From the IMG/VR virus record IMGVR_UViG_3300030339_000134, positions 1-37,083 of that record: a stretch of 37,083 nt of DNA. One strand, given 5' to 3'. Made by a program: the position numbers and the translations under genes. Under the pieces are notes generated by a model. It was not told the origin of the DNA and made no database searches. It was given only the letters and a program-made list of their open reading frames with translations. This document shows positions 1 through 37,083 of this stretch, one piece after another; positions within the stretch are counted from its first letter, which is position 1, and each line of letters begins with the position of its first letter. This DNA comes from a virus.

Positions 1-2
1 CA

Positions 3-122
3 CAATTGAACGAAGCTGATAAAATGAGTGTATTGACACCCTCGCTCGACTTTTCTTCTCCTGAATTGAAAGATGCGCGGCCGATTTTAGCACATTTGCT
101 AGAAAGACTTATAAGTAACTAA
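3..122 (+). CDS. C-terminal end of an unidentified gene
   Basis: An open frame enters from the left edge and stops with TAA at 120-122, leaving 39 codons that include PSLDFSSPELKDARPILAHL. The stretch is clearly richer in G and C than its neighbours (ctcgctcgac, gatgcgcggccg), so it may have a different origin or be a highly expressed gene. I do not recognise the family. About 95 non-coding bases with a promoter separate it from the next gene. Confidence 0.5.
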   Translation, partial: QLNEADKMSVLTPSLDFSSPELKDARPILAHLLERLISN

Positions 123-184
123 AAGAATTTAGTTTTATTTACAGGATTGTGTTAAACAAAAATTTTTTAATTAAAAAATAATTT

Positions 185-192
185 TATCTTTG
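185..192 (+). promoter_or_regulatory. Bacteroidota-type -7 element TATCTTTG
   Basis: TATCTTTG matches the Bacteroidota -7 consensus TAnnTTTG and lies 25 bases before the next start codon. I see no TTTG at the usual -33 spacing, so it may be weak or need an activator. Confidence 0.5.
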
Positions 193-216
193 CAATTAAT
201 AAAATAAGAATAAAAA

Positions 217-741
217 ATGAAATTAAGATTAGGTTTTGTAAGCAATTCATCTTCAAGTAGTTTTGTCGTTATATTTCCAAGAGAACCAAAAAGTGCTGAA
301 GATGTTAAAAATATACTTTTTAATGAAAATGAAACATTATATGGTGAATATGGTGAATATTCAGTAGATCAAGTAGCTGAAACTGTTTGGAATGATATTT
401 GCAATCAGAACGTTAATGATTTTGATATAGTAAAAGAAGAATTTAGTTATGGCGGATTTGATTGTGAGGATGCACCAAATTATAATGATTTTGAACATAT
501 TAAAGATTATAATGAAAGATGGAAGGCATACGATACCGCGCAAGAGGTATATGGTAAAAAGAAATTGAAAGAATTTTTTAATATCAGAAAACTTAAGTTA
601 CAAAAAATAAATAACGAAAAAGTCGAAGCAGGTGTTTTATATATTTTCGAATATTCAGATAATGATGGTAGTTATGGATCTTCACTTGAACATGGTGATT
701 TATTTAAAAAATTAAAACATGTTAGAATTAGTAAACATTAA
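217..741 (+). CDS. GFVSNSSSSSF-type hypothetical protein
   Basis: This 174-residue acidic protein begins MKLRLGFVSNSSSSSFVV. The GFVSNSSSSSF start recurs, from memory, in uncharacterised proteins of phages and Bacteroidota. The serine run at residues 10-14 could be a targeting or modification site, but its function is unknown. The rest is rich in Asp, Glu, Tyr and Lys with no catalytic motif I can see. It appears monocistronic, with a TATCTTTG promoter element 25 bases upstream and no Shine-Dalgarno sequence before the ATG. Confidence 0.75.
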   Translation: MKLRLGFVSNSSSSSFVVIFPREPKSAEDVKNILFNENETLYGEYGEYSVDQVAETVWNDICNQNVNDFDIVKEEFSYGGFDCEDAPNYNDFEHIKDYNERWKAYDTAQEVYGKKKLKEFFNIRKLKLQKINNEKVEAGVLYIFEYSDNDGSYGSSLEHGDLFKKLKHVRISKH

Positions 742-846
742 CTATAGTAGTATTATTTTAATTATTTCAATATTTGTCGTTTGGATAATATTAATAAAAA
801 TTTTTGATTTAGATGATAAAAATAAAATAAATTGAAAAATAAATTG

Positions 847-854
847 TATCTTTG
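847..854 (+). promoter_or_regulatory. Bacteroidota-type -7 element TATCTTTG
   Basis: TATCTTTG stands 18 bases before the ATG at 873. The spacing suits a short 5' leader, and the same octamer precedes several genes in the window. Confidence 0.5.
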
Positions 855-872
855 TATTATAAAATATACGAA

Positions 873-1122
873 ATGAAAATACAAAAATTTAGACCAATTT
901 AAAAAAGGAGACAGATGTGTTTATGTTTATCCGGTTGGTAAATACCAAACATTGCAGGTTCTTGATAATAATATGATTATTGATAGTGATCCATTTTGGT
1001 ATGAGTATGATAATCATCCAAATAAAGGATATTGGCAATATTCAATTATTGGAAAGTCTAATGAATGTCCAGAAGATTTTTTAAGATTATATACAGAACA
1101 AGAAGAAGGTGATGATATTTAA
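873..1122 (+). pseudogene. Frameshifted small gene
   Basis: The ATG at 873 opens MKIQKFRPI and meets TAA at 900. A frame shifted by one base continues uninterrupted from DQFKKGDRCVYVYP (from 892) to TAA at 1120, about 80 codons in all, with sensible composition (VGKYQTLQVLDNN, FWYEYDNH). One base lost or gained near 885-900, next to an A/T run, explains both halves. It could be a decayed gene, a sequence error or a programmed shift. The KKGDRCVYV stretch resembles small SH3-like beta domains. I do not recognise the family. Confidence 0.5.
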
Positions 1123-1182
1123 TAAATTAAAAAATAATTCAAAAATAATTCAAAAAAAGTTTTTTTATTCGGAAATAAGCAA

Positions 1183-1190
1183 TATCTTTG
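1183..1190 (+). promoter_or_regulatory. Bacteroidota-type -7 element before leader 1
   Basis: TATCTTTG lies about 120 bases upstream of the leader ORF at 1311. This would give a long AT-rich 5' untranslated leader ahead of the first attenuator-like module. Confidence 0.5.
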
Positions 1191-1310
1191 TACTGTAATT
1201 AAGAAATAGAAAAAAACGATATTTTTTTGATTATATATAATAAAAATTAAACTTTTAAAATAAAGTAAACTAAAAAGTAAATAAAAATAATTTTTCAAAA
1301 ACAAAACAAA

Positions 1311-1379
1311 ATGATTCGTAATTTATATATAGAGATGTGTAACGAGATTAATGATGATAATCATAAATTGACTGAATAA
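1311..1379 (+). CDS. Leader peptide 1 (putative attenuator)
   Basis: This 22-residue ORF (MIRNLYIEMC then NEINDDNHKLTE) ends 25 bases before a strong terminator stem. Sixteen of its residues are Asn, Ile, Glu, Met, Asp, Tyr or Cys, the set decoded by the tRNA array that begins at 1717. The end of the ORF, TTGACTGA at 1368-1375, is perfectly complementary to TCAGTCAA at 1409-1416, which overlaps the 5' arm of the terminator. A ribosome at the stop codon would hide the first copy and let the terminator form; a ribosome stalled earlier would leave it free. This is the logic of trp-type attenuators. No function is proven. Confidence 0.6.
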   Translation: MIRNLYIEMCNEINDDNHKLTE

Positions 1380-1404
1380 TATTCTGGCATAATCGCCATA
1401 TAAA

Positions 1405-1438
1405 AAACTCAGTCAACAAAAAAGACTGAGTTTTTTTA
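1405..1438 (+). terminator. Rho-independent terminator of module 1
   Basis: AAACTCAGTC (1405-1414) pairs perfectly with GACTGAGTTT (1424-1433) and a T-run follows. TCAGTC in the 5' arm can pair instead with the end of the upstream leader ORF, so the stem looks conditional. Confidence 0.85.
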
Positions 1439-1442
1439 TTTT

Positions 1443-1706
1443 ATGGCAAACGAAGAAAAAATACAAAAAGATTACGAAGAGTTAAAAAGAAAATCTGAAT
1501 TAACAGAAAAATTTATAAGACTTGCAAACAATTTACAATTTGACGAAAAAGATATTCCGAAAACAGAAAAAGGAATGGAAACAAAAGTTAAGGAGTTAAT
1601 GGAAAGATTAGAAAAAAAGTTAGAAAAAGAAGAAATTGTAGAAGAAAAAAGAAAATCAGGAAAAAGAATAAGGAAAAATTATTATATAAAAAAAAGTAAA
1701 AAATAA
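1443..1706 (+). CDS. Small basic coiled-coil protein
   Basis: This 87-residue, highly charged protein (EEKIQKDYEELKRKSE, then KELMERLEKKLEKEE) is almost surely a helical coiled coil with a very basic tail (KRIRKNYYIKKSKK). Its start lies only about five bases after the terminator T-run, with no room for a promoter. It is therefore expected to be made only when transcription reads through module 1, together with the tRNAs that begin 10 bases after its stop. No domain is recognised; binding RNA is possible but untested. Confidence 0.65.
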   Translation: MANEEKIQKDYEELKRKSELTEKFIRLANNLQFDEKDIPKTEKGMETKVKELMERLEKKLEKEEIVEEKRKSGKRIRKNYYIKKSKK

Positions 1707-1716
1707 AAATATACAT

Positions 1717-1789
1717 TGTGGCGTGGAGCAGTTGGTAGCTCGAAAGGCTCATAACCTTTAGGTCGTTGGTTCAAGTCCAACCGCCGCTT
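1717..1789 (+). tRNA. tRNA with CAT anticodon, initiator-like
   Basis: This is a complete cloverleaf: acceptor TGTGGCG/CGCCGCT, D-arm GAGC/GCTC, anticodon stem AAAGG/CCTTT with loop CTCATAA, and T-arm GTTGG/CCAAC with loop TTCAAGT. The anticodon CAT is at 1750-1752. The first acceptor pair is U1-U72, a mismatch at the position left unpaired in bacterial initiator tRNA. CCA is not encoded. Confidence 0.85.
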
Positions 1790-1802
1790 CTAATTAAATA
1801 TA

Positions 1803-1887
1803 TGCGAGATCGACTGGAGTTGGCACCAGCGGAGGCTCATAACCTTTAACCTGAAAAGGAACGGTGGTTCGAATCCACTTCTCGCTA
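1803..1887 (+). tRNA. tRNA with CAT anticodon and extra variable hairpin
   Basis: Acceptor TGCGAGA/TCTCGCT (U1-U72 unpaired), D-arm CTGG/CCAG, anticodon loop CTCATAA and T-loop TTCGAAT are visible. The variable region carries a small hairpin, CCT-GAAA-AGG, which is not expected in a Met or Ile tRNA. Confidence 0.7.
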
Positions 1888-1980
1888 CTAAAGAGTAAAA
1901 AATAGTGATTTTAATTGTGCTGTAAGGCACTGGATAATTAAAATAAATCTATTAATGACAGCGAATGCTAGTTATTCTCT
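1888..1980 (+). other. Structured spacer between tRNA genes
   Basis: ATTTTAATT and AATTAAAAT enclose a GTGC/GCAC hairpin, and AGAG near 1892 can pair with CTCT near 1976. I see no T-loop or anticodon arm, so I do not call a tRNA. It may guide processing of the polycistronic transcript. Bases 2055-2160 also hold small hairpins (TTACGA/TCGTAA, TCCTG/CAGGA) without a recognisable gene. Confidence 0.35.
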
Positions 1981-1986
1981 TAAAAA

Positions 1987-2054
1987 TGCGAGGTGATAGG
2001 TGTCCGTCGAGGCTCATAACCTTTGATTTCTGGGGTCAGTTCCCAGCCTCGCTT
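1987..2054 (+). tRNA. Divergent tRNA-like gene, CAT anticodon
   Basis: Acceptor TGCGAGG/CCTCGCT has U1-U72 unpaired, the anticodon loop is CTCATAA, and the T-stem is CTGGG/CCCAG. The T-loop reads GTCAGTT rather than TTCRANY, and the D region is several bases short. It may be a decaying copy of the two preceding genes. Confidence 0.5.
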
Positions 2055-2204
2055 CTAAGATTAAGATTACGAAATGTCGTAAGATAATAGTTATTAAGTT
2101 AACCGTAATTGAGTGGTCCTGATGGAATGACAGGATAATGTCCCAATAGGCTGCGCCACCTTAATTTATTTTAAGTAAAAAATTAAAAGAAAAAGATTAA
2201 AATT

Positions 2205-2294
2205 ATGAAGTACAATATGAACATATGTGAAAGTTATCGCAACATTAATATAAATATTAATGATGATGAGAATATTGTATTCTTGGACTGGTAA
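2205..2294 (+). CDS. Leader peptide 2, rich in Asn and Ile (putative attenuator)
   Basis: This 29-residue ORF (MKYNMNICESYRNINI, then NINDDENIVFLDW) precedes a terminator and the main tRNA array. Seven Asn, five Ile, three Asp, two Tyr, two Glu, two Met and one Cys make up 22 of 29 residues; the following array (2449-4370) decodes exactly these seven amino acids. The last codons hold GGACTGG (2285-2291), perfectly complementary to CCAGTCC in and just after the 5' arm of the terminator. The arrangement matches module 1 and the Gln module at 12197. I infer that a shortage of charged tRNA stalls the ribosome early, frees GGACTGG and allows read-through into the array. Confidence 0.65.
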   Translation: MKYNMNICESYRNINININDDENIVFLDW

Positions 2295-2318
2295 ATTAGT
2301 TTTTTTTAGAAAACATAA

Positions 2319-2352
2319 AACCCAGTCCTTCAACAAAGAACTGGGTTTTTTG
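2319..2352 (+). terminator. Rho-independent terminator of module 2
   Basis: AACCCAGT (2319-2326) pairs with ACTGGGTT (2340-2347) and runs into T-rich sequence. Its 5' arm competes with pairing to the end of the leader ORF at 2285-2291. Confidence 0.85.
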
Positions 2353-2422
2353 TTTGTTCATTGAAATGTTGGAATTAAAAAAGTATTTATGTGATATATG
2401 ATGTGAATCATTTAAGCACACG

Positions 2423-2441
2423 ATGGCTAAACGATAGCCAT
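2423..2441 (+). other. Hairpin upstream of a tRNA
   Basis: ATGGCTA-AACGA-TAGCCAT forms a perfect 7-bp stem eight bases before the tRNA at 2449. A matching hairpin with a near-identical loop precedes the tRNA at 2575. Confidence 0.6.
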
Positions 2442-2448
2442 AGAAGAT

Positions 2449-2535
2449 GTTGCGGTATGCAAAATAGGACAAAGCGACCAGACTTTCAATCTGGACTCCG
2501 TATGGGGTGTGCGGGTTCGAGCCCCGTCCGCAATA
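2449..2535 (+). tRNA. tRNA with TTC anticodon and long variable arm
   Basis: Acceptor GTTGCGG/CCGCAAT (G-U at the first pair), anticodon stem CCAGA/TCTGG with loop CTTTCAA, and T-arm GCGGG/CCCGT with loop TTCGAGC are clear. TTC would decode Glu, but the variable arm (CTCC-GTAT-GGGG) is of class II type, so charging identity is uncertain. Confidence 0.75.
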
Positions 2536-2547
2536 CTTTAAAAATAA

Positions 2548-2568
2548 AGTGATTAAATGATAATCACT
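2548..2568 (+). other. Hairpin upstream of tRNA-Glu
   Basis: AGTGATTA-AATGA-TAATCACT is a perfect 8-bp stem seven bases before tRNA-Glu. It parallels the hairpin at 2423. Confidence 0.6.
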
Positions 2569-2574
2569 ACAGAT

Positions 2575-2648
2575 GCTCGGTTCGTCTAGTTGGTCAGGAC
2601 GTCAGGTTTTCATCCTGGAGATCAGGGGTTCGAATCCCCTACCGAGTA
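2575..2648 (+). tRNA. tRNA-Glu (TTC)
   Basis: A standard cloverleaf: acceptor GCTCGGT/ACCGAGT, D-loop with GG, anticodon stem TCAGG/CCTGG with loop TTTTCAT, T-arm AGGGG/CCCCT with loop TTCGAAT. CCA is absent. Confidence 0.9.
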
Positions 2649-2655
2649 CAAAAAT

Positions 2656-2750
2656 GCCGATGTAACGAAACTGGTCTGTAAAACCAATCTGCTTATCAAA
2701 TTTTCGTATTGGACTCTAGCAGTAAGTAGGTTCGAATCCTACCAGCGGCA
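2656..2750 (+). tRNA. tRNA-Tyr-like (GTA) with displaced D-arm
   Basis: Acceptor GCCGATG/CAGCGGC (one mismatch) and T-arm GTAGG/CCTAC with TTCGAAT are clear. The anticodon stem-loop GGT-CTGTAAA-ACC follows only about seven bases after position 9, leaving no room for a D-arm. About 40 bases then separate it from the T-arm; they contain CTGC/GCAG and a D-loop-like CGTATTGG. An alternative fold pairs CCAAT with ATTGG around a 19-base loop. Confidence 0.6.
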
Positions 2751-2836
2751 CAAAAAAATGAAATTGAAGAAAACTTACAGCAAATTAAAAACAATTTGAC
2801 TTTCATTCAAACCAAAATGTTTTCTGTTTTCATAAT

Positions 2837-2920
2837 GGTCTCGGGGTCTGCTTGGTGTGGACGCCTGCCTGTCACGCAGGAACCGAAAGGATCAGGAGGG
2901 TTCGAATCCCTTCGGGACCG
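2837..2920 (+). tRNA. tRNA-Asp (GTC) with extra variable hairpin
   Basis: Acceptor GGTCTCG/CGGGACC, anticodon stem CCTGC/GCAGG with loop CTGTCAC, and T-arm GAGGG/CCCTT. The discriminator G suits Asp. The variable region carries an inserted ACC-GAAA-GGA mini-hairpin, unusual for a class I tRNA. Confidence 0.85.
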
Positions 2921-2930
2921 CAAAAAAATT

Positions 2931-3018
2931 GGGTTGGTTGCTTTAGTTGGTCGACAAGTCAAGACTGTTAATCTTGTGAACGTAAGTTCCACCGTGGGTT
3001 CGAATCCCACCCTTCCCT
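2931..3018 (+). tRNA. tRNA-Asn (GTT) with extra variable hairpin
   Basis: Anticodon stem CAAGA/TCTTG with loop CTGTTAA and T-arm GTGGG/CCCAC with TTCGAAT. The variable region holds a perfect hairpin GAAC-GTAA-GTTC. The acceptor GGGTTGG/CCTTCCC has two central mismatches. Confidence 0.75.
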
Positions 3019-3022
3019 CAAT

Positions 3023-3094
3023 GGTTTTGTAGTTTAGATGTATGAATACCTCCAAGTCATGGGGTGGTTGTTGGTTCAAATCCAACCAGGACCG
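3023..3094 (+). tRNA. tRNA-like, probable GTC anticodon
   Basis: Acceptor GGTTTTG/CAGGACC and T-arm GTTGG/CCAAC with TTCAAAT are good, and the discriminator is G as in the Asp genes. The anticodon loop reads AAGTCAT, which gives GTC but puts A at position 33 where U is near-universal. An 8-base loop is also possible, so decoding is uncertain. Confidence 0.6.
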
Positions 3095-3096
3095 CA

Positions 3097-3150
3097 ATGT
3101 TTTTATAGTTTAATTGTCAGGTTAAACCTGACTACAATGATACAAAACAT
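3097..3150 (+). other. 54-base tRNA-like element without a T-arm
   Basis: ATGTTTT (3097-3103) pairs perfectly with AAAACAT (3144-3150) like an acceptor stem. Inside, GTCAG-GTTAAAC-CTGAC makes a 5-bp stem with a 7-base loop centred on TAA. There is no T-arm and no D-stem. It resembles minimal mitochondrial tRNAs or may simply be a processing hairpin. Confidence 0.35.
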
Positions 3151-3175
3151 AAGTTATTTGAAATATTTAAGAAAT

Positions 3176-3249
3176 AGTGCTGTAGTTCAATTGGTTAGAG
3201 TACCTGGTTGTCAACCAGGAAGTTGCGGGTTCGAGTCCCGTCAGCACTG
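3176..3249 (+). tRNA. tRNA-Asp (GTC)
   Basis: A textbook cloverleaf: acceptor AGTGCTG/CAGCACT, anticodon stem CCTGG/CCAGG with loop TTGTCAA, 5-base variable loop, T-arm GCGGG/CCCGT, discriminator G. Confidence 0.92.
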
Positions 3250-3252
3250 CAT

Positions 3253-3332
3253 GGAATTATTGAGCAATCGGTTGCTTAGCAGACTGTAAATCTGTGGCTT
3301 CGGCATTGGGGGTTCGAATCCCTCTAATTCCA
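3253..3332 (+). tRNA. tRNA-Tyr (GTA)
   Basis: Acceptor GGAATTA/TAATTCC is perfect, the anticodon loop is CTGTAAA, and the long variable arm is normal for bacterial Tyr. The T-loop is TTCGAAT. Confidence 0.92.
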
Positions 3333-3341
3333 CAAAGAATT

Positions 3342-3414
3342 AGTCTATAGGTCAAACGGTTAAGATGTCGCCCTGTCACGGCGCACGGAGCGGGTTCAAC
3401 TCCCGTATAGACTG
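3342..3414 (+). tRNA. tRNA-Asp (GTC)
   Basis: Acceptor AGTCTAT/ATAGACT, anticodon stem CGCC/GGCG with loop CTGTCAC, T-arm GCGGG/CCCGT with loop TTCAACT, discriminator G. Another copy of the Asp isoacceptor in the array. Confidence 0.9.
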
Positions 3415-3421
3415 CAAAAAT

Positions 3422-3503
3422 GTTAGTGTGCCCGAGTGGTTGAAGGGGTCGGCTTGCAAACCCGATAAAAACAAACGCATGTGTTCGAATCACATCACTA
3501 ACT
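3422..3503 (+). tRNA. tRNA-Cys (GCA)
   Basis: Acceptor GTTAGTG/CACTAAC is perfect and the T-arm is ATGTG/CACAT. The anticodon loop TTGCAAA sits in a TCGG/CCGA stem. The variable region is about 13 bases, longer than normal for Cys, with no clear hairpin. Confidence 0.85.
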
Positions 3504-3511
3504 CAAAAAAT

Positions 3512-3593
3512 GACGCTGTGGTTGAATTGGTTTAGGCATCAGTCTGCAAAACTGAGGAGAAATCTAATGTGGGTTCGAGTCCCACCAGCGTTT
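3512..3593 (+). tRNA. tRNA-Cys (GCA) with extended variable loop
   Basis: Acceptor GACGCTG/CAGCGTT, anticodon stem CAGT/ACTG with loop CTGCAAA, T-arm GTGGG/CCCAC. The variable region can form a short GGA-GAAA-TCT hairpin. Confidence 0.87.
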
Positions 3594-3602
3594 CAAATAA
3601 AT

Positions 3603-3676
3603 AGGCGTATCATCTAAATTGGTAAGGATACATCTCTGATAAGGATGCAATTTCGGTTCAAGACCGAGTATGCCTA
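3603..3676 (+). tRNA. tRNA-Ile (GAT)
   Basis: Acceptor AGGCGTA/TATGCCT, anticodon stem CATCT/GGATG with loop CTGATAA, T-arm TTCGG/CCGAG, discriminator A. Confidence 0.9.
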
Positions 3677-3686
3677 CAAAATATTT

Positions 3687-3771
3687 ACCGCAGTGATCAG
3701 AGCGGCTATTGAAGAAGTTTCATAAGCTTTTGTTCGTAAGAACATCGTGGGTTCGAGTCCCACTTGCGGTA
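3687..3771 (+). tRNA. tRNA with CAT anticodon and variable hairpin
   Basis: Acceptor ACCGCAG/TTGCGGT is paired at 1-72, unlike the other CAT genes, which suggests elongator Met or lysidine-type Ile. The anticodon stem GAAGT/GCTTT has loop TTCATAA. The variable region holds a perfect GTTC-GTAA-GAAC hairpin. Confidence 0.75.
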
Positions 3772-3845
3772 CTAAGGAGACTGTTTAAAATTTCATAGAA
3801 CTGATATCCATATAAATGGTGTTCAGGAATCATAGAAAGGAACCA

Positions 3846-3919
3846 GGGTGTATAGCTCAACTGGTTAGAGCACCTGACTGATATTCAGGAGGTTGTAGAT
3901 TCGAGTTCTACTATACCCA
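3846..3919 (+). tRNA. tRNA-Ile (GAT)
   Basis: A standard cloverleaf with acceptor GGGTGTA/TATACCC, D-arm GCTC/GAGC, anticodon stem CCTGA/TCAGG with loop CTGATAT, and T-arm GTAGA/TCTAC. The 70 bases before it hold no gene I can define. Confidence 0.92.
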
Positions 3920-3930
3920 CAACAAGAAAT

Positions 3931-4004
3931 GGTCTGTTATGTCAATTGGTGAGACGGCAAAGCTTATATCTTTGAGGTTAGGGGTTCAAGTCCCTTACAG
4001 ACTA
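3931..4004 (+). tRNA. tRNA-Ile (TAT)
   Basis: Acceptor GGTCTGT/ACAGACT, anticodon stem CAAAG/CTTTG with loop CTTATAT, T-arm AGGGG/CCCTT. A TAT anticodon would read the AUA codon directly, rare in bacteria, which normally use a lysidine-modified CAT anticodon. Confidence 0.85.
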
Positions 4005-4009
4005 CTTAT

Positions 4010-4090
4010 ACTGGTGTACCGTTGGAAGCTTATACCTTCTATACACGTAGCGGGAAGTTGAAAACATAGGTTCGAATCCTATCATCAGTA
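4010..4090 (+). tRNA. tRNA-Ile-like (TAT), D-arm displaced
   Basis: Acceptor ACTGGTG/CATCAGT and T-arm ATAGG/CCTAT are clear. The anticodon arm GGAAG-CTTATAC-CTTCT starts about five bases after position 9, so no D-arm fits. About 25 bases with CGTAGCGGGAAGTTGA then precede the T-arm. Confidence 0.65.
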
Positions 4091-4103
4091 CAAAAATTAA
4101 TAT

Positions 4104-4183
4104 TGTGCCATACACAGCCGATTCTGATAAAATCGAGAACTGTAACGGAGTTGAAAATGTGGGTTCGAGTCTCACTGGCACAA
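4104..4183 (+). tRNA. tRNA-Ile-like (GAT), D-arm displaced
   Basis: Acceptor TGTGCCA/TGGCACA is perfect, as are the anticodon arm CGATT-CTGATAA-AATCG and the T-stem GTGGG/CTCAC. Only about six bases replace the D-arm. A 23-base segment with TGTAACGGAGTTGA lies between the anticodon arm and the T-arm. Confidence 0.65.
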
Positions 4184-4189
4184 CAAATT

Positions 4190-4277
4190 GCTCATGTTGC
4201 TTTAGTTGGTCGAAAAGTTCAGGCTGTTAACCTGATGAGAGTATTCTCCGCCGTAGGTTCGAATCCTACCGTGAGCG
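4190..4277 (+). tRNA. tRNA-Asn (GTT) with variable hairpin
   Basis: Acceptor GCTCATG/CGTGAGC, anticodon stem CAGG/CCTG with loop CTGTTAA, T-arm GTAGG/CCTAC, discriminator G. The variable region holds a GAGA-GTAT-TCTC hairpin like that of the Asn gene at 2931. Confidence 0.85.
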
Positions 4278-4298
4278 CAAATTTCAATTGTTATTTAT

Positions 4299-4370
4299 GG
4301 ATTCGTAGCTTAATGGTGAAGCAAAAAGCTGTTAACTTTGAGATTGCAGGTTCGAGTCCTATCGGAACCG
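4299..4370 (+). tRNA. tRNA-Asn (GTT)
   Basis: Anticodon stem AAAG/CTTT with loop CTGTTAA, D-arm GCTT/AAGC, T-loop TTCGAGT, discriminator G. Acceptor and T-stem each have one mismatch, so it is slightly degenerate. Confidence 0.8.
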
Positions 4371-4383
4371 CATTTTTTATAAA

Positions 4384-4423
4384 TTAAAGTTCAAAAAGTT
4401 CAAATTGGACCTTTGAACTTTAA
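4384..4423 (+). other. Strong hairpin before the HNH gene
   Basis: TTAAAGTTCAAA (4384-4395) pairs perfectly with TTTGAACTTTAA (4412-4423), ending 20 bases before the HNH start. A similar hairpin beginning TAAAGTTCAAAA precedes the endonuclease gene at 5905. In T4, hairpins near homing-endonuclease starts limit their translation, so a similar role is plausible. Confidence 0.6.
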
Positions 4424-4442
4424 TATATAGAATAAAAAACAA

Positions 4443-4997
4443 ATGTCAGAAAATAAAAATTTAAAAAATAAAGTTATTTCATTAAGAAATGAAGGTTTTA
4501 AAATGACTGAAATTGTAGTTAAATTAAATTGTAGTTTATCAACAGTAAAATATCATTGTAGTAAAAATGGATTAGCAGGTAAATCAAAAATATCAGAAGA
4601 TAATTTTGATATTATGAAAAAAATGATAAACGATGGTGTAACTCAAAAAGAAATTTCAGAAAAATTAAAAATATCAATTTCCACAATTAAAAGATATAAA
4701 GATAAATCTTTTGAAGAATTAAATAAATATAGAGGTTATATGCTTTCCTTTATGAAAGATAGAAGAAAAGATATAAAGAAACAAGCTGTTGAATATATGG
4801 GTGGTAGTTGTAAATTGTGTGGATATAATAAATGTTTTACAGCTTTATCTTTTCATCATATTGATCCTGAAACAAAAGATTTTCAAATATCTGGTACAAA
4901 TAGATGTTGGGAAAAAATAAAAAAAGAGTTAGATAAATGTGTTATGTTGTGTACTAATTGTCATTTAGAAGTACATGATGGAATAACAAAAATATAA
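4443..4997 (+). CDS. HNH homing-type endonuclease
   Basis: This 184-residue protein has two helix-turn-helix-like modules (EIVVKLNCSLSTVKYH at 24-39 and EISEKLKISISTIKRY at 70-85) followed by a C-terminal HNH domain with paired cysteines (CKLCG, CTNC), the core SFHHIDP and the final HLEVHDG. It would bind DNA through the N-terminal part and cut with the HNH part. It sits inside the tRNA array between tRNA-Asn and an interrupted tRNA-like gene that starts four bases after its stop, typical of a selfish endonuclease lodged among tRNA genes. Its low GC matches the phage. Confidence 0.88.
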   Translation: MSENKNLKNKVISLRNEGFKMTEIVVKLNCSLSTVKYHCSKNGLAGKSKISEDNFDIMKKMINDGVTQKEISEKLKISISTIKRYKDKSFEELNKYRGYMLSFMKDRRKDIKKQAVEYMGGSCKLCGYNKCFTALSFHHIDPETKDFQISGTNRCWEKIKKELDKCVMLCTNCHLEVHDGITKI

Positions 4998-5000
4998 AAT

Positions 5001-5129
5001 GGTGATGTTAGTCGTAAAGTCAGTAGATAAACTCGGATGACGGTGGTTGATAATTGTGAAAGTCAATTACTAGGAATAACGGCAACTGCAACTTAATTCA
5101 CATTGTAGGTTCGAGTCCTACCATCACCG
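5001..5129 (+). tRNA. Interrupted tRNA-like gene, anticodon unclear
   Basis: GGTGATG/CATCACC is a perfect acceptor stem and GTAGG-TTCGAGT-CCTAC a perfect T-arm, with discriminator G. The centre is nearly 100 bases instead of about 45 and no single anticodon arm is convincing; candidate stems are TAATTG/CAATTA around a 7-base loop and GTGAA/TTCAC. It is probably a tRNA with an insertion. Confidence 0.5.
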
Positions 5130-5298
5130 CAGGGGGAAGCTGTATTCTTGACATAGTTGAATTGACAACGGTAAGTAGAGGTTGAATGTCAGATTTGTCC
5201 CAAAAAAGGAAGATCACAACCTCATCCTACACTTGGTAATAAATAAGAGTAACCAAATTACTGATAAAGCTATAACGGTAAAGAAACTCTTAAAAAAT
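5130..5298 (+). other. Structured non-coding spacer
   Basis: Nested pairings such as GAGGTTG/CAACCTC, TGACAT/ATGTCA and AAGAGT/ACTCTT suggest a folded RNA ending just before the tRNA at 5299. I compared it with tmRNA and group I introns and found no diagnostic element. It could be a tRNA-processing element or a decayed tRNA. Confidence 0.35.
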
Positions 5299-5419
5299 GG
5301 GGAAGTAGCTCAGTTGGTAGAGCAGCGGATGCAAAAAATGTAATTTGTAAAAATTATAAACAGCACAAAAAAACGCAACCTGGAACCGTGTGTCGGACAT
5401 TCGAATCGTCCCTTCCCCA
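5299..5419 (+). tRNA. tRNA-Pro (TGG) candidate with 50-base insertion
   Basis: Acceptor GGGGAAG/CTTCCCC, D-arm GCTC-AGTTGGTA-GAGC and T-loop TTCGAAT are clear. Removing 5331-5380 leaves an anticodon arm GCGG-ATTGGAA-CCGT with U33 and anticodon TGG, plus a normal 5-base variable loop. The insertion is AT-rich and contains a hairpin of GTAATTT with AAATTAT. It is too short for a normal group I or II intron. Confidence 0.55.
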
Positions 5420-5484
5420 CAATTTAATGAAGTAGTGATTCATTATAGAGAAATAAAAAGAAAACTTACAGCGATATAAAAATC

Positions 5485-5550
5485 GTTTCTGTAGTTCAAT
5501 GGTTAGAATGATTCTTCGGAATTGTGTTGGTTCAAGTCCAACTGGAAATA
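5485..5550 (+). tRNA. tRNA-like gene lacking an anticodon loop
   Basis: Acceptor GTTTCTG/TGGAAAT (with wobble pairs), D-arm GTTC/GAAT and T-arm GTTGG-TTCAAGT-CCAAC are intact. Where the anticodon arm should be there is only ATTC-TTCG-GAAT, a hairpin closed by a UUCG tetraloop, so no anticodon is presented. It may be a pseudogene or a tRNA mimic. It is 66 bases long. Confidence 0.5.
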
Positions 5551-5581
5551 AATAAATTGTTTTCTGATTCTCTGAGGCACT

Positions 5582-5740
5582 GGTTATATGGCGGAAATAG
5601 ACGCTATTGTATATTTTTAAGACCAAAAAAGTTTTGAATATAGAATGATGTAAAATGACATATCGAAAGTTGGATGGTAACTATTGACGAATAGTGAGAG
5701 AACCCAACCTTTTACAATAAAGGTAATCCTTTTATAACCA
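5582..5740 (+). pseudogene. Degenerate tRNA-Leu-like gene with insertions
   Basis: GGTTATA (5582-5588) pairs with TATAACC (5733-5739), and a Leu-like D region (TGGCGGAAATAGACGC) follows the 5' arm. A T-stem AAAGG/CCTTT remains, but its loop is reduced to TAAT, as if three bases were deleted from TTCGAAT. A TAA-like anticodon may lie near 5616-5620. The total of 159 bases implies further insertions, including ACTATT/AATAGT. Confidence 0.4.
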
Positions 5741-5746
5741 AATATG

Positions 5747-5818
5747 GGCTCTTCGTATAATTGGTGAGTATGCATCTCTGATAAGGATGTGATCCTGGAT
5801 CGTTCCCAGGAGAGCCTA
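5747..5818 (+). tRNA. tRNA-Ile (GAT)
   Basis: Acceptor GGGCTCT/AGAGCCT, D-arm in normal position (CGTATAATTGGTGAGTAT), anticodon stem CATCT/GGATG with loop CTGATAA, T-stem CCTGG/CCAGG. The T-loop ATCGTTC departs from TTCRANY. Confidence 0.8.
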
Positions 5819-5837
5819 CAAATTTTATAAATATGAA

Positions 5838-5873
5838 AAATAAAGTTCAAAATAGAAAAATATGACTTTATTT
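5838..5873 (+). other. Hairpin before the second endonuclease gene
   Basis: AAATAAAGT (5838-5846) pairs with ACTTTATTT (5865-5873). The 5' arm shares TAAAGTTCAAAA with the hairpin before the HNH gene, and a TTTATATATA promoter-like sequence follows. Confidence 0.5.
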
Positions 5874-5904
5874 TATTTATATATAAGATAAAAGAATATA
5901 TTTT

Positions 5905-6915
5905 ATGCCAAGCATTAAAGATACTGATTATTATAAATCTGGTAAATTGTTAGAAAATTCAAAAAAAGCAAATATTAAATCAACAGAAGTTTTAATCAAG
6001 TTAAAAAAAGAAAGAATTGAAGATTATAATAATAATCCAAAATTATGTAAAGAGTGCCAATGTGCTTTATCTTATGAAAAAAGAAATAATAAGTTTTGTT
6101 CAAGTTCTTGTTCAGCATCATTTAATAATAAAAAAAGAAGTTTAACGGAAGAAACTAAAAATAAAATTTCAAAATCATTAAAAAAAGGAGAAATTGTACA
6201 AAAAAAATGTTTATATTGCGAAAAAGAATTTGAAATAGAATGGAGTTTAAGACATCAAAAATTTTGTAGTAAAAGTTGTGCATCAAAAAATAGGGCTAAA
6301 ACTCCTATTAAAATAAAAAAGACTGAACATCCAAGAGTAATTGAAAAAGTTTGTGAACGCTGTCAAAAGAAATATATTGTGAATTGGTGGTCTAAAGATA
6401 TACAAAAATATTGTGGTCTTAGTTGTTCGTCTAAGCGTCCAAAAACAGCAGGAACAAAAGAAAAATTATCAAAAAATGTATCTGAAAAAATTAAAAACGG
6501 TACATTTAAACCACAATTAACAAGTATAAAATGTTTTTATAAATTTAATGATAAAGAAATTCGATGTGATTCTAAAGTTGAGTATAGTTGTTTGAATTAT
6601 TTTGAAAACAAGTTTGAGGTTTTAGATATTGAAAGATGTGATTTTTTAATTGATTTTAATTATAATGGAATTAATAAAAAATATAATCCAGATTTTAAAA
6701 TAACTACCATTAATGATGTATATATTGTTGAATGTAAAACAATCTTATCATCAAAAGAACTTGTTAGAAAATGGTCATATTATTATGATACAATAGAATA
6801 TAAAAAGATAGTATTAGATAAGTATTGTAAAGAAAACAATTTTTTATCTTTCAACTACAATAAAGATATGAATAGTGTGTTTTATAAAAATTGTAAACCA
6901 CAATTAATTGGTTAA
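5905..6915 (+). CDS. Zinc-finger PD-(D/E)XK-like homing endonuclease
   Basis: This 336-residue protein has three cysteine clusters of the form CxxC then FCS/YCG xxC (CKECQC..FCSSSC near 48-70, CLYCEK..FCSKSC near 102-125, CERCQK..YCGLSC near 150-173), apparent zinc modules for DNA binding. The C-terminal third has SKVEYSC, YNPDF and VECKT in the order E...PD...ExK, the active-site pattern of PD-(D/E)XK nucleases. Location in a tRNA array next to an HNH gene, plus the shared upstream hairpin, supports a homing-type mobile gene. Nuclease activity is inferred from motif order. Confidence 0.7.
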   Translation: MPSIKDTDYYKSGKLLENSKKANIKSTEVLIKLKKERIEDYNNNPKLCKECQCALSYEKRNNKFCSSSCSASFNNKKRSLTEETKNKISKSLKKGEIVQKKCLYCEKEFEIEWSLRHQKFCSKSCASKNRAKTPIKIKKTEHPRVIEKVCERCQKKYIVNWWSKDIQKYCGLSCSSKRPKTAGTKEKLSKNVSEKIKNGTFKPQLTSIKCFYKFNDKEIRCDSKVEYSCLNYFENKFEVLDIERCDFLIDFNYNGINKKYNPDFKITTINDVYIVECKTILSSKELVRKWSYYYDTIEYKKIVLDKYCKENNFLSFNYNKDMNSVFYKNCKPQLIG

Positions 6916-6994
6916 TAATTACTTTCTAAATAAATAAAAAAAATATGAGGAGATTTTACGGATATTAGGTTAAATAAAAAATAACCTTAATATT

Positions 6995-7219
6995 ATGAAA
7001 CCGTTCAAGAAGTCAAAAGTTGCAAGAATGACAACTTGCAGAAAAGAGTACAAAATTGTCACAAATCCTGATATGTGTGAACCATATTGGGATGAGGGTT
7101 TAACATTTTATCCTAGATACAGAAGAGGATTTAAGAACCCAACAAAAAGAATAATGAGTTATCAAGTTAGAATGTATAAAACTTGGAAACACAATAGAAA
7201 GAAACAATGGAAAATATAA
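6995..7219 (+). CDS. Small basic protein
   Basis: This 74-residue protein is dominated by Lys, Arg, Tyr and Trp (MKPFKKSKVARMTT, then MYKTWKHNRKKQW). It has two cysteines (residues 15 and 28), which do not form a zinc motif. The charge suggests contact with nucleic acid; I do not recognise it. It lies between the second endonuclease and the tRNA at 7273. A hairpin, ATTAGGTTA with TAACCTTAAT, ends just before its start. Confidence 0.65.
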   Translation: MKPFKKSKVARMTTCRKEYKIVTNPDMCEPYWDEGLTFYPRYRRGFKNPTKRIMSYQVRMYKTWKHNRKKQWKI

Positions 7220-7272
7220 ACACTGGAAGGTGTTTTTTGCACTATAATAATACGTAATAAAAGTAGTGTATT

Positions 7273-7347
7273 TGCGACATAGCGTAGCCTGGTTAGCGCA
7301 ACCGTAAGATGAGCGGGAGGTCAGTGGTTCAAATCCACTTGTCGCAA
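7273..7347 (+). tRNA. tRNA, probably Ile (GAT), atypical loop
   Basis: Acceptor TGCGACA/TGTCGCA is perfect, with D-arm GCG/CGC and T-arm AGTGG/CCACT. The anticodon stem CCGT/GCGG encloses loop AAGATGA, giving GAT but with A at position 33, as in the gene at 3023. Confidence 0.7.
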
Positions 7348-7361
7348 CAAAATAAATAAAA

Positions 7362-7601
7362 ATGATGGAAACAAAAGTTTTTAAATCTGCAGCTCAAGTT
7401 AGACTTGATGAAGAAAACAGAATAATTAAAGAAATAGATAAAGAGATTAAGAAAAGTGCAAAAAAAGGTGATTTTCACTATTACTGGGATATATCTGGGC
7501 TAAGTCAATTTATGGTAAAAAGTATAATTGAAAAAATAGAAAGTCAGCCAGGTAGATTTGTTAATAGTAAAGGTACTAATTTTAAGATAATTAGGTGGTA
7601 A
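7362..7601 (+). CDS. Small hypothetical protein
   Basis: A 79-residue protein of mixed charge (VFKSAAQVRLDEENRIIKEI, then HYYWDISGLSQFMVKSIIEK). The middle reads like a helix with a small beta-rich end (GRFVNSKGTNFKIIRW). Two ATGs stand in tandem at 7362 and 7365 and either may be used. It lies between two tRNA genes, eight bases before the next. Family unknown. Confidence 0.65.
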   Translation: MMETKVFKSAAQVRLDEENRIIKEIDKEIKKSAKKGDFHYYWDISGLSQFMVKSIIEKIESQPGRFVNSKGTNFKIIRW

Positions 7602-7608
7602 AAAATAT

Positions 7609-7703
7609 TACGCTTTGGAGAAATGGAAAGTAGTCCAAAAAAGATACAATCTCGTCCCGGATCATAAGCGGGAAAGAAATAGGTTCGATTCCTATAGGCG
7701 TTA
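7609..7703 (+). tRNA. tRNA with CAT anticodon and enlarged D-loop
   Basis: Acceptor TACGCTT/AGGCGTT again has U1-U72 unpaired. The D-stem GAGA/TCTC encloses about 28 bases instead of 8-11. The anticodon stem TCCCG/CGGGA holds a loop centred on CAT, and the T-arm is ATAGG/CCTAT with TTCGATT. Confidence 0.65.
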
Positions 7704-7717
7704 CTAAAATTAATTGA

Positions 7718-8206
7718 ATGAATTTTGGAATATATACATTATGTCTTGAGAATTTTTTGAGAAAAAGATTTGCTAAGTTAGAATTAGAGTTTATTAAATT
7801 ACCTATTTTTGAAGGTGGCTGGGGAAATGGATATGTTCTATTGCCGCACAATCATCCACTTTATGAAAAAAATTATGATGATTTAAGAGTTTATGCTCAT
7901 AGAGGATTAACATATAGCAATTATTTTTCAACTAAATTTTTGAATAATTCTGAAAGTTTAGAGTTAGAGATTGATGGTGATGTAAATCGAGAAAATTGTG
8001 AAAAATTTAATAAATATTGGATGATTGGATTTGACACTAATCATTTGAATGACAATTTAACTAATTGTACAAAAGAATATGTTATGGATGAAGTTCAATC
8101 TTTATTAGATCAATGTTTAGATAATGATATTGAAGGAATGAAGAAATATAAAAATTTTTATTCAAGAAGAGATAAGTTAAAGAAATTGAATAGTTTAATG
8201 CCCTAG
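7718..8206 (+). CDS. Hypothetical protein overlapping a tRNA
   Basis: A 162-residue protein with an aromatic middle (EGGWGNGYVLLPHNHPLYEK, then RVYAHRGLTYSNYF) and an acidic second half. The GxGYVxLPxxHP pattern recalls small phage beta-fold proteins, but I do not recognise a family. Its stop codon TAG (8204-8206) lies inside the acceptor stem of the tRNA at 8200, so translation and tRNA processing share sequence. It follows tRNA 7609 by 14 bases. Confidence 0.7.
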   Translation: MNFGIYTLCLENFLRKRFAKLELEFIKLPIFEGGWGNGYVLLPHNHPLYEKNYDDLRVYAHRGLTYSNYFSTKFLNNSESLELEIDGDVNRENCEKFNKYWMIGFDTNHLNDNLTNCTKEYVMDEVQSLLDQCLDNDIEGMKKYKNFYSRRDKLKKLNSLMP

Positions 8207-8280
8207 TAATAGCCTCGTCTTCGAAACGAGAGACGTATAATTGGAAAGTGAGAATGTGGGTTCGAGTCCCACCTGGGGTA
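8200..8280 (+). tRNA. tRNA-Arg-like (TCG), D-arm displaced
   Basis: Acceptor GCCCTAG/CTGGGGT, anticodon arm CTCGT-CTTCGAA-ACGAG and T-arm GTGGG/CCCAC are clear. Only ATAGC stands where the D-arm should be. The 25 bases after the anticodon arm contain CGTATAATTGG, identical to the D-arm sequence of tRNA-Ile at 5747. Confidence 0.7.
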
Positions 8281-8293
8281 CAACAAATTATAT

Positions 8294-8366
8294 GTGCCTA
8301 TAGTGTAAATGGAAACATATCTGTCTACGAAATAGAAGATTGAAGGTTCGACTCCTTTTAGGCATA
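8294..8366 (+). tRNA. tRNA-Arg (ACG)
   Basis: A normal cloverleaf: acceptor GTGCCTA/TAGGCAT, D-arm GTGT/ACAT, anticodon stem TCTGT/ATAGA with loop CTACGAA, T-arm GAAGG/CCTTT. A34 would be edited to inosine by the host. Confidence 0.9.
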
Positions 8367-8386
8367 CTTGAAAACCATACTTAAAA

Positions 8387-8554
8387 ATGATAAATTCTAA
8401 AAATTATTCAAAAGGAGATAGGCTTAAATGGAAATCTTTAAAAGATGCTAAGTCTGTAAAATTAACTGCCGAACTAATTTCTGGTAAGGTTATTGATTTT
8501 AACGAATTATCAAAAAGGAATAATAATATTGTATCAAATATTTTAGTCCCTTAA
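8387..8554 (+). CDS. Small hypothetical protein
   Basis: A 55-residue ORF beginning MINSKNYSKGDRLKWKSLKD and ending in NNIVSNILVP, 20 bases after tRNA-Arg. It ends three bases before the stop of the minus-strand gene at 8558, a tight convergent junction. Its composition looks coding, but no family is recognised. Confidence 0.45.
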   Translation: MINSKNYSKGDRLKWKSLKDAKSVKLTAELISGKVIDFNELSKRNNNIVSNILVP

Positions 8555-8557
8555 TCC

Positions 8558-8923
8558 TCATATATTATATTTAGTTGTATATTTTAATTCTGGAAGATTT
8601 TTAATTACTTCTTCTAATGAATCTGATTGAAATATTACATTATTTTTAAATTCATCTGTTGTAACCTCAAAAAAATCATCAGTTGATCCTTTTAGTACAT
8701 TATTTTCAAAATCATAAAGATATAATCTTTTTAATGTTATTAATTTAGCGGTAGAACTTGTTATTTTTATTAATATAGCATATATAAATTTTGCATCCCA
8801 TACAATATATTTTACATCTTTACATACAATATATTTTACATCTTTATTAGAATTATCTGATTGAGTACCTAACAAAGTATTTGTCTGAAGAATTTTAATT
8901 TCATATGTTTTTATGTATTTCAT
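8558..8923 (-). CDS. MKYIKTYE...KYNI cassette protein
   Basis: A 121-residue protein starting MKYIKTYEIKILQT and ending YTTKYNI, the shared termini of the cassette family. The middle contains a near-tandem duplication (VKYIVCKDVKYIVWD) and beta-rich sequence (FIYAILIKITSSTAKL). The N-terminus resembles T4 capsid-targeting sequences, so packaging into the head is a hypothesis. Its ATG overlaps the TGA of a tiny ORF at 8920-8976 inside the conserved seam. Confidence 0.75.
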   Translation of the reverse strand: MKYIKTYEIKILQTNTLLGTQSDNSNKDVKYIVCKDVKYIVWDAKFIYAILIKITSSTAKLITLKRLYLYDFENNVLKGSTDDFFEVTTDEFKNNVIFQSDSLEEVIKNLPELKYTTKYNI

Positions 8924-8935
8924 AAATTATATTTA
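8901..8935 (-). repeat. Cassette seam repeat
   Basis: Read on the minus strand this is AAATATAATTTATG followed by AAATACATAAAAACAT. It joins the end of the tiny ORF 8920-8976 to the start of the gene at 8923 and matches the seams at 30014-31937. Confidence 0.7.
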
Positions 8936-8976
8936 TTTATGTTTCGTTTTAATTCTTTTTCTTCAAAGTTTGTCAT
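8920..8976 (-). CDS. 18-codon cassette remnant ending KYNL
   Basis: The ORF MTNFEEKELKRNINKYNL starts at 8976 and its TGA overlaps the ATG of the next cassette. Retention of the terminal KYNL in so short a frame suggests a deleted cassette whose seam was kept. Confidence 0.35.
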   Translation of the reverse strand: MTNFEEKELKRNINKYNL

Positions 8977-8997
8977 TTTCTTAAATATTTCAAATTC

Positions 8998-9354
8998 TTA
9001 TTCTGGCGTAAATCCATTTAGGCGACAGGTATAATATGTTTCTTCTCCAGTTGAATAATTAGTTATATCTGCATCGGTTGATGAGTATGAAATGCCGACA
9101 TGAAATCTATTGGATGATGGTTCTGTTGTATATTTTTTATATTTTAAAAATTCAACTGCTTTATCAACTGCTGTTATATTATCTTCTAAATCGTATTCAT
9201 CTGGTATCATTGATTCGCCATCGTCATCTTCCCATCCTTGATCTGAATAATCACCAGTTTCTAAACTTTCAGGTGTTGTACGTTGAAATGTTGTAGTAAT
9301 AGTTTTATCATTTATTGGATTTTCAAATAATTCATTAAATTTTTTTATCTTCAT
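8998..9354 (-). CDS. Capsid-targeting-like hypothetical protein
   Basis: A 118-residue acidic protein starting MKIKKFNELFENPIND, a variant of the MKxIKxFE start and close in style to T4 internal-protein leaders. It lacks the KYNL end. The middle is strongly acidic (WEDDDGESMIPDEYDLED) and the end beta-like with many Tyr and Thr. Function unknown. It is transcribed toward the cassette genes at 8920-8923. Confidence 0.7.
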   Translation of the reverse strand: MKIKKFNELFENPINDKTITTTFQRTTPESLETGDYSDQGWEDDDGESMIPDEYDLEDNITAVDKAVEFLKYKKYTTEPSSNRFHVGISYSSTDADITNYSTGEETYYTCRLNGFTPE

Positions 9355-9415
9355 ATATTATATATTATTTTTTTATTAGAACTTTTATATAATAATATAT
9401 AAAATAAAAAAGTAA

Positions 9416-9700
9416 ATGAATAAAGTAGAAGAAATTTTCAAATCTTGGATGATTAGCTTTGATCCTAGTCAAGAACAAGCAGATTTAGCAATAAAGAGAA
9501 TAGAAATATGTGATGCTTGTGAATTTAGGGTTTTGACTCCTATTGGACCATTTTTTAATATTGCAAAATGCTCTGTTTGTGGATGTAGCTTGAAACAAAA
9601 AATTTTTACACCAATAACATATAAAGATCCAGGTGGATCATGCCCACATTCGAAATGGTCTTTTGTAGAAGATGAATGGTTAAATAGCAAAAATTTATGA
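9416..9700 (+). CDS. Small zinc-ribbon protein
   Basis: A 94-residue protein with cysteine pairs CDAC (32-35) and CSVCGC (about 52-57), then SCPHSKW (near 77-83), consistent with a zinc ribbon. Similar short proteins with a C-terminal CPxxKW motif occur in phages, from memory. It may bind nucleic acid or protein. The next gene overlaps its stop by four bases (ATGA), so the two are translationally coupled. Confidence 0.75.
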   Translation: MNKVEEIFKSWMISFDPSQEQADLAIKRIEICDACEFRVLTPIGPFFNIAKCSVCGCSLKQKIFTPITYKDPGGSCPHSKWSFVEDEWLNSKNL

Positions 9701-10044
9701 AAGAATACTCACTTATACCTAAACATAAATCAGATGTTCAATTTAATGGTGATATAATTTACAATAAGAGTTGGATTGTTCCTTATATTAGAAATGTTAG
9801 AAATGAATTTGATCAGAGATATGATGAGATAAAAAAGCAATATGATAAGTTAATAGATGAGGTTTATTGGAATAACATTATCTATAATATAGAGTTACGA
9901 TTTCAGCCAGTAATAGGAAATAGTTATTATTTATACAAAGATGATGAAAAATATATTATTTCTATTATTGGTCCTGATGAATGGAAAAAAGAATTTGTTG
10001 GAACTTTTCAATTTGAATATACTGGAAAATGGATTAAATGCTAA
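9697..10044 (+). CDS. DUF2452-like protein
   Basis: A 115-residue protein whose second half reads FQPVIGNSYYLYKDD then IISIIGPDEWKKEFVG, the GxxYYLY...Lxxx(P)xEW pattern of the DUF2452 family. The N-terminal half is a helix rich in Tyr, Lys and Asp. Function is not known. It overlaps the zinc-ribbon gene upstream and converges with the ankyrin gene at 10041, sharing four bases at the stops. Confidence 0.65.
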   Translation: MKEYSLIPKHKSDVQFNGDIIYNKSWIVPYIRNVRNEFDQRYDEIKKQYDKLIDEVYWNNIIYNIELRFQPVIGNSYYLYKDDEKYIISIIGPDEWKKEFVGTFQFEYTGKWIKC

Positions 10045-10412
10045 AGATTATATTTTTTTGTTGAAACAAATGCCGGATATTCTTTTTCAATCCATTTTGA
10101 TAATTTTTTATATTCTTTATCTACGCTTAAATCATAGAAATCTACCATTTTTTTTGCAGTAAATGAACCTGTTCCTTTTATAATGCCGCATGCTCTGTGA
10201 TTCATATCTGCGCCAGAGTTAATTAATAATTTTATCATATTTCTATTTCCATAATATGTTGCCCATAATAATGGGGTCCATCCTATACGATCTGTACAAT
10301 TAACGTCTAAGTTAATATCTAATAATTTTTTAACATTTTTCCAATTTCCAGATTTAACTGCTATAATTAGATCAGGTGAACCTACTTCTTCAAATGTTTT
10401 TATATATTTCAT
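10041..10412 (-). CDS. Ankyrin-repeat cassette protein
   Basis: A 123-residue protein starting MKYIKTFEEVGSPD and ending KKYNL. The body has ankyrin-type repeats: AVKSGNWKNVKKLLDINLDV, DRIGWTPLLWATYYGNRNM and IKLLINSGADMN. Ankyrin repeats bind proteins, so this may be an effector that contacts host factors. It shares both termini with the other cassettes and follows a seam directly. Confidence 0.85.
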   Translation of the reverse strand: MKYIKTFEEVGSPDLIIAVKSGNWKNVKKLLDINLDVNCTDRIGWTPLLWATYYGNRNMIKLLINSGADMNHRACGIIKGTGSFTAKKMVDFYDLSVDKEYKKLSKWIEKEYPAFVSTKKYNL

Positions 10413-10425
10413 ATGTTATATTTAT
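10390..10425 (-). repeat. Cassette seam repeat
   Basis: Read on the minus strand, AAATATAACATATG is followed by AAATATATAAAAACATTTGA. It also encodes the NKYNI end of the frameshifted cassette upstream. Confidence 0.7.
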
Positions 10426-10688
10426 TAGCCATAATTTTTATTTCTACTTCTTTTTTTGTTTTTCCAAATGCTTCAATAGAAGATATTGAAAATACTTTGC
10501 TATTATTTAATATCAAGTATTTCAAATATTTTTGGATTATTTAAAAGTGAAATTAGTATATTAAATTGATCTTGGAAAATTTTTATCCAAGCATATTCTT
10601 CACTATCATCATCTGGATTATTTTTAACATATTCCCAATCTATATTTCTATTACATTCACCAGTTTCAAAGTATTTTAAATATTTCAT
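10409..10688 (-). pseudogene. Frameshifted cassette gene (MKYLKYFE...)
   Basis: From 10688 the frame reads MKYLKYFETGECNRNIDW and stops at 10503 after FEILDIK. A frame shifted by one base continues past that point (LNNSKVFSISSIEAFGK, then MANKYNI) to a TGA at 10409-10411 that overlaps the next ATG. The second frame carries the expected family terminus, so the original gene probably ran across and has been frameshifted. Alternatively the 61-residue product is real. Confidence 0.5.
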
Positions 10689-10700
10689 ATATTGAATTTT
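10664..10700 (-). repeat. Cassette seam repeat
   Basis: On the minus strand AAATTCAATATATG precedes AAATATTTAAAATACTTTGA, joining the KKFNI end of gene 10685 to the MKYLKYFE start. Confidence 0.6.
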
Positions 10701-10933
10701 TTTATATTATATAATTCAATAATTTTGGCTTCTCCGGCCCTCCTATATGGCTCAATATAAAGTACAATTTTTGTGTCAATTTTTTTCATTTCAACTACCC
10801 AATCTTTTTCTTCAATATTTATATAATATTTAACTATTTTAGTTAATGCTTCACCTAATTGAATAACTTCAGTAGGTAATTTTTTTCTTAATAAATTTGT
10901 TATAAAATTATCGTATGTTTTTGTGTATTTCAT
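10685..10933 (-). CDS. MKYTKTYD...KKFNI cassette protein
   Basis: An 82-residue protein beginning MKYTKTYDNFITNLLRKKLP and ending NIKKFNI. The middle is helical, then beta-like (KIVLYIEPYRRAGEAKIIEL). It shares the cassette termini and overlaps the downstream cassette by four bases. A TTTATATATA-type sequence, read on the minus strand, lies just upstream (10930-10945) and may be its promoter. No catalytic motif is seen. Confidence 0.7.
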   Translation of the reverse strand: MKYTKTYDNFITNLLRKKLPTEVIQLGEALTKIVKYYINIEEKDWVVEMKKIDTKIVLYIEPYRRAGEAKIIELYNIKKFNI

Positions 10934-10963
10934 AAACTTATATATAAAAAAGAGAATATTAAT

Positions 10964-10995
10964 TTTGTTTATTCAAAAAAATATTTGTATCTTTG
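10964..10995 (+). promoter_or_regulatory. Complete Bacteroidota promoter
   Basis: TTTG at 10964-10967, exactly 20 bases, then TATCTTTG at 10988-10995. It precedes the lipoprotein gene at 11020 and is one of the best matches in the window. Confidence 0.8.
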
Positions 10996-11019
10996 TGAAT
11001 AATATAAAAATAAAAAAAT

Positions 11020-11466
11020 ATGAAAATAAGTATTTATTGTTTATTAATTTTAATGTTGTTTAGTTGTAAAAAGAATTTAACAACAACAGTTGATATATAT
11101 TATGGCTCATCTGATCTTAATGAAGTGACTGATGATTATATATTATCTAACTTTTCAACAGCATCTGGTGATATTGGTTATACAACAGGTAGAATTTATA
11201 CTTTTGATAGTACATCTGATAAATCATATAAATTCTTAACTGTATTAGATTTACCAGCATCACCAATTGTTATTGATAATCCTAATCAAGAATGGAAAAG
11301 GTCTACTACTGAAAGTCGTAGTGATATAAGTAAATGTGAGTCTGATGGTACGGTGATTGGCATGGAGCCTGTTAAAATTTTAAGCATAAATGGTGTAACA
11401 TATAAATTATATAGAACAACACTTAAATATGATAATTCTATTAAATTAAAAGTGTATTCATATTAA
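11020..11466 (+). CDS. Lipoprotein
   Basis: A 148-residue protein with a type II signal peptide: MKISIYCLLILMLFSCKK has a short basic start, a hydrophobic core and lipobox LFSC, so Cys16 would be lipidated. The mature part is beta-rich and Ser/Thr-rich, with one further cysteine. It would sit in the host envelope. Phage lipoproteins often act in superinfection exclusion, which is only a suggestion here. The ideal Bacteroidota promoter implies use of the host polymerase, perhaps early. Confidence 0.8.
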   Translation: MKISIYCLLILMLFSCKKNLTTTVDIYYGSSDLNEVTDDYILSNFSTASGDIGYTTGRIYTFDSTSDKSYKFLTVLDLPASPIVIDNPNQEWKRSTTESRSDISKCESDGTVIGMEPVKILSINGVTYKLYRTTLKYDNSIKLKVYSY

Positions 11467-11493
11467 ATAATTTTTTTATTTAAAAAATAGTTG

Positions 11494-11501
11494 TATCTTT
11501 G
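11494..11501 (+). promoter_or_regulatory. -7 element TATCTTTG before a structured leader
   Basis: TATCTTTG lies 28 bases after the lipoprotein stop and would start a transcript running through a hairpin-rich region and the interrupted tRNA at 11696. Confidence 0.5.
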
Positions 11502-11534
11502 TCCTGATTCAAAACACGGTGGCTTCGTGTTCAA

Positions 11535-11621
11535 ATGATAGATAACATACCATCTTTCACGCTTATTCGTGGAAAAGGTGCAGTGCCATTGTCCAAAAAA
11601 GACAAAATGTTAAAATTTTAA
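11535..11621 (+). CDS. Short ORF, possible leader peptide
   Basis: A 28-residue frame (MIDNIPSFTLIRGKGAVPLS, then KKDKMLKF) whose last codons and stop lie inside the left arm of a 16-bp inverted repeat. The layout recalls the three attenuator-like leaders, but there is no T-run terminator. It may be chance. Confidence 0.3.
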   Translation: MIDNIPSFTLIRGKGAVPLSKKDKMLKF

Positions 11622-11651
11622 TAATAAAATAATAATATTAAAATTTTAACA
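11608..11651 (+). other. Perfect 16-bp inverted repeat
   Basis: TGTTAAAATTTTAATA (11608-11623) is exactly repeated in reverse complement at 11636-11651 with a 12-base loop. No T-run follows, so it is not a standard terminator. It lies 44 bases before the interrupted tRNA. Confidence 0.65.
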
Positions 11652-11695
11652 AAGATTGACTATCAGAAAGGAAAAGTTCGCAACTTACCAAAAAT

Positions 11696-11875
11696 TTTAT
11701 TGTAGTGCAATTGGATAGCATCGGAGGCAACTGAAAAATAATTTTTGTTTAGGATTAATTAACCTATGATGAATTTATACAGACCTATGGTTTCAAAAGA
11801 TACGGAGTAATTGCCAAAAAATATGAAATTGACGTGATTAACACGTAGATTTAGGTTCGAGTCCTAACGATAAAA
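11696..11875 (+). tRNA. Interrupted tRNA-like gene, possibly Phe (GAA)
   Basis: Acceptor TTTATTG/CGATAAA is perfect, with D-arm GTGC-AATTGGATA-GCAT and T-arm TTAGG-TTCGAGT-CCTAA. A candidate anticodon arm is GGCAA-CTGAAAA, but its partner TTGCC lies at 11811-11815, after a 73-base insertion. A further 35 bases with a CGTG/CACG hairpin precede the T-arm. Identity is uncertain. Confidence 0.5.
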
Positions 11876-11892
11876 CTAAAAATATTAATAAA

Positions 11893-12141
11893 ATGATAAC
11901 AATAAATAGAATAGTTGAGCCAGAATCGTATCTATATAAAGATAATCAAGTTGTAGGAGTAATTAATAATCATTTAGAATTAAATGATGTTTTAATTCAA
12001 ATAAAAAATAAGAGCCTTAATGGGTATAAGGTAAAATATGAAGACGATTTTTATGAAATTAGAAACGATGGTAGAATTATAAATGGCTCAGTTGTTTATC
12101 CTATTTTATCAAAACAACTTAGAGAAATGATTGGATTTTAA
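11893..12141 (+). CDS. Small hypothetical protein
   Basis: An 82-residue protein (MITINRIVEPESYLYKDNQV, then DDFYEIRNDGRIINGSVVYP). It looks like a compact mixed alpha/beta fold with no cysteine and no catalytic motif. It starts 17 bases after the interrupted tRNA and lies between two RNA-rich regions. I do not recognise it. Confidence 0.65.
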   Translation: MITINRIVEPESYLYKDNQVVGVINNHLELNDVLIQIKNKSLNGYKVKYEDDFYEIRNDGRIINGSVVYPILSKQLREMIGF

Positions 12142-12196
12142 AAAAAATATCAAAAATAGAAAAAACTTAATAAAAAAACATTTATATATAACAAAT

Positions 12197-12250
12197 ATGA
12201 AAAACTTATTTAACACAGTTCAGCAACAACAACAGATGAATTCCGTCTGA
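12197..12250 (+). CDS. Gln leader peptide (putative attenuator)
   Basis: A 17-residue ORF, MKNLFNTVQQQQQMNSV, with five consecutive Gln codons (12221-12235: CAG CAA CAA CAA CAG). Its end, CGTCTGA (12244-12250, containing the stop), pairs perfectly with TCAGACG (12283-12289), and the adjacent TTGGGT pairs with AACTCAA, the 5' arm of the terminator. The antiterminator of about 13 bp and the terminator exclude each other. The first genes downstream are tRNA-Gln (TTG), tRNA-Gln (TTG) and tRNA-Gln (CTG). This fits charging-dependent attenuation: stalling at Gln codons leaves the antiterminator free. A TTTATATATA promoter-like sequence lies 16 bases upstream. Confidence 0.75.
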   Translation: MKNLFNTVQQQQQMNSV

Positions 12251-12274
12251 TTGGGTGAACTATGTTCTTTTCTT

Positions 12275-12303
12275 AACTCAAGTCAGACGATTTGGGTTTT
12301 TTT
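12275..12303 (+). terminator. Terminator of the Gln attenuator
   Basis: AACTCAA (12275-12281) pairs with TTTGGGTT (12291-12298), one G-U, and a T-run follows. The loop contains TCAGACG, which pairs with the leader stop region in the alternative fold. Confidence 0.75.
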
Positions 12304-12315
12304 ATTTTAAAAAAT

Positions 12316-12386
12316 TGCTCTGTAACATAATGTAGTGTGACACCCCTTGAAGGTGTTCGGTGTTGGTTCAAGTCCAACCAGAGTAA
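12316..12386 (+). tRNA. tRNA-Gln (TTG)
   Basis: Acceptor TGCTCTG/CAGAGTA, anticodon stem ACACC/GGTGT with loop CCTTGAA, T-arm GTTGG/CCAAC with TTCAAGT. C at position 33 is unusual. It is the first gene after the Gln attenuator. Confidence 0.83.
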
Positions 12387-12402
12387 CAAAAATATTAAAT
12401 AT

Positions 12403-12474
12403 TGCCTTGTTATGTAATGGCTAGCATACAACACTTTGAATGTTGGAGTCATGGTTCGAATCCATGCAAGGCAA
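12403..12474 (+). tRNA. tRNA-Gln (TTG)
   Basis: Acceptor TGCCTTG/CAAGGCA is perfect; anticodon stem CAACA/TGTTG with loop CTTTGAA; T-loop TTCGAAT. A normal cloverleaf. A truncated D-arm-like fragment (12503-12530, GCCCCATAGTGTAGTGG) follows and may be a broken tRNA. Confidence 0.9.
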
Positions 12475-12539
12475 CAAATAACAACAAGTTATTTTAAATT
12501 TATTGCCCCATAGTGTAGTGGTGGGGCTTCAAAAAATAT

Positions 12540-12610
12540 TGCTCAGTAGCATAATGTTGTGCATCTGCCTCTGAAGCAGCAGGCTGAAGGTTCAAGTCCT
12601 TCCTGAGCAA
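12540..12610 (+). tRNA. tRNA-Gln (CTG)
   Basis: Acceptor TGCTCAG/CTGAGCA is perfect; anticodon stem CTGC/GCAG with loop CTCTGAA; T-arm GAAGG/CCTTC. It reads CAG, so the three genes cover both Gln codons used in the leader peptide. Confidence 0.9.
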
Positions 12611-12652
12611 CAATAATTTAAACTCCAATCTTTATTTTTTATATAAAAGGTT

Positions 12653-13051
12653 ATGGAGTTAAAAAGAATGATAATAATCGCGATTGATTTTGATGGTACG
12701 TGTGTAACACATGACTATCCAAGAGTAGGTAGAGATATAGGAGCTATTTCTGTTTTAAAAAAATTAGTTGAAAATGGTCACCAACTTATTTTATATACAA
12801 TGAGAAGTGATTTTAAGGGTAGACATTATTTAACAGATGCAGTTAATTGGTTTAAAGATAATAATATACCTTTATATGGAATAAATAATAATTCATCACA
12901 ATTACATTGGACTACTTCTCCGAAGGTTTTGGCAGACCTTTATATTGATGATGCTGCATTAGGTTGCCCTTTACTTTATTCTTTAACTGATGGTCCTTAT
13001 GTTGATTGGATAGAAGTAGAAAAGATATTAAAAAGTAAAGCTTTATTGTAG
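12653..13051 (+). CDS. HAD-superfamily phosphatase-like protein
   Basis: A 132-residue protein with HAD motif I (IIAIDFDGT, residues 7-15), a motif II threonine in ILYTMRS and the acidic motif IV pair in LYIDDAALG. The short single-domain length and the late IDD motif fit small HAD phosphatases common in phages and Bacteroidota. The substrate is unknown; nucleotide or polynucleotide 3' phosphates are possible. An internal ATG at 12668 could be the start, but AAAGG precedes 12653. It follows the tRNA-Gln genes. Confidence 0.85.
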   Translation: MELKRMIIIAIDFDGTCVTHDYPRVGRDIGAISVLKKLVENGHQLILYTMRSDFKGRHYLTDAVNWFKDNNIPLYGINNNSSQLHWTTSPKVLADLYIDDAALGCPLLYSLTDGPYVDWIEVEKILKSKALL

Positions 13052-13207
13052 TAAACAAAGCTTTACTAATTCATAAGAATCTGGATCTAACTTATTTCTT
13101 AAGCGAATCAAATTGTTTAATTCTTTTTGTTCTTCATTTGTTAATTTTCTTTCTTCTTTAATTATTAAAAGATCATTGATTTTTGTGTAAATTTCTTTAA
13201 GTTCCAT
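13043..13207 (-). CDS. Small helical protein
   Basis: A 54-residue ORF (MELKEIYTKINDLLIIKEER, then LTNEEQKELNNLIRLRNKLD) that is highly charged and helical, probably a coiled coil. Its end overlaps the HAD gene by nine bases in convergent orientation. The next minus-strand gene lies four bases upstream, so they are likely cotranscribed. Confidence 0.6.
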   Translation of the reverse strand: MELKEIYTKINDLLIIKEERKLTNEEQKELNNLIRLRNKLDPDSYELVKLCLLQ

Positions 13208-13210
13208 TTT

Positions 13211-13435
13211 TTAATTTTTTAAATATTCATTTTTAACTTTTTTTGGATTTTTACCATTTAGTAAGATTTCTACCATAGGAACAGTTAAAAAATATGGCAA
13301 ATCTATTCCTGTTTCTTCCCAGTAATACCATACAACTAATCCTTTACTGGTTGCTTGTGGTAAAATTTCAATTTTATTAATATCACCATTTCTTCTTGCT
13401 AATAACCATTCTTTAGCTAATTCAATAATTTCCAT
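13211..13435 (-). CDS. Small hypothetical protein
   Basis: About 74 residues from MEIIELAKEWLLARRNGDIN. A longer start at 13456 would add MLNFVKI, but that reaches into the spacer before the gene upstream. The middle is aromatic (VVWYYWEETGIDLPYFLTV). Family unknown. It belongs to a run of small minus-strand genes beside the cation transporter. Confidence 0.6.
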   Translation of the reverse strand: MEIIELAKEWLLARRNGDINKIEILPQATSKGLVVWYYWEETGIDLPYFLTVPMVEILLNGKNPKKVKNEYLKN

Positions 13436-13459
13436 AATTTTTACAAAATTTAACAAAAT

Positions 13460-13633
13460 TTAACAAAATAAATATCCAACAATAACTCCTACTCCTATTC
13501 CTTGTGTAATAGATAATGACATAGAAAAAGAGAAAGCGTCAAGTGAATCATAATTTTTTGTAAAGATTAAATATGATCCTGTTAATAAACCTAGTATAGG
13601 TACAAGTAGTGAAAATTTTTCTAAAAATGTCAT
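13460..13633 (-). CDS. Small membrane protein, two segments
   Basis: A 57-residue protein with hydrophobic segments FSLLVPILGLLTGSYLIF (7-24) and TQGIGVGVIVGYLF (43-56), Gly-rich in the second. It could be a holin-like or accessory membrane protein; I cannot assign it. It starts five bases after the stop of the cation transporter, so the two are likely cotranscribed. Confidence 0.6.
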   Translation of the reverse strand: MTFLEKFSLLVPILGLLTGSYLIFTKNYDSLDAFSFSMSLSITQGIGVGVIVGYLFC

Positions 13634-13638
13634 AATTT

Positions 13639-14532
13639 TTATTTTTTATGTTTGTCTGGTTCAACATGAATAGACACTATAGCATATTCATCATATTTAA
13701 TAATTCTTTTTTCAAGATTATCTGAAATATTGTGTGCTTCGATTAAACATAGTGTAGGAACAACGTGAATTGTTGCTTCAACAAAGAGTAAATGCCCAGA
13801 GTTTCTAACTCTTAAATCGTGATAATTAATTACATCTGGAAAATTTATAATAATTTCTTTAATATCTTCGGATTCTTTAATTGGTGCTTTGTCTAAAAGA
13901 GCATCAATTGCTTTTTTGCCAAGTGACCAGCAAATATGTATGACAATAATAGCTACTACAAGAGCTGCTACTGAGTCGGCATAAAAAAAGATTGGTAGGT
14001 GTGTCCATTCATATATTTTGACAAAAATTAAGCCTAAGAGTACAACAGAAGAACTCCAAATATCAGTTGAGAAATGAAGTGCATCAGCTTCTAGTGCCTG
14101 ACTTTTGTATTTTTTTGCAATTATCATTAATTTTTTTGATCTCCAAGCATCAATTAAGATGGATGTTGAAACTACAATAAAACTAAATATAGTTTCTGTT
14201 GTGCTTAATGTTAATCCTTTACCTGATGCAATTCGGTGTGCAGCTTCATATATGATCCAAAAACAAGTGATAAACAACAATAGTGTTTCAATTAAAGCTG
14301 AAAAATTTTCAATTTTACCGTGTCCATAATGATGATCTTCATCTGATGGTTTATTTGATACTTTAACTGCAAATAATGTAATAACAGCGGCAACAAGATC
14401 CAATCCAGAGTGGAGTGCTTCTGATAATATCCCTAAACTACCTGTAATTAAACCAATAACAAGTTTAAAACAAGTTAAAAATATTGCAGATAATACACTT
14501 ACAAATGCAACTTTATTTTTTTCTTTTTCCAT
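13639..14532 (-). CDS. Cation diffusion facilitator transporter
   Basis: A 297-residue inner-membrane CDF protein that would export divalent metal ions (Zn2+, Fe2+, Mn2+ or Co2+) in exchange for protons. It has about six membrane segments, the family start GSLGILSEALHSGLDLVAAV with its conserved H and D, the loop HHYGHGKIENFSAL, and the second site ALEADALHFSTDIWSSS (HxxxD). The C-terminal cytoplasmic domain (residues 215-293) has the ferredoxin-like pattern with HDLRVRNSGHLLFVEATIHV and VSIHVEP. The length is normal for the family. Such a full transporter is unusual in a phage. A perfect Bacteroidota promoter lies 20 bases upstream. Confidence 0.93.
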   Translation of the reverse strand: MEKEKNKVAFVSVLSAIFLTCFKLVIGLITGSLGILSEALHSGLDLVAAVITLFAVKVSNKPSDEDHHYGHGKIENFSALIETLLLFITCFWIIYEAAHRIASGKGLTLSTTETIFSFIVVSTSILIDAWRSKKLMIIAKKYKSQALEADALHFSTDIWSSSVVLLGLIFVKIYEWTHLPIFFYADSVAALVVAIIVIHICWSLGKKAIDALLDKAPIKESEDIKEIIINFPDVINYHDLRVRNSGHLLFVEATIHVVPTLCLIEAHNISDNLEKRIIKYDEYAIVSIHVEPDKHKK

Positions 14533-14551
14533 ATCTCTATATTTTAGAATA

Positions 14552-14583
14552 CAAAGATATTCATTAATTTTTTGATTACCAAA
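14552..14583 (-). promoter_or_regulatory. Complete Bacteroidota promoter
   Basis: On the minus strand TTTG (14583-14580), exactly 20 bases, then TATCTTTG (14559-14552), just before the cation transporter gene. Confidence 0.8.
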
Positions 14584-15322
14584 TAAAATTGTAAGGTTTT
14601 AATAAAGTTTTAAGATTATTTAAGAAAGGTATAATATCTTCTATAATAATATTATATTGTTTACCTTTATTTAAAATAATTTTAGATATATCTGTTGGCT
14701 CTAAAGTTTCGGCTCCATTAATATCAATTAATGAACTGCTTAAAAGTTGAAAAAGAATTTGCATTCTTTCTTTTTCTAAATAATGTAAAAATTTTCTAGT
14801 TTCTTCGCCGGTTTTAATTTTTTCCCCTTTTAGAGTTTTTAATTTAATTTTTCGTTGTTCAGAAATATGTATTTCTTTAAAATTATTTGCTGATATCCAT
14901 TTTTTTAATCCTCTAATTTTTACTTGGTGATATGGTGCGTATGATCCAAATCTATTAGTTATTCTTTGATCTTCCACATAATATATTTCACCATTTTTTA
15001 GCATTTTACTTGTACTCCAGCAGCATCTTACACATTGATCTATATAATTTTTAGTAAAATCTAAATTTGGGTTATCTTCAACTATAAAATCTGGCTCATT
15101 TTCTAATGAGTTGCCATTAAGTAAAGTAAAACATTCTGTTGAATATAATCCAATAGAAATACGAATAAATCGATCTGTCCCTGAAGATCGATAAATATTA
15201 TTATAATGTGTTCCTATTGATGTCGCTGAATAAATAGCGTTTTTTATTAATTTTTTTGAATTTTTAGGATTAATACAGATTACTTTTATAGGTTCTTTAT
15301 AAATTAATAATTGTTTTGCCAT
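14576..15322 (-). CDS. Hypothetical protein
   Basis: A 248-residue soluble protein. Its first half has two beta-rich segments that look alike: KVICINPKNSKKLIKNAIYS and, near 108, MLKNGEIYYVEDQR ending with KKWISANNFKEI, reminiscent of small SH3-like KGxxY barrels. The second half is helical. Two adjacent cysteines (RCCW) stand near 96. It lies three bases from the membrane protein gene upstream, so it is probably in one operon with it. Function unknown. Confidence 0.7.
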   Translation of the reverse strand: MAKQLLIYKEPIKVICINPKNSKKLIKNAIYSATSIGTHYNNIYRSSGTDRFIRISIGLYSTECFTLLNGNSLENEPDFIVEDNPNLDFTKNYIDQCVRCCWSTSKMLKNGEIYYVEDQRITNRFGSYAPYHQVKIRGLKKWISANNFKEIHISEQRKIKLKTLKGEKIKTGEETRKFLHYLEKERMQILFQLLSSSLIDINGAETLEPTDISKIILNKGKQYNIIIEDIIPFLNNLKTLLKPYNFIW

Positions 15323-15324
15323 AA

Positions 15325-15735
15325 TTAAAATAATTGTTTAATAAATTGAATTCCATCTAAATGATAGAATATTGAATTTGTGATTGATAATAATAGTAAT
15401 GTAATTGATAGTATAATATCAATACTATATGCAATTTTTCTAATTGTTTTATTTTTTATGGTTTTAAATATTAAATTTTGAATTATAGATAAAAGGTATA
15501 TTGAAGCTGAAAAATATAAGTTTATTGTAAATAAACATAATAATAGAACAATAGAATAACTAAGATCCATTAAAGAAATTTTAAGTAGTTCTTTGAAAAC
15601 TACTGATTTTATTTTTGTTTGTATATTAGGATAATAATCAGAGACTATACATCTTAATCTAAAGAAAAAATTAAATTGAATTAATTTTTGCAATTCATAT
15701 CCAATTGCTAATGATAAAAGAAAATTAATAAGCAT
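15325..15735 (-). CDS. Membrane protein with about four segments
   Basis: A 136-residue hydrophobic protein. Segments are visible near 2-18 (NFLLSLAIGYELQKL), 55-70 (YSIVLLLCLFTINLYF), 72-88 and 105-125 (IDIILSITLLLLSITNSIFY). It has no recognisable motif. It may work with the soluble protein encoded three bases downstream. A TATATA-type sequence lies upstream on the minus strand. Confidence 0.7.
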   Translation of the reverse strand: MLINFLLSLAIGYELQKLIQFNFFFRLRCIVSDYYPNIQTKIKSVVFKELLKISLMDLSYSIVLLLCLFTINLYFSASIYLLSIIQNLIFKTIKNKTIRKIAYSIDIILSITLLLLSITNSIFYHLDGIQFIKQLF

Positions 15736-15787
15736 ATTTTGTTATATTTATATAGACAAATATAACTAAAGTATCTGAATAAAAAAA

Positions 15788-16423
15788 TCATTTTAATTTT
15801 TTAATAAGCTCTAATGCTGATAATTTATAACAACTTTCAGAATTTGCTACATTTTTAAATTGTTTTAAGGCATTTTTGTAGTCGTTAATGTTAAGATAAC
15901 ATAAGCCAAGATACCATTGTGTTTCAATAAAATATATATTATCTGGATTGTTTAGTATTTCTTTATAGTTAATAATTGCCATTTTATAATCCATCATTTC
16001 CTGATATGATATTCCCATATAAAAATATGAATTAGTTTTAATTACTTGATCATCTTTATTTTTTAGTTTGTTGAGTATATTTATAGCATCATTATATTTT
16101 TTATTATTTATTTTTTCAAATGCAATATCTAAAGAATCTGATGATATATTAATTGAAGACCTGAATGTAATAATTGGAATTTGTGGTGTTGTATAATATT
16201 TATTATATAAATTATTATTATCTGTAATAAAAAATGTAATAAAAAATAAAAAAAGAATGATATATCGGAATGCTCTCCAAGATTTAGGTAATTGAGAGTT
16301 TGATTCTTTATTTGTTTTATAAATAAAATAAAACTGATATTTTTTTTTTGATAAATCGGCAAATATCCATCTATTATCCACAATATCATATATTTGATAA
16401 TTAAATTTATTATTAAAATTCAT
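15788..16423 (-). CDS. Membrane-anchored TPR protein
   Basis: A 211-residue protein with one transmembrane helix near residues 49-67 (YIILFLFFITFFITD) and C-terminal tetratricopeptide repeats: INNKKYNDAINILNKLK, YFYMGISYQEMMDYKMAIIN and WYLGLCYLNINDYKNALKQF. TPRs mediate protein contacts, so it may scaffold an envelope complex. It follows the ABC operon but is separated by a terminator at 16451 and has a TTTATATATA promoter-like sequence of its own just upstream. Confidence 0.82.
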   Translation of the reverse strand: MNFNNKFNYQIYDIVDNRWIFADLSKKKYQFYFIYKTNKESNSQLPKSWRAFRYIILFLFFITFFITDNNNLYNKYYTTPQIPIITFRSSINISSDSLDIAFEKINNKKYNDAINILNKLKNKDDQVIKTNSYFYMGISYQEMMDYKMAIINYKEILNNPDNIYFIETQWYLGLCYLNINDYKNALKQFKNVANSESCYKLSALELIKKLK

Positions 16424-16450
16424 AGTTAAATATATATAAATTTTAAAATA

Positions 16451-16482
16451 AAAAAAAGTGACCTCAAAAAAGTCACTTTTTT
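16451..16482 (-). terminator. Bidirectional-looking terminator
   Basis: AAAAAAGTGAC and GTCACTTTTTT form a perfect stem around CTCAAAAA. T-runs flank the stem on both strands. It would end the ABC operon before the TPR gene. Confidence 0.85.
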
Positions 16483-16522
16483 CACAACAGTCAAAATTTA
16501 ATATTTGGGAATATTTAATATT

Positions 16523-17509
16523 TTAAGAATTTAACATTGCTGTTTTTATTTTATCAACTAATTCAATATGCTCCATTCCGAATTTTGTCCAGGCAATACC
16601 CATTTCTTTCAAATCGTATTTATGAACTATTGTACTGTATAATTTAGAACGTTCTTCAGTTATTTTATTAATATTAGAGTCATTAGTACTTCTTAATGAT
16701 TTTTTTGTTTTTTTATTTGTAGAAGGATCATTTATTAAATCGTTATTTTTTAATATCAAGTCATTTAATTCAGATACTTTAGTTTCTATTTCTTTCTGTA
16801 AATCTTCTGGATAACCAATAACATAAACAACATCTGCTAATTCAACCGCTAACCTAATATCGTGAGTTGAGAAGATAATTGTATTAAGCTCGTCACTTGA
16901 TAAAATAATATTAAATGCATCTTTTACACTTTCAATATTTCCTACATCTAATCCTGAAAATGGTTCGTCAAATACCATAAAATGCTTTGATGTAAGTAAT
17001 TGCTCAATAACAGCAGTTCTTTGACGTTGCCCTCCTGATAATTCACAAGGATATTTATCTTTGTGCTGTGTCATACTCCACTTATCAAGTTGTTCTTCAA
17101 TTTTTTTGTTTTTTTCTTCAGGTGTTAATTTTGTATTTTTTAATGCATACATTAATATTTGATTAACTGTTTTATGACGAAATAAAGTATATTTTTGATC
17201 AACAAAGCCCACATCACCTTCACCAACTTCTTTTGCTGATTCTGGCTCACCTTCTTTAGAGTTAGTAATAAGTACTCGACCTGATAATGGTTTCATCAAA
17301 CCAGTTAATACTTTGAATAATGTTGATTTTCCTCTGCCGGATCTGCCAACAACTGCGATTGTTTGACCAGTAATAAACCCAGGACGAACAACATCTTTTT
17401 CAATCATATTTATTCCTTTAAGGATTGGTTTAGGATTTTTTGTACCATCATCATACCCAGCAGATATTTCATCTAAGCATAAAATAGTTTGTTTTAATTC
17501 GTAATTCAT
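16523..17509 (-). CDS. ABC transporter ATP-binding protein
   Basis: A 328-residue ATPase with Walker A GRSGRGKST (near 55-63), Q-loop GFVDQKYTLF, signature LSGGQRQR, Walker B FMVFDEPFSG and H-loop STHDIR, all intact. It resembles the SsuB/TauB/NrtD type that powers import of organic anions. It is about 80 residues longer than typical members; the extra C-terminal part (ELNDLILKNNDLINDPSTNK onward) is helical and unassigned. It lies four bases from the permease gene, so it is translated from the same operon. Confidence 0.93.
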   Translation of the reverse strand: MNYELKQTILCLDEISAGYDDGTKNPKPILKGINMIEKDVVRPGFITGQTIAVVGRSGRGKSTLFKVLTGLMKPLSGRVLITNSKEGEPESAKEVGEGDVGFVDQKYTLFRHKTVNQILMYALKNTKLTPEEKNKKIEEQLDKWSMTQHKDKYPCELSGGQRQRTAVIEQLLTSKHFMVFDEPFSGLDVGNIESVKDAFNIILSSDELNTIIFSTHDIRLAVELADVVYVIGYPEDLQKEIETKVSELNDLILKNNDLINDPSTNKKTKKSLRSTNDSNINKITEERSKLYSTIVHKYDLKEMGIAWTKFGMEHIELVDKIKTAMLNS

Positions 17510-17513
17510 TTTT

Positions 17514-18287
17514 TTATATTTTTGAGAATCTAAAAATTAATTTCCTTAAATATGTTAAAAGAAAGTCTAATGTTATACCAATTAACAATATAATTATTTG
17601 TAATGCGATAACCCTACCTTGGTTACCTGTTTTATCTGAATTTTTAATTAAAAATCCTAAACCTCCAGCCGCGGCTAATATACTTTCAACTGATATTAGC
17701 ATCATCCATACAATTGCAAGATTTTGTCTTATACTTTCAATTACATAGTCTAATCTACCTTTAATTACAACTTCCAATAATGTTTCCCATCTTGTACAAC
17801 CTAATGTTCTAGCATGATCAAACTCTTCTTCTGGTATTTCACTAATCATCGCAAGAATTGAAGTAATAAAAAATGTGCTCATAAAAACAACTAAAACCCA
17901 CACTTGTATTGTTCTGGCATCATTAATGATAACACCTATATAAAATGCTATACCTGCTAATGGTAAAAACCTAAATTTAGATATTGTATTTGCAATAGGT
18001 TTTAATAATGGTAAAGGTGATAGATAGCAAAGTATTAATGATATAATAACTGACCAAATAACGGCTTGCCCACATAATGCTAATGAACTACCAATGTGTA
18101 CTACTAATCCTTCAGACCATAGGGCACTAAATCCATTTAATACTTGAATAGGAGTTGGAAATAAATGAGTTTCTGCAATTAAACTGCACCCAATCCAGAA
18201 AAGAATCAGAACAGCGAACCATCCAAATTGGATGGTTCTTTCTGTTGATTTGCTTATTTTTTCAAAGGGTTTTAATATTTCTAACAT
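17514..18287 (-). CDS. ABC transporter permease
   Basis: A 257-residue inner-membrane protein of the SsuC/TauC class with about six membrane segments. The cytoplasmic EAA loop is visible as EEEFDHARTLGCTRWETLLE, where it would dock on the ATPase. The length is normal. It stands between the binding-protein and ATPase genes of the same operon. The substrate cannot be read from sequence; relatives move sulfonates, taurine, nitrate or pyrimidine precursors. Confidence 0.9.
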   Translation of the reverse strand: MLEILKPFEKISKSTERTIQFGWFAVLILFWIGCSLIAETHLFPTPIQVLNGFSALWSEGLVVHIGSSLALCGQAVIWSVIISLILCYLSPLPLLKPIANTISKFRFLPLAGIAFYIGVIINDARTIQVWVLVVFMSTFFITSILAMISEIPEEEFDHARTLGCTRWETLLEVVIKGRLDYVIESIRQNLAIVWMMLISVESILAAAGGLGFLIKNSDKTGNQGRVIALQIIILLIGITLDFLLTYLRKLIFRFSKI

Positions 18288-18304
18288 TGAAATTTATTTT
18301 TAGA

Positions 18305-20245
18305 TTATTTTAATAGAGTGATCTCACATCTACGATTTTTTGCTTTTCCTTCTTCTGTATTGTTAGAGTCAATAGGATTACTATCACCATAACCATCTAC
18401 AACTTGAAATCTTTGTTCTGGTATACCTTTACTTACAAGATAACTTTTTACAGAATTTGCTCTACCTTTTGATAAAGTTACATTTGATTTTGGATTACCA
18501 ACATTGTCTGTGTATCCAATAATTTTAACTTTAGTATTTTCTGCTTGAATTAATAAGCCATAAATGGTTTCTAATTCTTTTGTAGTTCTAATAGCTGTGC
18601 TATTTGTTGCGAAATTAATGTGCCATTCGCCAGTTGCTAATACTTCACTTTTAGTTTGTGTATAGTCAGCTTTTTTAGTTACACCAGCATCAATATCGTT
18701 GATAGATTTTAAGAAGTATAAATTAACAGCATCTTCATATGGTATAACTCCACTTTTTACAGATTCATTAAAACCACAAGGATTTAATACAGTTAAGTAT
18801 TTGGATATTTGATCATATACAGCTTTGTAACGGTTAGTACCATCAGTAATTCCATAATATTGAAGAGCGTCTGAGTAATTTAACACTCTTGATCCTCCTA
18901 CATTATATTCTATCATAGTAGTAATAGGTTTATTATTATTATCCATTTTAGGATTACCATTACTATCTAATATAGGAGAAGCTTTTGATTCTTTATATCC
19001 TTTAAACATTTCATACCAGTATTTTGGAGTTTCAAGATTGTATGTTTTACATACAGCTTTTGATGCAAAAATAGACCATTCATCATATTGCTTAATTTGA
19101 TTACAAGCGACATACGAGTTTTTAAGAATTGTAGTTACAATTTTTTCGTGTTGAAGTGCCCATTCTTTAACAACAACTAATGTAGTTGCCATTTGATTTG
19201 TGAAATCTTTTGTTGATATAACATCTATGAATCCTGTAAGTGCATCAAAAGCTAACTTATCACCAGGTGTCCAGGTAGTTGCTCCATCAATTTTCTTATT
19301 TATAATTTTTCCTGTTAATTTACCATTAATAACTTCTTTTAAAGGTACTGTGAAACCAGTCAATTGAGATTTAATAAGTTCTTTTACAGAGTTTATATAA
19401 TCATCATTTTCTGATGGGACGAAATTAAGAGCATCTTTATCATATGTTTTCACGTCTGGGTTTACAGAAATTCCATTTGCGAATGCAAAATTAACAGCTA
19501 CAACCCAGTCACCATCACCTACAACAGAAGAGAGTAATGCACCTTTCATAAGTTGAGGATTTTTTTGCCAAGCGGCTGGACCAATTACTTTATCCTCACC
19601 ATCTGACATCCCGATAGCACCAACTGCGACTACGTGATATTTACCTTTACCAAATTTATCATCCAAAATTTGCTGTGTAGTTGCAACAAAGAATGGATAA
19701 CCGTCACCCATTATAGATACCCCAAATGCCGATTTATCGGACTCTGGATATTCTTTACCAGACGCAAATTCATCTACGAATTTAACTAACATATTACGTA
19801 AATCCGTTACTCCATCAAGTCTAACAACTTCAAGATTAATACCTGATGCTTCCATTAATGAGCCTTTTGTGGTTCTTGGACCACCAAGTGCTGATAACAT
19901 CCCAACATTACCGTTCCATGCATATTCTGCAATACGATTCAAAGGAAGTGATGAAACCTTTGTTGACAAGTCTTCATTATAGGCTGAAGGTACCTTTTTA
20001 CCATTAACTACGGTAAATTTTGCGCTTTCCTTTGAAGGAAGAGGAATCATAGTTCCTTTTGTTACATTATCAAGTCTATCTTTAGATAGAGTTAATCCCG
20101 ACATTTTTTTAGATGAATCAACTCTCAATCCTGGTGCGAACCAATAAATTCCAATTGATAATACAACTAAAAGTGTTAATACAATAATTGCCTCAAATGC
20201 AGTTGTCAAACTACCAGGGCCAGATGTTCTAAAAATTTTTCCCAT
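18305..20245 (-). CDS. Membrane-anchored solute-binding/OmpA-domain fusion
   Basis: A 646-residue protein with an N-terminal transmembrane anchor (residues 18-36, EAIIVLTLLVVLSIGIYWF), a long periplasmic region resembling NMT1/SsuA-type solute-binding proteins (EYAWNGNVGMLSALGG, GDWVVAVNFAFANGISVNP), and a C-terminal OmpA-like peptidoglycan-binding domain (about 540-646: INFATNSTAIRTTKELETIY, GYTDNVGNPKSNVTLSKGRA, NRRCEITLLK). The fusion would hold the binding domain between inner membrane and cell wall. Operon position next to the permease supports a transport role, but a mechanical or signalling role is also possible. Confidence 0.85.
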   Translation of the reverse strand: MGKIFRTSGPGSLTTAFEAIIVLTLLVVLSIGIYWFAPGLRVDSSKKMSGLTLSKDRLDNVTKGTMIPLPSKESAKFTVVNGKKVPSAYNEDLSTKVSSLPLNRIAEYAWNGNVGMLSALGGPRTTKGSLMEASGINLEVVRLDGVTDLRNMLVKFVDEFASGKEYPESDKSAFGVSIMGDGYPFFVATTQQILDDKFGKGKYHVVAVGAIGMSDGEDKVIGPAAWQKNPQLMKGALLSSVVGDGDWVVAVNFAFANGISVNPDVKTYDKDALNFVPSENDDYINSVKELIKSQLTGFTVPLKEVINGKLTGKIINKKIDGATTWTPGDKLAFDALTGFIDVISTKDFTNQMATTLVVVKEWALQHEKIVTTILKNSYVACNQIKQYDEWSIFASKAVCKTYNLETPKYWYEMFKGYKESKASPILDSNGNPKMDNNNKPITTMIEYNVGGSRVLNYSDALQYYGITDGTNRYKAVYDQISKYLTVLNPCGFNESVKSGVIPYEDAVNLYFLKSINDIDAGVTKKADYTQTKSEVLATGEWHINFATNSTAIRTTKELETIYGLLIQAENTKVKIIGYTDNVGNPKSNVTLSKGRANSVKSYLVSKGIPEQRFQVVDGYGDSNPIDSNNTEEGKAKNRRCEITLLK

Positions 20246-20315
20246 TTTTTTTAATTTTTGTTGTTGTTAATAATAATTGTTTTTTTTTGTTTTCTATGAA
20301 GAAATATATTTACGA

Positions 20316-20323
20316 CAAAGATA
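20316..20323 (-). promoter_or_regulatory. -7 element before the binding-protein gene
   Basis: TATCTTTG on the minus strand lies 71 bases before the start at 20245 and downstream of gene 20353, so the transport genes may also be transcribed on their own. Confidence 0.5.
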
Positions 20324-20352
20324 AACATATTTCTTCAATAAAAAACTATTTC

Positions 20353-21486
20353 TTAAAAAATATTGTCAAATCCATTTGATTTTACTTTATCTTCCTGAGT
20401 AAGTTTATATTCAGGGTTACTATATTTTTTTGCTTCAGGTATTACATCAGTTCCAATTCTGATTTTGTTTGCTAAAGTGTCCAAATTTGCGTATAGTTCA
20501 TCAGAATCAACTGCATAATTCTTAGTTAAAGAATCAATATCTTTTAAGTTGCCAGCTGTTATTGAAATATCAGAAGCAATTGTATTTGTTACAACATCCA
20601 ATGCGTATTCTAATTCCCATCCTTTGGTGAACAACATTGCTGTTTTTGCAGCTTCAGTTGCAAACTTACCTTTTTGTGCAAATTTGTAATCGTTTTTTAA
20701 CATATCAATTGTTGCATCAAAATCTAATATTTTAATATCCATTGATGTTTCAACCATAGTCAATTTTTGAGCGAATTTCTTCATAATATTTGCTCTTACA
20801 CCATATTTAACTATAAAATCTTGTGCCTGTGCTAATTGAGAAGAGACACGACTACTTTCAGATACAATTTTAAATAAATCTGCATTTAAATCCACATATT
20901 CATCTTCTCCTTTTGCTGCAATACCACCTTTAACAACCATATTATCCATTTCAGTTTTAGTTGCCTTAGCTTTTTCACTTAGTTGTAAAATTCTACCTTG
21001 TGCTTTTTTAGCATCAGTTTCATTTTTAGCTGCTTCATTTTCACAATCAGTTTTAAGTGATAAAATTTGTCCTTTTGATGCACGGAATTTTTGCTGATTT
21101 TGAGTCATTAATCCTTTTTGCTTTTCTAATTCAGCAAATGGATCATAACTAATAAGAGTTTTGTGAATGGCTCTAGTAAGCATTCTAATTCCTTTAACAA
21201 TAACAGGACCAGCTATAATAGTACCGATAATTAATACAATTGTTCCAGCAATTTGTAAATATTGTCCTAAAACTGCAAATAGAGGTGCAAGTATTGTTGG
21301 CAACGCACCTAAAAGTAGCCAACCTCCATAAATACCGCCAAGTAATATTGCAAGTTTGAAAAAGTTAAACATTCCTTTTTCATTAATAAATCCCTTTCGG
21401 AATGAGTCTAATCCTGAAGAAATTTCACTTTCGTTAAAATGTTTGAAAATTGGTAAATCTCTAGTTTTACTGTCTAAATTTGTCAT
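20353..21486 (-). CDS. Membrane and coiled-coil protein of the ABC operon
   Basis: A 377-residue protein with two hydrophobic segments near 44-66 (LAILLGGIYGGWLLLGALPT) and 70-98 (AGTIVLIIGTIIAGPVIVKG), then a long helical region rich in Lys, Glu, Gln and Ala (SLKTDCENEAAKNETDAKKA). The layout recalls PspA- or TelA-associated envelope proteins. It may assemble around the transporter or sense membrane state. It is followed by the binding-protein gene and preceded by another coiled-coil gene. Confidence 0.7.
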   Translation of the reverse strand: MTNLDSKTRDLPIFKHFNESEISSGLDSFRKGFINEKGMFNFFKLAILLGGIYGGWLLLGALPTILAPLFAVLGQYLQIAGTIVLIIGTIIAGPVIVKGIRMLTRAIHKTLISYDPFAELEKQKGLMTQNQQKFRASKGQILSLKTDCENEAAKNETDAKKAQGRILQLSEKAKATKTEMDNMVVKGGIAAKGEDEYVDLNADLFKIVSESSRVSSQLAQAQDFIVKYGVRANIMKKFAQKLTMVETSMDIKILDFDATIDMLKNDYKFAQKGKFATEAAKTAMLFTKGWELEYALDVVTNTIASDISITAGNLKDIDSLTKNYAVDSDELYANLDTLANKIRIGTDVIPEAKKYSNPEYKLTQEDKVKSNGFDNIF

Positions 21487-21511
21487 GTTTTTTTATTGTT
21501 TATTGTTTTTA

Positions 21512-22228
21512 TTAAAGATTGTTTGTAATGTTATTTTTTACTTTTTTGATATTTGAGATAAAAGTATCTTTAGCTGCATCATTGGCGGCTAATTTGAAAG
21601 AAATTTCGTTAATATCTGGTTGATATTTATTTCCTATTTCATTAAGTGCGGTTTCTTTACTTTGAATTTGATTTTGAATAAATTCTAATTGCTGTTTTAA
21701 AGAAGATATTTCAGATGTCAAATTATTTGACTCTGAATTTTTTTTATTTGTCAAATCATTGATTTTACCTTGTCCATCTGTCATAAATCCAGTATGAACT
21801 TTTTCAAGTTCAGTAATATAGTAATCGGCTTGATTAAGTAATGATTGTTTAGATACATTATTATCCATTGCTTGACCCATATCAAGAGCCATTTGATAAA
21901 CCTGTGGATTATCAATACCTGCTTTATTTACAGCTTTGAAGAATTCAAAAAAATCATAGCCTGGTTGATTTAATTTTGTGAATCCTTTGTCATACACATC
22001 AAGAATTTTATCTATAAATGGATTTTTTTCTTGAAATGTTGGTGTAGGTTTATTTTCAGGAAAAGTAGTTTTCTTTTCAGGAAAAGTTGGCGCATATTTA
22101 TCTGAAGATGTTGAAGGGAATTTAACATCCGCAGTTTTTGGAAACTCAACTTTTGTAGTTTTTACTACAGGTTTTACTACAGGTTGTTCAGTTTCATCAC
22201 TAGTAATAAAGAAATTTTTGAAACTCAT
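21512..22228 (-). CDS. Proline-rich then coiled-coil protein
   Basis: A 238-residue protein. Residues 13-65 are Lys/Pro/Thr-rich with PTFPEKKTTFPENKPTPTF-like repeats, a flexible linker. Residues 70-135 are helical, and 155-238 form a coiled coil (ISSLKQQLEFIQNQIQSKET). It shares coiled-coil character with the next gene, and the two probably interact. Its ATG overlaps the stop of the small membrane gene upstream. Confidence 0.7.
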   Translation of the reverse strand: MSFKNFFITSDETEQPVVKPVVKTTKVEFPKTADVKFPSTSSDKYAPTFPEKKTTFPENKPTPTFQEKNPFIDKILDVYDKGFTKLNQPGYDFFEFFKAVNKAGIDNPQVYQMALDMGQAMDNNVSKQSLLNQADYYITELEKVHTGFMTDGQGKINDLTNKKNSESNNLTSEISSLKQQLEFIQNQIQSKETALNEIGNKYQPDINEISFKLAANDAAKDTFISNIKKVKNNITNNL

Positions 22229-22404
22229 TTTTGTGAATTTTTAGATTTTGAAAAATAGCAAAATAAATAACCACTTAAAAAAGCTAAAACGATAGCACCT
22301 ACTATTTTAAGTGTTAATAACGCTACAATGAATACATACTTCATAGCTACGAGTGCAACTAATATTATAAAAATTGTTAATATTATTTTAATTTTAATTT
22401 TCAT
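22225..22404 (-). CDS. Small membrane protein heading the operon
   Basis: A 59-residue protein, MKIKIKIILTIFIILVALVA followed by a second hydrophobic stretch (IVALLTLKIVGAIVLAFLSG) and a polar tail (CYFSKSKNSQK). Its TGA overlaps the ATG of the next gene (ATGA), so it is the first gene of the envelope operon. A TATCTTTG element lies 26 bases upstream. Confidence 0.65.
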   Translation of the reverse strand: MKIKIKIILTIFIILVALVAMKYVFIVALLTLKIVGAIVLAFLSGYLFCYFSKSKNSQK

Positions 22405-22429
22405 ATTTGTTTTTTAATTTGAATAATCA

Positions 22430-22437
22430 CAAAGATA
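22430..22437 (-). promoter_or_regulatory. -7 element of the envelope operon
   Basis: TATCTTTG read on the minus strand, 26 bases before the first gene of the operon that ends with the ABC ATPase. Confidence 0.55.
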
Positions 22438-22479
22438 TATTAAAAAATTTAATAAAAAAAAATTGAAAAAAATTTTTTT

Positions 22480-22662
22480 TTATCTTGTTAGTTCAAGAGC
22501 CTCTTCAAGAGTAAAGGTTACATTTAATCCCATAGTACTTTTAAAAATATTTTCTTTTTCAGATTCTGTTAAATCGTTGATATCGAATGTTTCTTTTACT
22601 CCAAATTCAATTTTACGAGATTCAATCTCAAAATCTTCTTCTATTAAATTTTTATTTTTCAT
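22480..22662 (-). CDS. Small acidic protein
   Basis: A 60-residue protein (MKNKNLIEEDFEIESRKIEF, then DINDLTESEKENIFKSTMGL) rich in Glu and Asp and probably helical. No motif. It lies between small membrane gene 22690 and the envelope operon promoter. Possibly a regulator or inhibitor, but nothing in the sequence shows this. Confidence 0.55.
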   Translation of the reverse strand: MKNKNLIEEDFEIESRKIEFGVKETFDINDLTESEKENIFKSTMGLNVTFTLEEALELTR

Positions 22663-22689
22663 ATTTTTATATTTTTTCGACTTTTATTT

Positions 22690-23013
22690 TTAGATTATAA
22701 ATTTATTATCAATAATGTGTTTTTCAAGTTCTTCTTGTGCTTCACAATTAATAATATATTTACAATTATTATTAAAAAATAAATATTGTCCTGTATTATT
22801 ATCTATCATTCTTTTCCAAAATAAATTATAAGAATGATTTCCAAGAGAGAATGCATTTTTTCTATATAGTGTTATTTTAACTAAATCTTCACTAATATAT
22901 GTCAATTTTGTGTTTGGCTTTATTAATTTTTTATTAAAATGATTTATTACAATTAAATATGTAATTATAAAAAAAAGTGGTAAAAAAATTGGGTAATAAG
23001 ATAATAAATTCAT
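22690..23013 (-). CDS. Single-pass membrane protein
   Basis: A 107-residue protein with an N-terminal membrane helix (IFLPLFFIITYLIVI, residues 9-23) and a cytoplasmic or periplasmic remainder (LTYISEDLVKITLYRKNAFS, FFNNNCKYIINCEAQEELEK). Two cysteines lie near 84 and 90. Unassigned. The gene lies four bases from the gene upstream, so it is in one operon with 23017-23897. Confidence 0.65.
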   Translation of the reverse strand: MNLLSYYPIFLPLFFIITYLIVINHFNKKLIKPNTKLTYISEDLVKITLYRKNAFSLGNHSYNLFWKRMIDNNTGQYLFFNNNCKYIINCEAQEELEKHIIDNKFII

Positions 23014-23016
23014 AAT

Positions 23017-23229
23017 TTATATTTTTTTATATGTTTCATTTTCCTTGATATACATTCCAATTTCTGTTGCTACAGATAATTCAGTTGAATTGCCAGTTTC
23101 ACAAAAATAATCATTAAAACTAGAATAACTAATATTATCAATAGTATTAAGTAATTCTACTGCTTGTTTTTTTGTGTACGCGACAACTAATACTCTAATT
23201 TGTTTACGTGGTGAGCCGTAAAAAGTCAA
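23017..23229 (-). CDS. Small hypothetical protein, TTG start
   Basis: A 70-residue frame (TFYGSPRKQIRVLVVAYTKK, then STELSVATEIGMYIKE) with no ATG at its beginning; TTG at 23229 is the likely start. A seven-codon mini-ORF (MTKKMVV) in another frame overlaps this start and could couple translation. IRVLVVAYTKKQAVELLN looks like a small alpha/beta protein. Family unknown. Confidence 0.5.
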   Translation of the reverse strand: MTFYGSPRKQIRVLVVAYTKKQAVELLNTIDNISYSSFNDYFCETGNSTELSVATEIGMYIKENETYKKI

Positions 23230-23250
23230 ACCACCATTTTTTTTGTCATT

Positions 23251-23577
23251 TTATTTATTATATATTTCTATTACTTTTTTCGTACATTCAATTTGTATTT
23301 CTAATTGCTTAATTAGAAGATCATCTTTAATATTTTTGATTATTGCTTTCATTAACCAAATTTGATTTTCTAAAACTATTCTGATTCCTGGCTCCATTTT
23401 ATTTAAATTATATTTTTGAACTACAATTTCTGATTCTTGTAAAGCAAATTGGTGCATACATTTACTTATTATTGCAATCTCTGCCTGATATTGAGGTTTT
23501 CCATTTCCAACAGCTTTCATATTCACTATTCCGTTTGGAATATTCTCTTTTATGATTTCCTCAGCAGTCTTTTTCAT
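23251..23577 (-). CDS. Small helical protein
   Basis: A 108-residue, largely helical protein (EIAIISKCMHQFALQESEIV, IWLMKAIIKNIKDDLLIKQL). It starts within the stop of the J-domain gene (four-base overlap), so its production is coupled to that gene. It could be a partner of the J-domain protein, but no domain is recognised. Confidence 0.65.
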   Translation of the reverse strand: MKKTAEEIIKENIPNGIVNMKAVGNGKPQYQAEIAIISKCMHQFALQESEIVVQKYNLNKMEPGIRIVLENQIWLMKAIIKNIKDDLLIKQLEIQIECTKKVIEIYNK

Positions 23578-23897
23578 TTTTTAGATGTTAATAGTGTGTA
23601 TGCTGCAATAATTTTTTGCATTTTTTCTGTGGTGTCAACACCAGGATTACGATCTGGATGATACTTCATAGCCATTTTTCTGAATGCTGATTTGATTTCT
23701 GCAAATGTAGAACCAAAAACAATTCCTAATATTGAATATGCATCATCATTATTTAAAATAGTTTTAGCTTCATCCCAACCCATTCTATGTTTGAATGCTG
23801 CATTCCATTGATCCTCATTGCCATAACCTTCAACTTCTGGATTGTATGTTTTATACCCATCCATAAATCCTTTTTTTGCTTTTGCTTTGACTACCAT
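23574..23897 (-). CDS. J-domain (DnaJ-like) protein
   Basis: A 107-residue protein whose C-terminal half is a J domain: YSILGIVFGSTFAEIKSAFR, then KMAMKYHPDRNPG with the HPD tripeptide needed to stimulate Hsp70, and a final helix MQKIIAAYTLLTSKK. Position at the C-terminus, without a zinc or client domain, is typical of phage and type III J proteins that recruit host DnaK to one task. The N-terminal 45 residues are basic and unassigned. A perfect Bacteroidota promoter lies upstream. Confidence 0.9.
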   Translation of the reverse strand: MVVKAKAKKGFMDGYKTYNPEVEGYGNEDQWNAAFKHRMGWDEAKTILNNDDAYSILGIVFGSTFAEIKSAFRKMAMKYHPDRNPGVDTTEKMQKIIAAYTLLTSKK

Positions 23898-23925
23898 TTG
23901 ATAATGTTTTATTGTTTTGATAACA

Positions 23926-23957
23926 CAAAGATAGTTATAATATTTAAATTAACCAAA
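23926..23957 (-). promoter_or_regulatory. Complete Bacteroidota promoter
   Basis: Minus-strand TTTG (23957-23954), 20 bases, TATCTTTG (23933-23926), just before the J-domain gene. Confidence 0.8.
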
Positions 23958-23985
23958 AAATTAGTCAAAATTTTCCATTATTTTT

Positions 23986-24141
23986 TTAATGCTGTATATT
24001 ATCAGATGTTCTCATTTTATCAAAACCTAAAATTTGATCATCTGTCAAATTTTTGATCCAAACTTCAAAATATTTTTGGTATTTAATATGATTGCTTTCT
24101 GCCCATTCATATTTCAACCATTGATATAGAATTTTATTCAT
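23986..24141 (-). CDS. Small Trp/Tyr-rich protein
   Basis: A 51-residue ORF, MNKILYQWLKYEWAESNHIK then YQKYFEVWIKNLTDDQILGF. It lies one base after the stop of the SWIM gene, which suggests one transcript. It is helical in appearance, with no known domain. Confidence 0.55.
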   Translation of the reverse strand: MNKILYQWLKYEWAESNHIKYQKYFEVWIKNLTDDQILGFDKMRTSDNIQH

Positions 24142-24142
24142 T

Positions 24143-24400
24143 CTATTTAATATTAAGGATTACTGGTTGTTCGTGACCTGGAAGACCAAGAGCTGAAAGG
24201 TGTTTGCAAGTTCTGTATCTTTTCCATCCTGGACAAGAACATCCCATATGACCTTTATCAATGTTTTGAGAAACAATATAAATACGATCTGAAGAAGCGG
24301 AGTGAATTTCAAACCTGTTTTTCCAAAGTTTGTTATCTGGAAGCATTTTAGATCTATTAACCCTAATTGTAACATTGACTACTGGAAGATTTGAGTTCAT
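24143..24400 (-). CDS. SWIM zinc-finger protein
   Basis: An 85-residue protein containing the SWIM motif CxCx(n)CxH as CSCPGWKRYRTCKHL (residues 54-68), preceded by a beta-rich half (VNVTIRVNRSKMLPDN, FEIHSASSDRIYIVSQ). SWIM domains bind nucleic acid or protein and occur in recombination and transposase proteins. Here it stands nearly alone, so a small DNA- or RNA-binding regulator is plausible. A Bacteroidota promoter lies about 45 bases upstream. Confidence 0.85.
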   Translation of the reverse strand: MNSNLPVVNVTIRVNRSKMLPDNKLWKNRFEIHSASSDRIYIVSQNIDKGHMGCSCPGWKRYRTCKHLSALGLPGHEQPVILNIK

Positions 24401-24443
24401 AATGAGTATTTTTAAGTGTTATATTTCTATCGTTTCAACAGTA

Positions 24444-24474
24444 CAAAGATAAGGAATTTTTTTAATATACCAAA
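24444..24474 (-). promoter_or_regulatory. Bacteroidota promoter, 19-base spacer
   Basis: Minus-strand TTTG (24474-24471), 19 bases, TATCTTTG (24451-24444), before the SWIM gene. Confidence 0.75.
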
Positions 24475-24486
24475 GGATATAAATAA

Positions 24487-24516
24487 AAAAACTCACATAA
24501 AAGTGAGTTTTTTTTA
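24487..24516 (-). terminator. Terminator after the ankyrin cassettes
   Basis: ACTCAC (24491-24496) and GTGAGT (24503-24508) form a stem with A/T runs on both sides, right after the KYNL end of the ankyrin gene at 24514. Confidence 0.8.
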
Positions 24517-25011
24517 TAAATTATATTTATCTATTTGTTTTTTTCTTAGATATTTTTCAAATTGTTCTGGATATTTGTCCTTTATTGGTGTTATATAATA
24601 CCCTGTTAAAGAATCAATAAAATCTTCATCATCATTATTTTTAATATTCCAATCTGCTCCAGCCATAATTAATTCTTCTAATGTATTTTCTATATAAATA
24701 TCTTTTTCCCAACCTGTTCTAACAGTATGTTTTATAAACCTATCTCTTGCAGCACTAATTAATGGAGTATGTCCAAATTTATCTTTAATATTTAATTTTG
24801 CACCATATTTAATTAATTCTTTTACCATGTCTGTATTACAATTAGATACAGCAATTGATAATAAATAATTATTAAATTTATCTTTAATGTTTGGATCTGC
24901 ACCATCTTTGAGTGCTTTTTTAGCCCTGTCAATTTTATTTTGATGTATGGACTTTTCTAAATCTAATTGTATATTTTGATTTATTGATTCGAATGTTTTT
25001 AAATGTTTCAT
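24514..25011 (-). CDS. Ankyrin-repeat cassette protein
   Basis: A 165-residue protein starting MKHLKTFESINQN and ending IDKYNL. Three to four ankyrin repeats are visible: KIDRAKKALKDGADPNIKDK, YLLSIAVSNCNTDMVKELIK, YGAKLNIKDKFGHTPLISAA and LEELIMAGADWNIKNNDDED. It would bind a protein partner. Same termini and seam as the other cassettes; the ATG overlaps the TGA of the neighbouring ankyrin cassette. Confidence 0.87.
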   Translation of the reverse strand: MKHLKTFESINQNIQLDLEKSIHQNKIDRAKKALKDGADPNIKDKFNNYLLSIAVSNCNTDMVKELIKYGAKLNIKDKFGHTPLISAARDRFIKHTVRTGWEKDIYIENTLEELIMAGADWNIKNNDDEDFIDSLTGYYITPIKDKYPEQFEKYLRKKQIDKYNL

Positions 25012-25024
25012 AGATTATATTTTT
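24988..25024 (-). repeat. Cassette seam repeat
   Basis: Minus strand: AAATATAATCTATG then AAACATTTAAAAACATT. It joins two ankyrin cassettes and encodes KKYNL of the upstream one. Confidence 0.7.
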
Positions 25025-25400
25025 TTGCTATGATAAATCCTGGATATTTTTTTTCTATCCAATTTTTAACATTATTTATATATGTATTTACAGATGCATC
25101 ATAAAAATCTTCACCTATATAGTTTTTATGAAGCATATTTGCACCATTTTTTAATAACTCTTTAATAAAATCTAATTTGTGATTTTTTGCTGCTAATATT
25201 AATGCAGTGTTTCCATCATAATCTGTTTCTTCTAAATTTATACTGTTATCTTTAATTAATTTATAAAATAATTTTTTATCACCAAAAGTGATAGAAGACA
25301 TTAGTTCATTCCATCCGTTTTGTGTTATAAGTATATCTTGCTTTAGAGATTTAGTTATAGATGATCCTTGTAATATTTCAAATTGTTTTAAATATTTCAT
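25008..25400 (-). CDS. Ankyrin-repeat cassette protein
   Basis: About 130 residues from MKYLKQFEILQGSSITK at 25400 to IIAKKYNL. A longer frame adds eight residues upstream, but the family start and the seam favour the inner ATG. Ankyrin elements include NSINLEETDYDGNTALILAA and FIKELLKNGANMLHKNYIGE. Its start is close to the stop of the nucleotidyltransferase gene. It probably duplicated from, or was exchanged with, gene 24514. Confidence 0.8.
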   Translation of the reverse strand: MKYLKQFEILQGSSITKSLKQDILITQNGWNELMSSITFGDKKLFYKLIKDNSINLEETDYDGNTALILAAKNHKLDFIKELLKNGANMLHKNYIGEDFYDASVNTYINNVKNWIEKKYPGFIIAKKYNL

Positions 25401-25401
25401 T

Positions 25402-26136
25402 TTATTGTGAGTATATTTTATCATATAACGTTGTTACCGCATTTATGAGTTTTTCAAATTTTCCTTCTTTTCTTAATTTTTTAAACACTAAATTTTCTAT
25501 TGAAAATTCTCCAGATGCTGATAATCCATCTTTTCTAGCTTTCATTATTTTTGATTTTAAGTCTTTTGCCTTATTATAATACATTTCAGCATCATTTGGA
25601 TCTAAATCTGTTTCTGATAATTTTTCTAATTCTTCAATATCATAAACTCTTGCGTCATATTTTGGCTCTATATCTGCAGTATCTACATCTGGTGTATTAT
25701 GTATTGGAAATTTAATCCATTTATGATTTAATAAAGAATATGATCCTGCAGTTATATGTTCTTCATTTTTATCTTGTACATAAATTTCAACATCATGATC
25801 TTTTATAATTATATTGTGCCTTAAATTCCACATAAATCTTTGACCATCAACAGCTTTCTTTACAAGAAAAATATCTTCATTTATGTCAGCAAAATCTAGT
25901 TTAATATGTATATCTATGTCACTATCAGCATTAAAATTAAAGTTTGCTAAACTTCCTACAAGTTCTATATCTAATATCTCTGTATCAAATTTTAATTCAT
26001 CAAAGAAATCTCTAGCAATTCTGAGTAATTTATCTTCTATTCTTTTATTTAAAATTTTACCTTCCCAAAGGTCTGAGCATAATCTATTTTGATATGCAAT
26101 TTTATTTTCATATATAAAATCATTGTAATTTTTCAT
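25402..26136 (-). CDS. Nucleotidyltransferase-fold protein
   Basis: A 244-residue protein with the nucleotidyltransferase signature: LVGSLANFNFNADSDIDIHI (near 61-80) holds the GS motif and paired aspartates (DxD) that bind metal and NTP. A third acidic residue may be in HDVEIYVQD. It could transfer a nucleotide to RNA, protein or a small molecule, or act as a MNT-like toxin. The start MKNYNDFIYENKI resembles the capsid-targeting-like starts nearby, but the end (KIYSQ) lacks KYNL. A TTTATATATA-type promoter lies upstream. Confidence 0.83.
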   Translation of the reverse strand: MKNYNDFIYENKIAYQNRLCSDLWEGKILNKRIEDKLLRIARDFFDELKFDTEILDIELVGSLANFNFNADSDIDIHIKLDFADINEDIFLVKKAVDGQRFMWNLRHNIIIKDHDVEIYVQDKNEEHITAGSYSLLNHKWIKFPIHNTPDVDTADIEPKYDARVYDIEELEKLSETDLDPNDAEMYYNKAKDLKSKIMKARKDGLSASGEFSIENLVFKKLRKEGKFEKLINAVTTLYDKIYSQ

Positions 26137-26201
26137 AAGAATATATATAAAAATTGTAAACTTAATTTTAAAATTTAATAAGAATAATAAAGGATAAAAA
26201 A

Positions 26202-26693
26202 ATGATTATACCTATTTCCTCACAAGTAATAAATATTGGCGATAAAGTACTAAATATTAAAGAAATTAAGGATGCTTATTATATAATACCACCTGGACAC
26301 GAATTTAAAGTTATTGATTATATTAAAAATTATAGCCGGTTTGTTTGTGAAGATTTTGTTAATAACTTAATTATACAAATTTATAAAACTGAAGTAACAA
26401 AGAAAATAGATTTACAATCAGCTAGAAAAGAATATGTTTTCAATCAAGAAACATATAAATATCTAAAATATATTTTTGAAAAATGCCCTAACACCGATTA
26501 TGAATATAGTGATAGAGATAAATATGATACATGTAAATTAAAAAAATGGCCAGAATACAGAACAAAAAGTTGTGTGCCAAATTTAGAATGTGCCAAATTT
26601 TTAAAAATAGAAGATATAAATATGTGTCCTGAATTAGTAAAGCACTTGAGACGCACTAAATTAGAAAAATTAAATAAAATATGTTTACATTAA
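26202..26693 (+). CDS. Cysteine-containing hypothetical protein
   Basis: A 163-residue protein with a beta-rich N-terminus (INIGDKVLNIKEIKDAYYII) and a C-terminal half containing seven cysteines (KCPNTDYEYS, DTCKLKKW, SCVPNLECAKF, NMCPEL, ICLH), possibly a metal site. It overlaps the next gene by 13 bases, so the two are coupled. It starts 66 bases from the divergent nucleotidyltransferase gene. Function unknown. Confidence 0.7.
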   Translation: MIIPISSQVINIGDKVLNIKEIKDAYYIIPPGHEFKVIDYIKNYSRFVCEDFVNNLIIQIYKTEVTKKIDLQSARKEYVFNQETYKYLKYIFEKCPNTDYEYSDRDKYDTCKLKKWPEYRTKSCVPNLECAKFLKIEDINMCPELVKHLRRTKLEKLNKICLH

Positions 26694-27487
26694 AAGATTT
26701 ACAAGATAAAGTAGAAAAAGGAATATCAAATTATATTGGATTTGATGTTAAGGAAATTTTCAACAAATCAGATTATATAACAATTTATGGTGGCTCAGTT
26801 CGTGATAGTATTGCAGGAATGGATATACATGATATTGATATACTTTGTATGTCAACTTCTGCCCAAAAATTAAGAGAATTTATAGTAAATGAAAAAAATT
26901 ATCAACCTCTTGATTTATATGATGTAGATACACTTAATATGTATAAAGGAATATCAATAATTGAAGAGCCTTGGACATTTATGAATGATGATAAAAAAAT
27001 AATTCAAATTATAAGGCCAAGATATAATGGATATCCTACAATAAAAAAAAATGATCCAGGTCACACATCAGGATATAAATTAGCATATTATAATCTAATT
27101 AAAAATGTTGATCTTTCTTGCTGTGGTGTTTTTTTAGAGAATTTGGATGGAAATATTAAATTAAGAGAAGGATGTAAAAGTGCTATTGTTCATTGCTTAA
27201 CAAAAACTTTTAAGATTCAGGAATGGTCTAAATTATATGAAAAAAATAGAACTATGAATAGAGAATATAAATTAACAAGTAGAGGATGGGAAAATTTATC
27301 AGATCCACTTAATATATATATTAATAAAAATTTAAATTTAAAAAATGAAAGAAGACTTAAATTGATAGAATTAGAATTTAAACCAGAATATGATTTTAAA
27401 ATTTGGACAGAAGAAGATTATTTAGAAAGAGTTACAAAGGCTGATGAAAACAATAGTGATGTTTTTTTGGAAGTATTAATTAAATAA
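26681..27487 (+). CDS. CCA-adding/poly(A)-polymerase-like nucleotidyltransferase
   Basis: A 268-residue protein with the class II tRNA nucleotidyltransferase head motif: ITIYGGSVRDSIAGMDIHDI then DIL (near 31-53), that is GGSVRD followed by DxD. It is shorter than bacterial CCA enzymes (about 400), and I cannot see the B/A motif or C-terminal tRNA-binding body clearly. Since none of the tRNA genes here encodes CCA, a role in their 3' maturation is attractive but inferred. It overlaps the cysteine protein upstream by 13 bases and is followed by a strong terminator. Confidence 0.75.
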   Translation: MFTLKDLQDKVEKGISNYIGFDVKEIFNKSDYITIYGGSVRDSIAGMDIHDIDILCMSTSAQKLREFIVNEKNYQPLDLYDVDTLNMYKGISIIEEPWTFMNDDKKIIQIIRPRYNGYPTIKKNDPGHTSGYKLAYYNLIKNVDLSCCGVFLENLDGNIKLREGCKSAIVHCLTKTFKIQEWSKLYEKNRTMNREYKLTSRGWENLSDPLNIYINKNLNLKNERRLKLIELEFKPEYDFKIWTEEDYLERVTKADENNSDVFLEVLIK

Positions 27488-27533
27488 TTAAATTATAAAT
27501 TATGGAGCATTTTTAAAAGAATAAAAAAATAGC

Positions 27534-27567
27534 AAAAGTCATTTTTAGAAAAAAATGACTTTTTTTA
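27534..27567 (+). terminator. Rho-independent terminator
   Basis: AAAAGTCATTTTT pairs with AAAAATGACTTTT around a short loop, followed by T residues. It ends the nucleotidyltransferase operon. Confidence 0.85.
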
Positions 27568-27597
27568 TTTAATATATAGTATAAACAAAATCATACG

Positions 27598-27792
27598 ATG
27601 AAAGAAAATAAAATAATAATAAGATTAGATAAGAGTTTTTCAGATGAATATTTTAATATGTGTAAAAATGAAGGTTATACAATGTCTAAAAGGGTTAGAA
27701 GATTTATGGAATTAGACAATGAATTAGACAAATTAAGTTTAAATTCGGTAAAAGAGTTGGAAAAATTATTGAATAAAAATGAGAAAATGTAG
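27598..27792 (+). CDS. Small ribbon-helix-helix-like protein
   Basis: A 64-residue protein: KIIIRLDKSFSDEYFNMCKN, then GYTMSKRVRRFMELD, then a Leu-rich helix. A short beta strand followed by two helices matches the ribbon-helix-helix (Arc/MetJ) plan, so it may be a DNA-binding repressor. It overlaps the start of the GIY-YIG gene by 14 bases and may regulate it. An AATATATAG promoter-like sequence like that before the HNH gene lies upstream. Confidence 0.6.
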   Translation: MKENKIIIRLDKSFSDEYFNMCKNEGYTMSKRVRRFMELDNELDKLSLNSVKELEKLLNKNEKM

Positions 27793-28834
27793 AAAGTTTT
27801 GGACAAAAGAAAAATGCCAAGAAGAAGCATTAAAATATAAAACTAGAAGTGAATTTGGTAAAAAAGCAAAAGGTGCATATATTGCATCTGTTAGAATGAA
27901 AATACTAAATGATATTTGCTCGCATATGATTAAAAAGAAAAAGGAAGAATATGTTACAAAAGAAAAATGCCAAAAAGAAGCATTAAAATATAATACTAGA
28001 GGTGAGTTTCATGATTATTCTCCATCATATTATTCTAAATCTTTAAGATCAAAATGGATGGATGATATTTGTTCACATATGATAAAAATTAAAAATGAAA
28101 AAGAATATTGGACAAAAGAAAAATGTCAAGAGGAGGCATTAAAATATAAAACCAGAGGAGAATATACTAAAAATAGATCACCAAGTTATTCTAAGGCTTG
28201 GAAACAAGGTTGGTTAGATGATATTTGTTCTCATATGTTGACTGTTGGAAATAAATATAAAAAATGTATATATTCTTACGAATTTTTAGATACAAAAACC
28301 GTATATGTAGGATTAACTTTTAATTTGAATGAAAGGAATGAGCAACATTCAAAAAGAGGACCAGTATTTATTTATTCTCAAAATAATAAAATTACAACTT
28401 TTATACAACTGACAGAATATATTGATGTAGAAGAAGCAAAAGTAAAAGAAGAATTTTTTGTTAATAAATATTTAACTGAAGGGTGGCAAGTTTTAAATAC
28501 TGCTAAAACTGGTGCAATTGGTGGAGGAATAAGGAAATGGACATTAGAAAAATGTATATTAGACGCTAAAAAATATAAAACTAAATCTGATTACAGAGAA
28601 AGTACTGGATATAGAGCAGCTAATAGAAATAAATGGCTGGATATTATATATACAGAATGTGGATTTGAATTAAATAAATCAAAGCCATTTAATTATTGGA
28701 CAAAGGAAAGGTGTTTATTGGAATCTGAAAAATATGAAAAATATAAAGATTTTTGTAAAAATAGTAGAGTTACATATAGTTTATGTGGAAGACATAATTG
28801 GTTGAATGATATAAAACAACACAGAAATTGGTAA
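27779..28834 (+). CDS. GIY-YIG endonuclease with five DNA-binding repeats
   Basis: A 351-residue protein. Three N-terminal repeats of about 50 residues (FWTKEKCQEEALKYKTRSEF, YVTKEKCQKEALKYNTRGEF, YWTKEKCQEEALKYKTRGEY, each ending near NDICSHM or DDICSHM) are followed by a GIY-YIG domain (CIYSYEFLDTKTVYVGLTF, NLNERNEQH with the catalytic Arg, and a later Glu), then two more repeats (KWTLEKCILDAKKYKTKSDY, YWTKERCLLESEKYEKYKDF). The repeats probably read DNA, giving a long target site. It is homing-type and sits beside a ligase gene. Confidence 0.85.
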   Translation: MRKCRKFWTKEKCQEEALKYKTRSEFGKKAKGAYIASVRMKILNDICSHMIKKKKEEYVTKEKCQKEALKYNTRGEFHDYSPSYYSKSLRSKWMDDICSHMIKIKNEKEYWTKEKCQEEALKYKTRGEYTKNRSPSYSKAWKQGWLDDICSHMLTVGNKYKKCIYSYEFLDTKTVYVGLTFNLNERNEQHSKRGPVFIYSQNNKITTFIQLTEYIDVEEAKVKEEFFVNKYLTEGWQVLNTAKTGAIGGGIRKWTLEKCILDAKKYKTKSDYRESTGYRAANRNKWLDIIYTECGFELNKSKPFNYWTKERCLLESEKYEKYKDFCKNSRVTYSLCGRHNWLNDIKQHRNW

Positions 28835-29467
28835 TTAAAACCTGTAATTAGCCGAACTTTTTCTTGATTTTAATTGCCATAAGCAGTTGTTCTTTTCTGA
28901 TAAACCTCTTTCCAATTTTGCTTCTTTTTTCTTTAATACAAATCCTTCAAGCATTCCGATTTTAACAATTTCATTCCATCTATCTGTAAAATTATCATAA
29001 AAAGTTTTAACTCTAAAAATTTTATCAGTAATTTTATAAAGGTATTCATTTTCATCGTCAGTGCCATATAAATTGTCGAGAAGTGATACTCTTTCCTCAA
29101 ATGTTGATCCAAGGAGGTATTCACCATTATAAACCAATATATCAAAAACTACAAAAAAATGATTCCATGGCTTGCCGTCAATACCATTTTGGTTTTTATT
29201 CATATATTCTCCCACAATAATGTTCCATTCATTATTATTGCTTAGAATTTTTAAATCTTCATTTTTTAATTTGAAATTTGATAAATTTTCATTTTGATGT
29301 CTACCAAATATTTTTATTTCATCATTTTTAATATAAATCATTGTACATGCACCATTCATTTTAGGCTGGACGCAATACTCTGATTCATACTTATATAGTT
29401 CTTTTGAAGAGACCATATATTCAGGACGGGGTGGAAAAATGTATTTGAAATTGTTATATGAAACCAT
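28835..29467 (-). CDS. ATP-dependent DNA/RNA ligase
   Basis: About 210 residues from MVSYNNFKYIFPPRPEYM; a longer frame runs 20 residues upstream but would cross the promoter. Nucleotidyltransferase motifs are visible: motif I QPKMNG (adenylated Lys), motif Ia-like FGRHQ, motif III FVVFDIL, motif IV EGFVLKKK and motif V WQLKSRKSS. KMNG instead of KxDG is frequent in RNA ligases. No OB-fold or other C-terminal domain remains. It may repair cleaved tRNAs or seal DNA nicks. It converges with the GIY-YIG gene. Confidence 0.88.
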   Translation of the reverse strand: MVSYNNFKYIFPPRPEYMVSSKELYKYESEYCVQPKMNGACTMIYIKNDEIKIFGRHQNENLSNFKLKNEDLKILSNNNEWNIIVGEYMNKNQNGIDGKPWNHFFVVFDILVYNGEYLLGSTFEERVSLLDNLYGTDDENEYLYKITDKIFRVKTFYDNFTDRWNEIVKIGMLEGFVLKKKEAKLERGLSEKNNCLWQLKSRKSSANYRF

Positions 29468-29493
29468 AATCTTAAATTTTATTGTTGTTGATA

Positions 29494-29501
29494 CAAAGAT
29501 A
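29494..29501 (-). promoter_or_regulatory. -7 element of the ligase gene
   Basis: TATCTTTG on the minus strand, 26 bases before the chosen ligase start. Its position inside the longer frame is the reason for the shorter start. Confidence 0.6.
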
Positions 29502-29554
29502 GAAAAAATAATCGAATAAAAAATCAAATTATAGTAGATTTTAATAATTAAAAA

Positions 29555-29567
29555 TTTATATATACCA
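29555..29567 (+). promoter_or_regulatory. TTTATATATACCA promoter-like element
   Basis: The 13-mer recurs exactly at 32403-32415, and the following sequence TAAAAATAAT is also shared. It lies 15 bases before the GIY-YIG start. It resembles T4-type late promoters (TATAAATA). Confidence 0.5.
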
Positions 29568-29582
29568 ATAAAAATAATAATT

Positions 29583-30002
29583 ATGAATTATATTTATACA
29601 TTATCTGATCCTGTTACAAATGAAATTAAATATGTTGGAAAAACAATTGATATAAAGGAAAGATATAGAAAACATATAGAGAATATGATAAAAAGAAAAA
29701 CCTATTTATATTCTTGGATGAAATCATTGAGTAATTTTCCTATTATAGAAATAATAGATGAAGTTGAAGAAGATTGGCAATTTTGGGAACAGTATTGGAT
29801 ATCACAATTAAAAACATGGGGATTTAAATTAACAAATTTAACCAAAGGTGGTGATGGTGGAAAAGATTTTTTTTCTGAACAAACAATGAAAAAGTTAAGA
29901 GAAATAAATACTGGTGATAAAAATCCATTTTATGGAAAACATCATACAAAAGAATCAGTAGAAAAAATTAGAGCCACACATCTTGGTAAAGTTGTTTATT
30001 AA
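29583..30002 (+). CDS. GIY-YIG homing endonuclease with NUMOD3
   Basis: A 139-residue protein with an N-terminal GIY-YIG domain (NYIYTLSDPVTNEIKYVGKT, then IKERYRKH with the catalytic Arg, a Glu in DWQFWEQYWI, and LTNLTKGGDGG), followed by a NUMOD3-type DNA-binding motif (GDKNPFYGKHHTKES, EKIRATHLG). This is the usual make-up of phage homing endonucleases, somewhat short at the C-terminus. It directly precedes the seam cassettes, so it may have helped move them. Confidence 0.92.
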   Translation: MNYIYTLSDPVTNEIKYVGKTIDIKERYRKHIENMIKRKTYLYSWMKSLSNFPIIEIIDEVEEDWQFWEQYWISQLKTWGFKLTNLTKGGDGGKDFFSEQTMKKLREINTGDKNPFYGKHHTKESVEKIRATHLGKVVY

Positions 30003-30013
30003 AAAATAAAGAT

Positions 30014-30048
30014 AAATATAACTTATGAAATACATATTAACGTTTGAA
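30014..30048 (+). repeat. Cassette seam repeat 1
   Basis: AAATATAACTTATG followed by AAATACATATTAACGTTTGA. Its left half is non-coding here yet keeps the form seen elsewhere as gene ends, which shows that the DNA itself is conserved. Confidence 0.7.
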
Positions 30049-30537
30049 CGAATTTCTAAATATGGCAGACAGCCTAAGCAAGAATATGTTAGTAAAGAAG
30101 ATACTGATGCTATTGAATCTGTTATGAGACAATATATTGAATCGCAAAATTTAATAAAAAAAATTGAAGATTTGGAGTATGAAGATTTTTATGCTGCAAA
30201 TTTTAATTATAAACAATTTTTTAAAGATTTTATTACATTGAAAAATTTTCAAAGAGTAAATGTATATAATGCTGTTGATAAGTATTGTAAAGAAAATAAA
30301 TTAACTTATTCTACTCCTACATTGCGTGATATTGAGCATACTATTATAAATAAAATTTATACTGAATATTTAGTTAAAACTGATTGGAAAAATAGGATGG
30401 ACATGAAACTTGTTGAAGAAATAGAAAAAGATCCAGCAAACTATACCAAAATATTGAAAGAATTTAAGGATAAATTAAATCCAAATGTAAAGGATGCTTG
30501 TGACTGGATGTTAAATACAATAAAATTTAATTTATAA
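30025..30537 (+). CDS. MKYILTFE...KFNL cassette protein
   Basis: A 170-residue protein starting MKYILTFERISKYGRQP and ending TIKFNL. The middle is helical and charged (VMRQYIESQNLIKKIEDLEY, then YKQFFKDFITLKNFQRVNVY). Its plan (VMRQYIESQNL...YFxxNFNY...)resembles gene 31915 (FIGDYIEKQNLPDKINTLKF), so the two are distant paralogues. Function unknown. Confidence 0.75.
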   Translation: MKYILTFERISKYGRQPKQEYVSKEDTDAIESVMRQYIESQNLIKKIEDLEYEDFYAANFNYKQFFKDFITLKNFQRVNVYNAVDKYCKENKLTYSTPTLRDIEHTIINKIYTEYLVKTDWKNRMDMKLVEEIEKDPANYTKILKEFKDKLNPNVKDACDWMLNTIKFNL

Positions 30538-30563
30538 TATGAAATATATAAAAACATACGAAG
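30523..30563 (+). repeat. Cassette seam repeat 2
   Basis: AAATTTAATTTATAATATG then AAATATATAAAAACATACGA: end of the first cassette, start of the second. Confidence 0.7.
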
Positions 30564-30889
30564 ATGTTGGACAACAAGATTTATTAGATTTAAATTCTGA
30601 ATTTAAAATATATGATTATGTTATTGCTATTACAAAAAAAGGTGTCATATCGGCCGCTGTTCTTATAGAATTTATGCGTAATAATGTTGGTAGATTAGTG
30701 GGTTATTCTAAACGTTATGATAGTTATAGGGTGATGTATGAAAATACATATGATTCTGGTGTATGGAAATATTTGGATGCGGATAGTTGGTGGTTTAACA
30801 AAGATGAAATTATTTATAGCAATTCTAATAAACAAAAATGTATAGAACAACTTGATTTATTAAATTATACAACAAAATTTAATTTATGA
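30539..30889 (+). CDS. MKYIKTYE...KFNL cassette protein
   Basis: A 116-residue protein starting MKYIKTYEDVGQQD and ending YTTKFNL. The middle (YDYVIAITKKGVISAAVLIE, SYRVMYENTYDSGVWKYLDA) looks like a small beta-rich domain. It has no known motif. It overlaps the next gene by four bases at the seam. Confidence 0.75.
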   Translation: MKYIKTYEDVGQQDLLDLNSEFKIYDYVIAITKKGVISAAVLIEFMRNNVGRLVGYSKRYDSYRVMYENTYDSGVWKYLDADSWWFNKDEIIYSNSNKQKCIEQLDLLNYTTKFNL

Positions 30890-30909
30890 AATATATTAAA
30901 AAATTTGAA
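30875..30909 (+). repeat. Cassette seam repeat 3
   Basis: AAATTTAATTTATG then AAATATATTAAAAAATTTGA. The TGA of one gene and the ATG of the next share TTATGA. Confidence 0.7.
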
Positions 30910-31197
30910 TCAATAGAGAAGGAAAAATTTTGGATAATACCAATAGATCAACCGCATCTTGATTTTGCATTAAAAAAAATTGGAATGTCACCTGATAATA
31001 TTTATCATTGGCTTGATTTGTTGGCAACTGAGAAAGGACAAGAAATATTATTATTTAAAGGTATAACCTGGTCATATAGCGGCATTACTGCTAGAGATCA
31101 TAATGGTATTCCATATATAAATAATCCTGATTATGAAAATATGGGTAGAGTTTTTATTGAAGACTATGAAGTAGATGCAAATAAATATAATTTATGA
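30886..31197 (+). CDS. MKYIKKFE...KYNL cassette protein
   Basis: A 103-residue protein starting MKYIKKFESIEKEKF and ending ANKYNL. The middle (FWIIPIDQPHLDFALKKIGM, ILLFKGITWSYSGITARDHN) is of mixed type with no recognised family. Same cassette architecture and translational overlap. Confidence 0.75.
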   Translation: MKYIKKFESIEKEKFWIIPIDQPHLDFALKKIGMSPDNIYHWLDLLATEKGQEILLFKGITWSYSGITARDHNGIPYINNPDYENMGRVFIEDYEVDANKYNL

Positions 31198-31217
31198 AAC
31201 ATATAAAAACATTTGAG
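31183..31217 (+). repeat. Cassette seam repeat 4
   Basis: AAATATAATTTATG then AAACATATAAAAACATTTGA, the form closest to consensus. Confidence 0.75.
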
Positions 31218-31556
31218 AAAACATTTGAGAATATAAGTATACCAATAAATGGTGATTATGTAATATTAATACCAGAAAAACTTAGAGGATATGATCAGAT
31301 AAATAAAGTTATGTTTAAAAATTTTATTGATAATAATATAGGGCAAATATTTAGGACCCGCAGCGTGAATAATGTAGAAAGTGAAAGAATATTAAATGTT
31401 AGTTACGATTATCCTCCAAAAAATAAAGAAGGATTTATGTATGATTTTGGAATTAAAAAATATTATGTTTCAGTTTATGAAAAAAATATTTTAGCATTTG
31501 CTAAAACTACAGAAGAACTAAAACAAATATTATTAACAAATAAATATAATATATGA
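31194..31556 (+). CDS. MKHIKTFE...KYNI cassette protein
   Basis: A 120-residue protein starting MKHIKTFEKTFENISIP and ending TNKYNI; the phrase KTFE is doubled at the start. The middle is beta-rich (GDYVILIPEKLRGYDQINKV, KKYYVSVYEKNILAFAKTTE). Family unknown. Overlaps the next gene at the seam. Confidence 0.75.
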   Translation: MKHIKTFEKTFENISIPINGDYVILIPEKLRGYDQINKVMFKNFIDNNIGQIFRTRSVNNVESERILNVSYDYPPKNKEGFMYDFGIKKYYVSVYEKNILAFAKTTEELKQILLTNKYNI

Positions 31557-31576
31557 AGCATATAAAAACATTTGAG
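31542..31576 (+). repeat. Cassette seam repeat 5
   Basis: AAATATAATATATG then AAGCATATAAAAACATTTGA. Confidence 0.75.
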
Positions 31577-31912
31577 AATATTAATGAGCCGGAATATATA
31601 ATTACATATTTTTTTAGCGCAGATGATGATAATGATATAATGTCGCATTTATTTATGTTGAGAATAACAAAAATGTCAGAAAATTATTTGGAATATGATA
31701 AATATTACTATTATGAAAAAATAGATAGGTTTAATCGTAGACTGTTTTCATTCTCAAATGGCAATATCTGGAATTATAATAATTATAATAATACATTAAA
31801 AATAATATATAAAACAAATTCAGAACAAGATGCTTTGAATAGATTAAAAGAAATATTAGATAGTGATTCTATTCAATCTGGAATCTTATTTAGTACAAAA
31901 TATAACATATAA
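31553..31912 (+). CDS. MKHIKTFE...KYNI cassette protein
   Basis: A 119-residue protein starting MKHIKTFENINEPEY and ending FSTKYNI. It resembles gene 31194 in size and plan (beta-rich, final helix with EQDALNRLKEILDSD), so the two may be paralogues exchanged as units. No known domain. Confidence 0.75.
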   Translation: MKHIKTFENINEPEYIITYFFSADDDNDIMSHLFMLRITKMSENYLEYDKYYYYEKIDRFNRRLFSFSNGNIWNYNNYNNTLKIIYKTNSEQDALNRLKEILDSDSIQSGILFSTKYNI

Positions 31913-31937
31913 AAATGAAATATATAAAAACATTTGA
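31898..31937 (+). repeat. Cassette seam repeat 6
   Basis: AAATATAACATATAAAAATG then AAATATATAAAAACATTTGA. Here the stop and the start no longer overlap. Confidence 0.7.
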
Positions 31938-32400
31938 AGCTAAATATCAATATCTTAATGACGAAGATACTAATAAATTAGATTTGTTTATTGGTGATTA
32001 TATTGAAAAACAAAATTTACCAGACAAAATAAATACATTAAAATTTGATTATTTTGAAGAAAATATATTTAATTATAATGATATTTTTGATGATTTGATA
32101 TGTATAAGTCATTATGGTCCAGATTCCAATAATATTTATTATGAATCTGACATATTTTGTGATGAAAACAATATATCAACCTCTTCACCAAGAAATCGTA
32201 ACACTTTATCTAATTTAATTGATAAGTACTTTAAAAAATATATAAAATATTTTGATAAAAGAGTTATTGAATTGATGAGAATTAGATTAAGACCTTTGAA
32301 AAAATATAAAGAAATATACGAAGAGTATGGTGAATATTTTAGTACTAAGGTTAAAAAAACTTTTCAATATATTTTAGATACAGAAAAATATAATATATAA
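31915..32400 (+). CDS. MKYIKTFE...KYNI cassette protein
   Basis: A 161-residue protein starting MKYIKTFEAKYQYLND and ending TEKYNI. It shares its plan with gene 30025 (FIGDYIEKQNLPDKINTLKF, YDEN-type turn CDENNISTSSPRNRNTLSNL, C-terminal helix). These two outer members of the run are therefore paralogues. It is the last seam cassette; a TTTATATATACCA element follows at once. Confidence 0.75.
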   Translation: MKYIKTFEAKYQYLNDEDTNKLDLFIGDYIEKQNLPDKINTLKFDYFEENIFNYNDIFDDLICISHYGPDSNNIYYESDIFCDENNISTSSPRNRNTLSNLIDKYFKKYIKYFDKRVIELMRIRLRPLKKYKEIYEEYGEYFSTKVKKTFQYILDTEKYNI

Positions 32401-32402
32401 TT

Positions 32403-32415
32403 TTTATATATACCA
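32403..32415 (+). promoter_or_regulatory. TTTATATATACCA promoter-like element
   Basis: An exact copy of the 13-mer at 29555-29567, 19 bases before the ferritin-like gene. Confidence 0.5.
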
Positions 32416-32434
32416 TTAAAAATAATGAAATTTG

Positions 32435-32815
32435 ATGAAAAATTTTGAAGAATTTATGAGAATAAATGAACTTTTGGCAACTACCCCAGTTGATTTAAAA
32501 TATGTCGATAAAGATAATGGCGATAAAGAAATATTAAGATTAGCTATAATAGGTGAATTAGATGCAGTTAGTTTATATGAACAATTGTCAGAAACAGCAA
32601 AAAATGAAAAAGTGAAGAAAACTTTATTGGATATTGCAAAAGAAGAAAAAAGACATATTGGTGAACTTCAAACATTATTGAAAGAATTAGATCCAGAATA
32701 TAAAGAAGAACTTAAAAAAGGAAAAGAAGAAGTAAAATCTGCTGATTCTGATGAAGAAAAAGATGAAGAAAAAGAGGACAAAGATAAAGAGGATGATACT
32801 ATTCAAAAAAATTAA
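32435..32815 (+). CDS. Ferritin-like protein with capsid-targeting-like start
   Basis: About 126 residues from MKNFEEFMRINELLATTP; ATG at 32435 is chosen over an upstream TTG. Residues 29-85 form two helices typical of small ferritin-like or rubrerythrin-like proteins: EILRLAIIGELDAVSLYEQL and TLLDIAKEEKRHIGELQTLL, with E and ExxH metal ligands. A two-helix unit would need to dimerise, as in encapsulated ferritins. The C-terminus is a very acidic tail. The start resembles T4 internal-head-protein leaders, so packaging into the capsid is a testable idea. Confidence 0.75.
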   Translation: MKNFEEFMRINELLATTPVDLKYVDKDNGDKEILRLAIIGELDAVSLYEQLSETAKNEKVKKTLLDIAKEEKRHIGELQTLLKELDPEYKEELKKGKEEVKSADSDEEKDEEKEDKDKEDDTIQKN

Positions 32816-32816
32816 A

Positions 32817-32846
32817 TCAAAAAAGCCACCTTTCGGTGGCTTTTTC
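32817..32846 (+). terminator. Strong Rho-independent terminator
   Basis: AAAAGCCACC-TTTC-GGTGGCTTTTT, the most GC-rich stem in the window, right after the ferritin-like gene. It closes the cassette operon. Confidence 0.92.
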
Positions 32847-33151
32847 TTTACCTATCTATTCTAACAGCCAAGATAGACTTTTGAATCTTGGATTGGTTTG
32901 CAAAATTTAGGAGGTGCATGTTAGTCTTTTATTCCATCTATTTACTTCATTATCTATTTAATCTATTTTTTGCTTTTTTGGCTTTCCAGTATATATTATA
33001 TTAATTAATTTTTTACCTGGGCGGACCATTACATTTTTCCATTTTTTTTTATCTATATGTTAATAATTTATATATCTATCTATTAATTATCTATTATGTT
33101 ATTTATTTACCATTTCGGCGGACTATTACAATTTTTCATTTTTATATATTT
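32847..33151. other. Non-coding region with direct repeats
   Basis: About 300 bases without a convincing gene. Two similar blocks, 33012-33046 and 33106-33143, share the order TTTACC, GGCGGAC, ATTACA, TTTTTC, ATTTTT. Between and before them the sequence is rich in TCTATCTATT-type runs. It may be a regulatory or replication region, or the remains of a lost gene. Confidence 0.45.
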
Positions 33152-33319
33152 TTAATCGTTTTCAACATATTCAACAATTTTACCGTCACAGTCAACTAAA
33201 AATAGTTGTTCTTCTACGCCAGCTAATGCTACGTATTTTTCCAAAATATCTGAGAATACAAATTCTTTGATCCAATCGAACTTTTCAAGTTCTGGAGATA
33301 AATTTTTTTCGTTTTTCAT
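33152..33319 (-). CDS. Small acidic protein
   Basis: A 55-residue ORF (MKNEKNLSPELEKFDWIKEF, then ALAGVEEQLFLVDCDGKIVE), with an AT-rich start but a coding-like interior that is richer in G and C. A perfect Bacteroidota promoter lies 26 bases upstream, which strongly supports expression. Its family is not recognised. Confidence 0.7.
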   Translation of the reverse strand: MKNEKNLSPELEKFDWIKEFVFSDILEKYVALAGVEEQLFLVDCDGKIVEYVEND

Positions 33320-33344
33320 GTTTTCTTGTTTTTTGATTACAATA

Positions 33345-33376
33345 CAAATGTACGGAACTTATTTGAGATTGCCAAA
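33345..33376 (-). promoter_or_regulatory. Complete Bacteroidota promoter
   Basis: Minus-strand TTTG (33376-33373), 20 bases, TACATTTG (33352-33345). It is a TAnnTTTG variant other than TATCTTTG. Confidence 0.7.
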
Positions 33377-33405
33377 TATTTAGGTTTAATTTTAAATAAA
33401 ACTTT

Positions 33406-34086
33406 CTATCTGACATCTAACATATTTTTATATTTTTCAATATAATTTACTTCACATATAAAATGATTATTTTGATTATCGTATGACCAATCACATCCAT
33501 TAATGATATTTCCATTAACATTTAAATAAATTGGATTTGTATCAAATGTTTCTGTGGTTAATGTAGTTGCATAACTTATAATTTCTGCATTTTTATAATT
33601 TTCTAATGCACGTCCTTCTTTATGAAGTTTTTTGCCATTTTCAAAATTTTCATTATCTTTATTTCTTTTACTATAAAATGGTAATTTTGCTAAAAGTGTA
33701 TCATTATACATTTTTTGCTTGATATGATAATGATCATTTGAGATTTGAACACCACTGCTTTTTTTTATAATACAATAATTATATAATTCTGTACAAATAT
33801 TAATAAAATTTTCTGTTAAATTCACACCATTTGTTGCAATATAAAAAGTATTGATTTGAATATTTCTTTTTTTACAACCATCTAAAAAATATTTTATTGC
33901 TGGAACATTTAATGATGGCTCACCACCTGTTGGACAAAAATGACCAATAGAACTAACTTGATTTAATAATGAATCAATATACTCAAATGAAATATCTTTG
34001 CTTTGACTCTCACCTCTTAAACAATGACTACATTGAATATTACATTTTCTTGTGACTTCTATTGCAAGATGTTTAATTTCAATCAT
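33406..34086 (-). CDS. Radical SAM protein
   Basis: A 226-residue protein with the radical SAM cluster motif CNIQCSHC (CxxxCxxC, residues 15-22), the GGEP motif (CPTGGEPSLN) and TNGVNLT, so it should bind a 4Fe-4S cluster and cleave S-adenosylmethionine. It is shorter than most members and shows no full SPASM domain; the C-terminal NVNGNIINGCDW holds a single Cys. The substrate is unknown; peptide or tRNA modification are options. It stands alone between two differently regulated genes. Confidence 0.88.
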   Translation of the reverse strand: MIEIKHLAIEVTRKCNIQCSHCLRGESQSKDISFEYIDSLLNQVSSIGHFCPTGGEPSLNVPAIKYFLDGCKKRNIQINTFYIATNGVNLTENFINICTELYNYCIIKKSSGVQISNDHYHIKQKMYNDTLLAKLPFYSKRNKDNENFENGKKLHKEGRALENYKNAEIISYATTLTTETFDTNPIYLNVNGNIINGCDWSYDNQNNHFICEVNYIEKYKNMLDVR

Positions 34087-34179
34087 TTTTCATTAAAATT
34101 TGTAAATTTACCAATAGCCAAAAAGTCTGACATTCACAATTCGTGATTATCAGAATTTTTTATTTGTATTGTGCTTGAA

Positions 34180-34779
34180 TTAACGAGTTTCTTTCAACAT
34201 TAGAACTGGAGCAATATCAGAGATAAGTCCTTCAACATCTCCATTTCCACAAGTGAACGCCTCATTGATAGCATCAGTTTTGATACTGTATGTTACTTTT
34301 TGAACAAAGAGTGCTTCTTTTTCTTCTTCAGTCATAAAATCAGCACTCATGATCAATTCTTCGAGTTTATCTGAATATTTGTTTAACAGATCGTTATTCA
34401 TAATCATTTCTGATTTTTCATCAACAAATGACTCCCCATATTTTTCACGTAGTTCTGTTGCTCTTTCTTCATCAACACTTCCGGTGTATTTTTTTACAAC
34501 CATGAACATGATTTTGTCACCTTTTTCACTTTCAACCTTAATTGATTCAGGATTTCTTTTCATACCAAGATATAATTTCTTGTATTCATCAAGGCAAATG
34601 CCTTTGATGTCGCCTTCAATTGATTTCTGCTCAGCTGTTTTGTCTTTGATTTCTTCCTTTAATGTATTGAATTTTTTCAATTTATCAGCAAAATCTTCGC
34701 CTTTAACAACTGCAACAGGTTTTAAATCTTTTTTTGCGGCTGGTGCTTTTACTGCTACCACTTTTTTACCTAATGCCAT
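34180..34779 (-). CDS. Hypothetical protein with Lys/Ala-rich start
   Basis: A 199-residue soluble protein. The first 25 residues (MALGKKVVAVKAPAAKKDLK) are a basic, flexible tail; residues 27-60 are a coiled coil (EDFADKLKKFNTLKEEIKDK). The rest is mixed, with GDKIMFMVVKKYTGSVDEER. Codon use is richer in G and C than in the small genes nearby, which fits a well-expressed core phage gene. The function is not recognised; nucleic acid binding is possible. Confidence 0.7.
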   Translation of the reverse strand: MALGKKVVAVKAPAAKKDLKPVAVVKGEDFADKLKKFNTLKEEIKDKTAEQKSIEGDIKGICLDEYKKLYLGMKRNPESIKVESEKGDKIMFMVVKKYTGSVDEERATELREKYGESFVDEKSEMIMNNDLLNKYSDKLEELIMSADFMTEEEKEALFVQKVTYSIKTDAINEAFTCGNGDVEGLISDIAPVLMLKETR

Positions 34780-34867
34780 AATTTTATATTTTAAATGTTA
34801 TTTATTTCTACAATTACAATAATAATGATATTTTTTCAATAAAAAAACTTTTTTGATGTTTTTTTAT

Positions 34868-34969
34868 TTAAAATTCGGCGTTAGGTTGAATATTCAAATG
34901 TTCAGCACCAAATCCAGTTAAAAACATTTCATTAAATTGTTCATCCTCAATTGTCATTTTTGCTTCCAT
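34868..34969 (-). CDS. Very small acidic protein
   Basis: A 33-residue ORF, MEAKMTIEDEQFNEMFLTGF then GAEHLNIQPNAEF. It is short, but a perfect Bacteroidota promoter lies 39 bases upstream, and the next start in the same direction is beyond its stop. It may be a small regulator. Confidence 0.5.
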   Translation of the reverse strand: MEAKMTIEDEQFNEMFLTGFGAEHLNIQPNAEF

Positions 34970-35008
34970 TTTTGTGATTTTAAGTGTGTTTCTATTATTT
35001 CAACAGTA

Positions 35009-35040
35009 CAAAGATACGAAATTTATTTAAAATATCCAAA
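35009..35040 (-). promoter_or_regulatory. Complete Bacteroidota promoter
   Basis: Minus-strand TTTG (35040-35037), 20 bases, TATCTTTG (35016-35009), before the small gene at 34868. Confidence 0.8.
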
Positions 35041-35042
35041 TA

Positions 35043-35549
35043 TTAACTGAATAATTTATTCCAAAATGATTTTTTTTCGTAAAATTGATATTTTCCAATT
35101 TTTTTATTATAAATAACTAATTTAATTTCTATTAATTGTATAATAAGTTTAGGAAATTCAAAATCATATTTAACCTCAGGTTCATCTATAACATCATAAC
35201 AATACATATAAAATGGTTCTTGTTTTGTAGACCAATAAATATCTGGACTATCATTAATAATTACCATTTTTTCACCAACTTTAGGACGATTTATTGTGTG
35301 AGAATATCCAGAATGATTTGAAAGCCAATATAAATCTAATATGTTATTATGTAAAACTTTACCGTTCCAATGTTTATATTTAACCCAACCATCATGTATA
35401 TGCCAAGCAGTAAAACCTAATGGGTTAATAAATTCATTAAATAGATTTCTTGAAATTTCTTGTTCTTGATGTAAACTTTTTGAAGATTCCATAAATGCTG
35501 TTGCACCAGAGCCTTTTACTACTATTCCATTTTCTAATTGATATTCCAT
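35043..35549 (-). CDS. Hypothetical protein
   Basis: A 168-residue protein with many aromatic residues and His (FTAWHIHDGWVKYKHWNGKV, LYWLSNHSGYSHTINRPKVG) and a beta-rich C-terminal half ending KKSFWNKLFS. The central WHIHDGW and NHSGYSH clusters could bind metal. No family is recognised. A perfect Bacteroidota promoter lies 41 bases upstream. Confidence 0.7.
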   Translation of the reverse strand: MEYQLENGIVVKGSGATAFMESSKSLHQEQEISRNLFNEFINPLGFTAWHIHDGWVKYKHWNGKVLHNNILDLYWLSNHSGYSHTINRPKVGEKMVIINDSPDIYWSTKQEPFYMYCYDVIDEPEVKYDFEFPKLIIQLIEIKLVIYNKKIGKYQFYEKKSFWNKLFS

Positions 35550-35589
35550 ACTCTTTGTGATTTTAAGTGTTTCTATCGTTTCAATAACA

Positions 35590-35621
35590 CAAAGATAATT
35601 ATTAGTTTATACACTACCAAA
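35590..35621 (-). promoter_or_regulatory. Complete Bacteroidota promoter
   Basis: Minus-strand TTTG (35621-35618), 20 bases, then TATCTTTG-type TAnnTTTG (35597-35590). Confidence 0.8.
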
Positions 35622-35625
35622 CTTT

Positions 35626-36210
35626 TTATGCTAATTTTTTATCTCTTATCAAATTTCTTAAAAATATATTTTTTTCTCCACCTAATAATTCTATCCATTC
35701 TTTATATTCTGATATTTTTGAAAAATTTTGAAATTTTAACCATGCCTTATAATTGTTTACAAGTGATTCTCTACCACTTTTTGCATTAATTAAATCATCT
35801 TCTGAAGAATAGTCTTCTTCAACAATTTCTGGAAAATATTTTTCTACCACAAAATCTGTAAAATCAGGATATAATTCTTTGTTAAATACTCTTTCATCAC
35901 AAAGAAAGCAGACTGAAGTTAATGAATCGTTTAGATCAGGTTCTTCAAAATATGCAATTTTGATATCGTTTTCAAGTAATTGATCAGCAATTTGATTTAA
36001 TGTTCCTGTTGATTTAGAAGTAAAGTCTCTTTTACTATTAGTTGTTCCACCATTTAAAACAATCCAGGTTTTCCAATTTTCTACAAAGTCAATATACTCT
36101 GTATCGTCTTTATATTTGTTAGCATACTGTTCAACAGCATGACCACATTGAATACCTTGCTGAATACCAGTTAGTTGATAAGGTACAAAAAAATACATTC
36201 TTTTTTCCAT
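35626..36210 (-). CDS. Peptidyl-tRNA-hydrolase-2-like protein
   Basis: A 194-residue protein whose first 110 residues follow the PTH2 plan: MYFFVPYQLTGIQQGIQCGH then AVEQYAN, a Trp-containing helix and strand (FVENWKTWIVLNGG), a middle helix (LNQIADQLLENDIKIAYFEE) and TSVCFLCDERVF. The QCxHA motif corresponds to the PTH2 helix 1 signature. PTH2 releases peptides from stalled peptidyl-tRNA; the usual DxGxTQ motif is altered to EEPDLNDSLT, so activity is uncertain. The C-terminal 80 residues are extra. It forms an operon with two paralogous genes. Confidence 0.65.
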   Translation of the reverse strand: MEKRMYFFVPYQLTGIQQGIQCGHAVEQYANKYKDDTEYIDFVENWKTWIVLNGGTTNSKRDFTSKSTGTLNQIADQLLENDIKIAYFEEPDLNDSLTSVCFLCDERVFNKELYPDFTDFVVEKYFPEIVEEDYSSEDDLINAKSGRESLVNNYKAWLKFQNFSKISEYKEWIELLGGEKNIFLRNLIRDKKLA

Positions 36211-36537
36211 TTATTTTTCTTTTTCGTTTAAAATAGTTAAATATAATTTTTGAAGATGTGCCACAGTATATTCAATATCGTTTTTATTAATATTGTGCGC
36301 ACATTTTATAATTCCTTTTTCGTTTGTTGTAAAATTGCTTGCAAGAATATTTTGTGTTACTCTAATACAAAATAATTGAAAATTTTTTAGTTTATCTTCC
36401 TCTTCTTCTTTATTTTCTGTAGTAATAATCCAATTAAAATTAACATCTATTGGTGCTTTCTTTTTTTTTAAAGAGTTAAGTTTTAATTTTCTTTCCTCTT
36501 TTATGGTTAATTTCCGTTTTTTTATATTGATGTTCAT
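36211..36537 (-). CDS. Tandem paralogue A
   Basis: A 108-residue protein with a basic start (MNINIKKRKLTIKEERKLKL) and an acidic, helical body (FNWIITTENKEEEEDKLKNF, QLFCIRVTQNILASN, YTVAHLQKLYLTIL). It matches paralogue B in order and spacing: W-x(n)-ExxL-xFxLFCxxxxxxL and a C-terminal L-x3-LxxxI helix. Its stop is adjacent to the PTH2-like start, and it overlaps paralogue B by four bases. Confidence 0.7.
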   Translation of the reverse strand: MNINIKKRKLTIKEERKLKLNSLKKKKAPIDVNFNWIITTENKEEEEDKLKNFQLFCIRVTQNILASNFTTNEKGIIKCAHNINKNDIEYTVAHLQKLYLTILNEKEK

Positions 36538-36857
36538 ATGTTTTTTAATTTTTGTTTTACGATAATTTTAAATAAGCATTCTAAATCTTCTAAAGTTGCT
36601 TCTGTGTCTATTTGATTTTCTTCTATATCATATGAATGGTCAACAATATCTTCATTTATTTTAACATTATTTTCAAGTAAATCTTTTACTATTGAAAGAC
36701 AAAATAGATGAAAATCTTCTAATGATTCATCAGATTTTTCACCTTTTAATTTCCATTCATAACCAATCATTGATTTTGATTTATTTTTTAAAATTAAATC
36801 ATATTTTAATTGACCTAAATCTTTTAAATCTTGGTTTCTTTTAATATTTATAATCAT
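36534..36857 (-). CDS. Tandem paralogue B
   Basis: A 107-residue protein (MIINIKRNQDLKDLGQLKYD, YEWKLKGEKSDESLEDFHLF, CLSIVKDLLENNVKINEDIV) related to paralogue A by tandem duplication. Both have the LFC signature in the middle and an acidic C-terminal half. The function is unknown; they may form a heterodimer. Confidence 0.7.
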   Translation of the reverse strand: MIINIKRNQDLKDLGQLKYDLILKNKSKSMIGYEWKLKGEKSDESLEDFHLFCLSIVKDLLENNVKINEDIVDHSYDIEENQIDTEATLEDLECLFKIIVKQKLKNI

Positions 36858-36945
36858 CTTTAGTTTATTAAATTTTGACTACATTCAACACATCTATTAA
36901 TCAAGAGTAACAATTGGCAATTTATTTTATTAAAAATAATATAAA

Positions 36946-37083
36946 TTATTTGTGATAACTTTCCTTAAATTTAGTGCTCCAAGTTGGGTCTGGTTTATAA
37001 TTAGAATTTATAAAATATTCATAGATTGGCTGCCAATCTATTTCTGGATCAAATGAACTTTTATCATCAATTAAAACATTATA
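36946..37083 (-). CDS. C-terminal end of an unidentified gene
   Basis: A minus-strand frame enters from the right edge and stops at 36946: YNVLIDDKSSFDPEIDWQPI then YEYFINSNYKPDPTWSTKFK and ESYHK, 45 residues. LIDD followed by a short aromatic end recalls the C-terminal portion of small HAD-type phosphatases, but too little is visible to assign it. Confidence 0.6.
   Translation of the reverse strand, partial: YNVLIDDKSSFDPEIDWQPIYEYFINSNYKPDPTWSTKFKESYHK

Follow-up and report, generated by a model that had tools for sequence, protein, structure and literature searches.

Why should the tRNA genes of a virus be preceded, time and again, by a short open reading frame (ORF) and a terminator? This question is raised by a linear virus record of 37,083 bases, which was analysed over its whole length and is referred to below as the window. 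It contains three leader-ORF/terminator modules upstream of tRNA genes: M1 (1311-1436) and M2 (2205-2349), arranged in tandem ahead of a Met/Glu/Asp/Asn/Tyr/Cys/Ile array, and M3 (12197-12298), ahead of a Gln array. The window has promoter elements of the Bacteroidetes, TATCTTTG type; among named DNA sequences, those that match it most closely are tRNA segments from huge phages of 634-735 kb, themselves uncultured. The reason for the presence of tRNA genes in phages is a decades-old matter of debate. We propose, with high confidence for a reading that rests on sequence comparison and predicted folding, that the modules are ribosome-mediated transcription attenuators sensing shortage of the tRNAs encoded behind them.

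The M1 leader ORF, MIRNLYIEMCNEINDDNHKLTE (1311-1379; features of the window are on the plus strand unless stated otherwise), runs from ATG to TAA with 22 sense codons, the length claimed for it in a preliminary description, and has orthologs in L012, L016, L019 and L023. A candidate Bacteroidetes-type -7 promoter element, TATCTTTG (1183-1190, by consensus match only), lies 128 nt 5' of this leader; the same element is found at -144 in the ortholog L012 (background, 0.18 per 200 nt), and a scan for sigma-70 promoters gave no excess over shuffles. Region 2 of M1, TTGACTGA (1368-1375), is located within the last leader codons and forms the 5' strand of the predicted antiterminator. Its partner, region 3 (TCAGTCAA, 1409-1416), can pair either with region 2 or with the 3' arm of the terminator. 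These two stretches are, as claimed, perfectly complementary over 8 bases, and region 3 occupies part of the 5' arm of the terminator and the bases that adjoin it. The terminator itself is also present, but its hairpin, which had been placed at 1405-1433, is slightly longer (1402-1436, with 13 pairs and then a T tract); the hairpin is followed by TATTTTAT. As had likewise been noticed, 16 of the 22 leader residues belong to one amino-acid set, {C,D,E,I,M,N,Y}. Within codons 2-16 (1314-1358), which constitute the M1 control window, the proportion is 13 of 15, and at least 13 such residues occur in just 15 of the 28,745 open 15-codon stretches of the AT-rich window. Directly 3' of the terminator, an 87-aa ORF (1443-1706) opens the unit that M1 would control; it has a relative in L129 and no match in Pfam, and the relatives sought by means of this ORF amounted to a single locus. 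It is followed by the nearest tRNA gene, with anticodon CAT (1717-1789), and by two tRNA-like genes with the same anticodon, called with relaxed ARAGORN settings (1803-1888 and 1978-2061).

The leader ORF of M2, MKYNMNICESYRNINININDDENIVFLDW (2205-2294; orthologs in L012, L016, L129/L020 and L023), contains region 2, GGACTGG, at 2285-2291, and the intrinsic terminator at 2317-2349 holds region 3, CCAGTCC, at 2322-2328. The array behind it (2449-4371) has, according to ARAGORN, on which our tRNA calls rest, the isotype order Glu, Glu, Asp, Asn, Asp, Tyr, Asp, Cys, Cys, Ile, Met, Ile, Ile(tat), Asn, Asn; three more tRNAs are found at the Rfam threshold. It counts against our reading that the tRNAs nearest to M1 are all CAT; what the M1 leader fits is the tRNA set of the larger array that follows M2. 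M3 is simpler. Its leader, MKNLFNTVQQQQQMNSV (12197-12250), encodes QQQQQ at codons 9-13 (12221-12235), of which codon 13 is the critical codon, that is, the last one at which region 2 is left free, and three tRNA-Gln genes (TTG, TTG and CTG) follow at 12316-12611. Region 2 (GTCTGATT, 12245-12252) overlaps the leader stop codon, and the terminator (12275-12298) holds region 3 (AGTCAGAC) at 12281-12288.

When the leader ends were shuffled by mononucleotides, complementarity equal to or better than that observed was obtained in 25 of 5000 shuffles for M1, 158 of 5000 for M2 and 40 of 5000 for M3. The complementarity of each module alone is thus only modestly unlikely, and the case was therefore tested by comparison across phages; it is this comparative evidence, rather than the complementarity of any single module, that makes the case compelling.

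We scanned huge phages for a terminator with an upstream short ORF whose end is complementary to it, a procedure that is blind to leader composition. For two genomes, LR756502 and LR745206, overlapping pieces of 20 kb gave essentially complete coverage. Their 265 terminators include 23 that belong to modules. Of these modules, 10 are followed by tRNAs and 9 by aminoacyl-tRNA synthetase genes, which places 19 of the 23 ahead of tRNA or synthetase genes, mostly cognate ones (Val, Ile, Leu, Asn, Asp, Gln and Trp). An equal frequency of such modules before other genes, which the preliminary description had named as the result that would speak against a tRNA-associated family, is not what we found: 10 of 17 tRNA-proximal terminators carry a module, compared with 13 of 248 others. 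Since 9 of these 13 precede synthetase genes, just 4 of the 239 remaining terminators carry one (Fisher p = 4e-8 for tRNAs, and 1e-19 for tRNAs and synthetases together). The postulated family of leader-terminator modules before phage tRNA arrays holds, and it reaches far beyond the window, into huge phages, IMG/VR contigs and cultured phages. Two features go beyond what had been described: the codons of a leader correspond to the particular tRNAs encoded downstream, and the same switch is found at synthetase genes.

The match can be seen by reading the leaders. In LR756502, a QQQQQQQ leader is followed by four tRNA-Gln genes and then GlnRS. Among other huge phage leaders, an F/H/K/W leader precedes Phe, His and Lys tRNAs and then TrpRS, an SSS/RS leader Arg and Ser tRNAs, a YESYYEE leader Glu and Tyr tRNAs, and a PQPQDQD leader Pro and Asp tRNAs. 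Further, a Leu-rich leader is followed by five tRNA-Leu genes, and LSLCLSLSLSL by Leu, Leu, Ser, Cys and Ser tRNAs. Modules without tRNAs follow the same rule: VVV precedes ValRS, IIII IleRS, LLL LeuRS and NNRNR AsnRS, and a D-containing leader precedes AspRS in two phages. The match is weak for an HTYK leader, with one His codon, ahead of an N-terminal fragment of HisRS. An FNFFF leader (MNTNTTFNFFFSHKMV, LR745206.1 614928-614957, minus strand) is located in front of a PheS-related ligase (L075:6218-7297, minus strand) that belongs to the NCBIfam family SrmL, named mystery ligase. Because the leader is rich in Phe, its position suggests that Phe is the substrate of this enzyme.

Searching in reverse, from the synthetases, we found modules frequently in LR745206 and LR756502, and none at many of the synthetases of LR756501 and LR756504. 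That modules are not universal among phage tRNA and synthetase genes counts against our reading. Three module calls, at LR745206 125658- and 214993- and at LR756502 577038-, look like chance matches. In LR745206.1, a Phe-rich leader, MKTFFCITFFTNFTK (587381-587421, plus strand), is followed by a gene that is neither a tRNA nor a synthetase gene, has no Pfam match and, by eye, resembles HTH/replication-initiator proteins. Behind the Val leader of the same genome, two consecutive class I synthetase-like ORFs (32639-35712, minus strand) may represent a ValRS unit that was duplicated or split.

The correspondence was evaluated by a permutation test in which leaders were swapped among modules, with one representative per leader cluster. 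The control window was defined as those codons at which a stalled ribosome, its edge 12 nt past the start of the A-site codon, leaves region 2 free. In the final run (102 modules in 39 clusters), the fraction of cognate codons in the control window was 0.472, compared with 0.260 after permutation (z 12.3; 0 of 200,000 permutations). This run used a broader rule for assigning leaders, still blind to composition; the leaders at L098, L099 and L079 were assigned by it without regard to tRNAs, and at L245 it probably took a wrong, longer ORF. For modules with at most six isotypes, the window gave 0.386 versus 0.145 (z 11.5) and the leader tail 0.190 versus 0.147 (z 1.95). An earlier, stricter run had given z 9.5 for the window and p 0.15 for the tail, and the first run (33 clusters) 0.399 versus 0.258 (0 of 200,000); in that run the seven synthetase leaders gave 0.244 versus 0.089 (16 of 50,400). 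The cognate enrichment thus lies in the control window, the codons after it showing little or none. It should be noted that leader clusters may share remote ancestry.

IMG/VR was surveyed with four DNA patterns (X..X'..X-TTT) that carry no information on ORFs or tRNAs. Among the pattern matches with tRNAs within 700 bases, a leader ORF was present in 79 of 79; no match to the four patterns before tRNAs lacked one. As a control, one of the four patterns was scanned over bacterial genomes, and none of the 107 assessed among the matches listed precedes tRNAs. Several groups of IMG/VR phages carry the module, for example MKTQFTYNCNQMPEQGNKGDYMDTDLG before Cys, Asn, Glu, Lys, Tyr and Gln; a blastn search for close named relatives of the IMG/VR arrays returned matches to tRNA genes only. 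A distinct type is seen in the IMG/VR contigs L200-L279, where the leaders, about 30-42 codons long and ahead of broad tRNA arrays, include almost every amino acid and resemble a general translation-capacity sensor. In the bacterial control, the matches listed are dominated by a leader type of Xanthomonadaceae contigs (L300-L398), which has a conserved leader, e.g., MKLTDFQHDTSAARMATGMTSRARRPEPHIFAG, and the same X..X'..X terminator design.

The module is also present in cultured phages. The Cellulophaga phages phi4:1 and phi38:1 each carry three. In phi4:1, MKIQRLHLQELEQPIISGGTGV is followed by Pro, Glu, Gln, His, Leu, Leu and Arg tRNAs, the GTG-start leader VQLTKTGITVIDKTKGARAYLGDTVIG, inside annotated gp075, by Ala, Lys, Ile, Gly, Met, Asp, Thr, Val, Arg and Met, and MKTNYCTYNNSNWSFSYDTGSVCTLGSDGLIG by Tyr, Ser, Asn, Trp and Phe. 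The tRNA array is thus partitioned among three modules, and 38 of the 46 residues in the control windows belong to the module's own set, compared with 16.2 after permutation (0 of 100,000; leaders and starts were assigned by hand for this test). phi38:1 has three matching equivalents, with terminators near 35411 and 36912 and directly ahead of tRNA-Pro at 38141; one of its leaders, MNVTLLHQEPLEQLRLPSRVPYYGIDELS, is followed by Pro, Glu, Gln, His, Leu and Arg, and a Lak phage has a leader containing MHPVCGMIHMFPCGGGR before His, Pro, Arg and Arg. The tRNA surroundings in the Erwinia, Salmonella T5-like, Aeromonas, PaBG, S-CREM1, Vibrio 2.275 and crAss001 records yielded no module.

In each module, the antiterminator and the terminator exclude one another since region 3 is common to both helices, and the predicted energies of the two structures are comparable: about -14.6 kcal/mol for the terminator and about -13.5 for the antiterminator domain in M1, -13.7 and -13.3 in M2, and -9.5 and -12.2 in M3. 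Equilibrium folds of the full-length RNA favour the terminator in most modules and are mostly indistinguishable between ribosome positions; hence the model needs a co-transcriptional order of folding, as in known attenuators, and full-length folding was replaced by co-transcriptional folding of transcripts ending before the 3' arm of the terminator. In these shortened transcripts, the antiterminator has a probability near 0.9 with the ribosome anywhere up to the critical codon, in most modules even at codon 2, and is blocked with the ribosome at the stop codon. A clear 1:2 protector hairpin was not found by the folding calculation in most modules, M3 and a few others having partial protection; an untranslated leader is therefore predicted to read through, unlike that of trp. 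The stem covariation that the preliminary description had proposed to look for is present but limited among close orthologs. The 7-bp core does not vary among the five M1 orthologs, position 1409 changes in a compensatory manner with both of its alternative partners, and L019 has one terminator pair changed from C-G to A-T, so that little weight can be placed on M1 covariation; the M2 and M3 ortholog alignments are too gapped for pair counts. Between unrelated modules, the arm sequences differ and the pairing is kept: what is conserved is the design, not the sequence.

We propose the following mechanism. RNA polymerase would transcribe a short leader ORF rich in codons for the tRNAs encoded downstream. 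When cognate charged tRNA is plentiful, the ribosome would reach the leader stop codon and cover region 2, upon which region 3 would pair with region 4, the intrinsic terminator would form and the tRNA or synthetase genes would remain untranscribed. Shortage of any cognate tRNA, or its lack of charging, would make the ribosome stall upstream, within the control window; region 2 would then pair with region 3, the terminator would be blocked and the genes would be transcribed. From the arrangement of the sequences we infer that the leader is translated, that ribosomes stall on it and which way regulation would run in vivo. The likely purpose would be feedback on tRNA supply, including replacement of host tRNAs lost to shut-down or anticodon nucleases, and we hypothesize that the modules have a role in counter-defence. 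A more far-reaching view, which we offer only tentatively, is that large phages possess private, codon-addressed sensors of the tRNA pool, individual attenuators that, in the course of infection, read the scarcity of defined sets of tRNAs and switch on replacement tRNAs and synthetases.

The most serious alternative accepts attenuation and takes the signal to be general failure of translation (host shut-off or loss of ribosomes) instead of specific tRNAs. It would fit the predicted read-through of untranslated leaders and of leaders with the ribosome still at codon 2, as well as those phages whose leaders hold nearly all amino acids before broad arrays. However, codon content follows the exact downstream isotypes, and does so in the control window only, neither of which a general sensor needs; we consider this alternative rather unlikely. 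Far less probable is that the short ORFs encode functional micropeptides and that the terminators just insulate the tRNA operons from upstream transcription. The M1 and M2 ortholog leaders do retain parts of their sequence, and gp075 of phi4:1 and gp066 and gp070 of phi38:1, annotated as hypothetical proteins, hold or overlap leaders, but the composition of the peptides varies with the tRNA or synthetase that follows, the leader end is complementary to a terminator arm, and a leader is present in all blind pattern matches before tRNAs. Direct, T-box-like sensing of uncharged tRNA by the RNA is suggested by the target genes, synthetases and tRNAs, which resemble those of T-boxes, and is nevertheless very hard to credit, given that an Rfam scan of the window at gathering thresholds gave tRNA matches only and that the regulatory information consists of in-frame codons positioned to suit the ribosome footprint. 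Chance can be practically dismissed, and is refuted at the level of the family, because the permutation across modules controls for composition and AT bias cannot explain poly-Gln, Leu/Ser, Phe/His or Val leaders, even if short ORFs rich in Asn, Ile and Asp, as well as T-rich hairpins, arise near tRNAs in AT-rich sequence, the amino-acid set of M1 and M2 is common in such DNA and the complementarity of each module has a p of only about 0.005-0.03.

The attenuators that we propose resemble known systems. The trp, his, leu, thr and ilv leaders are ribosome-mediated transcription attenuators of amino-acid biosynthesis operons, with which the phage modules have in common a leader ORF with cognate codons, mutually exclusive antiterminator and terminator structures, an intrinsic terminator, and downstream genes that relieve the shortage sensed. 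Located between promoter and terminator, the phage leaders, whose translation is predicted, contain cognate codons by the permutation tests, and these are positioned such that a stall frees the antiterminator strand. As the protector or pause hairpin of the trp type, which not every attenuator has, is mostly absent, the modules would work like the trp/his/pheST family without being strict trp-type members. They also differ from these leaders in that they are viral and control tRNA arrays and synthetases instead of biosynthesis, often sense several amino acids together, fitted to the array, and usually have region 2 in the last leader codons. The pheST attenuator of E. coli, with a Phe-rich leader ahead of PheRS, likewise places cognate codons before a synthetase gene; whereas it serves a single bacterial synthetase, one phage has modules for Val, Ile, Leu, Asn and Asp, probably also for His and the PheS-like ligase, plus tRNA operons. 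T-box riboswitches, which bind tRNA directly and need no translation of a leader, also control synthetase genes by tRNA charging, but the phage modules give no Rfam T-box match in the window scan.

As to the genes controlled, it has been described that phage-encoded, nuclease-insensitive tRNAs replace depleted host tRNAs (PMC10264068, eLife 2023), a replacement of tRNAs in common with our proposal; leaders and attenuation are unmentioned there, as they are in further papers on phage tRNAs. Huge phage genomes have been reported with up to 67 tRNAs and 15 synthetases each (PMC7162821, Nature 2020); the uncultured huge phages compared here resemble these, and the main text of that paper mentions neither leader peptides, attenuation nor terminators. 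Within the open-access literature, we found no description of phage tRNA or synthetase genes being controlled by leader-peptide attenuation; with this scope, novelty is probable rather than certain. The logic of the attenuator is known; the tRNA and synthetase targets, the viral carriers and the multi-isotype leaders are probably new.

If our view is correct, demand rather than fixed codon usage governs phage tRNA genes; in the more far-reaching view, the arrays would be inducible counter-measures to depletion of host tRNAs, for instance by anticodon nucleases, and not constitutive aids to codon usage. Each leader would then state which tRNAs the phage expects to lose, and leader-peptide attenuation would be extended to viruses and to tRNA genes. 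Leaders could also predict enzyme specificity, as with the Phe-rich leader ahead of the PheS-related ligase. Since phi38:1 and phi4:1 are cultured and bear modules, the idea is directly testable.

The window contains further genes of note. Three tRNA-like genes (5299-5420, 5036-5130 and 11696-11876) have, in the intron mode of ARAGORN, an anticodon loop interrupted by 50, 17 and 87 bases, respectively; the interruptions could be introns, insertions or signs of decayed genes. Within the tRNA array are two ORFs (4443-4997 and 5905-6915): one has a helix-turn-helix together with what by eye resembles a Cys/His motif of the HNH type, the other has repeated Cys pairs, and both look like genes of the homing-endonuclease type. 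The minus strand encodes cation-efflux-like, ABC-transporter-like and radical SAM proteins (13639-14532, 16523-17509 and 33406-34086).

Follow-up and report, generated by a model that had tools for sequence, protein, structure and literature searches.

The window analysed here is a 37,083-base IMG/VR virus fragment with 27% GC, in which the + strand from 1.7 to 12.6 kb carries about 34 tRNA-like genes. Four of these, tRNA-Tyr(GUA) at 2656..2750, tRNA-Ile(UAU) at 4010..4090, tRNA-Ile(GAU) at 4104..4183 and tRNA-Arg(UCG) at 8200..8280, have their segments in an unusual order, and by far the best overall explanation is that they are genuine tRNAs with a re-threaded core. As judged from sequence, they belong to a widespread, largely unannotated tRNA class, for which the segment order, the base pairing (through covariation), the isotype-specific identity bases and the wide occurrence in phages are established. 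It is inferred with good confidence, in the absence of expression or charging data, that the genes are transcribed and their products charged and used to read Arg, Ile and Tyr codons.

Four tRNA genes without a D-arm in its usual place

Each of the four genes starts with a 7-nt acceptor strand (at least 6 of 7 pairs form), followed by U8-A9 and then by merely 5-6 nt before an anticodon arm that has U33 and R37. Between this arm and the T-arm lie 23-38 nt, and the acceptor 3' strand and A73 come last. In tRNA-Ile(UAU) the acceptor strands lie at 4010-4016 and 4083-4089, U8A9 at 4017-4018, the anticodon arm at 4024-4040, the T-arm at 4066-4082 and A73 at 4090. The corresponding parts of tRNA-Ile(GAU) are 4104-4110/4176-4182, 4111-4112, 4119-4135, 4159-4175 and 4183, and those of tRNA-Arg(UCG) are 8200-8206/8273-8279, 8207-8208, 8214-8230, 8256-8272 and 8280. 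The general features of a tRNA (acceptor stem, anticodon arm with U33, T-arm, 3' A73 or CCA) are all met, but there is no D-arm hairpin between positions 9 and 26; the partner strand stands after the anticodon arm. The absence of the D-arm from its usual place, first noticed in the preliminary description, is borne out by the sequence, by the parts just listed and by the recurrence of the design.

ARAGORN found none of the four genes in the window. The Rfam tRNA model gave scores of 30.9 (2656), 32.6 (4010) and 34.0 bits (8200), and no match to 4104 at E<=1. The window also includes tRNA genes with real inserts (5299-5419, 7609-7703) and a tRNA fragment (12504-12540).

A displaced D-stem and the 15-48 pair

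The 5' flank of the D-like segment pairs with the 5-6 nt that precede the anticodon arm. In the Arg/Ile form, the three bases just before position 26 (X5') pair with three bases after the anticodon arm (X3') that stand directly 5' of T-A14-R15-Y-G18-G19. The strands are CGT (4020-4022) and ACG (4045-4047) in tRNA-Ile(UAU), CAG (4115-4117) and CTG (4140-4142) in tRNA-Ile(GAU), and TAG (8210-8212) and GTA (8235-8237) in tRNA-Arg(UCG), where two of the three pairs form. Next to them, the first gene has T-A14-G15-C-G18-G19 at 4048-4053 and C48 at 4065; the second has A14-A15 at 4144-4145, G18G19 at 4147-4148 and U48 at 4158; and the third has A14-A15 at 8239-8240, G18G19 at 8243-8244, A20 at 8245 and U48 at 8255. 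Across the class, the X5'/X3' types include CGT/ACG, CGA/TCG, CAG/CTG, CTG/CAG, CTC/GAG, CAC/GTG, CCC/GGG, CGC/GCG and ACC/GGT.

Among 81 non-redundant genes, the middle X pair, 11-24, is Watson-Crick in 75 (GC 35, CG 24, AT 12, TA 4; shuffle mean 34), and the third X pair, 10-25, is formed in 52 (~64%). This register is 84% paired, compared with 19-49% in slid registers. Position 48, the base immediately 5' of the T-stem, forms a Watson-Crick pair with position 15 in 76 of the 81 (A-T 52, G-C 23, T-A 1; shuffle mean 43). An alignment of 35 Arg/Ile genes, none of them from the window, shows covariation in all helices and pairing of 15-48 in every sequence (A-U 22, G-C 13), while slid controls over the whole structure reach 34-43% paired cells. 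In the subset that had not been selected on the D-loop motif, 52 of 60 X cells and 19 of 20 15-48 pairs are formed. The column shuffles were not corrected for phylogeny, the X helices are short, and minimum-free-energy folding recovers the 3-bp stem in only 15 of 78 sequences. The covariation of the X strands and of 15-48 nevertheless indicates that the D-stem exists, with its strands flanking the anticodon arm, and in standard numbering the Arg/Ile chain runs 9, 22-26, 27-43, linker, 10-13, 14-21, 48, T-arm. A single long spacer helix at 4010 (CCGTT/AGCGG) was also considered and ruled out, as the comparison gave a fixed 3-bp register before TA-R-Y-GG.

A covariance model, R1, was built from the 35-gene alignment, with the window sequences held out. 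It assigned 71.2 bits to 4010, 67.4 to 4104, 64.8 to 8200 and 33.9 to 2656, and the best canonical-type tRNA gene of the window reached 26.9 bits. Over whole phage records the scores are bimodal, with rearranged genes at 50-86 bits and the rest at or below 34. Covariance modelling had been named beforehand as a test that could refute the rearrangement by revealing a standard D-arm with an insertion; it favours the relocated order and finds no such D-arm. The preliminary description placed a D-like arm third among four arms. Its segment order holds, with the D segment between anticodon arm and T-arm, but the segment is not a hairpin of its own and there are no four separate arms, the D-stem strands standing on both sides of the anticodon arm.

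In effect, two adjacent blocks have been exchanged: S1, positions 10-21 (the D-stem 5' strand and D-loop), and S2, positions 22-44 (the D-stem 3' strand, position 26 and the anticodon arm), so that the chain reads 8-9, S2, linker, S1, 48, T-arm. The D-stem still forms and, as we infer, stacks on the anticodon stem, closing around the anticodon arm. From its new place the D-loop still offers A14, R15 (Levitt pair with Y48), G18G19 (T-loop) and A20 (ArgRS). In this way a different chain topology may preserve the L-shape, an inference made without structural data. Tandem duplication with partial loss is a possible, inferred route to the block swap.

The tyrosine form

Two further scans recovered 25 distinct tRNA-Tyr genes of one design: U8A9, ACGNCR, the anticodon arm, and a class-II V-stem (CTGC/GCAG) whose loop contains GNCGT and a D-loop, ATTGG or similar. 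The D-stem of 5-6 bp crosses the V-stem and forms a pseudoknot. In 23 sequences the D-stem has 94.9% paired cells, with compensatory changes at three pairs, and the V-stem 98.9%, likewise with compensatory changes. The C-G pair equivalent to 12-23 is invariant, and 15-48 is not Watson-Crick. In the window gene, the acceptor strands are at 2656-2662 and 2743-2749, U8A9 at 2663-2664, the anticodon arm at 2671-2687, the V-stem strands CTGC and GCAG at 2689-2692 and 2719-2722, the T-arm at 2726-2742 and A73 at 2750. The first strand of the displaced D-stem, ACGAAA (2665-2670), pairs with TTTCGT (2702-2707), which stands together with the D-loop ATTGG (2708-2712) within the loop of the long variable arm. 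On this sequence evidence, the gene at 2656 is a distinct second sub-form with the D segment inside the long variable arm; in terms of the block exchange, S1 has come to lie in the class-II variable arm loop, giving rise to the pseudoknot.

The Tyr form is also present in Bacteroides phage crAss001 (NC_049977.1, 4141-4235) and in about 30 records related to it. The X strands of crAss001 are ACATCA/TGATGT, as opposed to ACGGCA/TGTCGT in most other Tyr genes. ARAGORN lists 23 tRNAs in the crAss001 array and no other tRNA-Tyr, the rearranged gene being the only one found in the cluster. Rearranged genes would explain isotypes missing from phage tRNA sets, such as Tyr in crAss001.

Occurrence in phages

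A first detector relied only on the acceptor, U8, the anticodon arm and the T-arm, and on spacing: a short spacer ahead of the anticodon arm and 18-50 nt behind it. Many unrelated phage contigs proved to contain genes of this design. A generic pattern scan gave 121 unique parses; since GTARYNG, U8A9 and C32U33 were part of the pattern, their constancy is no proof. D-loop anchoring and genome matches led to 119 genes, of which 81 are non-redundant (less than 85% identity to one another). Three parses (L165 10624, L067 8695 and L299 1359) were later dropped as mis-parsed canonical tRNAs. On 2.54 Mb of real viral loci the detector returned 138 matches, 135 of them with the D-loop anchor, and on reversed and on Markov-resampled sequence it returned none. 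The presence of the architecture in more than 100 independent phage loci, together with the absence of control matches, shows that it is not due to chance.

The anticodons in the set are Arg ACG, TCT, TCG, CCT and CCG, Ile GAT and TAT, three CAT, and one Tyr, that of the window. From their A73 and loop, the three CAT genes are probably Ile2. A megablast search of the window against phages gave no match, and relatives of its HAD protein have almost no tRNAs at their loci.

Rearranged Arg/Ile-type genes are carried by 11 named isolate phages, mostly in tRNA arrays, and are without annotation in the GenBank entries checked. These are Stenotrophomonas phages DLP6 (KU682439, 111158-111247) and SOVA965, Xanthomonas phage X1, Rhizobium phage RHph_I1_18, Limnohabitans phage DC31, Pseudomonas phages Y1-MI and Bitten, Streptomyces phage Enygma (three genes), Agrobacterium phage Atu_ph04 (a sparsely annotated record), and Microbacterium phages Zooman (two genes) and Pumpernickel. 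Current tRNA finders overlook this class of phage genes, and the claim of a rearranged tRNA becomes testable in cultivated laboratory phages.

Isotype identity and replacement of canonical genes

Arginine identity in E. coli resides mainly in A20, C35, position 36 and A/G73 (PMC9976931). An A directly after G18G19 (A20) is found in 69 of 70 Arg genes, as opposed to 2 of 42 Ile genes. A73 is present in all 42 Ile genes, and A73 in the Tyr form is also consistent with identity. U73, found in 39 of the 70 Arg genes, departs from the A/G73 of E. coli.

For Arg-ACG, loci tend to have either the rearranged gene, as a substitute, or the canonical one: 29 have only the former, 14 only the latter, 3 both and 16 neither (Fisher p 0.0014). 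Of the five anticodons tested, just one more, UCU, follows this trend (p 0.046), unlike UAU, GAU and UCG. These counts refer to stretches rather than whole genomes. Taken together, the identity bases, the filling of vacant slots and the sole tRNA-Tyr of crAss001 fit working tRNAs.

Bacterial chromosomes

Bacteroidota also carry the Ile-UAU form, in 3 of the 98 genomes of one family and in MAG contigs. Pattern matches in genome contigs were mostly due to chance, with 8 real ones, and no plasmid match was found for the UCU form. Five chromosomal Ile-UAU loci share a PhyH-type neighbour, in which Pfam reveals a WYL fusion in two cases, and one locus also encodes TROVE/Ro60 and AAA_33+HD proteins. 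Such loci resemble RNA-repair loci, and we infer from this context that they may provide spare tRNA that withstands damage. The idea that the chromosomal gene is the sole decoder of AUA is weakened by the presence of TilS in all five genomes.

Function and origin of the swapped order

Why the order was changed is less certain than the structure itself. By analogy alone, a re-threaded D/V face is a plausible natural escape from tRNA-cleaving enzymes. Evasion of anticodon nucleases has been suggested for phage tRNAs (PMC10264068). In tRNA-Tyr, the variable loop is where Septu and retron-Eco7 cut, and the tRNA-Tyr of T5 has been reported to resist retron-Eco7 through its distinctive variable loop (PMC13096335). 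Selection may have favoured the swap because its product is out of reach of host nucleases that recognise the D-loop/variable-loop face, which remains a tentative inference. In its fullest form, which we also put forward only tentatively, the proposal is of a third basic tRNA architecture, namely translating tRNAs of swapped topology for Arg, Ile and Tyr in phages including crAss001 and in some Bacteroidota, selected as immune nucleases reading that face would be unable to cut them.

The same structure could, with an equal claim on our tentative belief, be a neutral topological isomer that became fixed a single time, in an ancestral phage, and then passed to others by transfer without any advantage. 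A single origin is suggested by the near-invariant G12-C23 pair (73 of 78 Arg/Ile genes, compared with U-A 101, G-C 53, C-G 43 and A-U 33 among 243 canonical genes at the same loci) and by its invariant C-G equivalent in the Tyr form, and the shift of isotype between UCU and UAU takes one base. However, that the form has lasted in phages of Proteobacteria, Actinobacteria and Bacteroides, and in three isotypes only, suggests some selection.

It is improbable that the RNAs are functional mimics that do not translate, serving as decoys to keep a host nuclease, synthetase or sensor engaged. The genes do sit in tRNA arrays, a phage tRNA-Tyr can partly protect the host pool against Septu as decoy or supplement (PMC13096335), and the Bacteroidota UAU gene lies near WYL-PhyH and at one locus near a TROVE/Ro60 protein. 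Yet only anticodons for Arg, Ile (including CAU, probably Ile2) and Tyr occur, each with the identity elements to match, CCA is encoded after 53 of the 70 Arg genes, and a decoy would coexist with the canonical gene rather than tend toward mutual exclusion with it, as for ACG.

Decaying or pseudo-tRNAs could be expected in fluid phage arrays, where fragments such as that at 12504-12540 of the window occur, and ARAGORN overlaps only 5 of 129 rearranged genes. This reading is hardly tenable when compensatory changes maintain the pairing of acceptor, T-arm, anticodon arm and X helix, and the tertiary pair, over large divergence, the paired positions give no sign of neutral drift, identity bases are kept for each isotype, and rearranged genes substitute for a missing canonical gene. 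Canonical tRNAs in which an intron or insertion misled the aligner past a normal D-arm can be dismissed: although the window has genes with real inserts, the rearranged genes are 74-96 nt in whole length, which leaves no room for an intron, they have no D-hairpin before the anticodon arm and mostly no canonical parse in the detector, and covariation of the D-loop motif with position 48, and of its 5' flank with the pre-anticodon spacer, already refutes this view.

Comparison with known systems

The segment order had been called undescribed; we found no description of it in open-access PMC text, and an earlier account elsewhere is not excluded. With canonical tRNA (RF00005) the re-threaded genes share the 7-bp acceptor, U8A9, the anticodon arm with U33/R37, the T-arm with TTCRANY, A14-R15-Y-GG, R15-Y48 (except in the Tyr form), A20 of Arg, the discriminator and the long V-arm of Tyr. 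They differ in the chain order of D-stem and D-loop, and their D-stem encloses the anticodon arm. The long V-arm hairpin of class II tRNAs is met by the Tyr form only, where its loop holds the D segment. The D-armless and armless mitochondrial tRNAs, such as metazoan mt tRNA-Ser (PMC4013460), likewise have no D-hairpin between acceptor and anticodon arm, but a D-arm lost without replacement does not describe the present genes, in which a conserved D segment is kept downstream, covaries, and occurs in the DNA of phages and bacteria. Circularly permuted tRNA genes, in which the 3' half comes first and circularisation leads to a normal mature tRNA (PMC3978253), share the non-standard order of segments in the gene. 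Their acceptor strands are adjacent in the gene, whereas those of the rearranged class stand at the gene ends in every parsed case; the mature ends would be normal and the order changed inside the RNA itself. Nuclease-resistant phage tRNAs (PMC10264068, PMC11555353) similarly occur in phage arrays as spare tRNAs for nuclease-targeted isotypes, but they are point or loop variants of the normal fold, in contrast to the changed topology described here. In all the compared types (canonical, armless, class II and permuted-gene) the mature RNA has D before anticodon and anticodon before T. That a conserved class departs from this order implies that the L-shape can be built by another threading, a point relevant to tRNA recognition by aminoacyl-tRNA synthetases and modification enzymes.

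Other features of the window

The tRNA-like genes at 5001–5131, 5299–5419, 7609–7703 and 11695–11875 carry unexplained inserts, which lie in the anticodon region, enlarge the D-loop or form a long internal segment, and do not fit the rearranged class, in which the D segment follows the anticodon arm. Class-II-like long variable regions, unusual for these isotypes, are seen in tRNAs for Asp, Asn, Cys and Met (2837–2920, 2931–3019, 3422–3594, 3687–3772 and 4190–4278).

The window encodes an ATP-dependent DNA/RNA ligase-type protein (28835–29527, minus strand) and a protein that weakly matches the poly(A)-polymerase/CCA-enzyme head domain (26681–27487, plus strand), both possibly tied to tRNA repair and CCA addition. 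Host-like metabolic genes (13639–14532 and 16523–20245, minus strand; 32432–32815, plus strand; 33406–34086, minus strand) are those for a cation efflux protein and a three-gene ABC transporter, recognized by reading the sequence, and for rubrerythrin and a radical SAM protein, identified by Pfam. About ten small proteins from 8558–10933 and 24514–25424 (minus strand) and 30025–32400 (plus strand) have the N-terminus MK(Y/H)IKTFE and the C-terminus KYN(L/I) in common, with unrelated middles.

Rearranged tRNA genes in other genomes

Rhizobium phage RHph_I1_18 has a second rearranged tRNA-Arg(UCU) at 87047–87125 of MN988519.1. It shares sequence with an annotated 5'(3')-deoxyribonucleotidase gene, so one end of that annotation may be wrong. 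At the chromosomal Bacteroidota loci with rearranged tRNA-Ile(UAU) (L426, 3385–9988; L425, 3945–9554; L336, L337 and L290), the tRNA gene neighbours a PhyH or WYL-PhyH gene, joined at some of them by TROVE/Ro60, AAA_33-HD or M41 peptidase genes. Such loci could possibly represent a tRNA reserve for stress or RNA repair.

Follow-up and report, generated by a model that had tools for sequence, protein, structure and literature searches.

Predicted codon-sensing attenuators precede tRNA arrays and aminoacyl-tRNA synthetase genes in very large bacteriophages

Results

A Gln-codon leader precedes three tRNA-Gln genes

The stretch of DNA analysed here, referred to as the window, comprises positions 1 to 37,083 of IMG/VR virus record IMGVR_UViG_3300030339_000134. 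Upstream of an array of three tRNA-Gln genes, it contains a short open reading frame followed by an intrinsic terminator, with the following layout:

12197-12250, plus strand: 17-codon leader ORF MKNLFNTVQQQQQMNSV with stop codon TGA and the Gln codons CAG CAA CAA CAA CAG at 12221-12235
12233-12249, plus strand: predicted protector hairpin (1:2), CAGATG (12233-12238) with CGTCTG (12244-12249)
12244-12289, plus strand: antiterminator (2:3), 12244-12256 with 12275-12289
12275-12305, plus strand: intrinsic terminator (3:4), stem 12275-12298, with T-run
12316-12611, plus strand: three tRNA-Gln genes, TTG (12316-12387), TTG (12403-12475) and CTG (12540-12611)

The leader carries the only run of five CAR codons on either strand of the window, and five Gln in 15 residues has p = 2.6e-5 against the window's proteome. 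In the antiterminator, CGTCTGA (12244-12250) pairs with TCAGACG (12283-12289), and TTGGGT (12251-12256) pairs with AACTCAA (12275-12281) around a bulged G12282, which excludes the terminator. The folding energy of the region has a z-score of -3.1 against shuffles. These data confirm the observations of an earlier note, made from the sequence alone, which described the leader, the mutually exclusive pairings and the gene order and inferred trp-type attenuation. The protector helix, not mentioned in that note, completes a full 1:2, 2:3, 3:4 attenuator.

To evaluate the proposed switch, the RNA downstream of a ribosome placed at each codon was folded, with free RNA starting 15 nt after the first base of the A-site codon. 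The probability of the terminator is 0.63-0.94 for codons 1-8, 0.00-0.01 for codons 9-12, being the first four Gln codons, and 0.93-0.94 from codon 13, the last Gln codon, to the stop. The probability of the antiterminator is 0.98-0.99 with the ribosome on codons 9-11, while the protector hairpin is predicted when the ribosome is at early codons. In this calculation the switch opens on the Gln codons and nowhere else, although the exact edge depends on the assumed footprint and codon 13 should not be over-read.

Two further leaders in the window carry mixed codons

We next examined whether this architecture recurs, using a scan for a terminator, a short ORF ending 11-42 nt before it and an arm near the end of the ORF (arm A) that is complementary to the 5' arm of the terminator, irrespective of the encoded residues. 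In the window three sites were found, all before tRNA arrays, against 0.16 per dinucleotide shuffle. In addition to the Gln leader, these are:

1311-1379, plus strand: leader 1, MIRNLYIEMCNEINDDNHKLTE, whose arm TTGACTGA pairs with TCAGTCAA of the terminator that follows (stem within about 1400-1435)
2205-2294, plus strand: leader 2, MKYNMNICESYRNINININDDENIVFLDW, whose arm GGACTGG pairs with CCAGTCC of the terminator that follows (stem within about 2316-2350)
1717-8367, plus strand: tRNA arrays downstream of leaders 1 and 2 (Met, Glu, Asp, Asn, Tyr, Cys, Ile, Arg), interrupted by HNH-like and other ORFs

Of the 43 residues of leaders 1 and 2 that precede arm A, 36 belong to the amino acids of the downstream arrays, where 41% is expected (p = 1.3e-8), although this target set was chosen after seeing the data. 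Both leaders are kept in a relative, L027, with in-frame 3-nt indels in leader 2 and a compensated three-way change in the arms of leader 1. Between intact tRNA genes of the window, at 1801-2060, 4100-4180, 11480-11870 and 12503-12535, tRNA-like sequences not called by ARAGORN were seen by eye, namely CAT-anticodon elements and partial tRNAs.

Leader codons match the downstream tRNA and synthetase genes in related phages

Relatives were sought using several genes as starting points. A PTH2-like protein led to three huge uncultured phages, LR756502, LR756500 and LR745206, and GlnRS led to nine more IMG/VR contigs, six of which yielded leaders. By contrast, the 25 loci reached through the HAD-like gene downstream of the Gln array are not syntenic with tRNA arrays and served as background, and ORF 217-741 has no relatives in the viral contig and phage collections searched. 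In total, the same architecture precedes tRNA arrays or aminoacyl-tRNA synthetase genes in 16 phage records of up to 642 kb, amounting to 80 leaders. In LR745206 (635 kb), the scan finds 19 terminators against 3-6 in shuffles, 14 of them before tRNA or synthetase genes. Without an arm filter, 28 of 49 tRNA-proximal terminators have complementarity with p < 0.05, these loci including relatives.

The leaders there read as lists of the tRNAs that follow: QQQQQQQ before four tRNA-Gln and GlnRS; SSRSRSS before Arg, Ser, Arg; NLNMNLNTLTVVNN before Asn, Leu, Val, Ile, Thr; HKHFSKLNKWF before Phe, His, Lys; TYPLGQAQTLGTPP before Ala, Leu, Pro, Tyr, Gln, Gly; and VHIIHIWEHLLEEV before His, Glu, Val, Trp. 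Leaders before synthetase genes match as well: VVVNV before ValRS, IIII before IleRS, LLLPL before LeuRS, NNRNR before AsnRS followed by an ArgRS-like gene, DD..D before AspRS in three phages and FNFFF before the PheS-related 'mystery ligase' SrmL. The synthetases were named from NCBIfam and Pfam matches, some of which are short or below the curated cut-off (LeuRS, ValRS, ArgRS-like, HisRS). The match is poorer for the HisRS leaders, which hold a single His codon, and for one AspRS leader (locus L168), which matches weakly. The SrmL gene (NF051887; locus L138, 6321-7397, minus strand; leader at LR745206 614980-615030) has no relatives in the viral contig collection; its leader suggests phenylalanine as its substrate or tRNA-Phe as its partner.

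For 61 leader-target pairs, the mean fraction of cognate residues before arm A is 0.43, against 0.152 +/- 0.016 when targets are permuted (0 of 20000 permutations). The same holds when permuting within phages, and for LR745206 (14 pairs) and LR756502 (9 pairs) alone. These single-genome tests address the fact that not all pairs are independent, because leaders of one family recur in related phages. The three pairs of the window alone are not significant by permutation, because only six arrangements exist. Importantly, huge phages reached through LeuRS, and not through leaders, gave a separate set of 19 pairs with a mean of 0.57 against 0.184 +/- 0.039 (0 of 20000), including NNNNQQQYQQNN before Asn, Gln, Tyr, Gln and LSLSLSLSLS before Leu, Ser, Leu.

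As loss of the Gln run with retention of tRNA-Gln would argue against the earlier note, the relatives were inspected for this feature. In ten phages, including the window, the dedicated Gln leader sits directly before a tRNA-Gln array, and where tRNA-Gln is part of a mixed array, the leader is mixed and still carries Gln codons (cases W02, G011 and G013). One partial exception is a tRNA-Gln-containing array of G012, where the scan found no leader. The interpretation of the note is supported, with regulation itself still inferred, but it is too narrow, since the Gln leader is one of a family of predicted switches, many with mixed codons and some in front of synthetase genes.

Genomic context and distribution of the leaders

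A Bacteroidetes-type TAnnTTTG promoter element lies within 120 nt upstream of the leader start in 40 of 61 cases against 10% background, the three leaders of the window not being among them. Additionally, a motif like TTTAATATATA lies about 8-20 nt before many leader ATGs (in the window at 12180-12196) and may be a phage promoter giving very short 5' ends. In the window, LR756502 and LR745206 together, 115 of 127 ARAGORN tRNAs lie within 3.5 kb downstream of a leader.

The feature is, however, not general to phage tRNA clusters, as the arrays of phage T4 and crAss001, a small control, gave no leader. Similarly, G015 (L145, L191, L192), a 452-kb phage contig with 42 tRNAs scattered among genes, shows no leader in the parts searched. 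The expectation that every LeuRS copy has its own leader was not borne out: about 20 of 28 LeuRS relatives have no leader directly upstream, though several lie near the leader of a tRNA array. tRNAs with anticodon CTA, called Pyl by ARAGORN, occur in leader-bearing phages (LR756500 near 110652, minus strand; L177 of G011; L185 of G013), with TAG recoding as a possibility.

Folding of the leaders as a group

Over the 61 leaders, equilibrium folding gives a full switch in only 8, and the others need kinetic trapping of the antiterminator, that is, its formation before the 3' arm of the terminator is made. Folding is compatible with this possibility, as the probability of the antiterminator at that stage has a median of 0.95 at cognate stalls and 0 at the stop codon, in agreement with the model for nearly all leaders. 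Without a ribosome, the antiterminator is predicted for many leaders, so untranslated RNA would read through.

Discussion

The leaders, complementarities, gene order, codon/tRNA matching and recurrence in relatives, together with the in silico switching of the window's Gln leader, suggest ribosome-mediated transcription attenuation of phage tRNA and synthetase operons, a reading to which we assign a probability of roughly 0.9 in the absence of transcript or protein data. In this model, of which translation of the leaders, stalling, read-through, feedback and physiological purpose are inferred, the ribosome stalls on the regulatory codons if charged cognate tRNA is scarce. Arm A, which starts a median of 12 nt after the start of the last cognate codon, then stays free and pairs with the 5' arm of the terminator, so that transcription continues into the cognate tRNA genes and, in some operons, the cognate synthetase gene. 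If the ribosome reaches the stop codon, it covers arm A, the terminator folds and transcription ends. As new tRNA removes the stall, each array would limit itself.

The attenuators of the enterobacterial trp, his and leu operons likewise have a leader ORF with regulatory codons just upstream of the switch and mutually exclusive antiterminator and terminator, and share with the window's Gln locus a protector hairpin. Here, however, the controlled genes would be tRNA genes, so the switch would make the very molecule whose shortage it senses, many leaders carry a mixed list of codons matching a mixed array, and the switches are found in phages, with one per array. The synthetase leaders seem comparable to the E. 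coli pheST attenuator, in which a Phe-codon leader precedes a synthetase operon, but they are phage-encoded, several occur in one genome, one leader serves two synthetases (Asn+Arg) and another serves tRNA-Gln plus GlnRS. T-box riboswitches also sense the state of one tRNA to switch transcription, but probably bind it directly without a leader ORF, and a search of the window against Rfam 15 at gathering thresholds found only tRNA. Up to 67 tRNAs and up to 15 synthetases per phage were described for huge phages (Mahaphage; Al-Shayeb et al. 2020, PMC7162821), to which, as we infer from length and source, LR756502 and LR745206 belong; the main text of that study does not mention leaders or attenuation. 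We found no earlier report of ribosome-mediated attenuation controlling tRNA genes, nor of leaders listing several amino acids to match a mixed array, among the open-access papers searched, so that an earlier report elsewhere cannot be excluded.

Why phages carry tRNA arrays is an old open question. If the switches work as read, the phages state in their own leaders which tRNA shortages they react to, which makes the purpose of phage tRNAs directly testable, and the leaders also predict the specificity of divergent synthetases such as SrmL. A possible physiological variant, compatible with the same mechanism and overlapping with it, is that the switch is set mainly by tRNA loss rather than by amino-acid shortage, host anticodon nucleases or decay of host tRNA stalling the leader ribosome and the phage replacing exactly the missing tRNA. 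In line with this, phage tRNAs are reported to evade tRNA-targeting defences (PMC10264068, PMC11555353), an RNA ligase-like gene lies in the window, and most arrays encode tRNA without a synthetase, which, we infer, would help little against amino-acid starvation. On the other hand, synthetase genes under the same kind of leader point to charging as well, and this variant remains tentative without infection data. Speculatively, and less likely than not, huge phages of Bacteroidetes may run a genome-wide, amino-acid-resolved tRNA supply system, in which each array or synthetase operon sits behind its own leader, and any cause of a missing tRNA, including cleavage by host defence nucleases, switches on replacement of exactly that tRNA and then shuts itself off.

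It is very unlikely that the leaders are merely constitutive processing or insulation elements with non-regulatory ORFs. Terminators and hairpins are common between phage operons, and 5 of the 19 scan hits in LR745206 have no tRNA or synthetase assigned downstream, but this does not explain why leader residues list the downstream tRNAs or synthetase in two separate sets, or why the cognate codons end just before arm A. An arrest-peptide switch of the tnaC or erm type, although it would also combine a short leader peptide with a downstream RNA switch, is least likely, since peptide sequences differ between families and also within the Gln family, where the Gln run and a short following stretch are what stays, and what is kept is codon identity matched to the downstream genes.

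Apart from the tRNA arrays, the window carries unusual cargo for a phage at 16523-20245 (minus strand), where Pfam matches indicate an ABC transporter ATPase, a permease and a large OmpA-domain protein in a row. Moreover, a family of small proteins encoded within 8558-11000, 24514-25424 and 30025-32400 begin MKYIKTFE or MKHIKTFE and mostly end TKYNL or TKYNI but are otherwise dissimilar; a similar start (MKHLKKYNE) recurs in LR756502, and it could be a shared targeting tag.
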